Source: Bacteroidales bacterium
GTDB taxonomy: Bacteria; Bacteroidota; Bacteroidia; Bacteroidales; UBA10428
Length of the DNA: 64,000 nt
Direction: 5' to 3'
Assembly: GCA_016930375.1 (NCBI GenBank)
Contig: JAFGGU010000071.1
Location: forward strand, 1 to 64,000
The notes under the pieces are model-generated. The model had not been told where the DNA came from and searched no databases. It was given only the letters and a program-made list of their open reading frames with translations. Shown here piece by piece: positions 1-64,000 of the stretch (position 1 is the first letter of the stretch; each line of letters opens with the position of its first letter). A program made the translations under genes and the position numbers.

Positions 1-611
1 CGAGTTTTTCCTGATTCATTTTTCAGAATTATCAGGCAATCCCGCAAATGACCGATATCCGTATAAGGCAGATTCTGAGCCGATCCACGCACAGGATCAA
101 GTGCCAGCTGATCAAGCATCAATTCAACAAACATAAGCTTGGGCATATATACCTGTTCGCTTTCCGATGTTAACTCCTTTGCAAAGGCCGAAGGAGAAAG
201 ATTGCTGGCTATGATTGGAGTGACGGGACAAAGTTCCTGGTACAGATGAAGCTGTTTTTGCTTTTCTGTTTTCAAATCATAGGGTCCCTTTCTCAGCTCC
301 AGCATTCTTCCGTCTTCAGTCACCAGGAACAGGTTCCTTAAAGCCCTCAGGGGAATATGCTCCAGGGCTCGGTAAACCGAGAGATATACTGAACTTTTAG
401 GTGAGCCGTCGGGTTTGCGTACGCATCTTTTATTAATATATTCTGAAGGCAGCAGGTTTCGGGCAATGTCCTGATCCACTTCAAAAAAGATAGCCTGTCC
501 CCGTGTTTTTTTACGGGTGCCGGTCGCGAGGTACTCTGCAAAATCCTTGGGAGGCAGCATGGAGGCAATCAGGGCCTCAGGCAAAACACTCAGATAAATA
601 TAAGTATTCAT
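1..611 (-). CDS. Hypothetical protein, partial (runs off the left edge)
   Basis: Open minus-strand frame from ATG at 611 (MNTYIYLSVLPEALIASMLPPKDFAEYLATGTRKKTRGQAIFFEVDQD...) to the window edge; not listed in the ORF track because it is truncated. Confidence 0.75.
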   Translation of the reverse strand, partial: MNTYIYLSVLPEALIASMLPPKDFAEYLATGTRKKTRGQAIFFEVDQDIARNLLPSEYINKRCVRKPDGSPKSSVYLSVYRALEHIPLRALRNLFLVTEDGRMLELRKGPYDLKTEKQKQLHLYQELCPVTPIIASNLSPSAFAKELTSESEQVYMPKLMFVELMLDQLALDPVRGSAQNLPYTDIGHLRDCLIILKNESGKT

Positions 612-620
612 TATAATAAG

Positions 621-652
621 TGATTAGGTGATTAGGTGATTAGGTGATTGGT
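621..652. repeat. 8-bp tandem repeat (tgattagg)n
   Basis: tgattagg tgattagg tgattagg tgattgg just upstream of the CDS start at 611. Confidence 0.8.
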
Positions 653-721
653 GTTTACATAGTAGTACGATTTATCCTAAGTTACTTATTTTAAGACTTA
701 ATAACAAGAAAAATCAAAAAA

Positions 722-764
722 GAAAATCCCTGCAGGTTTTATTCAACCTTGCAGGGATTTTTCA
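722..764 (-). terminator. Rho-independent terminator-like hairpin
   Basis: AAAATCCCTGCAGG ... CCTTGCAGGGATTTTT inverted repeat immediately downstream of the yceI-like gene; A/T tracts on both sides. Confidence 0.75.
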
Positions 765-782
765 CTTTGAAAAAATTTCTTC

Positions 783-1409
783 TTAATTCGAATACAGATC
801 AATGGCCAGCGTCATATCATCATAGATGAACTGGTCTTTCAATTCTGCGAAAATAGATTTTGACTGATAGTTGACCCCCCACTGCGTACGGTCAATGGTA
901 AAAGACGGGGTGGTTGCAACGAGCTTGCCGTTCAAAAGATTGATGCTGGCATCAAAGCTTATTTTCTTTGTGATCCCTTTCATAGTCAGGTCCCCTTCGA
1001 TCCGGTGTGTTGCCTTGGCAGCCCCGGCGGCCGGTCCGCTCACTTTTGTCACTTTGGTAATTGAAAACCTGCCAGTTGGATATTTGGCAACATCAAAGAA
1101 ATCTGCTGATTTCAAGTGTCCCACCAGCCGGTTATTCATGCCCTCATCTTTCAGGTCAAGGTTAACGATTGAATTGAAGTCAATGGTGAAAGACCCGCCG
1201 ATAATTTCATTTTTGTCAATTATTACTTCTCCTCCCGTAAGCTTTACATATCCGGTGTGCTCACCGGTAGGCTTTTTGCCAAGCCAGTTTACCCTGCTGT
1301 CCGTTGTATTTATGGCAAGTTTTTTAAATGAAGCTGTCTGGGCCTGGAGCGAAAGACCTGAATATGCTATTAATGAAGCAATTACAAATATTATGGATTT
1401 TTTGTTCAT
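783..1409 (-). CDS. YceI family (lipocalin-like) periplasmic protein
   Basis: 208 aa with signal peptide; VNWLGKKPTGEHTGYVKLTGGEV...GSFTIDFNSI...FDVAKYPTGRFSIT pattern of YceI domain. Confidence 0.85.
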   Translation of the reverse strand: MNKKSIIFVIASLIAYSGLSLQAQTASFKKLAINTTDSRVNWLGKKPTGEHTGYVKLTGGEVIIDKNEIIGGSFTIDFNSIVNLDLKDEGMNNRLVGHLKSADFFDVAKYPTGRFSITKVTKVSGPAAGAAKATHRIEGDLTMKGITKKISFDASINLLNGKLVATTPSFTIDRTQWGVNYQSKSIFAELKDQFIYDDMTLAIDLYSN

Positions 1410-1475
1410 GTTGTACTCTTTTTAAATGTTTAAAATCTGGTTACAAACATTAAACACAAAATCCAGATAATGGTT

Positions 1476-1496
1476 CAGATCAAATGGTTTGATCTG
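1476..1496. promoter_or_regulatory. Perfect 9-bp-arm palindrome in the yceI upstream region
   Basis: CAGATCAAA TGG TTTGATCTG. Confidence 0.5.
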
Positions 1497-1526
1497 TTTC
1501 TTTTAACAAAAGTTTAACAGAAATCC

Positions 1527-2798
1527 TCAATTGTCAAGTTCCCTGGTGATATTGATGGCAGCGATGGTTCCGTCGGCTATAGCAGTGGTGATCTGCCTGT
1601 ATTTCTTACTCCTTACATCGCCAACAGCATAAACATCGGGCAGGTTGGTCCGCATATCCTCATCGGTCTTCAAATAGCCCCACTGGTCGAGTTCAAGCAT
1701 GCCACCGAACAGGTCAATGTTGGGTTTCATGCCCACAAAAATGAAAATCCCATCCGTCACCAGTTCACGCGTTGTGTGATCCTGAAGATTTTCTACAGCC
1801 ACTACCATTTTGTCGCCGCGGCGTTCAAATGACCTCGGTTCATGACGGAACAGCACTTCAACCCGTGGATTGGCAAGCAGTTTCTCCTGCGCTTGTTTGT
1901 TGGCCTGAAATTTTTCAAACTGATGCACCATTGTTACCCTGGTGGCAAACTTGGTTATGAATTCGGCTTCTTCCACCGCTGAATTGCCGCCTCCAATAAC
2001 AATAACCTCTTTGTCGGCGTAATATTTGGCATCACAGGTGGCACAATAGGATAGTCCTTTGCCTTTGAATTCACTTTCTCCCGGTATATTCAGGTAATTT
2101 GGGGAGGTTCCGGTTGCAATGATGATTTTCCGGGCCTGCAGGGTTTCATATTCATCAATGATAATCTCTTTTTTCTGCAGATCAACCCGTGTGACATCCA
2201 CGGCTACTTTAAAAACGCTTCCGCATTTTTTGGTCTGCTCCGACATGTTGTGTGACAGCATATAGCCGGGCTGGGGGTCAATGAAACCAGGATAGTTGGA
2301 TATCTGATGCGTGAGACTGACATATCCGCCTGGCAGTCCGGTATCAATCAATACCGTATTGACACGGGCCTGGCAAAGGTACAATCCTGCGGTAAGACCT
2401 CCGGGACCGCTGCCGATGATGGCAACATCGTAAGGCGTGGTATAGGGTTTGATCCGGCTTTTGATTGCGTCGGCCTTTTCAGCCGGGAGCATGGAGTTGA
2501 GGTTGAACATGATTTCGGAACGCTTGATCCCTCCTGTAAGGCGGATTCCCACCTCATGACCCTTGTCAAAGAAAATCAGGGTTGGCGAACTGTAAACGCC
2601 CAGCCTTTCAGCAAGATCACGGTTCTGTTGGCGAAAAACCTTCAGAAATTTTATATCTTCCCCATAAAGTTCTGCCAGCGATTCAAACTTGGGAGCCAAT
2701 GCCTCGCAGGGGGGACATTCGTTCGAATAGAAGTCGAGCACTACTTTGCCGGCTTGCAGAACTTCCTTTTCAAAATCAGTGGTGATAATTTCTTTCAT
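1527..2798 (-). CDS. Thioredoxin domain fused to thioredoxin reductase
   Basis: N-terminal thioredoxin fold with CPPC active site (FYSNECPPCEALAPKF), then FAD site GSGPGGLTAGLY, reductase CATC site, NADPH site GGGNSAVEEA and YAVGDVR. Confidence 0.9.
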   Translation of the reverse strand: MKEIITTDFEKEVLQAGKVVLDFYSNECPPCEALAPKFESLAELYGEDIKFLKVFRQQNRDLAERLGVYSSPTLIFFDKGHEVGIRLTGGIKRSEIMFNLNSMLPAEKADAIKSRIKPYTTPYDVAIIGSGPGGLTAGLYLCQARVNTVLIDTGLPGGYVSLTHQISNYPGFIDPQPGYMLSHNMSEQTKKCGSVFKVAVDVTRVDLQKKEIIIDEYETLQARKIIIATGTSPNYLNIPGESEFKGKGLSYCATCDAKYYADKEVIVIGGGNSAVEEAEFITKFATRVTMVHQFEKFQANKQAQEKLLANPRVEVLFRHEPRSFERRGDKMVVAVENLQDHTTRELVTDGIFIFVGMKPNIDLFGGMLELDQWGYLKTDEDMRTNLPDVYAVGDVRSKKYRQITTAIADGTIAAINITRELDN

Positions 2799-2830
2799 AG
2801 GATTGGTTATTTTTATCTCAGATCGTTAAT

Positions 2831-2899
2831 AACGAACACCGATCACCGATTAACGATTACTGTTTACTTTTTACTTTTTACTTTTTACTTTTTACTGCT
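2831..2899. repeat. Degenerate 7-bp tandem array, core (acttttt)x4
   Basis: accgatc accgatt aacgatt actgttt acttttt acttttt acttttt acttttt actgctt. Confidence 0.8.
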
Positions 2900-4208
2900 T
2901 ACCATTTCCCGAATTATACAACGCTATCCCCAGCTCCATCAACTCCCTCACCGGCCGGCAATCCGGAGCATGCAGGTTCTTTTCGCGGTTGTACGCCACA
3001 CTCGCACAGCCTCCACCGCAGGCCAGTCTGACATTGCACGTTGAACAAGCTTTTATGCTTAAAATATCGCGCTGCTGCCATGTATCAACCCGGTCCTGGT
3101 ATAATTCCTCACGGGGATAAAACATTCCCAGTTCTTCCCCTGGTTTACCGACTGTTGCCGTGCATGAATAGATCCTGCCGGTATAATCAAATGCCCATTC
3201 TGTTTTGCAACCCGGGCATGAATCAAATAATGGTAAGGGTAATTCTCCGTTTTCAAAAAGGAATTTTGAAACAGAAAAGGCAGGCTTATGGAATTCAAGC
3301 AGATGTGGGTGTTGAAGAATAAGGTCATACAGTTCCCTGTACAGATCGATCCTGGAATAGAGCCTGGACTGCTGAGACTGACAGTAATGAAGCTCATAAT
3401 TACGCCCCAGCTGGGTTTTAAACAGCGGTGACTACGTCCAGCCTTTATCAATCGCATACCTAGCCAGATCGGGCAATGAGGCCATGTTATCGCGGTCCAG
3501 CACCACCCTTAAATTCACGGGTAATTTTGCTTCAAGGGCTGCATCAATACCTCTGACTATCTGAATAAAGGTCCCCTGTCCTCCCTTCAGTGGGCGTCTT
3601 TCATTGTGCACTTTCTCGGGACCATCCAGAGTGACCTGAATTTCCCTGATGCCAGTCTGCGAGAGCAAAGGGATAAACTCGTGCAGGTTGTAACCATTGG
3701 TCACCACTGCGAGTTCGAGGCCTGCCTTCCGGCACTGTCCAATGAAAAACTCAAGGAAATTCTTGTTTTGCTGACTATTCAGAAGGGGTTCTCCGCCAAA
3801 TAAAGTAACGTATTTTCTTCGTCCTTTGAAATGATCGAGAATATAACGGAAGAATGCATCCGCAACCTCAGGGCTGTTCCCGCCGGTCTGGTTGGCATAG
3901 CCTTCCTGGTAACAATAGGAGCAATTAAAATTGCACGAGTAAGTGGGAGCATAAAAAAGCTGGATCTCATCGGTTTCACGCGCATCAATAAAATCAAGGT
4001 ATTTGCTGCGAAACAGCTTTTCTTCCTGCGCAGGATCAACAACGTATCCCTTGCTGATGTATTCAGGATCATCGATGATCCTGCCGTTCATGACACGTTC
4101 AGCTTCCCCGGAAGTAAGAATGTCGGCATTCCCCGAAAGCACATTCACCAGGAAATAATCATCTGACCGGTGAATCCTGGAAAGAATATTATGCCTGGAA
4201 AGCTCCAT
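2892..4208 (-). pseudogene. Radical SAM/SPASM protein interrupted by one in-frame TAG (amber) codon
   Basis: ORFs 3432..4208 and 2892..3125 share a frame (4208-3125=1083). Only TAG at 3434-3432 interrupts. N-part has the radical SAM motif CNFNCSYCYQEG and GGEPLL; C-part has SPASM-like Cys (CPGCKTEW...YSCTA...CSTCNVRLACGGGC...C). Confidence 0.75.
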
Positions 4209-4220
4209 GGATCATACGGA

Positions 4221-4319
4221 TCAGTCGTGGCAACCGGCAACGATCTTTGAGGTTTTTGCGCAACACTGGGCCACCTTCTGGCTCTTACCGGCTTTTTTCT
4301 TGGTTGTTAGAGATTTCAT
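4221..4319 (-). CDS. 32-aa Cys-containing small peptide, candidate modified-peptide precursor
   Basis: Read directly: MKSLTTKKKAGKSQKVAQCCAKTSKIVAGCHD*. Between and co-directional with the radical SAM and methyltransferase genes; below the ORF-track size cutoff. Confidence 0.5.
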   Translation of the reverse strand: MKSLTTKKKAGKSQKVAQCCAKTSKIVAGCHD

Positions 4320-4321
4320 AT

Positions 4322-4386
4322 GGAATTATGAATTATGAATTATAAATGGGTTTAACTCGTCACTCGTTACTCATTACTCATTACTG
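4322..4386. repeat. Two adjoining 7-bp tandem arrays (gaattat)x3 and (actcNtN)x4-5
   Basis: gaattat gaattat gaattat ... actcgtc actcgtt actcatt actcatt actgctc. Confidence 0.8.
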
Positions 4387-4387
4387 C

Positions 4388-5053
4388 TCAGGAACAGCAG
4401 CAACATTTCTTTTCCTTCTTGCCAAAGATAGTAAAACTGGCGACTTCGATCATCCCTTTGGAATAGGGTTTGCTTTCTTCGAGAATGCGGATATCTGAAA
4501 ATCCTGCTTCAGTTAAAGTTTGCAGGTATTCCTCCCGGGTTACGGCGCCTGCCCAGCATTCAGAAACAGCCACCGGATCATTCCTGTATTGCTCAGGCAC
4601 AGGAGAGATTGAATAAATATCACTCACCACGAACCTGCCCCCGCCTTTCAATATCCGATACACTTCATTCCATACCCTTAGTTTATCAGCTGCATGGTTA
4701 ATTGTGCAATTGGAAATGATGAGATCAGCGACACCCCCCGGTATGGCAATATGTTCCAGGTCAGATTGAACAAAACTTACATTGGAAATGCCGAGCTTAC
4801 CGGCGGTTTTCCGGGCTGTCTCCAGCATGCCGTCTGAGGCATCCACTCCAAAAACGAATCCGTTTGCGCCAACAGCTTCTGCCATGCGAAGCACATCAGT
4901 CCCCCTGCCGCTGCCCAGGTCAACACAACATTCCCCTGGCTGGGGTTCGGCGTAATTTACAGCCCCGCCGCAGGAAAGGCAGCAGGACTCATTGGCCAAT
5001 TCAGAATAGCGGATGTTGATTGAGGAAGTGTCCATTTGATTATTTCGTTGCAA
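4388..5053 (-). CDS. ArsM-like SAM-dependent methyltransferase with Cys-rich C-terminus (likely start 5035)
   Basis: VDLGSGRGTDVLRMAEAVG...GVDASDGML; ISNCTINHAADK and VSECWAGA Cys positions resemble As(III) methyltransferases; ends KKEKKCCCCS. Confidence 0.75.
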   Translation of the reverse strand: MQRNNQMDTSSINIRYSELANESCCLSCGGAVNYAEPQPGECCVDLGSGRGTDVLRMAEAVGANGFVFGVDASDGMLETARKTAGKLGISNVSFVQSDLEHIAIPGGVADLIISNCTINHAADKLRVWNEVYRILKGGGRFVVSDIYSISPVPEQYRNDPVAVSECWAGAVTREEYLQTLTEAGFSDIRILEESKPYSKGMIEVASFTIFGKKEKKCCCCS

Positions 5054-5109
5054 ATATATAATAATTTATATATGTTTATATGTCCCAAAACAAATTTAAT
5101 CAGATACTC

Positions 5110-6465
5110 CTAGAAGGTCATCGTAAACACCGTTTCCACATCTGGTTCCGAATGCGCTGTGATGGTGGCATTATGCAACCGAAGAATTTGTTTGGAAAGA
5201 CTTAAACCGATGCCTGATCCCGAAGGTTTGGTAGTAAAGAAGGGAATAAAAATTTTATCGAGAACATCCTTGAGTATGCCGGGACCATTGTCAATGACCT
5301 GCAGGGTTATCCTCCCCCGCTTATTCATGAAGCCCAGCAGCTGAATTTTTCCGGAGGGTCTTCCGTTCAGGGCATGCATGGCATTCTTGAGCAGGTTGAT
5401 CAGCACCTGTTCAATCAGCTGATCATCGGCCGTGAATTCGAGGCTTTCGGGATCAACCCTGACGACAAACTCGAAACCGCAGTTGTGGATCTCTTCCTCC
5501 ATGAGGTTTTCAATGTTGCTAAAAAGCTCCCGGATGCTGCAAAGCTTGAAATTTGGTTTCGGTATGCGGGTCAGGTTACGGTAAGTGTTCACAAAATGAA
5601 GAAGGCCGGTGCTTCTTTTGTTGATCGTCTGCAGGGCTTCCTGGATCTCGCCAACGGATTCCCTGTCGATTTCCAGTGATTCCCCGTTGCCCTGGGCAAC
5701 CATGCCCTTCAGCATCAGATCAAGTGTTGAGGATAACGATGCAATGGGCGTAATGGAATTCATGATCTCATGGGTCAGCACCCGGATTAGCTTCTGCCAT
5801 GCTTCAGTTTCCTGTTCTTCCAGAACATTCTGAATATCTTTAATGGTTACCAGATAGATCAATTTATCCTTCACTTTAATGGTAGAAGCGTAAATGGCGA
5901 GCTGCAGAAAGTCATCCTCATACTGGACCTTCACGAGTTTGTTCTCGCCCGGTTTGATGGTAAGCAATGTATTAACAAGTTCCGGGCTGAGCGTTTCCAG
6001 CATCTTAATATTCCGGATGCTGGCCATCTGGAATAACTTCTTGGCGGTCTTGTTGATAAGTTCGATATTACCATCCACGGTGTATGCAATGACACTAACA
6101 TCAATATTCTGAACAATGGTCTGCAGGTAATGAAAACTCTCCTCTTTCTCGGCCCTGACCTTTTGAAAGTCCTGCATAACCTCGTTGAAAGCCTTGTTCA
6201 ATTCATTGAATGTACCACCCATACCTTCGATCTGGTAGGAACGGGTGAATTCCGAGAACCGTATCGATTGCAGAAAACTAGTCAATTCACGGTTTGTTTT
6301 ATCCAGGTAACGAATCAGGGAGCCAATCTGAAAAATGACCACTACTGCCACAATGGCAGGCGCAATCAGCAGATTGGATTTCAGGGAATAGAAAAGCAGG
6401 AAGATTGTCGCGGCCAGCAGGATGACGCGAACAATGATATTGAGCCTGTAATTTTTAAAAACCAT
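5110..6465 (-). CDS. Sensor histidine kinase (NtrB-like, N-terminal membrane segments)
   Basis: H-box LTHEIMNSITPIASL, N-box NLLKNAMHA, DNGPGI, GSGIGLSLSKQIL. Confidence 0.9.
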   Translation of the reverse strand: MVFKNYRLNIIVRVILLAATIFLLFYSLKSNLLIAPAIVAVVVIFQIGSLIRYLDKTNRELTSFLQSIRFSEFTRSYQIEGMGGTFNELNKAFNEVMQDFQKVRAEKEESFHYLQTIVQNIDVSVIAYTVDGNIELINKTAKKLFQMASIRNIKMLETLSPELVNTLLTIKPGENKLVKVQYEDDFLQLAIYASTIKVKDKLIYLVTIKDIQNVLEEQETEAWQKLIRVLTHEIMNSITPIASLSSTLDLMLKGMVAQGNGESLEIDRESVGEIQEALQTINKRSTGLLHFVNTYRNLTRIPKPNFKLCSIRELFSNIENLMEEEIHNCGFEFVVRVDPESLEFTADDQLIEQVLINLLKNAMHALNGRPSGKIQLLGFMNKRGRITLQVIDNGPGILKDVLDKIFIPFFTTKPSGSGIGLSLSKQILRLHNATITAHSEPDVETVFTMTF

Positions 6466-7861
6466 ATTTTTCGATCCTGCGGTACAATGAAGTTCTTGTG
6501 AGTCCGAGTTCCTGGGCTGCCTGGGAAATATTACCCTGGTTCTGTTTCATGACTTTTTCAATGATCTGTCTTTCGATCTCATCGAGATTGTAGGTATCAA
6601 ACTCAACGTCGCCGGATTTCTTCCGGGGAGGTGAAAGAATAAAATCTTCCGGTTCCAGTGAAGGAGTTTCAGTCATGATCACCGCCCTTTCAATGGCATG
6701 CTGCAATTCGCGAACATTGCCGGGCCATGCATAATGCATCAGTTTCTTCATGGCAGCCGAGGTGATACCCCTCAGGGACTTGCGGTATTTTTTTGAATAG
6801 ATCTTCAGAAAATGATCGGACAGCAGTTCAATATCATCTCCTCTTTCGCGCAAAGGAGGCAGGTGAATCTCCACTGTATTGATACGATAGAGCAGGTCCT
6901 GCCGGAAAAGATTGTTGCTCACCGTTTCATAAATATCGCTGTTTGTGGCGCAAATCAAACGCACATCAACCGTTATGGGACGGTTTGCGCCAACCCTCGT
7001 CACCTCACGGCGCTCAATCACGGTGAGTATTTTAGATTGAAGAGGTAGGGGAAGGTTGCCGATTTCGTCCAGGAACAAAGTACCATGGGTGGCTATTTCG
7101 AACCGGCCAGGCTTCTCTTTCTTGGCGTCGGTAAAGGCGCCTCTTTCGTGGCCGAATAATTCGCTTTCAAACAACGTATCACTCAGTGATCCCAGGTCGA
7201 CACTGATAAAAACCTCGTCGCGCCTGGGTGAATTGCGGTGGAGCGCCCGGGCAACCAATTCCTTGCCGGTACCATTTTCGCCCAGGATCAAAACATTGGC
7301 ATCCGTCTGCGCAACTTTCTTGATCGTGGTAAACACCTCCTGCATTTTGACCGAATTGCCGATGAAATCAACAAAGGGCTGATCCATGACGGCGCTCATT
7401 TCTTTCTGCTTGGCGCGAAGATCGTCAGCCTCGAGACGGGATCTCCTGAGCTTTATGGAAGAGGAGATCGTAGCCAGTAATTTCTCATTCTGCCAGGGTT
7501 TCAGAACAAAATCCGTTGCCCCTGATTTGATGGCCTTTACTGCCCTCTCTGCATCTCCATAGGCCGTAATGAAAACCACAACTGCCTGCGGATCGATTTC
7601 CAGTATACGTCCAAGCCAGTCAAAGCCTTCCTGTCCGCTTATGGCATCCTTGTTAAAATTCATATCGAGTAGGATCATGTCAAAGTACTCCTTGGCCATC
7701 AGATCCGGGATGTTCTGTGGATTGTTTAAAACCGTCAGCTTTTCGACATGGGGTTTAAGCAACAGCTTCAAGGCAAACAGGATATCCTCATTATCATCGA
7801 CAGCAAGAATATTACCGACTTTTTCGCTCATAATCTTTAGTTTATTTGAACCTATAAGCAA
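6455..7861 (-). CDS. Sigma54-dependent response regulator (likely start 7831)
   Basis: REC domain (AVDDNEDI...ILLDMNF), AAA+ Walker A GENGTGKE, GAFTDA motif, C-terminal Fis-type HTH. Confidence 0.95.
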   Translation of the reverse strand: MLIGSNKLKIMSEKVGNILAVDDNEDILFALKLLLKPHVEKLTVLNNPQNIPDLMAKEYFDMILLDMNFNKDAISGQEGFDWLGRILEIDPQAVVVFITAYGDAERAVKAIKSGATDFVLKPWQNEKLLATISSSIKLRRSRLEADDLRAKQKEMSAVMDQPFVDFIGNSVKMQEVFTTIKKVAQTDANVLILGENGTGKELVARALHRNSPRRDEVFISVDLGSLSDTLFESELFGHERGAFTDAKKEKPGRFEIATHGTLFLDEIGNLPLPLQSKILTVIERREVTRVGANRPITVDVRLICATNSDIYETVSNNLFRQDLLYRINTVEIHLPPLRERGDDIELLSDHFLKIYSKKYRKSLRGITSAAMKKLMHYAWPGNVRELQHAIERAVIMTETPSLEPEDFILSPPRKKSGDVEFDTYNLDEIERQIIEKVMKQNQGNISQAAQELGLTRTSLYRRIEKYGF

Positions 7862-7873
7862 ATGTAATTAATT

Positions 7874-7889
7874 TGTCCGTTTTCGTACG
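7874..7889. promoter_or_regulatory. Imperfect dyad, candidate activator binding site
   Basis: TGTCCG TTTT CGTACG about 100 bp upstream of the sigma54 promoter candidate. Confidence 0.35.
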
Positions 7890-7976
7890 CTATGTGTTTC
7901 AATATTGTACAAAATAGTCAGTAATTTATGGATATACATTATAACAAATAGTTGTATATTAACCCATTATTAGAAA

Positions 7977-7992
7977 TGGCATAATTAATGCT
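7977..7992 (+). promoter_or_regulatory. Sigma54 (-24/-12) promoter candidate
   Basis: TGGCAT AATTA ATGCT; correct GG-to-GC spacing versus TGGCAC-N5-TTGCW. Confidence 0.65.
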
Positions 7993-8041
7993 AAATTTTG
8001 TTAAAAATAAAAATATCAATCACAGCAATATAGCAGTACCT

Positions 8042-9301
8042 ATGGATGGAATGGACAGGAAAATTGAGAACAAAGGAATACAGAAAAAACATGTATGGAT
8101 GGGTATCGGGGGGTTAATTCTCCTGTTGGTCATACTGCAAATGATCTTTGGAGACAAAAGCTCCAAGCTGAATGTGGAAAAAGACAAAATTACTATCGGA
8201 GAAATAATGGCCGGAAAGTACCAGGATTATATATCAGTGAACGGCACGGTTGAACCTATCAAAACGGTTTATCTGGATGCCGTGGAATCCGGCAGGGTCG
8301 AAGAGATCCTCATTGAGGAGGGAACCATGGTTAAAAAGGGTGATGTGATCCTTAAACTCAGCAATTACAATCTTCTGCTCCAGATCTCCGGCAATGAAGC
8401 CGATGTATCCCGGGCTGTGAATGACCTGAAGACCGCACGCATCAATCTGGAAAACCAGAACATCCAGACCCGGTCAAACATCCTGCAACTGCAATACCTT
8501 TTTAAGAAACTTGAACGGCAATACAATAACAACCTGAAACTCATTACACAGAACCTGATATCCAAAGAAGAATTTGAATATTCCAGGGAACAATACGAAG
8601 AGACAAGTATGCAGCTTGATCTTCAAAAGCAGAAATTTGCCCGGGATTCCATGTATACAAAAACCCGCATCCAATCTGACGAAGAATCGATCGGACGCAT
8701 GCAAATGAACCTGAATCTGACACGGAGGCGAATGGAAGATCTTGATATCAAGGCATCGGTTGATGGCGAGTTGGCTACGCTGAATCCCGAAGTTGGCGAG
8801 GTGATTAATTACGGGACGCGTGTAGGTACCATCAATATTCTTGATTCCTACAAAATGCGTGTAATGATTGATGAGCACTATATCACAAGAATATCAAGAG
8901 GTCTTCCCGGAGATTTTGATTTTGCGGGTAAGAAAAATTCACTCAGGATCATCAAGGTATATCCGGAGGTACAGAACGGAACATTTGCGGTGGATATGGA
9001 ATTCACAAGCGCGATCCCCGAGCAGATCAGGATTGGTCAGACGGCCCGCATACATCTTGAACTGGGTGAATCTGAAGATGCCCTGCTCCTGCCCAAAGGG
9101 GGATTCTACCAAAGCACAGGCGGCCAGTGGGTTTACGTTGTGGATCCTTCGGGAGACTATGCTGAAAAACGAAAAGTGAGGTTGGGCCGTCAGAATCCCA
9201 GGTATTATGAAATACTCGAGGGATTGGAACCCGGCGAGAAGGTAATCGTCTCGGACTATGAAAACTTTGGAAATGTTGACAAACTCATATTAAAAAAATA
9301 A
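8042..9301 (+). CDS. HlyD/MFP-family efflux periplasmic adaptor (ORF opens at 7988; start 8042 preferred)
   Basis: Single TM, biotinyl-lipoyl-like region, long coiled coil, GQTARIHLELGE; ATG at 7988 overlaps the sigma54 -12 element, so a downstream start is more likely. Confidence 0.85.
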   Translation: MDGMDRKIENKGIQKKHVWMGIGGLILLLVILQMIFGDKSSKLNVEKDKITIGEIMAGKYQDYISVNGTVEPIKTVYLDAVESGRVEEILIEEGTMVKKGDVILKLSNYNLLLQISGNEADVSRAVNDLKTARINLENQNIQTRSNILQLQYLFKKLERQYNNNLKLITQNLISKEEFEYSREQYEETSMQLDLQKQKFARDSMYTKTRIQSDEESIGRMQMNLNLTRRRMEDLDIKASVDGELATLNPEVGEVINYGTRVGTINILDSYKMRVMIDEHYITRISRGLPGDFDFAGKKNSLRIIKVYPEVQNGTFAVDMEFTSAIPEQIRIGQTARIHLELGESEDALLLPKGGFYQSTGGQWVYVVDPSGDYAEKRKVRLGRQNPRYYEILEGLEPGEKVIVSDYENFGNVDKLILKK

Positions 9302-9338
9302 AAACTAAGAATAATCTTCAATCCTAAAAACGCTCATT

Positions 9339-10022
9339 ATGATTAAAACAACTGATCTGGTAAAGGTATTTCGCACTGATGAAGTGGAAACCACTGCGCT
9401 CAACAAGGTTAATATTACCGTAGAAAAAGGTGAATTTGTTGCCATCATGGGGCCGTCAGGCTGTGGCAAATCAACCCTGCTGAATATCCTGGGATTGCTT
9501 GATACACCGTCGGGCGGACAGTACTTTTTTAATGGTGAGGAAGTGGCAAAATACAAGGAAAAACAACGGACCAATCTTCGCAAAGGGAATATCGGTTTCG
9601 TGTTTCAGAGTTTCAACCTCATCGATGAACTCACGGTATATGAAAACGTTGAATTGCCATTGCTTTACCTGAAAGTCACTCCATCAGAACGGAAGAAAAA
9701 AGTAGGTGAAGTGCTTGAACGCATGAAAATCACGCACCGCAAAAAACACTTCCCGCAACAGTTATCAGGTGGACAGCAGCAGCGCGTCGCCATTGCCAGG
9801 GCTGTTGTGACCCGGCCACAGCTCATCCTTGCCGATGAGCCCACCGGAAATCTCGATTCGGCCAACGGTGAAGAGGTCATGGCTTTACTCACTGAACTGA
9901 ATGTGGAAGGCACAACCATAGTGATGGTTACTCACTCGCCTTCAGATGCTGATAAAGCTCATCGTATCGTGCAATTATTCGACGGGCATATCGTCACTGA
10001 AAACATCCGGCAAATATTATAA
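9339..10022 (+). CDS. ABC transporter ATP-binding protein (LolD/MacB-type)
   Basis: GPSGCGKSTLLN, LSGGQQQRVAIARA, LADEPTGNLD. Confidence 0.95.
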   Translation: MIKTTDLVKVFRTDEVETTALNKVNITVEKGEFVAIMGPSGCGKSTLLNILGLLDTPSGGQYFFNGEEVAKYKEKQRTNLRKGNIGFVFQSFNLIDELTVYENVELPLLYLKVTPSERKKKVGEVLERMKITHRKKHFPQQLSGGQQQRVAIARAVVTRPQLILADEPTGNLDSANGEEVMALLTELNVEGTTIVMVTHSPSDADKAHRIVQLFDGHIVTENIRQIL

Positions 10023-10032
10023 AACATAAACC

Positions 10033-10329
10033 ATGAAAGAGATCTGCATACCCATACCTTACCTCAAAGAACAGGAAATTGCCAATGTAGAGGTATCCCT
10101 TGCCGGTAAAAAGATCAACTATAGTTTCAGGGTGGAATCATTCCCCTGGGAGCTGAAGGATGAATTCGCTTCACTCACCGATCCTTTGGAAAGATCGCTG
10201 GCCAGGATTTACAAATTAAAAAGCGCGATAGAGAATTATAATAAAGAATGGGAACTTATCCAGATCTTCAATCCCGATGAGCATGCTGATCATATCCATG
10301 TTTTATACCGTAAAAAACTGAAAACATAA
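10033..10329 (+). CDS. Hypothetical protein (98 aa, soluble)
   Basis: ORF in tight operonic position between the ATPase and tolC-like genes. Confidence 0.7.
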   Translation: MKEICIPIPYLKEQEIANVEVSLAGKKINYSFRVESFPWELKDEFASLTDPLERSLARIYKLKSAIENYNKEWELIQIFNPDEHADHIHVLYRKKLKT

Positions 10330-10360
10330 CAATTACGATAAATCTAAATATTATTCCCCT

Positions 10361-11704
10361 ATGAAAAAAGCAATTTTGTTTTTGTGCTCTCTGATGTTGT
10401 TAGGCTTCATACCCGCTAAAGCACAAAAAGTATGGTCCCTGCAGGAATGTATCAGCTATGCGCTCGAAAATAACCTGCAGGTGAAACGCCAGGAGTTAAA
10501 TGTTCAGTACAACAAGAATAACTATACGCAAAGTTATTTTAACACCTTGCCCAATTTAAACGGACAGGTGAACAAAGGATACAGTTCGGGAAAGGACTTT
10601 GACTACTTTAAAAGCGAATACGTAGACCAGAATTACTGGTCAACTAATCTTGGACTCAGCAGCAATGTGACCCTTTTCGGAGGATTCCAGGCCATTAACA
10701 ATATCATGATGGCAAAATATGATTTTCTGAAAAGCCAGTCTGATCTGGAAAAATCCAAAAACGATATTTCTCTTCAGCTAGCCCTTGCCTATCTCCAGGT
10801 TCTTTTTTCGAAGGAACTGGTGGATGTGGCCCAAAACAAACTCGAAGTGACCTCCATGCAGGCAGAACGTTCGAAGAAAATGCTGGATGTGGGAAATATC
10901 GCCCAGGGAGAATATCTGCAGATCAAGGCCCAGGAATCCAATGACAAAACCAGTCTGGTCAATGCGCTCAACAACCAGAAAATTGCCTACCTGGATCTTA
11001 CGCAGCTACTGGACCTGGATTCAACCGGTGGCTTTGATATAGTTGTACCCCAAAATATTGAGGTTGAATTGCTGTCAGCGTTGGAATCTGTTGAGAATAT
11101 TTATGCCAAAGCGCTTGAGACCATGCCGCAGATAAAAAGCGCAGAGTATGACCTGATGAGCACGAAGAAGCAGTTGTCCATGGCCTGGGGTCAGCTAAGT
11201 CCGTCCGTTGACCTTTCCGGGAGCATTTACAGTTTCTATTCCGAAGTGGCCGTGAACCCGGCTGATCCGACAGCAGAGTACCCGAACAAGGACCAGCTGA
11301 ATGATTTCTATGCAAAGCAGATCAGTATTGGACTGAACATACCCATTTTCAACCGGTTACAGGTTAAGAATTCGATCAGCAATGCCAAGCTCGGCCTGAA
11401 TGATTCAAAACTTCAGCTCGACCTGGCAAAGATGGCCCTTTACAAAGAAGTTCAGCAGGCCCATGCCGATGCCACTGCTGCCCGCGAAAAGTTTTATTCC
11501 AGCGTGGAAGCAGTGAAATACAACGAAGAAGCATTCAAGTATACCAGCCAGAAAATGGAGGTTGGATTGGTGAATTCAGTGGATTACAATATTGCCCAGA
11601 ACAATCTGATCTCAGCGGAATCCAGTATGCTTCAGGCCAAATATGAGTATATCTTCAAACTGAAAATCCTCGATCTATATATGGATAAACCCATTGTTTT
11701 ATAG
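10361..11704 (+). CDS. TolC-family outer membrane efflux protein
   Basis: Signal peptide; WSLQECISYALENNLQVKRQELNVQYNKNNY; two coiled-coil repeats typical of OEP. Confidence 0.95.
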   Translation: MKKAILFLCSLMLLGFIPAKAQKVWSLQECISYALENNLQVKRQELNVQYNKNNYTQSYFNTLPNLNGQVNKGYSSGKDFDYFKSEYVDQNYWSTNLGLSSNVTLFGGFQAINNIMMAKYDFLKSQSDLEKSKNDISLQLALAYLQVLFSKELVDVAQNKLEVTSMQAERSKKMLDVGNIAQGEYLQIKAQESNDKTSLVNALNNQKIAYLDLTQLLDLDSTGGFDIVVPQNIEVELLSALESVENIYAKALETMPQIKSAEYDLMSTKKQLSMAWGQLSPSVDLSGSIYSFYSEVAVNPADPTAEYPNKDQLNDFYAKQISIGLNIPIFNRLQVKNSISNAKLGLNDSKLQLDLAKMALYKEVQQAHADATAAREKFYSSVEAVKYNEEAFKYTSQKMEVGLVNSVDYNIAQNNLISAESSMLQAKYEYIFKLKILDLYMDKPIVL

Positions 11705-11726
11705 GGGGTTAGGTTGTAGTAGTTTT

Positions 11727-11757
11727 GCCCCGCCGGATGGCGGGGTTTTTTTGTTTT
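11727..11757 (+). terminator. Rho-independent terminator
   Basis: CCCCGCCGGATGGCGGGGTTTTTTTGTTTTT after the tolC-like gene. Confidence 0.9.
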
Positions 11758-11789
11758 TGTGATGTAAGTTTTATTAACGTTGCGGACAT

Positions 11790-11921
11790 TCCTACAATAA
11801 TTGAACCTCTACGAGGTCAGGGAATAACCAATAACTATAACATCCTTGGAGAGGATGAATTTTAGTAGCAGATTGAATATGTGGCATTCTCCCATCCTCG
11901 TAGAGGATGAATTATTGTAGA
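11790..11921. repeat. REP-like palindromic cluster (three related copies, outer two inverted)
   Basis: cctacaataattgaacctctacgaggtc ... catccttggagaggatgaattttagtag ... catcctcgtagaggatgaattattgtag. Confidence 0.7.
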
Positions 11922-11986
11922 TAAAATATATAGTCCTCTCCCCCTCATCTTTATCCTATATAATATTATTAAAATAATAGTAAAAA

Positions 11987-12002
11987 AACTATTTAAATAG
12001 TT
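11987..12002. promoter_or_regulatory. Perfect palindrome, candidate BlaI-type operator 1
   Basis: AACTATTTAAATAGTT. Confidence 0.55.
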
Positions 12003-12006
12003 GCAA

Positions 12007-12022
12007 TACTATATATATAGTA
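12007..12022. promoter_or_regulatory. Perfect palindrome, candidate BlaI-type operator 2
   Basis: TACTATATATATAGTA; centre 20 bp from operator 1; 38 bp before the blaI-like ATG. Confidence 0.6.
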
Positions 12023-12059
12023 GTATATTTACATCCGAAAACCAATTCATCCCAAAAAA

Positions 12060-12443
12060 ATGAAGAAGCTTACCCAGGCTGAAGAGGAGATCATGCAGAA
12101 ATTGTGGCAGCTTGAACGTGCCCTGGTAAAAGATGTTCAGAACCTTTTCGCTGATCCGAAACCCAATTACAATACCGTGGCTACCGTCCTTAAAGTTCTT
12201 GAGAAGAAGGGATTTGTATCTCATAAAACTTATGGGACCACCTATGAATACTATCCCCTGGTATTAAAAGACGAATACGCCAGGGTGCAGCTGGGTGATT
12301 TTGCCAGGTCGTATTTCAACGATTCATTTCCCAAACTGGCTGCCTGTTTCATTCAGGATAAAAACATGTCCGTTAAGGAAATGGATGATCTTCTTAAAAC
12401 CCTTGCGATTGAACTAAAAAAAGCCAAATCCAGCCATGAATAA
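12060..12443 (+). CDS. BlaI/MecI/CopY family transcriptional regulator
   Basis: MKKLTQAEEEIMQKLWQLERALVKDVQNLFADPKPNYNTVATVLKVLEKKGFVSHK winged helix. Confidence 0.95.
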   Translation: MKKLTQAEEEIMQKLWQLERALVKDVQNLFADPKPNYNTVATVLKVLEKKGFVSHKTYGTTYEYYPLVLKDEYARVQLGDFARSYFNDSFPKLAACFIQDKNMSVKEMDDLLKTLAIELKKAKSSHE

Positions 12444-14043
12444 TGTATTGATTTATGCCCTTAAGTCAGGAATCATCCTGGCAGTCTTTTATCTGATTTA
12501 CCAGGCTTTCTTCAGAAGAGACACTTTTTTCAGACTTCGAAGAAACCTGTTGCTGATCGGTTTGGGAATCTCATTCATTCTGCCCTTACTTCAATATCAT
12601 TTGCCATTCCGCGGATCACCAATTCTGATAACTCCCTATCCTGCTGATGCATTTGCAGTTTTAAATGATGCTGCAACACCGACAATCGAGGTATTAAATA
12701 ATCCTTCCGGTCAAAGTACCCGGCAGGCTTCTGCTTCTGTGCCACCGGACAAGATTTTATTGGCCATTTATTTACTGGGGGCGGTATTTTGTGCTGTCAG
12801 GCTCATTTTTCAGATCATTAAAACGCTTTTACTGGTCAGGAAATCTGATTGTTCCGTTCGGCATGGTATACGGATTGTGCGATTGAAGGAGGATCGCCTT
12901 CCTTTCACCATGTTCAACACAGTATTTTATAATCCGGCTACGATCAGGGAGAAGGATTTCGAAAAAATCTTCATTCATGAAAAGACGCACATCGAGCAAA
13001 AACATTTCATTGACCTGCTGCTGGTTGAGTTGTTTTTGATGGTCCAATGGTTCAATCCTTTCATGTGGTTGTATGCAAATGCCATCAAGGAAAATCATGA
13101 ATTTCTGGCAGATGACGCTGTCATCGCCAAATACTCCGATAAACCCTCCTATCAAATCTTGCTGGTTAACCAGGCTGTTGGAACCAATACGGTCTGTCTG
13201 GCCAATCACTTTTATTCTTCAATTAAAAACAGGATCATCATGATAACAAAATCCAAAACGCCACGTCATGCCCAACTTAAGGTGCTGATTATGCTTCCGG
13301 TAATTTGTCTTGTGCTTTTTGCGTGCGCTCAATCCTCCGAACATAGAACTTCCCAAAATGGCCAGGAGTTAAAAGGACAAAAGTATTATCAAATCACGGG
13401 AAAAGTGATGGACAAAGAAACCAGAAAACCCATTGCAGGGGCTGTTGTTCTGATTTCAGGAACTGATAATGGCTGTATTGCGAATGATAAGGGAGAATTT
13501 TCAATCGAAGTTCCGGATCTGAAGAATGAATTGGTATTTAGCTATATTAATCACTCTGAGGTTCTGATCTCTGTTAAAAATCAAAGGCCAAAGACCGTTT
13601 ATTTGGATTCTGAATTAAAAAGCAAGGTTAAAATGGAAATACCAAAAAGAAGTCAGGGATTAGGAAGAATAATGTGGAAAAATGATACCACATTTACTAT
13701 AAAACCTGCTCCCCGCTTGTCAGACGAACCCCTGTTAGTAATGGGTACAATTATTGATAAAAATAACAAACTTAGCCCGTCAAATTGCAGGGTATCCGTA
13801 AAGGGGAAAGATATAGAAACAGGAATCTTCCCGGATGGGCAATTCTTTATTGATGTTCCTGACTGGGATAATAAGTTGGTCGTGGCGGTTAACGGACAAA
13901 CCATTGAGTTGGACCTGAATTCTACTTGGGACAAAGAGTCCATAATGGATAAATTCATTGGTCATGATAAGTTTTTAATTATTGTGCTAAAGCCTATTGA
14001 GCTGGGAGATACCGGATACAGCGTAGTCAGATCGTCCTTATAG
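12436..14043 (+). CDS. M56 (BlaR1-type) membrane metallopeptidase with C-terminal carboxypeptidase-regulatory-like domain
   Basis: Multiple TMs, FIHEKTHIEQKHFIDLLLVELFLMVQWFNPFMW; then GKVMDKETRKPIAGAVVLISGTDNGCIANDKGEFSIEV. Confidence 0.9.
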   Translation: MNNVLIYALKSGIILAVFYLIYQAFFRRDTFFRLRRNLLLIGLGISFILPLLQYHLPFRGSPILITPYPADAFAVLNDAATPTIEVLNNPSGQSTRQASASVPPDKILLAIYLLGAVFCAVRLIFQIIKTLLLVRKSDCSVRHGIRIVRLKEDRLPFTMFNTVFYNPATIREKDFEKIFIHEKTHIEQKHFIDLLLVELFLMVQWFNPFMWLYANAIKENHEFLADDAVIAKYSDKPSYQILLVNQAVGTNTVCLANHFYSSIKNRIIMITKSKTPRHAQLKVLIMLPVICLVLFACAQSSEHRTSQNGQELKGQKYYQITGKVMDKETRKPIAGAVVLISGTDNGCIANDKGEFSIEVPDLKNELVFSYINHSEVLISVKNQRPKTVYLDSELKSKVKMEIPKRSQGLGRIMWKNDTTFTIKPAPRLSDEPLLVMGTIIDKNNKLSPSNCRVSVKGKDIETGIFPDGQFFIDVPDWDNKLVVAVNGQTIELDLNSTWDKESIMDKFIGHDKFLIIVLKPIELGDTGYSVVRSSL

Positions 14044-14110
14044 TCTATACCTCAGATTGGTTCATCATTAATTAAATCACTACATTTATTGAACCAAATC
14101 ATTATTGTTT

Positions 14111-15445
14111 ATGAGCTTGCTCTTTGGCCTCTCCCTGATCCTGGCCGGTATCATTCTCATCATTATCCTGACATCGTGGCTGAAGATCAATTCCTTTCTT
14201 TCCCTGTTCCTGGTTTCGCTGTTGCTGGCCATCATCGTACTTCCTTTCCCTGAAATTGTACCGGCCCTGAAAAAGGGTTTTGGCGATACCCTGGCTGCCA
14301 TTGGCCTGATCATCATTTTCGGCGCAGTGATCGGGGTGACACTCGATTATGCAGGAGCAACCAGGAGCATGGCCAATTACATACTTTCAAAAACAGGAGA
14401 CAAAAATGCATCCTCGGCCATGTCCATTGCGGGTTTCATTACCGGGCTGCCCATCTTTTGCGATTCGGGATTCATCGTATTAAGCGGCCTAAATCGGTCA
14501 TTGACAGCCCGAAGCAAATCCAACCCTGTATTTATGGCAACTGTGCTGGCCGGTTCGCTCTATTCAGTGCACTGCCTCATTCCTCCTCACCCGGGAGCCA
14601 CCGCGGCCGCCGGTATTGTCGGCGCCAATATCGGGAACCTGGTTCTTACCGGCATTGCCGTGGCAGTGCCTGTTGCCGCAGCCGGTTATTTCTGGGCCCG
14701 GTTCATGACAAAGCGATTTGCCGTAAAAACTGGCCAGGATACTGGTCCTGAATCCCAAGAATCAACCACATCACGTCTTCCCTCACCCGTGAAATCATTC
14801 CTACCCATCCTGGTCCCCTTGCTGCTGATTACCGGCAAGTCCCTGACCGGATTTCTTTTCCCAGGAAATGCCTCAACCTGTATCCACCTCATCGGCTTTA
14901 TCGGCGACCCTGTCATGGCGCTCTTACTGGGCATGCTCCTCTCTTTTTTGTTGTTGCCGGTCTTTGACCGAAAAACAATCAATCACATCCTGTCGGTCTC
15001 CATTGAAAAAGCGGGACCGATTCTGATCATCACTGCTGCAGGCGGAATTTTCGGAGCCATTATAAAAGCTACCGGGACCGGAGAGCAGGCAGGGGTCTTC
15101 CTGTCGCAAACCCGACTGGGATTGCTGATACCCTTTCTCTTGGCCTTCATCCTGAAGACGGCCCAGGGCTCGTCGACGGTTGCCATAATAACCGCCGCAT
15201 CCATCATGGCGCCCATGCTTGACAACATGGGATTTCCGGGGGAAACAGGTAAGATCCTGGTGATGCTTGCCATGGGATCCGGTTCTATGATGGTTTCCCA
15301 TGCCAATGATTCCTATTTCTGGGTAATTACCAACTTCTCGAAGATAGAAGCGGATGACACTTTAAAAGTATATTCCACGGCAACCGTGGTGATGGGAGTA
15401 ACGGGGTTTGCAGTAGTATTGGTGATTTCGTTGTTTATGATGTAG
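14111..15445 (+). CDS. GntP/gluconate:H+ symporter family permease
   Basis: Polytopic; GFITGLPIFCDSGFIVLSGL, HCLIPPHPGATAAAGIVGAN, AQGSSTVAIITAASI, GSMMVSHANDSYFWVI. Confidence 0.9.
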   Translation: MSLLFGLSLILAGIILIIILTSWLKINSFLSLFLVSLLLAIIVLPFPEIVPALKKGFGDTLAAIGLIIIFGAVIGVTLDYAGATRSMANYILSKTGDKNASSAMSIAGFITGLPIFCDSGFIVLSGLNRSLTARSKSNPVFMATVLAGSLYSVHCLIPPHPGATAAAGIVGANIGNLVLTGIAVAVPVAAAGYFWARFMTKRFAVKTGQDTGPESQESTTSRLPSPVKSFLPILVPLLLITGKSLTGFLFPGNASTCIHLIGFIGDPVMALLLGMLLSFLLLPVFDRKTINHILSVSIEKAGPILIITAAGGIFGAIIKATGTGEQAGVFLSQTRLGLLIPFLLAFILKTAQGSSTVAIITAASIMAPMLDNMGFPGETGKILVMLAMGSGSMMVSHANDSYFWVITNFSKIEADDTLKVYSTATVVMGVTGFAVVLVISLFMM

Positions 15446-16130
15446 TTCCGGCGGGAAAAGCCTTCCACAACTTATCCTCTTCCGGCAACGCTGCTGTTAT
15501 CACCTCCGCTTTCCTGGTTACCGGATGAATAAAACGGATCTCCCTGGCATGCAGGCTTATGCCTCCGTCAGGATTTGAACGCGGAAAACCGTATTTCAGG
15601 TCACCTTTGATCGGGCAGCCGATATGGGCTAGTTGTGCGCGTATCTGATGGTGCCGGCCAGTCTCAAGGTCTATCTCAAGCAGGAAGTAATTATCCGATC
15701 TGCCTATGATCCGGTAACTCAGCATGGCTTCCTTTGAGCCGGCTCTTGGACTTTCGTTGCAGTAGGTTTTGTTTTGCTTTGCATTTCGCACCAGGTGGTG
15801 TATCAGTCTGTCCGATTCCTTTGGCGGTGCATTCTTGACAATCGCCCAGTAGGTTTTTTTTATTTCACTTTCCCGGAACATTTTGGTCAGGCGTGTAAGC
15901 GCTTTGCTGGTGCGGGCAAATAATACGACTCCCGTAACGGGTCTGTCGAGCCGGTGGGCCACGCCCAGAAAAACCTCGCCAGGCTTTTTGTATTTCTCTT
16001 TCAGATATTGCTTTACCTTATCGTCAAGTGCCAGATCTCCGGTATCATCCTTCTGCACAAGATCATGATGGGTTTTGTTTAGAGCGAGGATGTGATTGTC
16101 TTCGTAAATGATTTGCAGTGTTGTGGCCAT
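15435..16130 (-). CDS. RluA-family pseudouridine synthase
   Basis: GVAHRLDRPVTGVVLFARTSKA, ETGRHHQIRAQLAHIGCPIKGD. Confidence 0.9.
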   Translation of the reverse strand: MATTLQIIYEDNHILALNKTHHDLVQKDDTGDLALDDKVKQYLKEKYKKPGEVFLGVAHRLDRPVTGVVLFARTSKALTRLTKMFRESEIKKTYWAIVKNAPPKESDRLIHHLVRNAKQNKTYCNESPRAGSKEAMLSYRIIGRSDNYFLLEIDLETGRHHQIRAQLAHIGCPIKGDLKYGFPRSNPDGGISLHAREIRFIHPVTRKAEVITAALPEEDKLWKAFPAGTTS

Positions 16131-16138
16131 ATATTCTT

Positions 16139-16189
16139 AGTGATGAGTGATGAGTGATGAGTGATGAGTGATGAGTGACGAGTAACGAG
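16139..16189. repeat. 7-bp tandem array (gatgagt)n
   Basis: Consecutive gatgagt units degrading to gacgagt aacgag, directly upstream of the rluA-like start. Confidence 0.9.
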
Positions 16190-16257
16190 CGGGGTTTGAG
16201 TGCAGAGACATGGGTAAGGCTCAGATCACACCCCAAACCCAAAACTACATGCCCACT

Positions 16258-16289
16258 GATCACTCATTACTCATCACTCTCTACTAATA
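16258..16289. repeat. 7-bp tandem array (actcatt/actcatc)n
   Basis: actcatt actcatc actctct actaata overlapping the panB stop codon. Confidence 0.7.
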
Positions 16290-17105
16290 CTGTTCCTTGT
16301 CATTCGGAAATTCCAGGTTCTTGATATCGGTAATATAGTTATTCACCGCGCTTGTTATTTCCTGGCTCAGGTTATGATAGCGTCGCAGAAACCTTGGAGA
16401 GAAATCCTGCGTGATACCCAGCATATCATGCAATACCAGCACCTGTCCGTCAACATACCTGCCGGCGCCAATACCGATGATGGGAATCTTCAATTCCTCT
16501 GCCACCTGGGCTCCCAGGCGCGCCGGGATCTTTTCAAGCACAATGGAAAAACATCCTGTCTGTTCGAGCAAATGGGCATCTTCCACCAGCTTTTTGGCCT
16601 CCTCGTCATCTCGCGCCCTTACTACAAAGGTGCCGAATTTATGAATGGATTGCGGTGTGAGTCCCAGATGACCCATCACCGGTATACCGGCAGACAGAAT
16701 GCGTATGATGGATTCCTGGATTTCCTTGCCGCCCTCCAGCTTGACTGCTCCTGCACCGGTTTCTTTCATAATGCGGATGGCAGAATTCAATGCCTCCTTT
16801 GAATTTCCCTGGTATGACCCAAAGGGCATATCCACAACAACCAAAGATCTCTCTACAGCACGAACCACAGAGGAGGCGTGGTAAATCATTTCATCCAGGG
16901 TAATGGGAATTGTAGTCTCATAGCCTGCCATCACATTGGAAGCTGAATCGCCAACGAGTATCAGATCAATGCCAGCCCGGTCAATGATTCTGGCCATGGA
17001 ATAATCATATGCCGTAAGCATGGCTATTTTTTCACCCCGTATTTTCATTTCCTGCAATACATGGGTAGTGATCCTTTTGGGTTTATCGGCTAAAGCAACT
17101 GACAT
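16284..17105 (-). CDS. panB: 3-methyl-2-oxobutanoate hydroxymethyltransferase (ORF extends to 17138)
   Basis: [75 protein letters not shown]. Confidence 0.95.
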
Positions 17106-17180
17106 AGAAAAAAAATTAAGTAATGGTTCGGTGTACAAAGTTTAAAAATAAACCCGGATAAACCAATAAAACTATTACAA

Positions 17181-17244
17181 ACTGTCATATTTCCATGCGG
17201 TCATCCTGCAAAAACTGCCATTTTCCGTTTGCGAAAACTGTCGT
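17181..17244. promoter_or_regulatory. Three direct ACTGYCRT repeats upstream of dnaK
   Basis: actgtcat (17181), actgccat (17214), actgtcgt (17237); spacings 33 and 23 bp. Confidence 0.4.
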
Positions 17245-17262
17245 ATTGTCAGCATATCTGAA

Positions 17263-17277
17263 TGGCATAATCCTTGT
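17263..17277 (+). promoter_or_regulatory. Candidate sigma54-like promoter of dnaK
   Basis: TGGCAT AATCC TTGT, about 53 bp upstream of the dnaK ATG. Confidence 0.45.
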
Positions 17278-17329
17278 CATTCTATTGCAAACAAAGAAAT
17301 TGTATACTAACCAATAAAATAATTTTAGC

Positions 17330-19261
17330 ATGAGCAAAATAATCGGAATTGATCTGGGGACGACCAATTCATGCGTTGCAGTGATGGAGGGTAATGAACC
17401 GGTTGTAATTCCCAACAGCGAAGGTAAGCGAACCACGCCTTCGATGGTAGCTTTTATGGATAACGGTGAGCGGAAAGTGGGTGACCCTGCCAAGAGACAG
17501 GCTATTACCAACCCAACAAGAACCGTTTATTCCATTAAGCGTTTTATGGGGGAAACCTATGATAAGGTACAGAAAGAAATGCAAAGGGTGCCCTATAAGG
17601 TTGCCAAGGGCGATAACAATACGCCCAGGGTGATGATTGACGACCGCAAATTCACGCCGCAGGAAATTTCCGCCCTTATTTTGCAGAAAATGAAAAAAAC
17701 TGCTGAAGATTATCTGGGTCATGAGGTTACTGAAGCCGTGATCACCGTACCTGCCTATTTTAGCGATTCACAGCGCCAGGCAACCAAGGAGGCAGGTGAA
17801 ATTGCAGGTCTGAAGGTCCGGAGAATCATCAATGAACCTACAGCCGCTTCATTGGCCTACGGTCTCGATAAAAAGCATCATGATATGAAGATCGCCGTAT
17901 ACGACCTTGGCGGCGGAACTTTCGACATATCCATCCTCGAATTGGGTGATGGTGTGTTTGAAGTAAAATCAACCAATGGTGATACCCATTTAGGTGGAGA
18001 TGATTTTGACCAGTGCGTCATGGACTGGCTTGCTGATGAGTTTAAAAAAGACGAGGGTGTTGACCTGAGGAAAGATCCGATGGCCCTTCAGAGACTGAAA
18101 GAAGCTGCTGAAAAAGCCAAGATTGAACTGTCGAGCTCAACCCAGACGGAAATTAACCTGCCATACATTATGCCGGTTGACGGAATTCCCAAGCACCTGG
18201 TTAAGACGCTTACACGTGCGAAATTCGAAAGCCTGATTGATTCACTGGTGCAGTCGACCATTGAGCCCTGCCGCAAGGCCATGCACGACGCGGGATTGTC
18301 AAACTCCGATATCAGCGAAGTAATTCTGGTAGGCGGATCCACCCGTATACCGGTTATCCAGGATATCGTGGAGAAGTTTTTCGGGCGTAAACCTTCCAAA
18401 GGAGTTAATCCCGATGAAGTGGTAGCAGTTGGTGCAGCCATACAGGGGGGTGTATTGACCGGCGAAGTAAAAGATATCCTGCTTCTCGATGTTACTCCGC
18501 TTTCACTGGGCATCGAAACCATGGGAGGCGTATCAACCCGGCTGATCGAAGCCAATACGACCATTCCTACCAAAAAGACGGAAACCTTCACAACTGCATC
18601 TGATAATCAGCCTTCGGTTGAGATTCATATTCTGCAGGGTGAACGTCCCATGGCCAATGACAACAAGACCATCGGCAGGTTCCATCTCGATGGTATCCCG
18701 CCGGCACCCAGAGGTATCCCCCAGATTGAAGTGACCTTTGATATAGATGCCAACGGCATTCTGCATGTTTCGGCCAAAGATAAGGGTACTGGCAAACAGC
18801 AGAGCATCCGTATTGAAGCTTCATCGGGACTTACCAGCGATGAGATCGAAAAGATGAAAAGGGAAGCCAAGGAAAATGAAGCCAGGGATAAGGAACAGCG
18901 TGAACGTGTTGACAAGATGAATGCGGCGGACAGTTTGATATTCCAAACCGAAAAGCAGTTGAAGGAGTTTGGTGACAAGCTTCCTGCCGATAAGAAGGGC
19001 CCCATCGAACAGGCACTTACAAAACTTAAAGATGCGCACAAGAGCCAGGATATTGCTGCCGTGGATAAGGCAACAGCCGAGCTCACCTCAGTATGGCAGG
19101 CTGCTTCCGAGGAATTGTACAAGAATCAGCAGGCCGGCGGACAGGCTGGCCCGCAACAGGGTTATACAGCAGATGCCGGTTCCGGGGAAGACTCCGGACA
19201 AAGTACCGGTGCTAAAAAGGACGATGAAGTTACCGATGTGGATTTTGAAGAAGTGAAGTAG
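17330..19261 (+). CDS. dnaK: Chaperone DnaK (Hsp70)
   Basis: [45 protein letters not shown]; full-length 643 aa. Confidence 0.99.
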
Positions 19262-19288
19262 GTTTGTGATTTTGTGTATTAATAATGA

Positions 19289-19315
19289 GCCCCGCCTTTG
19301 GCGGGGTTTTTTATT
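19289..19315 (+). terminator. Rho-independent terminator
   Basis: CCCCGCCTTTGGCGGGGTTTTTTATT after dnaK. Confidence 0.9.
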
Positions 19316-21308
19316 TTGCCCTGAAATGTGCAATAAAACCGCCACCGGGTGCCATTTTTACGTGAAGCTTATCATCCGGGGTGACTTCCTGCATATGCCT
19401 TCTGTAATCTGATGCATAAGCATCTGCATTCACCCCGTCCTGGTAGATTTCTGCCTGATATCTTCCGGGCCCCAGGAAAGATAAATCCAGTTCCATTGTC
19501 CGTGGCGTCCAGTCGGTCATTGCAGCCACCCACCAGTCATTTCCGCTTTTACGGGCCACCAGGATATAATCGGAGATCTGGCCGTCAAGCACGATGGTTT
19601 CGTCCCATTCAAAAGGTATACTGCCGTAAAAAGCAGCATATTCAGGTTCCCGGATGTAATCGCTGATATTGCCTCCCAAAAACTGGAGCGGGCTATCATA
19701 TACTACGTACATGGCGAGCTGATGAATGCGGGTTCCCTGGGTCATCGGCACCGGATCCACGATGCGAAAGGCATTTTTTTGTGCATTGATCATTCCGCCA
19801 CCCTCATAATCGAGAGGGCCCGCAATCATGCGGGTGAAAGGGATGATCAGGTCATGCTCGGGAGTGATCCTTTCAGTCCATTTATTGAACTCATGGCCCG
19901 CAACTCCTTCGCGGTTGATCAGGTTGGGATAGGCCTTGCGAAGGCCCATGGGTTTGCATGCCCCGTGAAACAGAACCATAAGTTCATACCTGGCAGTTTC
20001 CTGCGCCACATGCTCCAGAAATCTGACCATCAACTGATCCTCCCTGTCCATAAAATCCACCATGATCCCTTTGATGCCCCAATGGTGAAATTGCTGCAGG
20101 AAGGTCATATTGTGTTTTAAGGTCAGTGCGGATGTCCAAAGCCAGATGCCCACTCCCTTTTCAGCGCCATATCTAACTATTTCGCGGATATCCATACCGG
20201 GACTGATCTTTGAAAAATCTCCGATATCGCACCAGCCCGCATCCAGGAAAACATAGTCGAGCCCAAACCGGCTGGCAAAATCAATGTAGTACTTATAGGT
20301 CTCTGTGTTGATTCCCGATTTAAAATCCACATCATACAATATGCTGTTGGTGATCCACTCATCGGTGATCTGGCCAGGTTTAATCCAACCTGTCTCCGTG
20401 AGCCTGCATTCAGGCGCCAGGCGGTATACCATATCTGAATTTACCAAATCCCTGTCGTTTTCACCCATGATAAATACCCGCCAGGGATAATCGCGTTTAC
20501 CTGCAGTTCTGGCAATGTATTCCGCTCGCTTTGTCACGAGTTCCTGCTTAAAATAGTCCCCTCTTACAGAAGTCTCTAAAGGGTATGCAGGAAACTTCAG
20601 TTGCAGGGATGACTTTCCCGCGTCACCACCGGCGACAAACATGCCGGGATAATCCCGCAGATCGCTTTCAGCGATGGCAAGACTAATGCCGTTGGTGGTT
20701 CTTGCATACAGCGGCAGATAAGCCAGATCTTCCGGTTTCAGACCGTTGACGGGAATATGTTTATAATCTTCCTCAAAACTGGTGTGGAAGCAATCCACAT
20801 CCTTCTCATTCCGGCAGGCAATTACTGGAAGCCACACTGAATCTCCCTGTGAAAAAGTCAGCATACCCGTTTCATTATTTACCACTACCGTATCATCCGC
20901 ATAACGGGTAACAAACCGGTAAGCGAACCCATCGTCATAGGCGCGGATAACAAGACCGGTCCGGTCTTTAAAGGATAACGCGAGTTCATTGAAATGATCA
21001 CTTACAAGGGCTCTTTTCTCGCGGATCAGCGGGTGCTGTACCAGGTTTACAGCTCTTGTCTTTGCCGTAAATGAGCCTGATCCTGCTTTTTTACCCACTA
21101 TGATCATGGCCGGATCAATGATGTCAAGGGCAGGTCGGTTATCGAACATGACTGAAATTTTCCGGTTTTCTCCGCCCGTAAAAGTCACAACTACCTTTCC
21201 ATTCGGTGAGTGAACAACTTTTTGTTGTGCATTCAGCATGTCGGTCTTAAAGGGCATTAAGCACAAAATCAGCATCACGCATGAACACTGACGACTCTTC
21301 TTTTCCAT
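19311..21308 (-). CDS. Glycoside hydrolase family 97 (alpha-glucosidase/galactosidase-like)
   Basis: Secreted; DYVFLDAGWCDIGDF, GIWLWTSALTLKHN, GIKGIMVDFMDREDQ, LINREGVAGHEFNKW. Confidence 0.9.
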   Translation of the reverse strand: MEKKSRQCSCVMLILCLMPFKTDMLNAQQKVVHSPNGKVVVTFTGGENRKISVMFDNRPALDIIDPAMIIVGKKAGSGSFTAKTRAVNLVQHPLIREKRALVSDHFNELALSFKDRTGLVIRAYDDGFAYRFVTRYADDTVVVNNETGMLTFSQGDSVWLPVIACRNEKDVDCFHTSFEEDYKHIPVNGLKPEDLAYLPLYARTTNGISLAIAESDLRDYPGMFVAGGDAGKSSLQLKFPAYPLETSVRGDYFKQELVTKRAEYIARTAGKRDYPWRVFIMGENDRDLVNSDMVYRLAPECRLTETGWIKPGQITDEWITNSILYDVDFKSGINTETYKYYIDFASRFGLDYVFLDAGWCDIGDFSKISPGMDIREIVRYGAEKGVGIWLWTSALTLKHNMTFLQQFHHWGIKGIMVDFMDREDQLMVRFLEHVAQETARYELMVLFHGACKPMGLRKAYPNLINREGVAGHEFNKWTERITPEHDLIIPFTRMIAGPLDYEGGGMINAQKNAFRIVDPVPMTQGTRIHQLAMYVVYDSPLQFLGGNISDYIREPEYAAFYGSIPFEWDETIVLDGQISDYILVARKSGNDWWVAAMTDWTPRTMELDLSFLGPGRYQAEIYQDGVNADAYASDYRRHMQEVTPDDKLHVKMAPGGGFIAHFRAK

Positions 21309-21403
21309 ATTTCGAGATTTACAATTCCTGCTATTTTGGATTAACCAATTTAACGACTTTAAACCAAATCTTACCAGGTTTGTTATATCAAAATATTATA
21401 GAA

Positions 21404-21438
21404 ACACAACCTACAACCTACAACCTACAACCTACAAC
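21404..21438. repeat. 7-bp tandem array (ctacaac)x4
   Basis: Four exact ctacaac units at 21411-21438, 8 bp before the next gene's ATG. Confidence 0.9.
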
Positions 21439-21446
21439 TCAAATCC

Positions 21447-22379
21447 ATGCAAACCATCCTCGGCTCCGGAGGCGCAATCGGCACTCCCCTGGCAAAAGAA
21501 CTCAGGCATTTTACAGACAAAATACGGCTTGTGAGCCGAAATCCAATAAAAGTCAATGATGCCGATGAATTATTCCGCGCTGACATCACCGATGCCGACC
21601 AGTTGGATAAAGCCATCTCGGGTTCCGAAGTCGTTTATCTGACTGCAGGGTTTGCTTATGATATTAAAGTATGGCGCCGCGTTTGGCCCGATCTGATCCG
21701 CAATGTTATAGACAGCTGCAAAAAGCACAAAGCCCGGCTTGTATTCTTTGACAACATATATGCGCTGGACAGCCGTTTCATGAACAACCTCACGGAAGAT
21801 ACGCCCATTGGACCCGTCAGCAAAAAGGGACAGGTGCGTGCGGAAATCCACCGGATGATCATGGATGAAATAAACGGTGGCAGGCTGCAGGCCATCATTG
21901 CCCGCTCGGCAGATTTCTATGGCATCAAAAACAGTGTCCTGGTGGAAATGGTGTATAAAAACCTGCTGAAAAACAAAAAAGCCATGTGGTTTGCAGATGC
22001 TACAAAAGTACATACATTCACAGCCGCTGCTGATGCTGCAAGAGCTGTGGCGTTACTCGGCAATACACCCGATGCCTTTCATCAGATCTGGCACCTGCCG
22101 ACCGATCGGACGCCGCTTACAGGAAAGCAATGGGTAGAATTATTTGCCAGATTAATGAATAAAGAACCCCGGTTGTTTGTAATCCCTAACTGGCTTCTGG
22201 CGTTAATGGGAATCTTTATCCCTGTCTTCAGGGAATTTAAAGAAATGGTATACCAGTACGACCGGGATTATATTTTTAACAGCAGTAAATTTGAGAATAA
22301 GTTTAATTATGTTCCCGTATCCCCGGAAAATGGCATTGCACAATTAATACAAGAACTTAAGACAACAGACAAACCATAA
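21447..22379 (+). CDS. NAD-dependent epimerase/dehydratase family protein
   Basis: GSGGAIGTPLAKEL nucleotide-binding start; extended SDR fold features. Confidence 0.85.
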   Translation: MQTILGSGGAIGTPLAKELRHFTDKIRLVSRNPIKVNDADELFRADITDADQLDKAISGSEVVYLTAGFAYDIKVWRRVWPDLIRNVIDSCKKHKARLVFFDNIYALDSRFMNNLTEDTPIGPVSKKGQVRAEIHRMIMDEINGGRLQAIIARSADFYGIKNSVLVEMVYKNLLKNKKAMWFADATKVHTFTAAADAARAVALLGNTPDAFHQIWHLPTDRTPLTGKQWVELFARLMNKEPRLFVIPNWLLALMGIFIPVFREFKEMVYQYDRDYIFNSSKFENKFNYVPVSPENGIAQLIQELKTTDKP

Positions 22380-22405
22380 ACCTGCAACCCGGAACCTGCA
22401 ACTTT
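22378..22405. repeat. 7-bp tandem array (aacctgc-like)
   Basis: aacctgc aacccgg aacctgc aactttt, starting at the upstream stop codon. Confidence 0.6.
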
Positions 22406-22489
22406 TTTTTTTGGAAAATTTCCTGCAATTTATTACTTTCAGCGATGATAACCGGACCAATCAAGTAACTCTCCTTAAAAATCATCGCC

Positions 22490-23770
22490 ATGAAAAACAT
22501 CCTTCCTGTTCTACTTATGATCTTATCAGGAATAAGTATAATTTCCTGTACTTCTCCCAATCATCCCGGGACGGTTTCCCCTGCCTCGGAAAAAATGTCG
22601 GTTGAAAGACTCAGACGCATTGACACCATATTGCAGGAAAGTATCAATAACAGGTGGATCAATGGTGCTGTTGCCTACATTGCTCGCAATGGGAAAATCG
22701 TATATTACAAATCTTTTGGGGTAAGTGATGCCGAAAAGCAGACGCCCATGGCAAAGGATGCAATTTTCCGTATCGCTTCACAAACCAAGGCCATTACAAG
22801 TGTGGCAGTGATGATGCTTTTTGAAGAAGGAAAGTTCCTGCTTGACGATCCTGTTTCAAAATACATTCCCGAGTTTGCCAATCCGACGGTTGTTGATCAG
22901 TACAATGCAAAGGACACTACCTATACCACTATTCCTGCTTTGCGGGAAATTACCATTCGTGATCTGCTGACCCATACATCAGGTATTGATTATGCCGGGA
23001 TAGGATCTACCATGATGAATGCAATTTATGCCAAGTCGGAAATTCCTGTCGGTTTTGAAAGCAGGCCGCTGATACTGGGTGATGCCATCCAGAAACTGGC
23101 CGGGCTCCCCCTGGTGCATCAACCGGGTGAACGTTTTACCTACGGTCTGAATTGCGACGTGCTGGGATACCTGGTTGAAGTTGTTTCAGGGATGACTTTC
23201 GATCAGTTTTTAAAGCAAAGGATATTTGAACCTCTGGGAATGAAAGACACCTATTTCTACCTGCCCGAAGAAAAACAATCCCGACTTGCATCCGTATCCA
23301 CAGAGGATGCCGATCATTTAGCCGTGAATTGGGATAAGCAGGCGCTTGCAGGCCTGGATGCTGACTATCCCCTCGCCCAGGGAACGTATTATTCAGGTGG
23401 GGCGGGATTAAGCTGCACCATAACCGATTATGCGACTTTTCTGCAGATGTTGCTGGATGGCGGCGAGTACAATGGGAAACGACTGCTGGCAGCAAGGACT
23501 GTGGATCTGATGATCTCCAACCAGATCGGGAACCTGGATCTGGGAGCGGACAAATTCGGTCTGGGTTTCCAAATCACATCAGAGGCAGGACAGGCCCGAC
23601 TGGGTGTCACAGAAGGATCATTCGCCTGGGGAGGCTTCTGGGGAACCACCTATTGGGCTGATCCAGAAGAACAGCTGGTTTGTTTGTTGTTCTGCCAACA
23701 ATTTCCCCTATCACACGGGGAAATATCCGATAAGTTCAGGGTACTGGTATATGCGGCGCTGGACGATTGA
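22490..23770 (+). CDS. Serine hydrolase / class C beta-lactamase family, lipoprotein-like
   Basis: SQTK (SxxK) in IASQTKAITSVAVMMLFEEGK; YGLN (YxN) motif; lipobox-like SIISCTS. Confidence 0.9.
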   Translation: MKNILPVLLMILSGISIISCTSPNHPGTVSPASEKMSVERLRRIDTILQESINNRWINGAVAYIARNGKIVYYKSFGVSDAEKQTPMAKDAIFRIASQTKAITSVAVMMLFEEGKFLLDDPVSKYIPEFANPTVVDQYNAKDTTYTTIPALREITIRDLLTHTSGIDYAGIGSTMMNAIYAKSEIPVGFESRPLILGDAIQKLAGLPLVHQPGERFTYGLNCDVLGYLVEVVSGMTFDQFLKQRIFEPLGMKDTYFYLPEEKQSRLASVSTEDADHLAVNWDKQALAGLDADYPLAQGTYYSGGAGLSCTITDYATFLQMLLDGGEYNGKRLLAARTVDLMISNQIGNLDLGADKFGLGFQITSEAGQARLGVTEGSFAWGGFWGTTYWADPEEQLVCLLFCQQFPLSHGEISDKFRVLVYAALDD

Positions 23771-23775
23771 GAAAT

Positions 23776-23905
23776 GACAGGCCCGTAGGGCCGACCTGTT
23801 AATAGAAAATAAACACAGGCTGTACATTACAGGCCCGTAGGGCCGGCCTGTTACTAGAAAAATAAATTCATAACCAACAATAAGCTTCATCGCAGCGACC
23901 TGTTA
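23776..23905. repeat. REP-like palindromic repeats (two full, one degenerate copy)
   Basis: acaggcccgtagggccgacctgttaatagaaaa; acaggcccgtagggccggcctgttactagaaaaa; gcagcgacctgttatagaa. Confidence 0.75.
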
Positions 23906-23916
23906 TAGAATCAAAA

Positions 23917-24897
23917 TCACCCCTTCATCGCTGCGATTTCTTCTTCAATAGCCGTTCGTACAGGTGTGTATGTAATTCCAAGTTCTTTCTCAGCTTTACT
24001 TCCGTCTCCCCTGAATCCCTCCTTCATGGTTCTCATCTGATCAACCGACATACCCCAGGGAGGTGAAATCCCGGTTATCCTCGAAAGCCCCGTAAACATA
24101 TAGGCACTGGCCATTGCAAGAAAATCCGGCATATGTAGGAACGGTATAGAAACGCCTGATATATCATGGATGATTTTATTGATTTCGGCCATAAGTAATT
24201 GAGATTTCCCTGCCAGGTATTTCTCACCGATATTGCCCTGGTTTTCTGCAGCCCTTACAATTATTTCCGCCACATCATTTACGTGTACCCAGGTAAGGGC
24301 AGATTCTTTAAAGACAGTAGCAGGTAATTTCTTGTTTATCAAATCGGTTACGTATTTTCCCGTTGATTTGGGATCACCGGCGCCCAATACTGCCCCAGGA
24401 TATACCATTACCACAGGCAACTTTTTATTCTTATATAAATTCCACACAATTAAGTCTCCCTCGAATTTGGTTTGGGCGTACCTGCTAAGTCTGACCGGAC
24501 CAATCTGACTTTCCTCGGTGAATGGCATATCAGCAGGTTTTCCAAAGGTTACCATTGAACTCACATGTACAACTTTTGAAATCCCTGTTTCAAGTACGCA
24601 TTCCATCACATTTCGGGTTCCGTCAATATTTAGGTCATGGTAAAGACGATTATTTCTTTCCCAGAAGGAATACAGAGCAGCAAGATTCAATACCCAATCG
24701 CACCCTTTCATACCCTGAAGAACCGAATTCTTATCGGTTATGTCGCCCAAAGCCAATTTTGCGCCGAATGTTCTGAGCCGTTCACTGGTTTCGTTGTTTT
24801 TCCTTACAAGACATGTCAATTCATGCTTGGTTTTCATCAGACGATTGACCACCTGTGTTCCAATAAACCCTGTTGCTCCCGTAATAAAGATTTTCAT
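23917..24897 (-). CDS. NAD-dependent epimerase/dehydratase family protein
   Basis: MKIFITGATGFIGTQVVNRLMK; YAQTKFEGD (YxxxK). Confidence 0.9.
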   Translation of the reverse strand: MKIFITGATGFIGTQVVNRLMKTKHELTCLVRKNNETSERLRTFGAKLALGDITDKNSVLQGMKGCDWVLNLAALYSFWERNNRLYHDLNIDGTRNVMECVLETGISKVVHVSSMVTFGKPADMPFTEESQIGPVRLSRYAQTKFEGDLIVWNLYKNKKLPVVMVYPGAVLGAGDPKSTGKYVTDLINKKLPATVFKESALTWVHVNDVAEIIVRAAENQGNIGEKYLAGKSQLLMAEINKIIHDISGVSIPFLHMPDFLAMASAYMFTGLSRITGISPPWGMSVDQMRTMKEGFRGDGSKAEKELGITYTPVRTAIEEEIAAMKG

Positions 24898-24971
24898 GGT
24901 TAATAGGATTAATAGTTAGGTTAAATGGCACACCATAAAACCCATCGGGTTTAATTACAAAAAAATCAATA

Positions 24972-25301
24972 TCATGTGCTTTTCTTCCTGACCAGAATAA
25001 GGTAGACACAACATATAATCACGATCACATCAATAAGTATCAGTACTTTCATGGTAAGATCAAAATTCTTCACACCCATTTGAATACTGGCCATAGTCAT
25101 TCCTATAAGCGGGAAAATCAACCCTAGGTAAACCCATAGCATTTTCGGAGTAAATAAAAACACTCCAATCAGACCATAAAGTATCCCAAAAATCAGCAGG
25201 GGGATACTGTTTGGATCACTGGTGGCCTTAAAGAACAAGGTAACATGCCATACGCCGGTGATAACCAGCAGTATGGCTGCAAGAAAGCGGATAGTTTTCA
25301 T
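24972..25301 (-). CDS. Small integral membrane protein, unknown function
   Basis: About 109 aa, four hydrophobic segments; ORF opens at 25343. Confidence 0.65.
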   Translation of the reverse strand: MKTIRFLAAILLVITGVWHVTLFFKATSDPNSIPLLIFGILYGLIGVFLFTPKMLWVYLGLIFPLIGMTMASIQMGVKNFDLTMKVLILIDVIVIICCVYLILVRKKST

Positions 25302-25477
25302 TTTGTCGAGATTTATGATAATCAGAATAAAATTAGGATTCATAATTTACAATATTATGCAGGCAAAGTCAAGTTGTTTGTCAAAATAGGCTGTGCTAGT
25401 TCCTGATATATTCACAAGGTTAGCCGGCAAAAATTCCTTTTTTGCTATCTTTATCGCATAATTCTAATACCCATAAA

Positions 25478-26272
25478 ATGCGTACTTTTTTGCTGGGCTT
25501 CCTGGTGTTCATCTGCGCTGTTGCAAACTCCCAACCGGACACCCTTTTCAACCAGACTGATGCTAACAAGCTGAAACAAGGCTGGTGGAAAAAGGCTTAT
25601 CCCAACGGGAAGCTCATGTATAAAGGATTCTTCAGGGACGACAAACCTGTCGGGACCATGTACAGGTATTTTGAAAACGGCGCCGTAAAAGCAATCCTGA
25701 TTTATGATGCTAAAAGTGAATATGCCCGCGCCAGGCTGCTGTACGAAGACGGTAACCTTGCTGCCGAGGGGGTTTTCTATAATTCCTTGAAGGACAGTAC
25801 CTGGTCGTATTACAGTTATTATGACAGATCACTGACTGCAACGGAAAATTATCAGAAAGGTTTGCGGCATGGAAGAATGACCAATTATTACAATAACGGT
25901 ATCGTTTCCGAGATACTCGACTGGAAAAATGACAAAAAACACGGAGTATGGGAACAATACTTCCCCAGCGGGAAATTGAAGATGAAGGGGTCTTATGTTG
26001 ACCAGAAACTTGAAGGCGATTTCCTGGTTAATTATGATAATGGCAAACCTTATCTGCAAGGTTATTATGTGAATGACAGACGGCAGGGGAAGTGGACTTT
26101 TTTTACAGAAAACGGAACTGTTGAGGCAGAAATGGAATATGTCAACGGAACTCCCCTGAATGAAGACCAGCTTACCGAAAAACAGCAGGAGCTTTTCCGC
26201 ACCATCGATGCCAATGAGGGTAAATTTGAGGAACCTGATGAGAGCAATTTTCTTATACCACAAGGCAGGTAG
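25478..26272 (+). CDS. MORN-like / YwqK-type repeat protein, secreted
   Basis: Signal peptide; repeats G.W..Y.pnGklk.kG.y.....G....Y..nG. Confidence 0.85.
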   Translation: MRTFLLGFLVFICAVANSQPDTLFNQTDANKLKQGWWKKAYPNGKLMYKGFFRDDKPVGTMYRYFENGAVKAILIYDAKSEYARARLLYEDGNLAAEGVFYNSLKDSTWSYYSYYDRSLTATENYQKGLRHGRMTNYYNNGIVSEILDWKNDKKHGVWEQYFPSGKLKMKGSYVDQKLEGDFLVNYDNGKPYLQGYYVNDRRQGKWTFFTENGTVEAEMEYVNGTPLNEDQLTEKQQELFRTIDANEGKFEEPDESNFLIPQGR

Positions 26273-27959
26273 ATTAACAGTCAACCTGTTCATTCAGCCC
26301 CGGTTCGGATTGATACTGCCATTCATCATTGGCATCAGTTTTTCCACACTGTCGGCTCAGACGCTCTTTGAACAAACTGCTCCTTCGAAGTACCGGATCG
26401 AATTCAGCAATAAAAACGATAATCCATTTTCAACTGATAATCCTGCGGAATTTCTCTCGCAAAAAGCATTGGAAAGGCGCAATAAACAGAATATTCCGGT
26501 TGCACAGAATGATATTCCTGTTACCCCTGCATACATGGATAGCCTGCGTGTGGCCGGAGCAGAAATACTGACTGTGTCCAGGTGGTTCAACGCAGCTACT
26601 GTTCTGATAAAACATGACAGCACCCTGAACCTGATTTCAAAACTGACCTTTGTAAAAGGATTCCCTCAGAATGCATCAATACCTGTCCGCTCAATAAATA
26701 CCTCTGCTACTTCGGGTGCTCAAAAATTGAGCGGATCACCTGACGCGGACTATGGCCTTTCGTGGTGGCAAACAGCCATTCACAATGGCCATTTGCTGCA
26801 TAACCGGGGTAACCGGGGTGAGGGTATTGCCATCGCTGTGCTTGACGCCGGATTTTTTGGCGTTGATCAGCTCCCGGCTTTCAGCAACCTATGGGATAAC
26901 AACCGGATACTGGGTACACGCGACTTTGTAAACCCGGGTGCAGACCTATTCAGAGGTCATACCCATGGGATGCATGTGCTTTCCATAATTGGGGGCACCC
27001 TTACCGGAGAGCTTATGGGTACTGCTCCTGAGGCTGATTTTTGGCTGTTGCGGTCTGAAGACACCGGTTCGGAATACCTGATTGAGGAGGACAACTGGAT
27101 TGCGGCCGCAGAGTTTGCCGACAGCGCAGGCGCGGATATTATCAACTCCTCCCTGGGGTATACGGTTTTTGATGATCCGTCACAGGATCATACCTGGGAT
27201 GATATGGACGGCAATACCACACGTATTTCCCGGGCTGCTGATATCGCTGCTTCCAAAGGGATACTGGTGATCGTTAGTGCCGGTAACCAGGGCAATTCCG
27301 AATGGAAATACATTGGTGCCCCGGCAGACGCTGATAGCGTGCTGGCGATAGGCGCTGTTGATGAGAACCGCTATATCGCGTATTTCAGCAGTCGCGGTCC
27401 CTCTTCAGACGGCAATATCAAACCCGATGTAATGGCCATCGGGCTGGGAACCTACATGGCCGGATCTGATGGCGGCATCCGGCAGGGCAATGGAACTTCC
27501 CTGTCGGCCCCTTTAATTGCAGGACTTTCGGCTTGCCTCTGGCAAGCCAATCCGCATGCCTCAGCTGTTGAACTGCTTGCTGCCATAAGGGAAAGCTCTG
27601 ACAGGTATGCCCTTCCTGGAGACGATTATGGTTACGGGATCCCGGATTTTAACCTGGCCGATGTTTTGCTGAAGGCCAATGAGAATAATTCCGGCTTTGT
27701 TGAAAGAGTGTCTGTCTTTCCCAACCCTTTCCATGATCAGCTTTACCTGATTTTCAATCTTGTGGTGGAAGATCCAGTTGATATCAGGATGTACGATCTG
27801 ACAGGCAAAGAAATTGCGCAGTATTTTTTCCCTGCATTTCCCGGAAGGAAATACCTGAAAATGGATGGAGAACAACTCTCTGGTTTGCCAAGAGGATTCT
27901 ATTTATTGAAATGCAGTGTATCCCAGGTTACTTCCATTGTTAAAATCATTAAGTTCTGA
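26238..27959 (+). CDS. S8 (subtilisin-like) serine peptidase with T9SS-type C-terminal domain
   Basis: AIAVLDAGFFG (Asp), GHTHGMHVLSIIGG (His), GNGTSLSAPLIAGL (Ser); C-term VFPNPFHDQLYL...GFYLLKC...KIIKF. Confidence 0.9.
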   Translation: MRAIFLYHKAGRLTVNLFIQPRFGLILPFIIGISFSTLSAQTLFEQTAPSKYRIEFSNKNDNPFSTDNPAEFLSQKALERRNKQNIPVAQNDIPVTPAYMDSLRVAGAEILTVSRWFNAATVLIKHDSTLNLISKLTFVKGFPQNASIPVRSINTSATSGAQKLSGSPDADYGLSWWQTAIHNGHLLHNRGNRGEGIAIAVLDAGFFGVDQLPAFSNLWDNNRILGTRDFVNPGADLFRGHTHGMHVLSIIGGTLTGELMGTAPEADFWLLRSEDTGSEYLIEEDNWIAAAEFADSAGADIINSSLGYTVFDDPSQDHTWDDMDGNTTRISRAADIAASKGILVIVSAGNQGNSEWKYIGAPADADSVLAIGAVDENRYIAYFSSRGPSSDGNIKPDVMAIGLGTYMAGSDGGIRQGNGTSLSAPLIAGLSACLWQANPHASAVELLAAIRESSDRYALPGDDYGYGIPDFNLADVLLKANENNSGFVERVSVFPNPFHDQLYLIFNLVVEDPVDIRMYDLTGKEIAQYFFPAFPGRKYLKMDGEQLSGLPRGFYLLKCSVSQVTSIVKIIKF

Positions 27960-27962
27960 CAA

Positions 27963-29264
27963 ATGGATAACCAGGCCTTGTCTCTTCATCAGCTGTTGGG
28001 TCAAATAAAAACTGTTCTGAAAAGCTCTCTTTCCGGTTCATACTGGATCACAGCTGAGATCAGCGAATTAAAAATAAATTACAGCGGACACTGTTACCTG
28101 GAACTTATCGAGAAAGAATCTGCGGGTGAATCTATTAAGGCCAAAGCCAGGGCTACGATATGGTCGTCTGTGTTCCGCATGCTGCAGCCCTATTTCGAGA
28201 CTACTGCAAAAATAAGGCTTGCAGCCGGCATCAGGATCATGGTGAAGGTTACCGCCGAATTTCATGAGCTATATGGTTTCAGTCTGAATATTACCGATAT
28301 TGAACCCTCATTTACAGTGGGTGAGCTGGCATTGCAGAAACAGGCCATCATCAACCGCCTGGTCGCTGAAGGCGTCTTTGACATGAACAGGTCATTGTCA
28401 TTGCCCGAATTGCCTGGCAAAGTGGCTGTGATATCGTCCAAAACTGCCGCGGGCCTGGGTGACTTCCTGGATCAGCTCACCGGTAATCCCTATGGATATA
28501 AGTTCTATGTAAAGCTTTTTCCTGCTGTCATGCAGGGTGACGAGGCGGAACAATCGATCATTCATGCCCTGGATCAAATTTATATCCATGAGAACTTTTT
28601 TGATGTCGTGGTCCTCATCCGGGGAGGTGGTTCTCAATCGGATCTGAATTGCTTCAACAGTTACCTGCTGGCTTCCCATGTGTGTCAGTTCCCCTTGCCG
28701 GTCATTACGGGAATTGGCCACGAACAGGATGAAACCATCACCGACCTGGTGGCACATACAAGCTTAAAAACACCTACAGCCGTTGCAGAATTTCTGATCA
28801 ACCAGTATCGTCAGGCCGATGACAGGATTAATGAACTTTCCATGGCTTTGTTCGATAGCGTGACTCAAACCGTAAAGGAAGAAAAAGAACGGTTGAACAG
28901 GTTCCTGTTGTTGCTGAAACCTGCTTTAAAAGAACGGCTGGCAGCTTCTTCCGGAAATTTAAGGTACCTGGGTGTAAGCCTCACGGGATCGGTGAAGCAA
29001 TTGCTTACCCGGGAATCAGGCAAAATCAATGAAAGGATCAGTCACCTGAGAGCAGGAATCAAAGAAATCCTGGTCGCTCATAAACACAAAATCGAGGTGC
29101 TTGAAAGGAAGAATGAATATCTCAATCCCTTCCTGATACTGAAAAGAGGGTACTCGATCACCTATCGTCAAGGCAAAGCCCTCAAAAATCCTTCACAGGT
29201 TGCCGGGGATGAAATTATTGAAACCAGGCTGGCTGAGGGAATGATTAAAAGTAAAACATTTTAA
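27963..29264 (+). CDS. xseA: Exodeoxyribonuclease VII large subunit
   Basis: SGSYWITAEISELKINYSGHCYLEL; VVLIRGGGSQSDLNCFNSYLLA; TGIGHEQDETITDLVAHTSLKTPTAVAEFL. Confidence 0.97.
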   Translation: MDNQALSLHQLLGQIKTVLKSSLSGSYWITAEISELKINYSGHCYLELIEKESAGESIKAKARATIWSSVFRMLQPYFETTAKIRLAAGIRIMVKVTAEFHELYGFSLNITDIEPSFTVGELALQKQAIINRLVAEGVFDMNRSLSLPELPGKVAVISSKTAAGLGDFLDQLTGNPYGYKFYVKLFPAVMQGDEAEQSIIHALDQIYIHENFFDVVVLIRGGGSQSDLNCFNSYLLASHVCQFPLPVITGIGHEQDETITDLVAHTSLKTPTAVAEFLINQYRQADDRINELSMALFDSVTQTVKEEKERLNRFLLLLKPALKERLAASSGNLRYLGVSLTGSVKQLLTRESGKINERISHLRAGIKEILVAHKHKIEVLERKNEYLNPFLILKRGYSITYRQGKALKNPSQVAGDEIIETRLAEGMIKSKTF

Positions 29265-29273
29265 AACAAGCCT

Positions 29274-29489
29274 ATGACCAAGAAAAATCTGTCGTATTCC
29301 GAAGCCATTGCCACCATTGATGAAATCCTGCAACAGATTGAGACGGGAGACCTGGATGTGGACGAACTGGCTGAAAAGGTAAAGCAAGCCTCGGAATTGC
29401 TCAAACTCTGCAAAGGCAAACTTTTCAGCACAGAAAAAGAAGTGGAGAAGATCTTAAAGGAAATGGATGGCGGAGATAGGTCGGAGTAA
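29274..29489 (+). CDS. xseB: Exodeoxyribonuclease VII small subunit
   Basis: LSYSEAIATIDEILQQIETGDLDVDELAEKVKQASELLKLCKGKL downstream of xseA. Confidence 0.95.
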   Translation: MTKKNLSYSEAIATIDEILQQIETGDLDVDELAEKVKQASELLKLCKGKLFSTEKEVEKILKEMDGGDRSE

Positions 29490-29503
29490 GGAGTAGGGAG
29501 TAG
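29483..29503. repeat. 7-bp tandem array (ggagtag)x3
   Basis: ggagtaa ggagtag ggagtag, overlapping the xseB stop codon. Confidence 0.75.
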
Positions 29504-29635
29504 ATGGCACCCTTCAAGCGGTCCCTGGACCCTAGAAGGGTGAATTAATAAAATAGTTCACATACTTGATATATTTTATGTTAACTTTTATCGTGAATTT
29601 CAGTATACTGAATATTGTTCCAAAAACAAGCGGTG

Positions 29636-32600
29636 ATGAAGAGATTGATTGTATTCCTGCAAGCGCTGTTTTTTCTGTCTTCAGCATATTCAACAGACCT
29701 GTCCAAAGTTAAATTTGAATACCTGACAGTGGATGACGGCCTGTCACAGGGAATTATTGAGGACATCATGCAGGACCGGCAGGGTTATATCTGGATTGCC
29801 ACGCGTGATGGACTTAATCGTTATGACGGAAGGAAGTTTGTTACTTTCAGGAATGACCGGAACGATCCGCAAAGTCTTGCCTCCAACTGGATCTTAAGCC
29901 TTGCCGAAGACAAAGAAGGGAATATCTGGATAGGATCTGACGGACTGAATAAGTATGATCCGGTTATGAACCGTGTTACCCGGATTCCTGTGAACCGGGA
30001 AGATCCGAATGCCTATCATGGGGGAAGAATCTTCAGCATAACCGTGGATATTGACAGCACGGTCTGGTTTTCCACTAACAGTGGTCTTGTTCATTATTTC
30101 CCAAAACGAAATCTGTTCAAAACTTATACACACGATCCCAATATTCCAGGATCGATAGGAAGCAGTGAGGTCTTCAGCACCTATGTTACCCATGACAAAC
30201 GGTTGCTGGTTGGAGCAAATGCCGATCCTATTTATGAATTTGACCGGAATAATCAGGTTTTTAAAGAAATCCTCTATAAAACCGCTCATCTGGGCAATAA
30301 TAACCTGAAATACATGCAGGAGGATGAGAACGGATTGATTTATATTACCTCCGAATTCTCCGCCGTTCACATTTATAATCCGGTTACCGGTGAATCCTTG
30401 CTTTTGGACAAGACAGAGGGAGGCCTGAACGCAGCCAGCATAAAAACCAAAGTTCTGCCTGTAAGCTCCGAAGAAATATGGATAGGCACCGATGGCGGCG
30501 GAATTAATGTTTACAATCCCAAGACCGGTGTCGTGCAGTATTTAATGGTTGATACCCGGAATGATTATTCTCTCAGCGGCAATGCCATATTCAAAATGTA
30601 CCAGGATAAGGATAAAAATATCTGGATAGGGCATTTTGGATCCGGTATCAGTGTTTGGAAACGAAACAAGGAGATATTCACCTCCTATTCTCATAATCCC
30701 TTTAATACTGGTTCCCTGAACAAGGAAGTTGTTACCGGTATCTTTGAGGATTCCAGGGGCAGGATCTGGATCGGGCAGGATGGCGGGGGATTGAATTTAT
30801 TCAATGAAGAAAATCAGACATTTGAACACATCCGTTACAAAGCCGGTGATCCCGGTTCTCTTACGTCGGATGTGATCTTAAGTTTTAATGAAGATCCGGA
30901 TGGGAATTTGCTGCTGGGAACTTATTCGGGCGGAATGATGGTTTTTAACCCGGAAACAAAACGGGTGATCAAGGCATATGATGCCGCTGACGGAGTAGGG
31001 TCCAACCACGTATGGTATATTTTCAAGGACAGCAGGGAAAGATACTGGCTTGCTACACTCGGCGCTGGTTTCACCCTTTTTGATCCGGTGACAGAAGCTT
31101 TTACAAACTTTTCACAAAGCAGTGAAGAAATTGCTTCCTGCTCCAATTCTGTGATGACCATTACCGAAGATGATCAGGGGAAAATATGGCTTGGAACCGA
31201 GAATGCCGGCATATGCGTTCTGGATTACGAAAAAAAGGAAATCAAGAATTACAGGCAGGATGAAAGCAATAAGAATTCCCTGTCTTATAATGATGTAAAA
31301 TCCATAGTTTTCCTGAATGGCTATGCCTGGATTGCGACCAACGGAGGAGGGCTTAACCGTCTGGATCTTAAAACTGATTCCTTCAAGATCTATACCATGC
31401 AGGAGGGCCTGACCTCCGATGCACTTATGGGCATACTCAAGGACCATGAGAATAATCTCTGGATCAGTTCAACAAGAGGCCTGATGAAGTTCAATCCGGT
31501 TACCGAGGCCATTGAAGTATATGATAAGTCACAGGGAATACAGGGCAGTGAATTCAAATACAACTCACAATTTATCCTGGATGATGGCCGGATGATGTTT
31601 GGAGGCGTAAACGGACTTACTATCTTTCATCCCGACAGTATCAGGTACAGCAGTATTATACCCAATGTGGTTTTCACCGATTTCAAAATATACGATAAAT
31701 CGATTGTGCCGGGTGCAAAGCGTTCACCCATCAAGAAACACATCAATTTTACTGATTATATCAAGCTGAATCCCAGGCAATCAGCATTTACCATTGAATT
31801 TGCCTCGCTCGATTTCAGTACTCCGACCAAAAACCGGTTCATGTATAAACTGGAAGGATTTGATGAGGATTGGATTGATGCCGGAAACAGAACTTTTGTG
31901 ACCTATACCAACCTGGATGCCGGGAAATACACATTCCTTCTGAAAGGATCCAACAGTGACGGATTATTCAATGAAAATCCGAGAATGCTTAAGTTCCGGA
32001 TCTTTCCACCCTGGTATGCCACCAAATTCGCCATAATAATATATGTGCTTTCGGCGGCCGGATTGATATGGTTTTATATTAAACAGCGGGAAAGACAATC
32101 CAAACAGGATAAGCTGATCCTTGAACAAAAAATCGAGGAAGCCCAGGCTGAATTAAAGAGCAAGGCGCGTGAACTGGAAAGGCAGCAGGAAGCGCTTAGA
32201 AAGCGTGATGAAGAAGAAAAAGACATCAAGTACTATACGGAAGGAATTGCCCTTTTAAGTGATATAATAGCAAAGAAAAGGCGCAACCTGGAGGACCTTG
32301 CAACCGGGATCATTTCAGAACTGGTGCGGTATACGGATGCTTCAGCAGGGGCAATTTTTACCATTGATGATGCCGATCCCCAACATATCTTATTGAGGGC
32401 CACAGGTGAATTCTGCCTGAGTTCGGATCAGGAGAAAAATTTCATTTTCGAAGCCGGTGAAGGTAATATCGGTACCTGTTATAAAGAAAAGCAGACCCTC
32501 AGGGTGGATAATCTGCCGGACGGGTATATCATTTTGCGCTCAGGATTGGGCAGCGTATCCCTGCAACATGCGCTCTATGTACCGATAATACAGGATAATC

Positions 32601-32926
32601 TTTGCGTAGGGGTCATTGAAATAGCCTCGGTTGAAAAACTGTCGGAAAACAAGGTCACCCTCATCGAAAAAACAGCTGAGTCTCTTGCCTCCGTGATAAC
32701 CATTATCAAGGTCAATGAGAAAACCAATGAAATGCTGGAACAAAACAACACGCAGGCGGAAGAGCTCAGGGCCCAGGAAGAAGAGATGAGGCAGAATATG
32801 GAAGAGATGATGGCCACACAGGAAGAATCACTACGGAAAGAAAAAGAAATGGCTGCTGAACTTGCTAAAAAGGCCGGACAGCTGAAAGAACTCCAGGAAG
32901 AGCTTAAGAAACTAAAAGGAAAATAA
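29636..32926 (+). CDS. Two-component-regulator-propeller protein with Y_Y_Y-like domain, TM, GAF-like region and coiled coils
   Basis: Reg_prop repeats (IWIGTDGGGINVYNPKTG etc.), TM AKFAIIIYVLSAAGLIWFYI, then GAF-like and coiled-coil C-terminus; no kinase or DNA-binding motifs seen. Confidence 0.85.
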   Translation: MKRLIVFLQALFFLSSAYSTDLSKVKFEYLTVDDGLSQGIIEDIMQDRQGYIWIATRDGLNRYDGRKFVTFRNDRNDPQSLASNWILSLAEDKEGNIWIGSDGLNKYDPVMNRVTRIPVNREDPNAYHGGRIFSITVDIDSTVWFSTNSGLVHYFPKRNLFKTYTHDPNIPGSIGSSEVFSTYVTHDKRLLVGANADPIYEFDRNNQVFKEILYKTAHLGNNNLKYMQEDENGLIYITSEFSAVHIYNPVTGESLLLDKTEGGLNAASIKTKVLPVSSEEIWIGTDGGGINVYNPKTGVVQYLMVDTRNDYSLSGNAIFKMYQDKDKNIWIGHFGSGISVWKRNKEIFTSYSHNPFNTGSLNKEVVTGIFEDSRGRIWIGQDGGGLNLFNEENQTFEHIRYKAGDPGSLTSDVILSFNEDPDGNLLLGTYSGGMMVFNPETKRVIKAYDAADGVGSNHVWYIFKDSRERYWLATLGAGFTLFDPVTEAFTNFSQSSEEIASCSNSVMTITEDDQGKIWLGTENAGICVLDYEKKEIKNYRQDESNKNSLSYNDVKSIVFLNGYAWIATNGGGLNRLDLKTDSFKIYTMQEGLTSDALMGILKDHENNLWISSTRGLMKFNPVTEAIEVYDKSQGIQGSEFKYNSQFILDDGRMMFGGVNGLTIFHPDSIRYSSIIPNVVFTDFKIYDKSIVPGAKRSPIKKHINFTDYIKLNPRQSAFTIEFASLDFSTPTKNRFMYKLEGFDEDWIDAGNRTFVTYTNLDAGKYTFLLKGSNSDGLFNENPRMLKFRIFPPWYATKFAIIIYVLSAAGLIWFYIKQRERQSKQDKLILEQKIEEAQAELKSKARELERQQEALRKRDEEEKDIKYYTEGIALLSDIIAKKRRNLEDLATGIISELVRYTDASAGAIFTIDDADPQHILLRATGEFCLSSDQEKNFIFEAGEGNIGTCYKEKQTLRVDNLPDGYIILRSGLGSVSLQHALYVPIIQDNLCVGVIEIASVEKLSENKVTLIEKTAESLASVITIIKVNEKTNEMLEQNNTQAEELRAQEEEMRQNMEEMMATQEESLRKEKEMAAELAKKAGQLKELQEELKKLKGK

Positions 32927-32932
32927 AGGAAA

Positions 32933-34531
32933 TTACTTATGCCGGATCAGTGATCTGACGGCATAGAGCAACAGGATCAGCAGGGCAAAGTAACTTGCCA
33001 CACGACCTATATAATCTCCATTTTTCACGTAGTAGGTAAGAACATCATTTGCATTGAGTGTGCCTTTTACGGCACCTCTTTTCCACCACCCCAGTTCTTC
33101 AATGACTTCTCCCCGCTGATCAATCAGGCAGGAAATCCCTGTATTGGCTGAACGGGCAATGCTGCGCCGTGTTTCAATGGCCCTCAGGCTTGAAAAGGCA
33201 TTGTGCTGGTGATAACCCGGAGTATCGCCCCACCAGCCATCGTTGGTGACAACACAAAGCAGGTTGGCCCCGTTCCTGACATAGCCGGTCACAAATTCCC
33301 CATAAACCGATTCATAACAAATGATGGGGCCCATACCTGTCGAGTCGGTGGCCGAGAAAAAGACACCCCGGTGATCCTGCGTTCCCCATCCACGAAAAGT
33401 GCCCCCTAACCGGACGGTAAAGTCTTCCAGAAATTTCATGTATTTGGCATAGGGCATCTTTTCGACACCCACAACCAGCTTTGATTTGATATAAACAGGT
33501 ATCCGGTTCGAGGAATCGATCTGGATTGCCGCATTGAAGCTTTCAAACTTCAAATCGGTTCCGGGGATTTCCCGCACGTTGTCTGATAATTTGTCCCCCG
33601 GCAAAAACCTTTTATAACACTGAATTCCTGGAATATAGGCGGCTTTTGGGTATGCCCTCAAGAACTCACGGATCATCCGGATATCGGGTACCTGCTCCAT
33701 CTCATCCATCCAAATGTTATTGTTGATGGATGTCTCGGGTGCAAAAAAATAATCTACCGTGGAATCGGCTGCTTTGGCGGCTTCTGAAAGCTGTATATGC
33801 GTTTGGTCCAGACTGGGGATTGACACAAATTTCTCATAAGGATCAATATTAGGCTGAATGGCAACCACCGTCTTAGGATCAGGTTTCTCCTGATAGGTAT
33901 GAAACCTTACCAGTGAAATGGCAATCGGGCCGGCAATAATCACCAGCACCAGGATGGTCTGCGACAGCAATTGCCTGCGCGAAATATCAGCATATCCTTT
34001 AATCAGGTTCAGGATTAAAACGTTCAGCAATAAAATCCAGAGGGATCCTCCCAGGATTCCCGTATACTCATACCACTGTATGAGCCTTGTGTTGTATAGA
34101 AACCCGTTCCCCAGTGACAACCAGGGCCAGGATACTTCCGAATTGTGGTAAAAATATTCCCAGGTTATCCAGAACAGGATCAGGCTGAAATATCCTATCT
34201 GAGGTCCCAGCTTGCGTTTGGCAATATGGAAAAGCCACATGACCAGCGACCACATCAGCGTATTTATAATTACGGCTGCCACAACGCCTATTGCCGTGGC
34301 ATTAAAGATCCACCAGCTGGTAGCAGTATTCCAGATCAGGAAAGTGAGTGATGCATAACGGAAAAAAGTCACGGATCCGAATTCCTTTTTATGCTGATCC
34401 AAATCATCCTCCACAAGCAGCAGGGGAACAAGCGCAACGATGAGGATAAGTCCGTGTCCCCATTCATACCAGGCCGGCGTGAGGAGGAGCCCGCTTAACA
34501 GGGAGAGAAGGATACGTCTTTTTGTATTCAT
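32933..34531 (-). CDS. lnt: Apolipoprotein N-acyltransferase
   Basis: Polytopic N-part; nitrilase domain YFFAPETSINN, KSKLVVGVEKMPYA, GPIICYESVYGEFV, VTNDGWWGDTPGYHQH. Confidence 0.95.
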   Translation of the reverse strand: MNTKRRILLSLLSGLLLTPAWYEWGHGLILIVALVPLLLVEDDLDQHKKEFGSVTFFRYASLTFLIWNTATSWWIFNATAIGVVAAVIINTLMWSLVMWLFHIAKRKLGPQIGYFSLILFWITWEYFYHNSEVSWPWLSLGNGFLYNTRLIQWYEYTGILGGSLWILLLNVLILNLIKGYADISRRQLLSQTILVLVIIAGPIAISLVRFHTYQEKPDPKTVVAIQPNIDPYEKFVSIPSLDQTHIQLSEAAKAADSTVDYFFAPETSINNNIWMDEMEQVPDIRMIREFLRAYPKAAYIPGIQCYKRFLPGDKLSDNVREIPGTDLKFESFNAAIQIDSSNRIPVYIKSKLVVGVEKMPYAKYMKFLEDFTVRLGGTFRGWGTQDHRGVFFSATDSTGMGPIICYESVYGEFVTGYVRNGANLLCVVTNDGWWGDTPGYHQHNAFSSLRAIETRRSIARSANTGISCLIDQRGEVIEELGWWKRGAVKGTLNANDVLTYYVKNGDYIGRVASYFALLILLLYAVRSLIRHK

Positions 34532-34582
34532 GAGAGGTGGTAAGGCAATATTTTTAAAGCGGCAAATATATTAAAAATAGCC

Positions 34583-34610
34583 GTAGAGACGCAAGATTTT
34601 GCGTCTCTAC
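34583..34610. repeat. Perfect 12-bp-arm palindrome overlapping the hypD stop codon
   Basis: GTAGAGACGCAA GATT TTGCGTCTCTAC. Confidence 0.9.
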
Positions 34611-35686
34611 CTGTAATTGTAATACGCCTGGCAGGCCCCCTCTCCCGATACCATGCAGGCTCCGATAGGATTTGCAGGTGTGCATACACCAGCAAATAAG
34701 CGGCATTGATCGGGACGTTTCAGTCCCCTTAATACTTCACCGCATATGCATCCCTTGGGTTCGGGAACGGTATTAACCTGCAGGTCGAATTGTCTTTCAG
34801 CATCCAGTGACCGGTATTCATCCCTGATCTTCATACCACTGTCCGGTATGGGTCCCAATCCCCGCCACGAATCGGTTGCCGGTTCGAAAAACAGGCTGAC
34901 CATCTTCCTGGCTTTTAAATTGCCTTCTGCAGTAACCGCCCTTTTATACTGGATCTCTGTACCATATCTCCCTTCTTCCTTCATTTTAACCAACATATAA
35001 ATAGTCTGGAGAATGTCAACCGGTTCAAATCCGGAAACCACTACTGAGATCCTGAACTTTTCCACCAATGGTCCGTACATATTGGCTCCTGCGACAGTAG
35101 TCACATGGCCTGGTCCAATATAACCGTCAATTTGCACACCCTGTTCGATGAGTGCCGCCATGGCAGGAGGCATCACCTTGTGCATGCTCAGCAGATAAAA
35201 GTTTCGGATCTCCTGGCTATGTGCTTCCCATAAGGCAACGGCGCTTGATGGTGTTGTGGTTTCAAATCCGATTCCCAGAAAGACCACTTGTTTTCCCGGG
35301 TTATCCCTGGCAATGGCAAGGGCTTCCAGGGTGGAATAAACAATACGTATATCTGCACCCAGTGCTTTTTCCTGGTTCAGGCTCGAGTCGGACCCCGGGA
35401 CACGGATCAGGTCGCCATAGGTTGTTATTATTATTCCGGGAATCCTGGCGAGTTTAATGGCGCGATCAATGGAAGTCCTGTCCGTAACACAAACCGGACA
35501 GCCGGGACCGGACAGAAGTTCAATTTTTTCAGGCAGAAGCCGCTGAATCCCAAACTTGCGGATGGCCATGGTATGACCTCCGCAGACTTCCATGATCCGG
35601 ATCGACTGCCTGGTTTCGTGAGCAATGGCATGGACCAGTTTTTCAATTACCTTCCTGTCGCGGTATTCATCAAGATACTTCATCAT
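34607..35686 (-). CDS. hypD: Hydrogenase maturation factor HypD
   Basis: MEVCGGHTMAIRKFGI; LLSGPGCPVCVT; CICGEVLRGLKRPDQCRLFAGVCTPANPIGACMVSGEGACQAYY. Confidence 0.98.
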   Translation of the reverse strand: MMKYLDEYRDRKVIEKLVHAIAHETRQSIRIMEVCGGHTMAIRKFGIQRLLPEKIELLSGPGCPVCVTDRTSIDRAIKLARIPGIIITTYGDLIRVPGSDSSLNQEKALGADIRIVYSTLEALAIARDNPGKQVVFLGIGFETTTPSSAVALWEAHSQEIRNFYLLSMHKVMPPAMAALIEQGVQIDGYIGPGHVTTVAGANMYGPLVEKFRISVVVSGFEPVDILQTIYMLVKMKEEGRYGTEIQYKRAVTAEGNLKARKMVSLFFEPATDSWRGLGPIPDSGMKIRDEYRSLDAERQFDLQVNTVPEPKGCICGEVLRGLKRPDQCRLFAGVCTPANPIGACMVSGEGACQAYYNYR

Positions 35687-35909
35687 TTTCCCCGTTGGCC
35701 CTGTTCAGTTCTTCAAACAATCTCATGGTTTCCAGCGCTTCTTCCTCGCTGATTTTCTGCAGTGCAAATCCCGTGTGGATTAAAATATAATCTCCGGGTA
35801 TCACATCATCCACCAGGTGAAGGCTGGCGTTCACTATCGCCCCTCCCACCGAGGCTCTGGCCATATTTCCTTCAACAGAGAGGACTTTGGCAGGAATACT
35901 TAGACACAT
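35670..35909 (-). CDS. hypC: HypC/HybG/HupF family hydrogenase chaperone
   Basis: MCLSIPAKVLSVEGNMARASVGG; GDYILIHTGFALQKI. Confidence 0.97.
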   Translation of the reverse strand: MCLSIPAKVLSVEGNMARASVGGAIVNASLHLVDDVIPGDYILIHTGFALQKISEEEALETMRLFEELNRANGENDEVS

Positions 35910-35930
35910 GTTTGGAAATATTAAGTTATA

Positions 35931-35970
35931 AAGTTATGCAGTTTTGCAGTCTTGCAGTCTTGCAGTTTCT
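35931..35970. repeat. 8-bp tandem-like array (ttgcagtc)n
   Basis: ttatgcagttttgcagtcttgcagtcttgcagtttctc between hypC and hypF. Confidence 0.65.
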
Positions 35971-36021
35971 CATTTGCATACCTGCCTGCGTGCCGGGCAC
36001 TCCGGCAGGCAGGTTTGCACA

Positions 36022-38286
36022 TCATTTTCTTCTCGCCGCAATCACCAGTTGGCCCAGCGCAATTCCCCCATCGTTGCAGGGAACCCGTGCATGGGTATAA
36101 ACCGTGAAATTATCCTTTACCAGTTTGTTTTCCAACAGTTCAGCCAGGTATTTGTTCTGAAAAGTGCCACCTGAAAGCACTATTTTCTGTATGCCTTTTT
36201 CATCCCTGATCTTTTGGGCCATGCGGAAAGAGGCTTCTGCGATCGTATTGTGAAATTTAGTAGCCACAATGCCCGGCGCCACGCCTGAAGAAATGTCGGC
36301 GCAAATTTGTCTGACAGCCGGTAAAACAGATACGGTTTCCGAGATTGTGAAATCATAATGCCCATGTATACCCGAAATCACATTGGATTCAAGCCTCATG
36401 GGAGCCTCAGCATGAAACCGGGCATGCAGGCATATGCCGCTTATGGCTGCCGTTGCGTCGAACAACCTGCCCATACCTGAACTGAGCTGGCAATGAATGC
36501 TCTTTTCGATGGCCGTTATGATCATCCGGATAATTGCGGGATCTGTTTGTTGTATGACAGGCAGGTCGAGACCCAGGATATCCTGTCCGAATGCCTGATA
36601 CAGCAACGATAAGCCCATTCTCCACGGTTCAGTGGCGGCTTTGTCCCCTCCGGGCATGGGCATATATTCAAAATGTCCCATCCGGATAAAATCTTTCAAA
36701 TCACAAACCAGGAACTCGCTTCCCCAGATATTTCCATCGCTACCATAGCCGGTACCATCAAAAGCCAGTCCGATTACCTGTTCATCAACTCCATTCTCAG
36801 CCATGCATGAGGCAATATGCGCATGGTGATGCTGCACTTCAATCCGTTTAATTCCAAGTTTTTGGGCGAAGCGTGTGGAAAGGTAATCGGGGTGCATGTC
36901 GGCTGCCACTGTATGTGGTTCAATCCTGAAAAGGTGCTTAAACCGTCCGAGTGTTTCCTCAAAGAATGTGAAGGTCTCCAGGTTTTTCAGATCCCCGATA
37001 TGCTGACTCAAATATGCCCTGTTGCCTTTCCCCAGGCAGAAGCAATTGGATAACTCGGCACCGGCAGCCAGGATTCCGTCCACATCAAACCCAAGTTTCA
37101 CCGGCACCGGGACGTACCCGCGTGAACGCCGGCTTATCCGCTCTTTAGCGCCAATTACACGAACCACCGAGTCATCGACTCTGTTAAAGATATCACGGTC
37201 GTATGTAATGACAGCGTCGGTCAATGACGCCAAAGTATGAAGGGCTGTAGGGTTGTCAATAATGATAGGTTCATCAGCCAGATTGCCGCTGGTAAGCACA
37301 ACAGCCGGAAGCCCCAGCCGGTCAAAAATCATATGATGCAATGGCATATAGGGCAGAAAGGCGCCCAGGGTATCCAGTCCAAGTGTTATTCCCGGGGCCA
37401 GAGGTTGAATTGTTTTCAGAATAACAATCGGCCTATGCCATGACAAGAGGGCTGCTTCTTCGGTCCCGGAGACTTCAGCGTACTGCTTTAGGCTGTCGAG
37501 GTCTTTGAACATAACGGCGAAAGGTTTACCCTCCCGCCTTTTCAGATGTCGAAGCCGGTTGACGGCCTCTTCATTCAATGCATCACAAGCGAGGTGGTAA
37601 CCACCAATCCCTTTTAAACCCAAAATCCCGCCGGAACGGACCAGAGAGATGATCCGATCCATTATCTCCGGCAGACCGGTAACAATCTCACTTCCAACCG
37701 TCATTGAATAAGCCGGGCCACAATGATTACAGGCCACCGGTTGCGCATGAAAGCGCCTGTCGTTGATATCTGTGTATTCGGCGTTACAAACCGGGCACAT
37801 ATCAAAGGTAGCCATGGTTGTATTCTTCCGGTCGTAAGGGAAATCACGGATAATTGAAAAGCGCGGTCCGCAGTTGGTGCAATTAATAAACGGATAGGCT
37901 ATCCGATGAGGCTGATGACTCATATCGTAAAGGCAATCGGGGCATACAGCGATATCCGGACTGATTTCCGAGGTTTCGCCGGTTAGGTCCTGGCTTGCCA
38001 GGATCTGAAATCCTGTAATGCCTTCGGGAATGTCCTGATCAATGGATATTTCTTCAATCTGAGCAACCACAGGTGCTTTATAACGCAAATCCTCCACAAA
38101 GAACGGCATATGCTTTGCCTGTCCTTCGATTTTCAGGGTAACTCCGTCGGTGCGGTTAACCACCCATCCATTCAAATGGTACTGTTTCGCCAGGCGGTAA
38201 ATGAAAGGTCTGAAACCCACACCCTGCACCAGTCCTTCAACATGTATGAGCAAGGCAATGATATGATCCTGTTCAGGGTTGAGCAA
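36022..38286 (-). CDS. hypF: Carbamoyltransferase HypF (TTG start)
   Basis: Acylphosphatase domain EGLVQGVGFRPFIYRLA; CPDCLYDM...CTNCGPRFSI zinc fingers; HHHAHIASCMAENG. Confidence 0.97.
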   Translation of the reverse strand: MLNPEQDHIIALLIHVEGLVQGVGFRPFIYRLAKQYHLNGWVVNRTDGVTLKIEGQAKHMPFFVEDLRYKAPVVAQIEEISIDQDIPEGITGFQILASQDLTGETSEISPDIAVCPDCLYDMSHQPHRIAYPFINCTNCGPRFSIIRDFPYDRKNTTMATFDMCPVCNAEYTDINDRRFHAQPVACNHCGPAYSMTVGSEIVTGLPEIMDRIISLVRSGGILGLKGIGGYHLACDALNEEAVNRLRHLKRREGKPFAVMFKDLDSLKQYAEVSGTEEAALLSWHRPIVILKTIQPLAPGITLGLDTLGAFLPYMPLHHMIFDRLGLPAVVLTSGNLADEPIIIDNPTALHTLASLTDAVITYDRDIFNRVDDSVVRVIGAKERISRRSRGYVPVPVKLGFDVDGILAAGAELSNCFCLGKGNRAYLSQHIGDLKNLETFTFFEETLGRFKHLFRIEPHTVAADMHPDYLSTRFAQKLGIKRIEVQHHHAHIASCMAENGVDEQVIGLAFDGTGYGSDGNIWGSEFLVCDLKDFIRMGHFEYMPMPGGDKAATEPWRMGLSLLYQAFGQDILGLDLPVIQQTDPAIIRMIITAIEKSIHCQLSSGMGRLFDATAAISGICLHARFHAEAPMRLESNVISGIHGHYDFTISETVSVLPAVRQICADISSGVAPGIVATKFHNTIAEASFRMAQKIRDEKGIQKIVLSGGTFQNKYLAELLENKLVKDNFTVYTHARVPCNDGGIALGQLVIAARRK

Positions 38287-38386
38287 TGTGAAAAAAATAA
38301 CAGTTGTTTCTGATAATCGTGTTAAAAGTATGAAAATAATGATTTATAAAAGTTAATTTTAACGTTTCGTAATGTTCGGACAAATC

Positions 38387-39004
38387 ATGAACACGAAGTT
38401 ACCACCGCGTACAGTCGAGAGATTGAGTAAGTACAGGCGCCTGCTCGATAAATACAAGGGCCTGGATGAAGCCCATATTTATTCCCATAAACTGGCAGGT
38501 TTGCTGAACCTGACTCCCGAACAGGTCAGGCGTGATCTTATGCTGATCGGCCTTACCGGCAACCACCGGAAAGGTTATAATATCAAAGCGCTCATCGGGA
38601 TAATTGGCAACACCATTGACCGGCAGGAAGGACAACAGGTTGCCCTGGTTGGCATTGGTAACCTGGGTAAAGCCGTGCTGGGTTTCATCCGGAAAGCAGA
38701 GACGAGGATGAACATTGTAGCCGCTTTTGATATTGACAGGAACAAAATCAATACCCACATTGCCCACGTGCCCTGTTTCGATATACAGGAGGCAAAACAG
38801 GTGATCAGGGAAAAGAATATCCGCATTGCCATTCTGACGGTTCCGCCTGAAGTTGCCGTGTCAACAACCACCCTGTTGCTTCAGTCGGGTATCCGTGGAA
38901 TCCTCAACTTTACATCGGTGCACCTGGATGTCTCACCAGATATTTATTTAAAGGATTATGATATCATCACATCGCTTGAAGAGATCGGGTTTTTTATCAA
39001 ATAG
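38387..39004 (+). CDS. rex: Redox-sensing transcriptional repressor Rex (copy 1; ORF opens at 38372)
   Basis: RLSKYRRLLDKY...LAGLLNLTPEQVRRDLMLIG; VALVGIGNLGKAVL Rossmann motif. Confidence 0.92.
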   Translation: MNTKLPPRTVERLSKYRRLLDKYKGLDEAHIYSHKLAGLLNLTPEQVRRDLMLIGLTGNHRKGYNIKALIGIIGNTIDRQEGQQVALVGIGNLGKAVLGFIRKAETRMNIVAAFDIDRNKINTHIAHVPCFDIQEAKQVIREKNIRIAILTVPPEVAVSTTTLLLQSGIRGILNFTSVHLDVSPDIYLKDYDIITSLEEIGFFIK

Positions 39005-40079
39005 CGGCCTGTTTCTTTTGCTTTTTGCTTTTCCGGCCAATCTTATGTCCCAGCATCTGGCTGCCTATCATGATAACCAGGGCAGGTTTTATATTTTCGA
39101 TAATGGCAGGTCCGTGCAGGCTGAATACCTGCCCGTGAAAAGTTTCAGTATTGGAGGTTCCTGTTTGTTGTATGCTGATAACCGGAATCGTTTGAAAATG
39201 TATTACAAAGGTGAAATTGAAGAACTTGAGGTGAATTCTGTAGATCATTTTGAAGCACTTGATTATCTATCAGTTTATAATATAGGAGGGGTTGTCAGAA
39301 TCATTGAAAATGGCAACCTTACTACTGTAAGTACGCATGCTGTGCAACTTCAGGCTGAAGACAGCCTGATCACCTTTTATGATGCAAGCCAGAAATTGCT
39401 TGCTGTTTATTACAAAGGTAAGATCCACATGCTGGAAGACGTACTGGCTGGCAGGAATGTTGTTTTGTTTACTTCGGGTGATAATATGGTGGCCTGGGTA
39501 TCTTCCGCCACCCGTGATTTGAAGGTATTCTACAAGGGCAAGACCTTGATACTCGAGCCGTTTTTATCAGGTGGCAAATTTTTGGCCGGAAAAGATATAC
39601 TGGCATGGGTTAACCAATCGGATATGAAGTTCAGGGTATTTTACGGGGGAGATGTATATCTGGCGGAAGAATTCCCTCCGGAATCCTGGCTGCCGGGTGA
39701 CGGTCTCATTGCCTATGTAGACAACACGGGATCATTCAAGGTTTTTGAGAACGGCAGGACGACAGATATAAGTTCCTTTCCGCCTGATTTCTATGAAGTC
39801 AGTAACCGGATGGTGATATACGGTGAACAGGGCTATTTCAAGGTTTGGTACAATAACAGGTCGTATACATTGGAGACACGAATCCCTGATAAATGGGAAG
39901 CGGATTGGAATACAGTCATATACCGTGATCTGAACAGGAATGTCAAGATCTTCAGCGGGGGTGAAACCAGGGTTTTAACCTATGACCTGGCCGAAGAGAT
40001 ACATTTGTACCGGGATATTGTTGTGGTGAATAAGGGAATGAACAACCACAATGTTTATTACAGAGGCAGGAAGTATTAA
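38958..40079 (+). CDS. Secreted repeat protein (WG-like/propeller-like), unknown function
   Basis: Signal-like LFLLLFAFPANLMSQ; repeats FYIFDNGR, LKMYYKGEI, LKVFYKGKT, FRVFYGGDV, FKVFENGRT, FKVWYNNRS, VKIFSGGET, HNVYYRGRK. Overlaps the rex 3' end by 47 bp. Confidence 0.75.
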   Translation: MISSHRLKRSGFLSNSGLFLLLFAFPANLMSQHLAAYHDNQGRFYIFDNGRSVQAEYLPVKSFSIGGSCLLYADNRNRLKMYYKGEIEELEVNSVDHFEALDYLSVYNIGGVVRIIENGNLTTVSTHAVQLQAEDSLITFYDASQKLLAVYYKGKIHMLEDVLAGRNVVLFTSGDNMVAWVSSATRDLKVFYKGKTLILEPFLSGGKFLAGKDILAWVNQSDMKFRVFYGGDVYLAEEFPPESWLPGDGLIAYVDNTGSFKVFENGRTTDISSFPPDFYEVSNRMVIYGEQGYFKVWYNNRSYTLETRIPDKWEADWNTVIYRDLNRNVKIFSGGETRVLTYDLAEEIHLYRDIVVVNKGMNNHNVYYRGRKY

Positions 40080-40103
40080 AAAAAGGAAGTTGTAAGCATC
40101 CGA

Positions 40104-40706
40104 TCAGCTGAAATAGAAAAGGCTTTCAAGTTCATTCCGGATATTCACGTAATTGATAATAACATGATCCGGTACATGGAGCACCACCGGAGAAAAATTC
40201 AATATTCCCTTTATACCGGTGCTGACAAGCCTGTCACAAACCTCCTGTCCTGCCGCTTCAGGGACTGCAATGATGGCTGTTTTAATGTCATATTCTTTAA
40301 CTATATCAGCAATCTTTTCCACCGGGTAGACCGGAATTGAACTTTTCCGGTTATATTTTGACGGATCCAGATCAAATCCTGCCACAATTTTAATATGGCT
40401 TTCCTTGAAACCGATATAATTGATCAATGCCTGTCCGATATTGCCGAGTCCCACCAGGATCACCATGCGTTCCCCATCCTGTTTGAATAATCTGTTGATA
40501 GATTCCAGAACATATACAATATTATAGCCACCCCGCCTGCTGCCTTGAATGCAGGCCATGGAAAAATCCTTTCTGACCTGTTCAGGTTTGATCCTGGTTT
40601 CCAAACCCAGGGTATAGGAAAATACCCTGGTAAATCCGATCCGTTGAAGTTTGAGCAATACCAGGCGATACGTCAAGAACCTCTTTAAAACCCGCTGACT
40701 GATCAT
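40104..40706 (-). CDS. rex: Redox-sensing transcriptional repressor Rex (copy 2)
   Basis: RIKPEQVRKDFSMACIQGSRRGGYNI; MVILVGLGNIGQALINYIGF. Confidence 0.9.
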   Translation of the reverse strand: MISQRVLKRFLTYRLVLLKLQRIGFTRVFSYTLGLETRIKPEQVRKDFSMACIQGSRRGGYNIVYVLESINRLFKQDGERMVILVGLGNIGQALINYIGFKESHIKIVAGFDLDPSKYNRKSSIPVYPVEKIADIVKEYDIKTAIIAVPEAAGQEVCDRLVSTGIKGILNFSPVVLHVPDHVIINYVNIRNELESLFYFS

Positions 40707-40832
40707 CTACTCAAAGAAATTATCAACCGCAAATACAGGGATGTATAAGAATAATGTATCTTAAAAAGTCGAAGAAAATTTCACTAAAATTATTTGTTAA
40801 AGTTATTCATATTTTCTACATTTAAATATTAT

Positions 40833-40850
40833 TTGTGAAAAAATGCACAA
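40833..40850. promoter_or_regulatory. Rex operator upstream of membrane hydrogenase operon
   Basis: TTGTGAAAAAATGCACAA; one mismatch to TTGTGAANNNNTTCACAA. Confidence 0.75.
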
Positions 40851-40853
40851 AGA

Positions 40854-41855
40854 ATGAGTGAGGTATTCCAGATCTCGCTTTCAGACTGGCATTTTTTTCT
40901 TGAAAAGCTTGCAGTTGAATGGGATGTTTTCGTGCCAGTCAAGATTAATCAATTTATTGATTATAAACTTTATAATAGTAATTATCCCATTCAATACAAC
41001 CAACCTCTTCCTGTCACTCCCTTGAAAACATTCTTCCTGCCATTTCAGGAAAACGTAGTTTTTAGCAGATCTTTTCACAATAAAAAACTTATTGTTGGTG
41101 TGCCCTCCTGTGACCTGCAAGCACTAAATCTCCTGGATGAAATTTATCTGGAAGAAACTTCCCCCGATCCAATATACAGGAAAAACAGAGAGAACACCGT
41201 GCTGATAGGAACTGACTGTCATACCATCAGGACAAGCTGCCACTGCATGTCTTATGGGATTGAACCTTTCCCTACTGCGAATGCCGATCTGAACCTGGTT
41301 AGCCTGAATGACAGCATCCTTCTTACAGTTTATACTTCCAAGGGGGAGGCATTAATCAAACAATACCCTGAGTATTTTAAAAACGTATTACCTGATAAGG
41401 AAAAACTGGAGCTGGCGGAAAACCGGCGTTCTGCCACCCTCAGAATGCTTGAAGAACAGAATCCTGATCTGCCCGATTACTCAACCACAGGTGATTTGGT
41501 CTTGCACGCCGGAGAAGAGATTTGGCAAAAATATGCAAGAACCTGTGTTTCCTGTGGAGCTTGTGCCACCATTTGTCCTACGTGCACCTGCTTTCTGCTG
41601 ATCGATCGGCCTGATTTTGAAAAAGTAAGGCAGGTGGATGCCTGCCAGTATCCGGGATTTGAGAAAATTGCAGCAGGAGAGGATCCGCTGCATCGGAAAT
41701 CTGTGAGATTCAAGAATCGGTATCTCTGCAAATATGTATGGAAACCTGAAAGGTTCAAATCTATTGCCTGCACCGGATGCGGGCGATGTATCGATGGTTG
41801 TATCGGAAAGATTAATAAGAATGAAATATTCCTGGAACTATCACAACAAGCCTGA
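40854..41855 (+). CDS. Sulfhydrogenase beta-type (HydB/AsrA-like) 4Fe-4S subunit
   Basis: CVSCGACATICPTCTCF and CTGCGRCIDGCIGK clusters; VGVPSCDLQALNLLD. Confidence 0.85.
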   Translation: MSEVFQISLSDWHFFLEKLAVEWDVFVPVKINQFIDYKLYNSNYPIQYNQPLPVTPLKTFFLPFQENVVFSRSFHNKKLIVGVPSCDLQALNLLDEIYLEETSPDPIYRKNRENTVLIGTDCHTIRTSCHCMSYGIEPFPTANADLNLVSLNDSILLTVYTSKGEALIKQYPEYFKNVLPDKEKLELAENRRSATLRMLEEQNPDLPDYSTTGDLVLHAGEEIWQKYARTCVSCGACATICPTCTCFLLIDRPDFEKVRQVDACQYPGFEKIAAGEDPLHRKSVRFKNRYLCKYVWKPERFKSIACTGCGRCIDGCIGKINKNEIFLELSQQA

Positions 41856-42690
41856 CAAACGAATCATGCTGGAGACCGAGAACATATACCGCCCCATCAG
41901 GGCCACCGTGGAAGAGGTCATTGATGAATCGCCCCTCATCAAGTCCTTTGTCCTTATCCCGGAAACTGAATTTCACTTCAAAACCGGCGAGTTCATAGAG
42001 TTAACCATCGACGGTTATGGAGAAGCTCCTTTTACACCTTCTTCCTCACCCCTGGAAAGTCATAAAATTGAGGTTACTGTGATGAAAGCAGGTTATGTCA
42101 CAGAGAAAATCCATGCCCTTATGAAAGGCGACCTGGTGGGAATCCGGGGCCCCTTTGGAAGAGGTTACCCGCTGGACAGGTTTTATGGTCATGAAGTGTT
42201 GATACTTGGCGGAGGATGCGGTTTTGCGCCCATCCGTTCGTTATTATTCAACCTGATGGCTGAAAAAGAGAAGTTTATAAAGGTAATTCTGTGCTACGGT
42301 GCCAAATCACCAGAGGACTGCATCTATAAACCCTTTGTTGACCAACTTCGCAAGGTGGAAAAGTTCGAGGTTTACCGGAGTGTGGACAAGGCAGATGCTA
42401 CCTGGAGCGAAAAAGAAGGCGTTGTTACCAAACTTCTGGATGATATCAGGATTGATGTGCAGCAGTCTGTAGCCATCGTGTGCGGTCCGCCGGTAATGAT
42501 GAAATACGGTACATTTAGACTGCTTGAAATGGGATATCCTGCATCAGACATATACCTTTCCATGGAAAAGAACATGTCCTGCGGCATGGGAAAATGCGGA
42601 CATTGCATGATGGGAAAATATTACGTCTGTAAGGATGGTCCTGTTTTCACCTATGAGGAAATAAAAGAACAACCTGATATCTGGGTATAA
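41821..42690 (+). CDS. Sulfhydrogenase gamma-type (HydG/AsrB-like) FAD/NAD(P)-binding subunit (alternative start 41866)
   Basis: FNR-type fold; LGGGCGFAPIRSLLFNL; C-terminal 2Fe-2S CGMGKCGHCMMGKYYVCKDGP. Confidence 0.88.
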   Translation: MKYSWNYHNKPDKRIMLETENIYRPIRATVEEVIDESPLIKSFVLIPETEFHFKTGEFIELTIDGYGEAPFTPSSSPLESHKIEVTVMKAGYVTEKIHALMKGDLVGIRGPFGRGYPLDRFYGHEVLILGGGCGFAPIRSLLFNLMAEKEKFIKVILCYGAKSPEDCIYKPFVDQLRKVEKFEVYRSVDKADATWSEKEGVVTKLLDDIRIDVQQSVAIVCGPPVMMKYGTFRLLEMGYPASDIYLSMEKNMSCGMGKCGHCMMGKYYVCKDGPVFTYEEIKEQPDIWV

Positions 42691-42695
42691 GGCTC

Positions 42696-43166
42696 ATGGC
42701 TAAGAAACTGCTCATCGATTTTAATAAGCTGAGAAGTATGAAAGACTTCCCTGCTGAAGGCATTCTGAAGACGGACAATTACACCCTTTCCTTCAAATCG
42801 ATCCGGGAACTGGCCACTTTCATGTTCACCTGCCGCCATTGTGAACAAGCTCCCTGTATCGATTCCTGTCCGGTGAACGCACTGGAAAAGAACCCGGAAG
42901 GCGTTATCACACGTGCCATGTTAAAATGCATTCGTTGTAAATCCTGTATCGTCATATGTCCCTTTGGAACCATGATGGATGATCTTTTCGCAGTCAGGAA
43001 TTCCGGCCGGAAATTTATCTCTGTCAGGAATGGCAATGATCTTCAGGACTTTGCAGCGTGTTTTCCGGCAGATGTGGTGAGCCTGGTGGACATGGATGAA
43101 GATCCTGCCAATCACATATTCCGGCTCAGTGACGATATCCTGGTGAGTGAATTTACGTGGGAATAA
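42696..43166 (+). CDS. 4Fe-4S ferredoxin-type (HycB/CooF-like) subunit
   Basis: CRHCEQAPCIDSCPVNAL; CIRCKSCIVICPFG. Confidence 0.88.
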   Translation: MAKKLLIDFNKLRSMKDFPAEGILKTDNYTLSFKSIRELATFMFTCRHCEQAPCIDSCPVNALEKNPEGVITRAMLKCIRCKSCIVICPFGTMMDDLFAVRNSGRKFISVRNGNDLQDFAACFPADVVSLVDMDEDPANHIFRLSDDILVSEFTWE

Positions 43167-43167
43167 A

Positions 43168-44100
43168 ATGGCAAAAGACCTCTTATATTATCTGATCTTC
43201 CCCGGATTCCTGTTCACGGCTCTGGTGGGGGCAATTTTCAGCTGGATCGACCGAAAGGTAACCGCCTGGGTTCAGTTCAGGAAAGGTCCTCCTTTCCTGC
43301 AGCCGTTCTATGACTTTTTCAAGCTTCTGTTGGTAAAGGAAACCATTTTGCCGGCCAGAGGCTCGAAAATGACCTTTCTGTTTGCCCCCTTACTGGGTCT
43401 TACCGGTGCCGCACTTGCAAGTATGCTGATCCTGCTCCCGGCAATTGGTACCAAACCGGGTTTTAACGGTGATATCATCGTCATCTTTTACATCCTTACT
43501 ATACCTTCCCTGACCTACATCATAGGAGCCCTGGCTGCAGGAAATCCCCTGGCATCAGTTGGAGCATCCAGGGAAATGAAACTGATCATCAGCTATGAAC
43601 TTACTTTCCTGCTGATTCTGGCGGCCATCATCATGAAAGCCGGAATGACGATCACGATTCACGAAATACTAGCTGTTCAGACTGATGAAGGTGCTTTTAT
43701 CGGCAGCATTTCCGGAATATTGCTCTTCATAGCCTTTGTCTTTTGCATTCAGGCCAAACTGGGCCTTGTTCCCTTTGATATGGCGGAAGCGGAAACTGAA
43801 ATTAATCACGGATCCTTTATTGAATATTCTGGCCAGGCTTACGCTTTGATCAGACTGACCAGATACATGATGCTTTTCATATTACCAGCTTTCCTGTGTA
43901 CTGTTTTACTGGGTGGACTCAGAACCGATGGCATTCACCTGTTATGGACCGTATTAAAAACCCTGGGGATTTTACTTGTTTTAACACTCATCAGAAACAC
44001 CAACCCCAGAGTAAGAATTGATCAGGCCATGCGGTTTTTCTTTATCTGGATGAACTTGCTGGTCATTGCGGCGATCATATTGGACTATTTTAATCTTTAA
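43168..44100 (+). CDS. NuoH-like membrane subunit of group 4 hydrogenase
   Basis: FSWIDRKVTAWVQFRKGPPFLQPFYDFFKLLLVKE; MAEAETEINHGSFIEYSG. Confidence 0.92.
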   Translation: MAKDLLYYLIFPGFLFTALVGAIFSWIDRKVTAWVQFRKGPPFLQPFYDFFKLLLVKETILPARGSKMTFLFAPLLGLTGAALASMLILLPAIGTKPGFNGDIIVIFYILTIPSLTYIIGALAAGNPLASVGASREMKLIISYELTFLLILAAIIMKAGMTITIHEILAVQTDEGAFIGSISGILLFIAFVFCIQAKLGLVPFDMAEAETEINHGSFIEYSGQAYALIRLTRYMMLFILPAFLCTVLLGGLRTDGIHLLWTVLKTLGILLVLTLIRNTNPRVRIDQAMRFFFIWMNLLVIAAIILDYFNL

Positions 44101-44111
44101 ACATTCACCAT

Positions 44112-44552
44112 TTGGGCTTTAAGGATTATTGCTTCAGGAAATCACTCTGGGTGTTCCATTTTGGCGGAGCCTCATGCAACAATTGCGACATCGAGATCCT
44201 CGATTGTCTGACCCCGCGTTATGATATTGAGCGATTCGGTATGGTGCTCGTGGGAAGCATCCGGCATGCGGATGTGCTGCTGGTGAATGGTTCGATCAAT
44301 CAAAAAGATAAGATAAGATTGCTGGAACTATACTCCCAGGCACCCAAACCCATATTGGTGGTGGCCATTGGGGCCTGCGGATGCACGGGAGGTATTTTTG
44401 CAGAAGGGAACACCTTCGCCGGACCAGTTGATAAGATTATTCCCGTGGATGCTTATGTTCCCGGATGTCCTCCCAAGCCCGAAGCCATCATTGGGGGTAT
44501 CGTAAGACTGATTGAAAAAACAAAAAAAGCTACCCGTGATGAAGCTACCTGA
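44112..44552 (+). CDS. NuoB-like small subunit of group 4 [NiFe] hydrogenase (TTG start)
   Basis: FHFGGASCNNCDIEILD; GACGCTGGIF; VPGCPPKPEAI. Confidence 0.92.
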   Translation: MGFKDYCFRKSLWVFHFGGASCNNCDIEILDCLTPRYDIERFGMVLVGSIRHADVLLVNGSINQKDKIRLLELYSQAPKPILVVAIGACGCTGGIFAEGNTFAGPVDKIIPVDAYVPGCPPKPEAIIGGIVRLIEKTKKATRDEAT

Positions 44553-44988
44553 TATCGAGCGGCTTGAGCAGCAATTTGAACAGGAGGTTCTTGACGTCAG
44601 CATCAGGAACATGAAAAGGGCCACAGTTACCATAGGTCCTGATCACCTGGTAGCTTTCAGTCAGTTTCTATACAGGGAATTGCATTTCAGGTTCATCATT
44701 GCTTCTGCAATGGAAACTTCTCGGGGTATTGAGATCCTGTATCATTTCAGTCGTGATCCTGCTGGTCTGATCCTGAACCTGCTCGTGATACTGGATAAGG
44801 AAAAGCCGGAAATCGAATCGCTCACCGGCTTGTTTGAAGCTGCCAACTGGATCGAAAGGGAGATGCATGAGATTATCGGGATCCATTTCAAAAATCATCC
44901 CAATCTTGAAAAATTGATTTCGGAGGGTAATTGGGCGGAAGGGGTTTATCCCTATAGGAAAAGTGAAAAAGGGACAGGTGAAAAATGA
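44539..44988 (+). CDS. NuoC-like subunit
   Basis: WIEREMHEIIGIHFKNHPNLEKLI; overlaps the preceding gene. Confidence 0.88.
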   Translation: MKLPDIERLEQQFEQEVLDVSIRNMKRATVTIGPDHLVAFSQFLYRELHFRFIIASAMETSRGIEILYHFSRDPAGLILNLLVILDKEKPEIESLTGLFEAANWIEREMHEIIGIHFKNHPNLEKLISEGNWAEGVYPYRKSEKGTGEK

Positions 44989-45005
44989 AAAGTGAACCAT
45001 CAACC

Positions 45006-46190
45006 ATGAACAAAATTATTCCCATAGGTCCATATCATCCGTTGCAGGAAGAACCTGAACTTTTCAAGCTCTACTGTGAAGGAGAAATTGTCAAGGATAT
45101 TAAATGGGAAACCGGATATAATCATCGTGGCATCGAAAAGTTAAGTGAGTCAAAAACCTTTGACCAGGTTTTTTTCCTAGTGGAAAGGGTTTGTGGTATT
45201 TGCTCCACCTCGCATCCCTTTGCTTTTGCCAATTGCATGGAAGAGATCGCCGATATTGAAGTACCTGACAGGGCCAAATATATCCGGTCGATCATTGGAG
45301 AATTGGAAAGAATCCATAGCCATTTGTTATGGCTTGGACTTGCCGGTCATTTTCTGGGGTATAACACGGTTTTCATGTGGGTATGGAAGTATAGGGAGCC
45401 TGTGCTGGACCTTTTTGAAATGATTACCGGTAATCGAAACAGTTATGCCATGTTTAAAATTGGCGGCGTACGCAGGGATATAGAAAACAGCAAAATCCCA
45501 AAAATTAAGGAGACCCTTGACTTCTTAAAGAAAAAGATTGACATGCTGGTCGGTGCTATAATGGACGACCCTGTTATTCATGCCCGTACCAAAGGTGTAG
45601 GGATACTTACACAGGAGGATATCATTAATTACGCTGCTGTAGGGCCAACTGCAAGAGCATCGGGTGTTGAGATTGATGTTAGGCACGATGATCCTTACGC
45701 GGCTTATCCACTTGTTAACTGGAAAGTGATAACAGCCAAAGGAGGTGATGTTTTTGCTAAAACCGAGGTCAGGCTTCTTGAAATACTTGAATCTATATAC
45801 ATAATTGAACAATGTCTGGAAGGGCTTAAAAAAGAAAATGAGGGTGATATAGAAGTTTTGGTAAAGGAAATTCCTGAAGGTGTAGGTACGGGCCGTGCAG
45901 AAGCACCACGCGGGGAGGTATTCCATTTCGTAAAAACCGATGGATCGAACTACCCGGTAAGGCATAAAATAAGAGCTCCCAGCTATGTGAATATAGCCAC
46001 CTTCAGAAAGGCCTGCATTGGGCAGACAATCTCTGATGCCACCATTTCTCTGGCTGCAGTTGACCCATGTTATTGTTGTACGGAGAGAATGGCCTGCGCA
46101 TATGACCTTCATACCGGTGAAAGAATCTTGGATGGAAAAGGACTTATTGACCTGTCACAGCATGTGACTGATACGTTAATAAAACTGTAA
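45006..46190 (+). CDS. Group 4 [NiFe] hydrogenase large subunit (NuoD-like with intact Ni ligands)
   Basis: L1 ERVCGICSTSHPFAF and L2 DPCYCCTERMAC. Confidence 0.93.
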   Translation: MNKIIPIGPYHPLQEEPELFKLYCEGEIVKDIKWETGYNHRGIEKLSESKTFDQVFFLVERVCGICSTSHPFAFANCMEEIADIEVPDRAKYIRSIIGELERIHSHLLWLGLAGHFLGYNTVFMWVWKYREPVLDLFEMITGNRNSYAMFKIGGVRRDIENSKIPKIKETLDFLKKKIDMLVGAIMDDPVIHARTKGVGILTQEDIINYAAVGPTARASGVEIDVRHDDPYAAYPLVNWKVITAKGGDVFAKTEVRLLEILESIYIIEQCLEGLKKENEGDIEVLVKEIPEGVGTGRAEAPRGEVFHFVKTDGSNYPVRHKIRAPSYVNIATFRKACIGQTISDATISLAAVDPCYCCTERMACAYDLHTGERILDGKGLIDLSQHVTDTLIKL

Positions 46191-46194
46191 CCGT

Positions 46195-48090
46195 ATGGAA
46201 GACAACCTGACATCAATCACTTTGGGTCATGCCTTACTGTTTACGGTAATCATACCGGCAATTGCCGGCCTTGTACTTTTTGCCCTGCCTAAAAAATCAA
46301 ATCGGATAAAAGACATCCTGACAATTGCAATTACCGTACTTTCATGCTTTGCTGCATTTAAGCTATATGCATCAGTTCAACAGGCAGTATTGGTGGGATA
46401 TTGCAGCATCATACTGCAACCATTCAAAGCCTGGTTTCAAATACCGGCTGAGTGTGCCCAATACCTGACATTGAATGTAGATGCCATGGCCCGTCTGATC
46501 ATTTTACTGGTCGCCGGATTCAGCCTGTTGATCAGCATTTATGCAACTGGTTATCATCATGCAGAAAAAAAACCGAAGCACTTTCATTCCCTGTTGCTGC
46601 TCACGCTGGCTGCCTCATCAGCAGCAATATTTGCAGATAACCTCATGGTTTTGATCGTTTTCTGGGGATTCCTGGGCTTTACCTTATATGCTATGTTATC
46701 ACCTGATGATGAGCAATCCTCTGCCGCCGCCAAAAAAACCCTGATCCTGATCGGAGCATCAGACGGATTGATGATACTGGGCATCGCAATAATCGGGAAA
46801 ATAGCAGGAACTTTCAGCATGGCATTGCTGGATCTTTCAACCACCAATGCGCTCACGGTAATTGCATTTTTATGTCTGGCCATTGGCGCCTTTACCAAAG
46901 CCGGAGCCTTTCCTTTTCATACCTGGATCCCGGACTATACACAAACTGCAACAGCTCCTGCATCCGCTTACCTGCCTGCCGCGCTGGACAAACTACTGGG
47001 CATTTATTTCCTCACCAGGATATGCCACGATGTATTTCAGATCAGCGGAGGTATCCGGCTTACTATACTGTGCCTGGGAGCGCTAACCATTATCATTGCC
47101 GTAATGATGGCCCTCATCCAGCACAATTACAAGAGACTGCTGGGTTACCACGCTGTATCACAAGTAGGTTATATGATTACCGGTATCGGTCTGGGATCAG
47201 TTCTGGGTATTGCCGGAGGACTTTTCCACATGATAAATAATGCGGTATATAAGTCCGGATTATTCCTGGCTGCCGGATGTGTTAAGAGCGCTACCGGCAA
47301 GGATGACCTTGAAGAGCTGGGAGGGCTGAGCAAGGCCATGCCCGTTACCTTTATCTGCAGCCTGATCTTCGCCCTTTCGATATCGGGCGTACCTCCGCTC
47401 AATGGCTTTGCATCCAAATGGATGATTTACCAGGGGATTATTGATTTGGGTAAAGGTACCGGCCCCGAAAACCATTTGTGGATGGTATGGCTGGCCATGG
47501 CAGTCATTGGATCAGCGCTTACACTGGCCAGCTTTGTCAAGTTCATTTCCGGGATCTTTCTGGGAAGACAAAAACCGGCATTAGGAACCATACAGGAGGT
47601 AAATCCCCTCATGTGGGCTCCCATGTTGTTACTTGCGCTCATTTGTATAGGTTTTGGAACGTTTGCCACCAATTGGGTAATACCCTCAATGCTTGAACCC
47701 ATTACAGGAAATATTCACTATTCCGGGCTGTGGAATTCATCCTTGATTACTCTTCTGATAGGCATCTCATTATTGCTTGGAATACTATTCTATGTTATTG
47801 CCACCTCCGGAAAGTTGCGCGTCGCTGAGAGTTTTATCGGAGGAGAGACCAACAGGGATGAAACGGGATTTGAACCGGTATCTTTTTACGAGACTATTAG
47901 GAATTCCTTACTCTTCAAACCGTTTTATGCATGGGCAGAAAAAAAATATTTTGATGTTTATGAATTGTCCAAAAAACTTGTACTGGATGTGAGCGACCTG
48001 TTCAGCAAAGCACATACGGGTATTCTTTCCAATCTGGCTTTCTGGGTACTGGCAGGCCTCATTTTCATGTTTCTTTTTCTTTTACTCTAA
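46195..48090 (+). CDS. Proton-translocating NuoL/MrpA/MrpD-like antiporter subunit
   Basis: GAFTKAGAFPFHTWIPDYTQTATAPASAYL; polytopic, 631 aa. Confidence 0.92.
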   Translation: MEDNLTSITLGHALLFTVIIPAIAGLVLFALPKKSNRIKDILTIAITVLSCFAAFKLYASVQQAVLVGYCSIILQPFKAWFQIPAECAQYLTLNVDAMARLIILLVAGFSLLISIYATGYHHAEKKPKHFHSLLLLTLAASSAAIFADNLMVLIVFWGFLGFTLYAMLSPDDEQSSAAAKKTLILIGASDGLMILGIAIIGKIAGTFSMALLDLSTTNALTVIAFLCLAIGAFTKAGAFPFHTWIPDYTQTATAPASAYLPAALDKLLGIYFLTRICHDVFQISGGIRLTILCLGALTIIIAVMMALIQHNYKRLLGYHAVSQVGYMITGIGLGSVLGIAGGLFHMINNAVYKSGLFLAAGCVKSATGKDDLEELGGLSKAMPVTFICSLIFALSISGVPPLNGFASKWMIYQGIIDLGKGTGPENHLWMVWLAMAVIGSALTLASFVKFISGIFLGRQKPALGTIQEVNPLMWAPMLLLALICIGFGTFATNWVIPSMLEPITGNIHYSGLWNSSLITLLIGISLLLGILFYVIATSGKLRVAESFIGGETNRDETGFEPVSFYETIRNSLLFKPFYAWAEKKYFDVYELSKKLVLDVSDLFSKAHTGILSNLAFWVLAGLIFMFLFLLL

Positions 48091-48101
48091 ATCAGCAATC
48101 C

Positions 48102-48659
48102 ATGGAAATAATTCTGTCTATACTGCTAATCTTCATGATAATAGGCGCCATTTATGCTCTCTTTGCCAAGGACCTTCTGTCCGCGCTGATTTCCTGTGGA
48201 ATTGTCGGGTATGGCCTGGTGATCTGCTTTCTGCTGCTAAGGGCTCCTGATCTTGCCATTGTGCAGGTCGTAGTTGAAACAATCACCCTCATCATTATGG
48301 TGGCGGTGGTGCTCGACAGTACACGGGAAGATCTGAAGGAGCGAATCATGATCCGTGAAAAGGAAAGCTCATACATTAATACAAAGTACGTTTTCAATGT
48401 ACTAACCGTGCTGGTCCTTGCCTTATTCTTCCTGTTCTTTTTCAACCAGGCCATTGATAAACTTGAGCCCTTCGGCACCCATACCACCCGGATGGCGGAA
48501 GCTTATATTGAAAATGGAGCCCGGGTTACAGGAAGTGCAAACCTGGTCACAGGCGTTGTTTTTGATTTCAGGGGTTATGATACACTGGGTGAAGCAACCA
48601 TACTGTTTACAGCGGTGGTGGGCATCCTGGCCATTTTAAGACTAAGGGGGAAGACCTGA
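48102..48659 (+). CDS. MbhD/MbhE-like (DUF4040 + MrpA C-terminal-like) subunit
   Basis: RAPDLAIVQVVVETITLIIMVAVV; FDFRGYDTLGEATILFTAVVGIL. Confidence 0.85.
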   Translation: MEIILSILLIFMIIGAIYALFAKDLLSALISCGIVGYGLVICFLLLRAPDLAIVQVVVETITLIIMVAVVLDSTREDLKERIMIREKESSYINTKYVFNVLTVLVLALFFLFFFNQAIDKLEPFGTHTTRMAEAYIENGARVTGSANLVTGVVFDFRGYDTLGEATILFTAVVGILAILRLRGKT

Positions 48660-48700
48660 GCCATGCAAGATCAGTTGGTAAATCGAAAAAAAGAACCGAA

Positions 48701-49138
48701 ATGAAAGGAATGTCGATCATCGTAAAAAAAGTCAGTCAGCTGATCGCCGGCATCATCTTCCTGTACGGCATTTATATTGTGCTTCACGGTCATCTTACAC
48801 CGGGCGGAGGTTTTGCCGGTGGTGCGATTCTCGCAGGAGCATTCATCCTGATCGTTCTGGCTTTTGGTACAGATATCATACATCTGAAACACGACGAGGA
48901 AAGGGCTTCCTTGTTTGAAGGACTGGGACTGCTTGCCTTCATTCTGCTGGCCATTCTTGGTTTTATAATTGGGATTAAGGTTTTTTTCAACAATTATCTC
49001 CCCAAAGGTCAACTGGGAGAATTGGTAAGTGCAGGGTTGATACCCCTGTATAATATTGCTGTGGGCATAGAAGTTTGCGCTGCTCTGTTTACGATTTTTC
49101 TTGCTTTGGTAATTTATAAAGAGGAGATCTCAAAATGA
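48701..49138 (+). CDS. MrpB/MnhB-like subunit
   Basis: GHLTPGGGFAGGAILAGAF. Confidence 0.9.
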   Translation: MKGMSIIVKKVSQLIAGIIFLYGIYIVLHGHLTPGGGFAGGAILAGAFILIVLAFGTDIIHLKHDEERASLFEGLGLLAFILLAILGFIIGIKVFFNNYLPKGQLGELVSAGLIPLYNIAVGIEVCAALFTIFLALVIYKEEISK

Positions 49139-49473
49139 TCGTCTATATCCTTTGTTTCATCTTGTTCCTGGTTGGCCTTTTTGGTGTGCTGACGAGCCGA
49201 AATATCATCAAGATCATAATAGGGCTTACCTTCCTGGAAATCAGTATCAATCTCTTTCTGGTCCTGATCGGATATGTAGAGGGTGGTCAGATACCGATTT
49301 TGGTAAAGGGCTCCGAAAACCTGCATTTTGTTGATCCCTTGCCACAAGCGCTGGTACTCACATCCATCGTAATTGGCCTGTCAACCAACGCCATGTTGCT
49401 GGCTGTTGCCATCAGGATTTATAAGAAGTTCAAGACTTTTGACATCCGAAAAATCCGGAGCCTTAAAGGATAA
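49135..49473 (+). CDS. MrpC/MnhC (NuoK-like) subunit
   Basis: FLEISINLFLVLIGYV; DPLPQALVLTSIVIGLSTNAMLLAVAIR. Confidence 0.92.
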   Translation: MIVYILCFILFLVGLFGVLTSRNIIKIIIGLTFLEISINLFLVLIGYVEGGQIPILVKGSENLHFVDPLPQALVLTSIVIGLSTNAMLLAVAIRIYKKFKTFDIRKIRSLKG

Positions 49474-49477
49474 TATA

Positions 49478-51016
49478 ATGTACAAACTCATACCCCTGCC
49501 GGTTATCCTGCCACTGGTCGCCGCGTTCCTGATCGCCATTGTCGGGAAAAGGTTCAAAAGATTGGCAAAGATACTATCCGTTTTGGTATTCCTTTCCACA
49601 GCGGTCCTAAGTTACTGGTACATGGTTGCCGGAAATCAGGAAACCATGCTTTACAAGATTGGTGGCTGGGAACCAATCAACGATATTCCCATTGGGGTTT
49701 ATATGCTCCTGGATCCGTTCAGCGGATTTATGCTGTGCATCATCAACACGATTGCTCTCCTTTCAACTGTATATTCCGTCAATTACATTACTAAATTCAC
49801 AGGCGTAAACTATTTCTATACCCTGCTGAGCATCATGGTTGCCGGATTAAACGGAGTGGTTCTTGCCGGAGACCTTTTTAATCTATATGTCTTTCTGGAA
49901 ATTACAGTCATTTCCTCTTATGCGCTGGTGGCATTCGGGACCGATAAAGAGGAGCTCGAAGCCTCACTCAAGTACCAGGTGCTGGGGGGAATTGCCACAT
50001 CCCTGATCCTATTCAGTATCGGGATGATCTACTGGTATACCAAAACACTCAATATGATGGACATAACCAGAGTCCTTCATGCCAGCGGCGATGTGAAACT
50101 TATCCAGTTCTGCCAGCTAATGTTGATTGCAGGCTTCGGACTGAAAGCGGCCATCATGCCTTTCCATGGCTGGCTGCCTGATGCCCACTCGAGTGCACCC
50201 TCTCCCATATCCGCCATGTTGTCGGGTGTTGTCATTAAAGCTGCCGGTTTATATGTGATCTTCAGACTGTTTTTCAATATGTTTGAACTCAATTTCGAGA
50301 TCAGTGTTTTGATAACGGCCATCGGTACCTTATCGATGGTGGTAGGCGTATTTCTGGCCATCGGTCAATGGGATCTGAAAAGACTGCTGGCTTATCACAG
50401 CATCAGCCAGATGGGTTACGTCATTATTGGTGTGGGTATGGGTATGATTATCCTTTCCAGGCAAGGTAGCCTGGCAGCAGCATCGTTAGCCATAACTGGC
50501 GGACTTTTTCATCTGGTTAATCATGCCGTATTTAAGGGACTGCTTTTCCTGAATGCCGGGGCCATTGAGTACAGGTTGGGCACAAGAGACCTGAAAAAGA
50601 TGGGCGGTCTGGCAGAAAAAATGCCCCTCACCGCGGCTACATCACTGGGCGCATCCATGGCCATTTCCGGTATACCTCCCTTCAATGGTTTTTTCAGTAA
50701 ACTGATCATCATCATTGCAGCCATTCAGGCCAGGTTTTATATACTGGCGGCACTTGCAGTGCTTGTCAGTATCATTACCCTTGCCTCCTTTATGAAATTT
50801 CAGCGGTATGCCTTCTTCAACGGAAAAATTTCAGCCAGCCGGGTGAATATCTCAGAAGTTCCTCCTTTCATGGCGTTTTCAATGACGATTATGGCCTTGC
50901 TGTGTCTGGCCCTCAGCCTGCTATTGATCCCTGACCTGCGGGAGCATGTCCTCCAACCGGCCGTGGATATTCTTACCGGCAGAAATGCATATTTTATTAA
51001 CCTGCTAAACAAATAG
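49478..51016 (+). CDS. MrpD/MnhD (NuoN/M-like) antiporter subunit
   Basis: AAIMPFHGWLPDAHSSAPSPISAMLSGVVIKAAGLYV; ORF track start 49373 overlaps the previous gene. Confidence 0.92.
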   Translation: MYKLIPLPVILPLVAAFLIAIVGKRFKRLAKILSVLVFLSTAVLSYWYMVAGNQETMLYKIGGWEPINDIPIGVYMLLDPFSGFMLCIINTIALLSTVYSVNYITKFTGVNYFYTLLSIMVAGLNGVVLAGDLFNLYVFLEITVISSYALVAFGTDKEELEASLKYQVLGGIATSLILFSIGMIYWYTKTLNMMDITRVLHASGDVKLIQFCQLMLIAGFGLKAAIMPFHGWLPDAHSSAPSPISAMLSGVVIKAAGLYVIFRLFFNMFELNFEISVLITAIGTLSMVVGVFLAIGQWDLKRLLAYHSISQMGYVIIGVGMGMIILSRQGSLAAASLAITGGLFHLVNHAVFKGLLFLNAGAIEYRLGTRDLKKMGGLAEKMPLTAATSLGASMAISGIPPFNGFFSKLIIIIAAIQARFYILAALAVLVSIITLASFMKFQRYAFFNGKISASRVNISEVPPFMAFSMTIMALLCLALSLLLIPDLREHVLQPAVDILTGRNAYFINLLNK

Positions 51017-51017
51017 C

Positions 51018-51503
51018 ATGAAACACGTTGCCCTCTTTATCATTTTACTGGGTCTGTGGTTGCTGCTGACCTTGAACCTGAGGACAGCCAACATGCTTGC
51101 CGGTATAACTGCCGCCCTGGTAACCACCCTGTTTTTTGGCCGGTATTTCGTAACCGGTATCAGAAAGTTTCTGGAACCCATGCGGTACCTGTGGTTATTA
51201 GTTTTTCTGGTCATCTTTATCTGGGAATGCCTGAAAGCAAATTTCGATGTGGCCTACCGGGTTATTCACCCGAAGATGCCCATAAGGCCAGGAATTATTA
51301 AGGTGAAGCTGGATCTCAAATCGGATTTTGCCAAAGTTATGCTTGCCAATTCAATAACCATGACACCAGGTACCCTGTCTGTTGATCTTATCGGTGATAT
51401 ATTGTATGTACACTGGATATATGTTCGAACATCTGATCCGGAAAAATATTCAGAATTTATAACCAGCAAATTTGAAAAATATATCAAACGAATCTTTGAT
51501 TAA
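51018..51503 (+). CDS. MrpE/MnhE subunit
   Basis: Position and motif LANSITMTPGTLSVDLIGDILYVHWI. Confidence 0.92.
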   Translation: MKHVALFIILLGLWLLLTLNLRTANMLAGITAALVTTLFFGRYFVTGIRKFLEPMRYLWLLVFLVIFIWECLKANFDVAYRVIHPKMPIRPGIIKVKLDLKSDFAKVMLANSITMTPGTLSVDLIGDILYVHWIYVRTSDPEKYSEFITSKFEKYIKRIFD

Positions 51504-51513
51504 TTCTTATCCC

Positions 51514-51780
51514 ATGGACCAATACCTTATAATATTGTTATATATCCAGATCGCCCTGTGCTTTTTTTGCCTGGTACGGATCATCAGGGGACCTACAATA
51601 CCCGACCGGATGGTTGGCATTGACATTTTCGGGATTCTGGTAGTGGGGATCTGTGTGATCCTGGCCGTTCTTACCAACAGGATGTTCATCATCGACATCG
51701 GTATCGCCTGGGTCATTTTAAGTTTCATTGGCACATTAACATTGGCAAAATATTTGGGAGGGAAGAAATTAAATGAATGA
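51514..51780 (+). CDS. MrpF/MnhF subunit
   Basis: RIIRGPTIPDRMVGIDIFGI; IDIGIAWVILSFIGTLTLAKYL. Confidence 0.9.
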   Translation: MDQYLIILLYIQIALCFFCLVRIIRGPTIPDRMVGIDIFGILVVGICVILAVLTNRMFIIDIGIAWVILSFIGTLTLAKYLGGKKLNE

Positions 51781-52129
51781 AATACTTTTTAAAGTGCTTT
51801 TAACCATTGGCGTCGTGTTTAACCTTTTTGGATGCATTGGGCTTCTCCGCCTTCCCGACGTCTACAACCGGCTGCAGGCAGCCACCAAATGCGTCACGCT
51901 TGGAACCTGCAGTATTTTATTAAGTCTGATTTTCCGGTTTGGATTCACTGAGGCTGGTATTAAAGCGTTATTAGGTATTCCGCTTCTTTTCTTTGCAGCT
52001 ACTGTTGCAGCGCATGCCCTGGTAAGGGGCTCCTATCATTTCGGTGTAAAAATGGGCGATCAAAGTGTCATCGATGAATATGCGGATCATAAGCAAGAAT
52101 CATCGCAAAAGGAACCTAAAGAAGATTAG
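51773..52129 (+). CDS. MrpG/MnhG subunit
   Basis: FNLFGCIGLLRLPDVYNRLQAATKCVTLG; PLLFFAATVAAHALVRGSY. Confidence 0.9.
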   Translation: MNEILFKVLLTIGVVFNLFGCIGLLRLPDVYNRLQAATKCVTLGTCSILLSLIFRFGFTEAGIKALLGIPLLFFAATVAAHALVRGSYHFGVKMGDQSVIDEYADHKQESSQKEPKED

Positions 52130-52130
52130 C

Positions 52131-52739
52131 ATGATATACCCAAAAATAAGAGAAATCCGTGAGGCCTTGATTTCTTTGTTTACAAAAGCATATACCACCT
52201 CATTTCCGGCAAAACCTCACATACCTTATCAACACTATCGTGGTAAGCCTGTTGTGTTTGATGAGCATTGCGTTGGCTGTGAAACATGTGCCAATGTATG
52301 CCCCTCACATGCCATTACTTTTACCGATGATATAGAAAAAGGTATACGGATTATTGAAAGAAACTATGGCCTTTGCCTGTTTTGCGGGCAATGCCAGGAA
52401 CACTGCATCACACAACAGGGGGTAAGGCTGAGTGATCAGATATACGATATGGCCACCTTTGACAGGAAAAATCTGATTGAGCGGCAGGAAAAGGAATTGT
52501 TGCTCTGTAAAAGTTGTGGCAAGGTTATTACCACCAGGGATCACTTTCGCTACCTTCATGAGAAATTGGGCCCTTCTGCCTATGCCTCTATTCTGAATCT
52601 GAACCTGTTGAACGAACGGTTGAAATTGGCTGACCGGGAATCTGTCTCCATCGAAGTTGTGGACGAATTAAAACGCAAGGATATGTTCAACGTCCTGTGT
52701 CCTGATTGTCTCAGAAAATCACTCTTAAAATCATTGTAA
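52131..52739 (+). CDS. NuoI/HycF-like 2x[4Fe-4S] subunit with C-terminal CxxC pairs
   Basis: CVGCETCANVCPSHAI; CLFCGQCQEHCIT; then LLCKSCGKV...VLCPDCLRK. Confidence 0.88.
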   Translation: MIYPKIREIREALISLFTKAYTTSFPAKPHIPYQHYRGKPVVFDEHCVGCETCANVCPSHAITFTDDIEKGIRIIERNYGLCLFCGQCQEHCITQQGVRLSDQIYDMATFDRKNLIERQEKELLLCKSCGKVITTRDHFRYLHEKLGPSAYASILNLNLLNERLKLADRESVSIEVVDELKRKDMFNVLCPDCLRKSLLKSL

Positions 52740-52742
52740 GAA

Positions 52743-53219
52743 GTGCTCTGCAAGCTTTTAAAAAACACTGTCCATGCAGGTAAGACCATCGTTCTTGTTG
52801 GACTTGGAAATGTTCTCCGGCACGATGACGGAGTAGGTGTTTACCTTGCTCAAAATATTCATCCGGGATTCAATATCCATGTTATCAACGTTGAGGCCAG
52901 CATTGAAAACTATATTGGAAAAATCAATTCTTACTTACCTGACCTGCTGATACTGATGGACTGTGTTTTCTATAACCGGAAACCCGGTTATAGCAGGTTA
53001 TCACCGGTTACTGATCTTATCGGTTATACAACAAACACGCACAATATTGCTCTTAAAAATATAAGCAACCTGTTCACCGCTCAGACTTTTATCCTGGGTA
53101 TTCAACCTGACAATGTGTCTTTGGGTGAAGGGCTTTCAACACCGGTTTTAAAGAAAGCAGAACACCTTGTCCAAAAAATCAATTCCTGTTTTCTTGCAAA
53201 TAATTCATCCTTGTTGTAA
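52743..53219 (+). CDS. Hydrogenase maturation protease (HycI/HyaD-like)
   Basis: VLVGLGNVLRHDDGVGVYLAQ; ILMDCVFYN; THNIALKN. Confidence 0.85.
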   Translation: MLCKLLKNTVHAGKTIVLVGLGNVLRHDDGVGVYLAQNIHPGFNIHVINVEASIENYIGKINSYLPDLLILMDCVFYNRKPGYSRLSPVTDLIGYTTNTHNIALKNISNLFTAQTFILGIQPDNVSLGEGLSTPVLKKAEHLVQKINSCFLANNSSLL

Positions 53220-53250
53220 CTTGTACTAATTACTAAAAAAGGGAGGTATC

Positions 53251-53676
53251 ATGTCGAAACAAATGATTTCTCTAAAGGTGAGATGTCTCCATTGTCATCA
53301 GCCATTAATGGATTACACCCATTTTCTCAATGCCAAACCGAGTATTAAGCTGTTTATTGAGGCGGGTGGTAAACATGGCGTCATCAATCTGTGCTCAACG
53401 TATGGCTGTTATGACAAGGTCAGTAACATTGAACTTGTGGAAAATGAGATCGTTAAACTGATTTGTCCTCATTGCAAAAAGGAATTGCCGACCATCACAA
53501 CATGTGATGTTTGTGGAGCACCCATTGTGAGTTTTGCTATGGAAAAAGGGGGTAAAGTGCACGTCTGTTCAAGGATCGGATGCAAAAAGCATGCTGTATC
53601 TTTTGAGGATATCTATACTACACTTACCAACTTTTATGAAGAGGATTTCTACGGCGCAAGAGAGACAGATTTCTAG
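53251..53676 (+). CDS. Conserved-looking zinc-ribbon protein, unknown function
   Basis: CLHCHQPL; CPHCKKEL; CDVCGAPI; CSRIGCKKH. Confidence 0.75.
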   Translation: MSKQMISLKVRCLHCHQPLMDYTHFLNAKPSIKLFIEAGGKHGVINLCSTYGCYDKVSNIELVENEIVKLICPHCKKELPTITTCDVCGAPIVSFAMEKGGKVHVCSRIGCKKHAVSFEDIYTTLTNFYEEDFYGARETDF

Positions 53677-53958
53677 CTAAACCGCGCCGGAAATGGACAT
53701 CTACCAAACAGGAGAACTATATGTAATTACGCATTCGTTATTTATATAACACTAGAATGAATTAGTTTGCTGTAAAAAAATCCGCAATCTTTATTTCCCT
53801 CAGCTTTTTCTTACCTCGTACCTGCAATGATTATCCGTATTTTATCAGGAACCATCTCATTATGTATAATATATAATTGAGGTATTTTATTTCCCTGCTT
53901 ATACTCATTCTAAATTTCAGTTTTCATTTGTTTATCTGATTTTTCATTTCTATTTTAG

Positions 53959-53976
53959 TTGTGAATTAATTAACAA
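53959..53976. promoter_or_regulatory. Rex operator upstream of hox operon
   Basis: TTGTGAATTAATTAACAA; one mismatch to TTGTGAANNNNTTCACAA. Confidence 0.75.
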
Positions 53977-54066
53977 TTAATTCAAACCTTTATTGAAGGC
54001 CCTCTTGAAAAGCAATGTTTCCTGAAGGGCCTGTATTATGAGTATTCTTATAATAAATAAACTCTC

Positions 54067-55869
54067 ATGAAAACAGGAGTTCAAAAAATCGTAGAAAAAT
54101 ACGGAAAGGATAAAACCCGGCTCATGGATATCCTGATCGATGTTCAGTCGGAGTTTGGTTTTATTCCCCGTGAGATTACGGTTCAGATCGCTGATGATCT
54201 GGGCATGTCGGAAGTTGATGTGGATCAGACCATCTCATTCTATCATTTCTTCTCACAAAGGCCTACCGGAAAGTACCATATCTTTCTCAACAATAGCGCC
54301 GTTGCATATATGATGGGCCGAAAGGAGGTGGCAGACACCTTCACCAAGGAACTCGGGATCAATTTCAATGAGGTCACGCCCGACGGCCTGGTAGGTTTAT
54401 TTGAGACCTCCTGTATCGGGATGAACGACCAGGAACCGGCGGCAATTATCAACAACCGTATTTTCACAAAACTTACGCCCTTCAGGGCCAAGGAGATTGT
54501 CAGGGATATCAAGGAAGGTAAAGACATTGATGATATGATTGTGGCGGATTACGGTGACGGGGAGAACCGTTCCGATCTCATCAAATCGGTTGTAACCAAT
54601 AATATCCGCAAAATTGGGCCTATTCTCGAACGCAATCACAAACCCGGGCAGGCCATTGAGAAGATCTCCAAGATGACACCCGAGCAGGTCATCGATGAAG
54701 TAAAGAGATCCAACATAAGAGGCCGGGGCGGCGCTGGTTTCCCTACCGGTATGAAATGGGAATTTTGCCGCAATGCTCCCGGTGAGAAGAAATACATATT
54801 TTGTAATGCAGATGAGGGTGAACCCGGTACTTTCAAGGACAGGGTTGTTCTTACCGAACGGGCCCGTTTGCTTTTCGAGGGAATGGTAATTGCAGGTTAT
54901 GCAGTGGGCGCAACCGAAGGGATTTTGTACATCCGCCATGAGTATAAATACCTCCAGACCTACCTCGAGTCTATCCTAAAGGCGGCAAGAGACGTCAATT
55001 ACCTGGGCAAGAATATCCTGGGCAAAAAAGGATTCAATTTTGACATTCGCATTCAGTTCGGCGCAGGCGCTTATGTTTGCGGTGAAGAATCAGCGCTGAT
55101 AGAATCGGCTGAAGGAAAACGCGGTGAACCACGCGACCGGCCTCCTTTCCCCGTTGAAAAGGGGTACCTTGACATGCCCACGGTGGTGAACAATGTTGAA
55201 ACGCTTTGCGCAGTTGTAAAGGTGATCCTGAATGGCGGAGAATGGTACAAATCGTTTGGAACAACTGAATCAACAGGTACAAAACTGCTGAGTATTTCGG
55301 GTGACTGTAAATTCCCGGGAGTTTATGAAGTGGAATGGGGCTTCTCCATTAACGACATCCTTGATATGGTTGGCGCTCATAATGAAGAGGTGCAGGCAGT
55401 TCAGGTGGGCGGCCCTTCAGGAGCCATCATTGCGTCCAATGAATTTAACCGCATTTTAGGTTATGAAGATTTGGCCACCGGGGGATCCCTGATTATCATA
55501 GGTAAGAACCGGGATATCCTTACCGACATCGTTTTGAACTTCACCGAATTTTTTATTGAAGAATCCTGTGGAAGCTGTTCCACCTGCAGAATTATACCAA
55601 CACTGCTCAAGAACAAATTGGTGAAGATACTGAATGCCCGTGGTGTAAAACAGGACATTGATGATATGGTTGAATGGGGCAAGATTTTAAAAGCCAGTCG
55701 ATGTGGACTCGGGCAGACTGCTGCCAACCCCATCCTTTCGAGTATAAAGAATTTCAGACCTTTGTATGAAGAAAAAATACAGAAAAACAAGGTGTTTGAC
55801 AGCGGCTTTGATATGAACGCGGCTGTTAAGGAATCCTGTGAAGTAACCGGCAGAGTACCTAATATTTAA
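54067..55869 (+). CDS. hoxF: HoxF-like NAD-reducing hydrogenase diaphorase subunit (NuoE-like + NuoF domains)
   Basis: RGRGGAGFPTGMKWEFCR; CNADEGEPGTFKDR; GAGAYVCGEESALIESAEG; EESCGSCSTCRI. Confidence 0.92.
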   Translation: MKTGVQKIVEKYGKDKTRLMDILIDVQSEFGFIPREITVQIADDLGMSEVDVDQTISFYHFFSQRPTGKYHIFLNNSAVAYMMGRKEVADTFTKELGINFNEVTPDGLVGLFETSCIGMNDQEPAAIINNRIFTKLTPFRAKEIVRDIKEGKDIDDMIVADYGDGENRSDLIKSVVTNNIRKIGPILERNHKPGQAIEKISKMTPEQVIDEVKRSNIRGRGGAGFPTGMKWEFCRNAPGEKKYIFCNADEGEPGTFKDRVVLTERARLLFEGMVIAGYAVGATEGILYIRHEYKYLQTYLESILKAARDVNYLGKNILGKKGFNFDIRIQFGAGAYVCGEESALIESAEGKRGEPRDRPPFPVEKGYLDMPTVVNNVETLCAVVKVILNGGEWYKSFGTTESTGTKLLSISGDCKFPGVYEVEWGFSINDILDMVGAHNEEVQAVQVGGPSGAIIASNEFNRILGYEDLATGGSLIIIGKNRDILTDIVLNFTEFFIEESCGSCSTCRIIPTLLKNKLVKILNARGVKQDIDDMVEWGKILKASRCGLGQTAANPILSSIKNFRPLYEEKIQKNKVFDSGFDMNAAVKESCEVTGRVPNI

Positions 55870-55881
55870 AGAATTTTCATC

Positions 55882-56595
55882 ATGAGCCAATACGTAAGAT
55901 TTACAGTCGACGGCACCGAGTGCATGGGCATCAGGGGCCAGTATCTTGTTGACGCCGCCAGGGAAAACGGAGTGTACATTCCTACCCTCTGCAATTTTCC
56001 GGGGGTTAAGCCAAAAGGTGGTTGCCGGATCTGTACCGTGCGGGTGAACGGCAAATTAATGACAGCCTGCACTACGCCCGTTGCAGAGAATATGAGCGTA
56101 GAAAACGAGGTCAAAGACATCAATGAATTAAGAAAATCCATCATCGAACTGCTGTTCATTGAAGGTAATCACTTTTGTCCGGCCTGTGAAAAAAGTGGGA
56201 ACTGTGAGCTGCAGGCGCTGGCTTACCGTTTCAGAATTATGGTTCCAAGATTTCCCTACCAGTTCCCGGTACGCAAGGTGGATGCCACACATCCGAGAAT
56301 CATTAAGGAACAGAATCGCTGTATTTTGTGTAAGCGTTGTATCCGGGCAATTACCGACGAAAATGGCAGAAGTATCTTTGCATACCGTCGCCGCAGTGCC
56401 CGGGTTGAGGTTGTTGTTGATCCGAAACTCGGAAAACAGCTCACCGAAGAACTTGCACAAAAGGCAATGGATGTTTGTCCAGTGGGGTCGATTATTGTCA
56501 AGGAGAAAGGATTCCAGATACCTATCGGTGCAAGAAAATACGATACAATGCCCATTGGTAGTGATATTGAAAACATGCAAGTAAAAAAAATCTAA
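55882..56595 (+). CDS. hoxU: HoxU-like diaphorase small subunit (NuoG N-terminal-like)
   Basis: CNFPGVKPKGGCRICTVRVNGKLMTAC; CPACEKSGNCELQ; CILCKRCIRA. Confidence 0.92.
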   Translation: MSQYVRFTVDGTECMGIRGQYLVDAARENGVYIPTLCNFPGVKPKGGCRICTVRVNGKLMTACTTPVAENMSVENEVKDINELRKSIIELLFIEGNHFCPACEKSGNCELQALAYRFRIMVPRFPYQFPVRKVDATHPRIIKEQNRCILCKRCIRAITDENGRSIFAYRRRSARVEVVVDPKLGKQLTEELAQKAMDVCPVGSIIVKEKGFQIPIGARKYDTMPIGSDIENMQVKKI

Positions 56596-56607
56596 AGACC
56601 ATATTCC

Positions 56608-57156
56608 ATGAGTAAACCAATAGTAGCCACCACGTCGCTGGCCGGATGTTTCGGATGTCATATGTCGGTTTTGGATATCGATGACAGAATACTGGAACTT
56701 ATTGAACTGGTTGAGTTTAATAAATCGCCCATCGATGACATCAAAAAGTTCAGCAAGAAATGTGACATCGGGCTGATTGAAGGAGGCTGTTGCAACAGTG
56801 AAAACATTCATGTCCTGAAAGATTTCAGGGAGAACTGCCGCATACTGGTCTCCGTGGGTGAGTGTGCCATCATGGGAGGACTGCCTGCCATGAGAAACGG
56901 CATCGCCATACAGGAATGCCTTGAAGAGGCTTATGTGAATGGTCCCACAGTGGTTAGCAATGAGGAAGTGATCTTTCCGAATGATCCGGAACTCCCTATG
57001 CTACTTGACAGGGTATATCCCTGCCATGAAATCGTTAAAATTGATTACTTTCTGCCAGGTTGTCCGCCCCGTGCCGACCTGATATGGGAGGCGCTGGTTG
57101 CCCTGGTGACCGGTGATGAAATGAAACTGCCTTATGAAGTTGTGAAATTCGATTAA
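56608..57156 (+). CDS. hoxY: HoxY-like [NiFe] hydrogenase small subunit
   Basis: SLAGCFGCHMSVLDID; VGECAIMGGLPAMRN; LPGCPPRADLIWEAL. Confidence 0.95.
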   Translation: MSKPIVATTSLAGCFGCHMSVLDIDDRILELIELVEFNKSPIDDIKKFSKKCDIGLIEGGCCNSENIHVLKDFRENCRILVSVGECAIMGGLPAMRNGIAIQECLEEAYVNGPTVVSNEEVIFPNDPELPMLLDRVYPCHEIVKIDYFLPGCPPRADLIWEALVALVTGDEMKLPYEVVKFD

Positions 57157-57167
57157 TTCAGAAAATT

Positions 57168-58622
57168 ATGGGACAAAAGATAACCATTGAACCGGTAACC
57201 CGTGTTGAAGGTCATGGAAAAGTTACTATTCACCTCGACAACGAGGGAAAAATAGAACAGACACGCCTGCATATTGTTGAATTCAGGGGATTTGAGCGTT
57301 TTGTACAGGGGCGGCCTTACTGGGAAATGCCGGTACTCGTACAACGTCTTTGCGGTATCTGCCCAGTGAGCCATCATCTGGCAGCCGCCAAAGCCATGGA
57401 CGTTATTGTTGGTGCCGGAACAGGCGAAGGACTGACGCCTACCGGCGAAAAAATGCGCCGGTTGATGCATTATGGACAGATTTTTCAATCGCATTCGTTG
57501 CACTTTTTTCATCTGGCCTCTCCGGATCTCCTCTTCGGAATCGATTCTGATCCGCTGAAACGCAATATCATCGGCGTAGCTCTTGAACATCGTGATCTTG
57601 CCGTTCAGGGTGTGATGATGCGGAAGTACGGGCAGGAAGTGATCCAGGCTACAGCCGGGAAAAAAATTCACGGAACCGGAGCCATACCGGGGGGTATCAA
57701 CAAACATCTCAGCGAAGAGGAACGCGATTTCCTCCTGCATGGCGATGACTATATGAATATCGACAAAATGATATCCTGGTCACAGGACGCATTGGAATTC
57801 TTTAAGGAATATCATAAGAAAAACAAGGGTATCATTGATAGTTTTGTCGAATTCCCTTCCAGCCATCTCAGCCTGGTGCGCAAAGACGGTGCACTCGATC
57901 TATATCATGGCGTTTTGAGGGCGGTTGATACAGATGGCAAAAAAATACTGCACGATATTGATTACCAGGATTACGATCGGTACATCAATGAAGAAGTAAA
58001 GTCGTGGAGCTACATGAAATTTCCCTACCTGAAAGAAATTGGTAAAAAGAACGGCTGGTATACCGTTGGACCACTGGCCAGGATGAATACCGCCGAATTT
58101 ATCGATACTCCCTTGGCACAAAAAGAGTTCGAGCTGTTCAAACAGTACAACGGAGGTAAACCCAGCAACAAATCCATGCATATGCATTGGGCCAGACTCA
58201 TCGAGATTTTGCATTCTGCCGAAAAGATAAAGCAATTGCTGAACGATCCAGATCTGATGGAAGGAGAACTGGTCATAAAGGGCACCAAGTGTCTTGAAGG
58301 AGTGGGACTTATCGAAGCACCCCGCGGGACACTTTTCCACCATTACAAAATCGGTGAGAACGATATGATCACCATGGCCAACCTGATAGTGTCCACCACC
58401 AACAATAACCAGCCCATGAATGAGGCTGTAAATCAGGTAGCAGTTAAGGTAATGACCGGTAAAAAAGAAATCACGGAAGGCATGATGAATGCTGTAGAAG
58501 TGGCCATCCGAGCGTATGATCCTTGCCTGAGTTGTGCAACCCATGCCCTGGGTCAAATGCCACTCGAGTTCGAAGTATATGATGCTGATAACCAGCTGAT
58601 CGAAAGAAAATTCAAACATTGA
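57168..58622 (+). CDS. hoxH: HoxH-like [NiFe] hydrogenase large subunit
   Basis: L1 QRLCGICPVSHHLAAAKAMD; L2 DPCLSCATHALGQMPLE. Confidence 0.97.
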   Translation: MGQKITIEPVTRVEGHGKVTIHLDNEGKIEQTRLHIVEFRGFERFVQGRPYWEMPVLVQRLCGICPVSHHLAAAKAMDVIVGAGTGEGLTPTGEKMRRLMHYGQIFQSHSLHFFHLASPDLLFGIDSDPLKRNIIGVALEHRDLAVQGVMMRKYGQEVIQATAGKKIHGTGAIPGGINKHLSEEERDFLLHGDDYMNIDKMISWSQDALEFFKEYHKKNKGIIDSFVEFPSSHLSLVRKDGALDLYHGVLRAVDTDGKKILHDIDYQDYDRYINEEVKSWSYMKFPYLKEIGKKNGWYTVGPLARMNTAEFIDTPLAQKEFELFKQYNGGKPSNKSMHMHWARLIEILHSAEKIKQLLNDPDLMEGELVIKGTKCLEGVGLIEAPRGTLFHHYKIGENDMITMANLIVSTTNNNQPMNEAVNQVAVKVMTGKKEITEGMMNAVEVAIRAYDPCLSCATHALGQMPLEFEVYDADNQLIERKFKH

Positions 58623-59095
58623 CCGGTAAGCTTCCGAACATACTGATATACGGATACGGAAATCCCGGCCGCCAGGATGATGGTCTGGGGATAAGGCTGG
58701 CAGAGGAATTGGACCAATGGTGCGCCAATCATCATTGGCAACATGTCAGTACCGATACCAATTACCAGTTGAATGTTGAGGATGCTGCTGGATTGGCGAA
58801 CTATGACCTGGTCATTTTTGCGGATGCTTCCCGTGAAAATATTCAAAGTATCAGCTTTGACAGGCTGCTTCCTTCGGCAAAAACCGAATTTACCATGCAC
58901 GCTGTTTCTCCTGCCTTTATCCTGCATTTATGCCATGAGATATTCAATCATAAGCCGGAAGCCTACCTCCTGCATATCCGGGGTTACGAATGGGAGTTCA
59001 TGGAAGAGATGACCGAAGGTGCCGGAAGAAATCTGGTTGAGGCCGTCAATCGTGTTAAACAGTTTATTCTGGAATATTCCACTCCAATTGTCTAA
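58619..59095 (+). CDS. hoxW: Hydrogenase maturation protease (HoxW-like; TTG start overlapping the hoxH stop)
   Basis: ILIYGYGNPGRQDDGLGIRLAEEL; LVIFADAS; MHAVSPAFILHL. Confidence 0.88.
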   Translation: MTGKLPNILIYGYGNPGRQDDGLGIRLAEELDQWCANHHWQHVSTDTNYQLNVEDAAGLANYDLVIFADASRENIQSISFDRLLPSAKTEFTMHAVSPAFILHLCHEIFNHKPEAYLLHIRGYEWEFMEEMTEGAGRNLVEAVNRVKQFILEYSTPIV

Positions 59096-59128
59096 CTTTG
59101 TCATCACCTAAATTCTAAAAAAACAGCT

Positions 59129-60112
59129 ATGGATCTCTCAACAACTTTCATGGGTATCAAAATTGCCAATCCTTTGATTGTGGCAAGCTCGGGATTGACC
59201 AGTTCGGTCGACAAGATTAAAGAATGTGCCGACAACGGTGCAGGAGCGGTTGTTCTGAAATCGCTGTTTGAAGAACAGCTGATCACCGGAAAAGCTAAAC
59301 TGATCAATCAGGATGACATGTATTTCTGGTATCCCCAGGCTCTGGATTTCGTGAATACGATTTCGAAAGAGGAGGGACTGTCAGCCTATCTCAACATGAT
59401 CGAAAAAGCCAAGAAGTCCGTTTCGATACCGGTTATGGCCAGCATCAACTGCGTTACGCCCTGGGAATGGCCAAGGTTTGCAGCCCAAATTGAAAAATCC
59501 GGAGCTGACGGGATTGAACTGAACATTTTTATCCCTCCCACCAACATCAATCTCACAGGCTACAAGATTGAAGAAACCTATATGGACATCATCCATGAGG
59601 TCCGCAAGCACACTAATATTCCCATTGCCGTAAAAGTAGGGTTCTACTTCACCAACCTGTACCGTACGCTTTACAAGATCAGCAATCTCGATATTAACAG
59701 CCTGGTTCTGTTTAACCGTTACTATCGACCGGATATCGATATTGAGACCCTGCGTGTTGTCGCGCAAAATGTATACAGCTCACCCCATGAGATAACTCTT
59801 TCCCTGAGATGGATTGCCCTGCTCTATGGCAGGATCAGCAAGGAGCTTGTAGCAGCCACCGGAGTTCATGATTACCAGGGTGTAATAAAACAACTCCTTG
59901 CCGGAGCAACATCCGTACAGATCTGTTCGACGCTTTATAAAAATGGCGTTCCCTTCCTGCGAACCATGCTGGATGATCTGGAAAAATGGATGAGCCGGAA
60001 AGAATATTCCAATCTGGCAGCATTCAGAGGCCTGGTTGCCAAGAATGAAGAGAATACCGCAGCCTTTGAACGTTTGCAGTTCATGAAGAAGACCACCGGG
60101 AAGCTGTTTTAG
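59129..60112 (+). CDS. Dihydroorotate dehydrogenase-like protein
   Basis: MDLSTTFMGIKIANPLIVASSGLTSSVDKIKECADNGAGAVVLKSLFEEQ; GADGIELNIF; IPIAVKVGFYF. Confidence 0.85.
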   Translation: MDLSTTFMGIKIANPLIVASSGLTSSVDKIKECADNGAGAVVLKSLFEEQLITGKAKLINQDDMYFWYPQALDFVNTISKEEGLSAYLNMIEKAKKSVSIPVMASINCVTPWEWPRFAAQIEKSGADGIELNIFIPPTNINLTGYKIEETYMDIIHEVRKHTNIPIAVKVGFYFTNLYRTLYKISNLDINSLVLFNRYYRPDIDIETLRVVAQNVYSSPHEITLSLRWIALLYGRISKELVAATGVHDYQGVIKQLLAGATSVQICSTLYKNGVPFLRTMLDDLEKWMSRKEYSNLAAFRGLVAKNEENTAAFERLQFMKKTTGKLF

Positions 60113-60224
60113 CAGCGGCAGTTGAAAAAATATAACAAATATGCAAAACGCGGTTATCAAGTAAATGAAATTATTAATAGCTTTAGCCCGGTCTTTATAA
60201 GAATATCATTTTAACCCATATACC

Positions 60225-61115
60225 ATGAAAATACGCTTGTTTGGTTTTATTTTAGCTGCATATCTGATTTCATCCGTAAATTCCTGCAAGCAAAGCGGAA
60301 AATCAGGCCTCACCGAAGGAACTGACAGTATCAGCCTGAGTGATATAAAACCCCTCGTACACAATATAGATACCATGGGAGAAGGATTACCCATTTTCTA
60401 TAACATGTATCTCTCGGTTGAAATGTCATCATTATTTCAATCTTCAGGCGCCGTTTACAGGTCGGAATTGGTGAATTCACCTGAGAAAATTTCCAATTAT
60501 GTCACCAGCTCAAAGAAAGCTCTTAACCTGGGAGTATATGCCGTTGACCTGAGCTATGCCAAGGTAAGCGAACAGTTGGAAACAGCAGGCAGGTACTTCA
60601 ATGCCATGCAGAGACTGGCCGAGGAACTTGGTATTCCTGCCAATTATTTTGAGAATACTGCTGAACGGTTTGAAATGAATATCGACAACAAGGATTCACT
60701 TATCAAAATAGCCAATGAAGTTTACATGGCATCTGATAACTACCTGAGAGAAAATGAACGGTATGCCGCTTCGGCGCAGATCATACTCGGAGGCTGGGTT
60801 GAAGCCATCTATATTGCAACCCAGGTTGCCTCCGGCACCAAAGATATTGAAGTGATCGAACGGCTGGCTGAGCAGCGCGTATCACTAAGCAATGTTATTG
60901 CCATGCTGAATGATTATGCTACGGATGTGGATATCAAACAAAACCTGTTTAAGCTGAAACAACTTCAGTCTCAGTTTGATTCCTTCTTGGTGGATGTAGA
61001 TGCCAGCTTTAATCCCAATTCCGCGGAAGGAAAGAAAATTCTGCAGGGATATTTGGTTAAGATCAATGAAATAGGCAAACAAATTAAACAGATTCGGACA
61101 GAGATCATATCATAA
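60225..61115 (+). CDS. Putative lipoprotein, unknown function
   Basis: Lipobox-like LISSVNSCKQ; helical 296-aa ORF. Confidence 0.8.
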   Translation: MKIRLFGFILAAYLISSVNSCKQSGKSGLTEGTDSISLSDIKPLVHNIDTMGEGLPIFYNMYLSVEMSSLFQSSGAVYRSELVNSPEKISNYVTSSKKALNLGVYAVDLSYAKVSEQLETAGRYFNAMQRLAEELGIPANYFENTAERFEMNIDNKDSLIKIANEVYMASDNYLRENERYAASAQIILGGWVEAIYIATQVASGTKDIEVIERLAEQRVSLSNVIAMLNDYATDVDIKQNLFKLKQLQSQFDSFLVDVDASFNPNSAEGKKILQGYLVKINEIGKQIKQIRTEIIS

Positions 61116-61652
61116 TTCTTTCACAATCTCCATTCCTCTTTTCACAGCTTCTTCATTCACCGGAATAAGGTGGTGATGTCGTTCCGGCAGGGAGTCCTTC
61201 AAACCCTTCAGAACACTATCCATACTTACCAGCGGTTTGATTTTTAAATAAGCACCGAGAACAATCATATTGAAGGTTTTGGCTGAGAGCATCCTGGCGG
61301 ATTCAGTTGCTGCTTCAACCCTGAAAATCCTGATATCTTTTCTTTGTGGATGACGGGTGATTCCATTGGGATCATAAAGCAGCACACCTCCCGGTTTTAC
61401 GGTTGATTCAAATTTATCCATGGATTGCTGGTTGAGCAGAATGGCCGTGTCAAATAAATTCAGTATCGGGCTGCTGATCCTTTCATCGCTAAGGATTACC
61501 GTAACATTGGCAGTGCCCCCCCGCATTTCAGGTCCGTAGGAAGGCATCCAGCTAACTTCCATTTCCTGCGTCATTCCTGCATATGCCAGGATCTTACCCA
61601 TTGATAAGACACCCTGTCCGCCGAAACCGGCTATTATGATCTCTTCATTCAT
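61110..61652 (-). CDS. 2-oxoacid:ferredoxin oxidoreductase, gamma subunit
   Basis: IAGFGGQGVLSMGKILAYAGM; PSYGPEMRGGTANVTVILSD. Confidence 0.93.
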   Translation of the reverse strand: MNEEIIIAGFGGQGVLSMGKILAYAGMTQEMEVSWMPSYGPEMRGGTANVTVILSDERISSPILNLFDTAILLNQQSMDKFESTVKPGGVLLYDPNGITRHPQRKDIRIFRVEAATESARMLSAKTFNMIVLGAYLKIKPLVSMDSVLKGLKDSLPERHHHLIPVNEEAVKRGMEIVKEL

Positions 61653-61669
61653 GGTGAACCGTTTTGAAA

Positions 61670-62479
61670 TTATTCCGCTTTTTCAGCTTTTTTGACTATT
61701 TCTCCATTCATCTTAATATCTCCCGGGGGGTAAAAGGGCAGCATGTTTTCTTCCATCCATTTGTTCGCCTGTACCGGAGTCATTTTCCAGCCTGAATTGC
61801 AATTCGAGACTATCTCAATAAAAGACAGGCCTTTATTTAGTTTCTGATTTTCAAAGGCCATTTTTGCGGCCTTTTTAAATTTCCGGACTGCCAGAGGAGT
61901 ATGCACCGTATGGCGGGCCACAAAATAGGTTCCGGGCAACATGGCTACCAATTCGGTTATCTTGAGAGGATTTCCCATAAGCGCCGCATCACGGCCGTAA
62001 GGAGTTGTTGATGACCGCATACCCACAAGGGTCGTTGGCGCCATTTGCCCGCCGGTCATTCCATAAATGCCGTTGTTTATAAAAAAGATGGCGATATTTT
62101 CACCGCGGTTGCAGGCATGAATGGTCTCTGCAGTGCCGATTGCCGCAAGATCTCCATCCCCCTGGTAGGTAAACACATATTTTTCGGGCCAGCAACGCTT
62201 AATACCTGTTGCAACGGCCGGAGCCCTGCCATGAGATGCCTGCTGCATATCGATATTCATGAATTCATAAGCAAGCACGGAACATCCCACCGGAGCCACT
62301 CCAATGGTATCGGCCTGTATGCCCATTTCATCAATGATTTCCATGATCACACGATGCACCACACCGTGTCCGCAACCCGGACAATAAGACAATGCTTTGT
62401 CGGTCATCAGTGAGGTTTTCTTGTAAACAAGGTTTTCCTCGCTGATAATCTCCTGAATTCTGGGATTTCTGATTTCCAT
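61670..62479 (-). CDS. 2-oxoacid:ferredoxin oxidoreductase, beta (TPP-binding) subunit
   Basis: YCPGCGHGVVHRVIMEIIDEMG; HGRAPAVATGIKR; TYQGDGDLAAIGTAETIHACNRGENIAIFFINNGIYGMTGGQMAPTT. Confidence 0.95.
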   Translation of the reverse strand: MEIRNPRIQEIISEENLVYKKTSLMTDKALSYCPGCGHGVVHRVIMEIIDEMGIQADTIGVAPVGCSVLAYEFMNIDMQQASHGRAPAVATGIKRCWPEKYVFTYQGDGDLAAIGTAETIHACNRGENIAIFFINNGIYGMTGGQMAPTTLVGMRSSTTPYGRDAALMGNPLKITELVAMLPGTYFVARHTVHTPLAVRKFKKAAKMAFENQKLNKGLSFIEIVSNCNSGWKMTPVQANKWMEENMLPFYPPGDIKMNGEIVKKAEKAE

Positions 62480-62482
62480 ATT

Positions 62483-63574
62483 TTATCGGATTGAAAAGCT
62501 CTTTAACAATGCATCAACTACTTCTTCGGGTGAAGGAACCATTCCTCCCATCCTGTTGTGCAGGGCAACCCTGACTTTACCGTCGACCGCCAGCCTGACA
62601 TCTTCGATCATCTGACCTGAGCTCAGCTCAACAGTCAGGATCCCTTTCAGTTTGGCTGCCCTCCGGCCGATTTCTTCAGAAGGAAAAGGAAACAAAGTAA
62701 CGGGACGGATCAGTCCTACTTTAATTCCTTTGGCACGGGCCAGTTTTACAGATTTCTGGCAAATACGTGCGCACGATCCGTAGGCAACAAAAAGGTATTC
62801 TGCATCATCACAGTCGATATTCTCAAACCGAACCTCGTTTTCACGCATTTTCTGGTATTTTGCCTGAAGCTTCAGGTTGTGTCTTTCGTGCCGTGCCGGG
62901 TCAAGATCGAGGGACGTTATCACGTTCCTTTCACGGTCAGGCGTCTTACCGGTAGTAACCCATTGCTGATCAAATTCCGTAAGTCTCGGCACCTGTTCAA
63001 AAAGTTCCACTTTCTCCATCATTTGACCGATGATACCATCTGATAGCATGATCACCGGATTCCGGTATTTGAAAGCCAGCTCAAAACCCAGCTTAACGAA
63101 ATCCGACATTTCCTGAACCGATGCCGGAGCAAGCACGATCATCCGATAATCCCCATGACCTCCTCCTTTGGTGGCCTGAAAATAATCGGACTGCGAGGGT
63201 TGAATGGTACCCAGTCCGGGCCCCCCACGCATAACATTCAGGATAAGACAAGGTAGCTGGCTTCCTGCAAGATAGGAAATGCCCTCTTGTTTCAGGCTGA
63301 TACCCGGACTAGATGAAGATGTCATCACTCTTTTTCCGGTACCTGCGGCACCATATACCATATTGATAGCTGCCACTTCACTTTCAGCCTGCAAAAGAAC
63401 CATGCCGGTCCTCAATTGCGGCTGTTGAGCTGCAAGGTATTCCATAACTTCCGACTGTGGCGTGATAGGATACCCGAAATAAGCATCACATCCGGCCCTG
63501 ATGGCCGCTTCAGCAAATGCTTCATTTCCTTTCATTAATTTCATCTTGCCCATATAGAGGTAATTATTCTTCAA
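62483..63574 (-). CDS. 2-oxoacid:ferredoxin oxidoreductase, alpha subunit (VorB/KorA-like)
   Basis: KLMKGNEAFAEAAIRAGCDAYFGYPITPQSEVMEYLA; MTSSSSPGISLKQEGISYLAGSQLPCLILNVMRGGPGLGT. Confidence 0.95.
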   Translation of the reverse strand: MKNNYLYMGKMKLMKGNEAFAEAAIRAGCDAYFGYPITPQSEVMEYLAAQQPQLRTGMVLLQAESEVAAINMVYGAAGTGKRVMTSSSSPGISLKQEGISYLAGSQLPCLILNVMRGGPGLGTIQPSQSDYFQATKGGGHGDYRMIVLAPASVQEMSDFVKLGFELAFKYRNPVIMLSDGIIGQMMEKVELFEQVPRLTEFDQQWVTTGKTPDRERNVITSLDLDPARHERHNLKLQAKYQKMRENEVRFENIDCDDAEYLFVAYGSCARICQKSVKLARAKGIKVGLIRPVTLFPFPSEEIGRRAAKLKGILTVELSSGQMIEDVRLAVDGKVRVALHNRMGGMVPSPEEVVDALLKSFSIR

Positions 63575-63794
63575 ATTTTTTCCTGTACACCGTGATAACC
63601 CCGTCGGGACATACTACTGCACAATTGGCACAGCCTGTGCAATTATCAGGATATTCCATGTAAGCAAAATGATACCCCTTGCCATTCACTTTCTTTTCCA
63701 TCCTGATTACATCGGTGGGGCAGGAGACGAGGCATAATTCACATCCCTTGCACTTTTCGATATCTATAACAATAGCACCTTTTATTTTTGCCAT
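63564..63794 (-). CDS. 2-oxoacid:ferredoxin oxidoreductase, delta (2x[4Fe-4S] ferredoxin) subunit
   Basis: CKGCELCLVSCPTDVI; CTGCANCAVVCPDGVI. Confidence 0.93.
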   Translation of the reverse strand: MAKIKGAIVIDIEKCKGCELCLVSCPTDVIRMEKKVNGKGYHFAYMEYPDNCTGCANCAVVCPDGVITVYRKKFEE

Positions 63795-63920
63795 GGGTTA
63801 AGCAAGTTAGTATGAGAACAATCAAATCATCAAGAAGTAATTCCAAATTTCAGAAACATATATTAAAAATTATAAGGTAAAAGTCAGCATTCGGAATTAA
63901 AAATCCAAATCTGAGAAAAA

Positions 63921-64000
63921 TCATGCGTGATCCCTGGAAAACTTTTGCAGTCTTTCTTCCAACAGGGGAAAATAAGCAGGTCCGACTTGTGAGACACAGG
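63921..64000 (-). CDS. Possible C-terminal end of a CDS entering from the right edge
   Basis: Minus frame ...CVSQVGPAYFPLLEERLQKFSRDHA* ending at 63921; too short to be certain. Confidence 0.3.
   Translation of the reverse strand, partial: CVSQVGPAYFPLLEERLQKFSRDHA

Follow-up and report, generated by a model that had tools for sequence, protein, structure and literature searches.

The window, a 64,000-nucleotide stretch from a MAG of a sediment-type bacterium of the order Bacteroidales, carries a co-directional, tightly packed hydrogenase operon at 40854-53219 on the forward strand (Table 1). Every gene that a sequence-only reading had named is present, in order and on the + strand, and the intact Ni ligands it claimed are seen. 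Domain calls come from Pfam and NCBIfam profiles and structural comparators are PDB matches; the starts listed for asrB, nuoH, mnhD, mnhF and nuoI are likely corrections. The gene rex2 is divergent from and adjacent to the operon, as in most relatives, and the predicted Rex operator ends 3 nt ahead of the asrA start. Rfam searches found no RNA element that reached the gathering scores, and the weak matches below them look like chance; promoter and terminator scans gave no clear excess over shuffles.

Table 1. Coordinates of the hydrogenase operon and of neighbouring features in the window
Feature	Coordinates	Strand	Evidence
hypD, following hypF	34607-35686		PF01924
hypF maturation factor	36022..38286	-	TIGR00143 750 bits
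rex2, NADH/NAD+-sensing repressor Rex	40104..40706	-	NCBIfam Rex equivalog 205 bits (cut-off 138)
predicted Rex operator TTGTGAAAAAATGCACAA	40833..40850	.	13/14 match to TTGTGAAN4TTCACAA
asrA/hydB-like Fe-S subunit	40854..41855	+	ShyB 145, HydB 124, AsrA 114 bits, all under curated cut-offs
asrB/hydG-like FAD/NAD(P)/[2Fe-2S] subunit (predicted NADH site)	41866..42690	+	HydG/AsrB; NAD_binding_1, FAD_binding_6, DHODB Fe-S
cooF/hycB-like 2x[4Fe-4S] linker	42696..43166	+	Pfam/NCBIfam
nuoH/mbhM-like membrane anchor	43168..44100	+	PF00146 (NADHdh) 2.4e-63
nuoB/mbhJ-like small subunit	44112..44552	+	PF01058 (Oxidored_q6) 4.4e-31
nuoC/mbhK-like subunit	44512..44988	+	PF00329 (Complex1_30kDa) 3.9e-22
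hydrogenase large subunit (nuoD/mbhL-like)	44985..46190	+	Complex1_49kDa + NiFeSe_Hases; RVCGIC, DPCYCC
nuoL/hycC-like antiporter subunit with C-terminal extension	46195..48090	+	PF00361 (Proton_antipo_M) 6e-51
fused mbhD-mbhE	48102..48659	+	PF13244, PF20501
mnhB/mbhF-like	48701..49138	+	PF04039 (MnhB)
mnhC/mbhG-like	49135..49473	+	PF00420 (Oxidored_q2)
mnhD/mbhH-like antiporter subunit	49478..51016	+	PF00361 (Proton_antipo_M) 9.6e-65
mnhE/mbhA-like	51018..51503	+	PF01899 (MNHE)
mnhF/mbhB-like	51514..51780	+	PF04066 (MrpF)
mnhG/mbhC-like	51773..52129	+	PF03334 (MnhG)
nuoI/hycF/mbhN-like 2x[4Fe-4S] subunit, extra CxxC pairs	52131..52739	+	HycF-like model 103 bits
hycI-type maturation protease	52743..53219	+	TIGR00072 79 bits, above cut-off
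2-oxoacid:ferredoxin oxidoreductase genes	61110-63574

Both CxxC motifs of the large subunit are kept in 80/80 relatives, and a C-terminal tail of ~33 residues follows the last motif. The best PDB matches of this subunit are MbhL (6cfw_L, 284 bits) and HycE (7z0s_E, 264 bits), with the best NuoD at 205 bits; its score of 23 bits against the HydA model, where the cut-off is 880, rules out a group 3b sulfhydrogenase. By TM score the model of the nuoL-like subunit is closest to HycC (7z0s_C, 0.79/0.82), and it also matches Mbs (6u8y_X). The NuoI-like subunit has 12 cysteines that are invariant in 57 relatives. There are two antiporter-type subunits in the operon as against one in Pyrococcus Mbh, and this second antiporter subunit and asrAB-cooF are constant parts of the operon, which does not fit a ferredoxin-only Mbh of the archaeal type (4d). 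When Bacteroidota were scanned for the large subunit, all loci read beyond the window and the divergent genome L119 were without the NiFe ligands.

The operon opens with the asrAB-cooF module. AsrA has its best PDB match in the beta subunit of P. furiosus SHI (9nez_B), and 16/16 of its cysteines are invariant across 66 relatives. The AsrB model matches the NADPH-bound gamma subunit of SHI (9nf0_C) with a TM score of 0.90, and the motifs PFTPSSS and GGGCGxAP and the four [2Fe-2S] cysteines are invariant in 71 relatives. Equally invariant (71/71) is an Asp in RxVD, which aligns with SVTR of SHI, an NADPH enzyme. This Asp and the predicted control by an NADH sensor suggest a cofactor preference of AsrB that leans towards NADH, the preference resting on one residue plus regulation. 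In CooF, the 8 cluster cysteines are invariant in 74 relatives; the protein of the window has two cluster motifs only, and that of the relative L122 has four.

Synteny, spacing and co-occurrence rule out a separate transcription unit for the beta/gamma genes asrAB, and thereby uphold the earlier claim that they form one unit with the hydrogenase. A neighbourhood survey found asrAB-cooF with the Mrp-linked hydrogenase core, 5′ of nuoH, in 69/69 Bacteroidales loci whose upstream sequence was long enough; the combination is conserved in dozens of Bacteroidales species. Median gaps along asrAB-cooF-nuoH are 6, 9 and -10 nt across loci. The gene order is the same in L119, a Bacteroidota genome where NuoD is 59% and AsrA 31% identical. 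Among 295 Bacteroidales genomes, an AsrB orthologue (at least 65%) occurs in 17/18 with the hydrogenase and in 0/277 without it, the locus of the eighteenth being cut by a contig end. Other seeming exceptions are assembly effects as well: N gaps flank the operon fragment of L068 on both sides, G509 is broken up by contig ends and G409 is truncated within asrB. In L122 a 5.3 kb insert separates nuoH from nuoB and leaves asrAB-cooF-nuoH intact. The mirror-tree correlation of AsrB with NuoD (0.86) is not clearly over the controls hypF (0.83) and rex2 (0.81) and is therefore uninformative. Because of the constant position before nuoH and the occurrence of AsrB only where the hydrogenase occurs, we count the predicted asrAB-cooF products as part of the hydrogenase complex.

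Only two Rex-type sites occur in the 64 kb, where 0.1 would be expected at 12 or more matches. Across relatives, a site with at least 12 matches lies upstream of asrA in 47/53 rex-adjacent loci, compared with 1% of shuffles; L007, L035, L036 and L079 have neither an adjacent rex nor a good operator. One of these, L035, belongs to a cultured carrier of the operon, Labilibacter sediminis CG51. The near-perfect predicted Rex operator beside a rex gene at the operon start is new here, and we predict that the operon is a member of the Rex regulon, switched on when NADH builds up. Rex governs many fermentative genes, so that its control is no proof of NADH as the substrate.

We propose, with a probability of roughly 0.6, that the operon encodes a reversible, ion-translocating NAD(H):H2 oxidoreductase. 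The proposal builds on what is legible in the DNA, namely the subunit make-up, the intact ligands and cofactor motifs, the constancy of the unit and the conserved predicted Rex operator, from which we infer physical assembly, direction, ion and cofactor preference. Electrons from NADH would enter at the FAD and [2Fe-2S] cluster of AsrB and pass through the [4Fe-4S] clusters of AsrA to CooF, the NuoI-like and NuoB-like subunits and the NiFe site in NuoD, along a path that would be reversible throughout. Coupling via NuoH would link the redox step with the movement of ions in the NuoL-like, MrpD-like and MrpB/C/E/F/G parts. Such a machine may be likened to complex I, with AsrAB-CooF in place of the NuoEFG input module and protons in place of quinone.

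At in vivo potentials of -280 mV for NADH and -380 mV for NADPH (PMC9304861), free-energy calculation leaves NADH-driven H2 evolution with no energy for pumping, save marginally at ~1 Pa H2. Running from NADH to H2, the complex should therefore draw on the ion gradient or make hardly any use of it. NADPH-driven evolution yields -16 to -22 kJ/mol at 10 to 1 Pa H2, about one ion's worth, and only electrons from ferredoxin make H2 formation clearly exergonic at every H2 level. The earlier proposal of NAD(P)H-dependent H2 formation with ion pumping keeps its Mbh-like core, its Mrp subunits and its 3b/Asr-type NAD(P) module, but outward pumping driven by NADH is energetically unsupported save in that marginal case. 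Pumping is expected mainly during H2 oxidation, or where NADPH or ferredoxin serves as an additional donor. The most likely role would be disposal of NADH as H2 at high NADH/NAD+, the uphill reaction being pushed by the ion gradient or, at low H2, proceeding close to equilibrium; the reverse run on H2 would conserve energy. That this is a distinct class of respiratory complex, an ion-transporting NADH:proton oxidoreductase with which anaerobic Bacteroidales use the gradient to release H2 from NADH, and conserve energy in reverse, under Rex control, is a tentative suggestion to which we give slightly less than even odds. As a counterpoint to an NADH:H2 reaction, a soluble NAD-linked hydrogenase with its own Rex operator lies directly downstream, and both enzymes working on NADH at once would short-circuit the coupling. 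If the proposal is true, these Bacteroidales would have one complex that connects NADH and H2 with the ion gradient and needs neither ferredoxin nor quinone. This would have a bearing on what drives NADH-dependent H2 production in low-energy anaerobic communities and on the function of undefined bacterial Mrp-linked group 4 hydrogenases. It would also show that one input module can be exchanged for another in complex I-like machines.

Other electron routes have to be weighed against this oxidoreductase. Ferredoxin may enter at the NuoI/CooF side while AsrAB exchanges part of the electrons with NAD(P), with no flavin confurcation. This would account for the retained pump, since ferredoxin to H2 is the one clearly exergonic route, and it fits a core closest to ferredoxin-linked Mbh and the 2-oxoacid:ferredoxin oxidoreductase genes nearby. 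However, by analogy with CooF/HycB-type complexes, CooF and AsrA would be expected to take up the ferredoxin docking side themselves, and ferredoxin is already served by Rnf and an [FeFe] locus with a HydB-like subunit, so that we consider two donors rather unlikely. A forward pump specific for NADPH, evolving H2 and driving ions outward at low H2, would have the energy calculated above and the NADPH enzyme SHI as the closest solved relative of AsrB; the invariant Asp at the SVTR position and the predicted control by the NADH sensor Rex make it improbable. The confurcation of ferredoxin and NADH to H2 with ion pumping, which the sequence-only reading had entertained and for which BfuABC-Mbh complexes predicted in Dehalococcoides (PMC9304861) offer a precedent, is very doubtful because the operon encodes only one flavoprotein, AsrB, and no BfuB/NuoF-, NfnL- or [FeFe]-type HydB-like subunit; the genome holds the latter in its separate [FeFe] locus, beside Rnf. 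The downstream HoxEF lies 390 nt beyond the gene before it, carries a Rex operator of its own and follows the operon in close relatives only. A Mbh-Bfu bifurcating complex was rejected for want of a BfuB/NuoF-like flavin subunit within 40854-53219, and the anaerobic sulfite reductase AsrABC on its scores (AsrA 114 against a cut-off of 323 bits, AsrB 195 against 289) and the absence of AsrC from the operon. A membrane sulfhydrogenase in which AsrAB reduces sulfur or sulfite, as homology to AsrA/AsrB and to sulfhydrogenase beta/gamma might suggest, is highly unlikely given scores far under the AsrA/AsrB and HydB/HydG equivalog cut-offs and operon proteins that do not include the siroheme subunit AsrC.

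The putative NAD(H):H2 oxidoreductase resembles several known systems in part. Pyrococcus furiosus Mbh (group 4d, 6cfw) shares the NuoB/C/D/H/I-like core, the NiFe ligands, MbhD/E and Mrp-type subunits, but it uses ferredoxin, has one antiporter subunit and is without the AsrA/AsrB/CooF module, whereas the operon here has a fused MbhD-MbhE and an added NuoL/HycC-like subunit. The beta and gamma subunits of the soluble sulfhydrogenase SHI (group 3b, 9nez/9nf0) are the solved structures that AsrA and AsrB match best, but its alpha large subunit is of group 3b and the one here is of group 4 and membrane-linked. The Dehalococcoides Mbh-Bfu genes likewise interleave a group 4 hydrogenase with an NAD-linked flavin module (PMC9304861), so an NAD-linked Mbh is not without precedent; that module is the bifurcating, NuoE/F/G-like BfuABC, and the one here is AsrAB-like and has a single FAD. 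HydDB group 4g of Cloacimonadota and Omnitrophota is also bacterial, Mrp-linked and of group 4, but is assumed to be ferredoxin-coupled, with no NAD module described (PMC8542988; PMC5037454), and is polyphyletic (PMC11291895). Within the same bacterial order, the Hdr/Flx-type NADH module locus L130 has an AsrA/AsrB-like pair (AsrB 39% identical), tied there to HdrA/HdrB/VhuD-like proteins as another acceptor complex, with no hydrogenase genes among those read. The sole match in literature searches for asrA/asrB/cooF with Mrp was Saganbacteria RX5A (PMC6349859, 2019), where these genes stand together with genes for Mrp-like subunits and a group 4 hydrogenase; the combination, which the sequence-only reading had not seen named, is therefore not wholly unreported. 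Its authors suggested an oxidoreductase module and named Zixibacteria and Omnitrophica as relatives; the region additionally has a molybdopterin oxidoreductase, and the main text claims neither a link to NAD(H) nor regulation nor wide conservation (PMC6349859). Both halves of the operon are known separately, and their combination had been glimpsed once before, in another lineage.

The co-directional [NiFe] hydrogenase operon with intact Ni ligands that was proposed in the sequence-only reading is borne out in this Bacteroidales MAG (4.0 Mb, 85% complete). Its genes run from 40854 to 53219, spaced by few bases or overlapping in the ORF listing, and the large subunit carries both NiFe ligand motifs, RVCGIC and DPCYCC, which are retained in 80/80 relatives. 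The closest solved relatives of this subunit are MbhL of the ferredoxin-linked membrane hydrogenase (Mbh) of Pyrococcus furiosus (284 bits) and HycE of formate hydrogenlyase (264 bits), which outscore every complex I NuoD among solved structures, and its C-terminal tail of ~33 residues fits the expectation for processing by the adjoining HycI-type protease. For the added NuoL-like antiporter subunit, the model resembles formate hydrogenlyase HycC and chain X of Mbs. Elsewhere in the genome, a second complex I-like locus (L082, G000:C37:82926-83993) encodes a 504-residue fused C/D-type protein that lacks both NiFe motifs, and its complex is probably Ehr-type, a non-hydrogenase.

Features of the hydrogenase region
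Feature	Position	Context	Basis
rex genes, two	38372-39004 and 40104-40706	both inside a 2.4-kb stretch; divergent from hypF and from hydrogenase operon, respectively	both above Rex model cut-offs
10-bladed beta-propeller protein gene	38958-40079	separates the rex paralogues	
Candidate Rex operator 1	40833-40850	directly before asrA	13/14 match
AsrA/HydB-like, AsrB/HydG-like, CooF-like		operon genes 1-3	Pfam + NCBIfam
NuoH, NuoB, NuoC, NuoD, NuoL-like		operon genes 4-8, in order	Pfam + NCBIfam
Fused MbhD-MbhE, MnhB, MnhC, MnhD, MnhE, MnhF, MnhG		next operon genes	Pfam + NCBIfam
NuoI/HycF-like, then HycI-type protease		last operon genes	Pfam + NCBIfam
Zinc-ribbon-like protein, 141 residues	53251-53676	separates the two hydrogenase operons; also present in L001, L005, L006 (close relatives)	
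Candidate Rex operator 2	53959-53976	before soluble NAD-linked hydrogenase operon	13/14 match
Soluble NAD-linked hydrogenase: fused hoxE-hoxF, hoxU, hoxY, hoxH, protease-like ORF	54067-59095	directly 3' of the operon	HoxH top match NAD-reducing hydrogenase 5xf9_D, 527 bits
2-oxoacid:ferredoxin oxidoreductase genes, gamma-, beta-, alpha-type	61110-63574 (-)	near hydrogenases	

Our survey of 80 Bacteroidales loci, retrieved by large-subunit match, argues against the beta/gamma genes being a separate unit, as asrA-asrB-cooF lies directly 5' of nuoH in 69/69 loci whose contig extends that far, a count that takes in two loci whose contig stops inside asrB. The median gaps are 6 nt (asrA-asrB), 9 nt (asrB-cooF) and -10 nt (cooF-nuoH). 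Across 295 Bacteroidales genomes, the large subunit (at least 74% identity) is found in 18, and AsrB (at least 65% identity) in 17 of these versus 0 of the remaining 277, where its closest relatives reach 37-41% identity. In the eighteenth genome (G409) a contig end cuts asrB, and in G509 asrB and nuoD fall on separate contigs, a split due to contig ends inside nuoH. The AsrB/NuoD distance correlation adds no support, since control genes nearby reach similar values. Outside the class, a distant member of Bacteroidota (G268, locus L119), with a large subunit 59% and an AsrA 31% identical to those here, conserves the gene order up to and including nuoI, which is followed by a protease-sized ORF. 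In another relative, L122, 5.3 kb of unrelated co-directional genes (4861-10001) separate nuoH from nuoB, either a true insertion or an assembly error.

Cofactor sites are also conserved: 16/16 cysteines are invariant in AsrA (66 relatives), 8/8 cluster cysteines in CooF (74 relatives) and 12/12 cysteines in the NuoI-like subunit (57 relatives), as are the FAD motif PFTPSSS, the dinucleotide motif GGGCG(F/L)AP and four [2Fe-2S] cysteines of AsrB (71 sequences). The AsrB model (mean pLDDT 86) superposes with a TM of 0.90 on the NADPH-bound gamma subunit of the soluble P. furiosus sulfhydrogenase (SHI), and sequence comparison matches AsrA to the SHI beta subunit. CooF has two cluster motifs here (42696-43166) versus four in L122 (11098-11583), and its outer clusters seem dispensable. 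Between asrB and cooF, ~1/5 to 1/3 of relatives (L024, L017, L027, L061 and others), though not this operon, encode a separate protein of ~151 residues; the one copy examined has a cyclic-nucleotide-binding domain (PF00027), with no second domain found, and is a possible allosteric subunit.

Which nucleotide AsrB uses may be read from the loop where FNR-type enzymes meet the 2'-phosphate. This loop carries R-x-V-D (x mostly T or S) in 71/71 sequences and aligns to S-V-T-R in the NADPH enzyme SHI. A 40% AsrB paralogue of the same order (L130) has T-V-D there and HdrA/HdrB/VhuD-like neighbour genes, presumably the arrangement of Flx-Hdr NADH modules. Together, these observations lead us to lean towards NADH over NADPH.

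Exactly two 13/14 matches to the Rex operator TTGTGAAN4TTCACAA occur in the 64-kb window, where 0.1 sites of at least 12/14 are expected by chance. A site of at least 12/14 precedes asrA in 47/53 rex-adjacent relatives versus 1% of shuffles, a count that is not independent because the loci share kinship; the usual positions are ~20 and ~205 nt upstream. Rex leaves DNA at high NADH. Since the NADH/NAD+ ratio is its signal (PMC6391272), a build-up of NADH is predicted to switch the operon on.

With in vivo potentials of -280 (NADH), -380 (NADPH) and -500 mV (ferredoxin) (PMC9304861) and -414 mV for H2, NADH-driven H2 formation is computed to cost 3, 9 and 14 kJ/mol at 10, 100 and 1000 Pa H2 and to release only 3 kJ/mol at 1 Pa, while NADPH releases 16-22 and ferredoxin 39-45 kJ/mol at 10-1 Pa. 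Given the NADH values, a complex linked to NADH would need to invest roughly one ion for each H2 released at hundreds of Pa, or would pump ions during H2 oxidation. With the predicted induction at high NADH, its simplest role would be to use the gradient to get rid of NADH as H2, with the option of running backwards. If the adjacent soluble hydrogenase were active on NADH at the same time, it would short-circuit this coupling. Electron input may instead be mixed, from ferredoxin and NAD(P), but ferredoxin already has other outlets, since the genome encodes RnfC (above cut-off) and has an [FeFe] hydrogenase locus that includes a HydB-like subunit, while the 85% complete assembly yielded only the window's two [NiFe] large subunits.

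The combination is not wholly unreported, and the sequence-only reading allowed that it may be known in group 4 subtypes. The open-access literature yielded no account of this operon in Bacteroidales, of its constancy or of control by Rex, but its parts are already known: in Saganbacteria RX5A, Mrp-like and group 4 hydrogenase genes were reported in 2019 to occur together with asrA, asrB and cooF (PMC6349859). BfuABC-Mbh complexes have been predicted in Dehalococcoides (PMC9304861), and ferredoxin is otherwise the assumed partner of bacterial 4g enzymes linked to Mrp (PMC5037454, PMC8542988).
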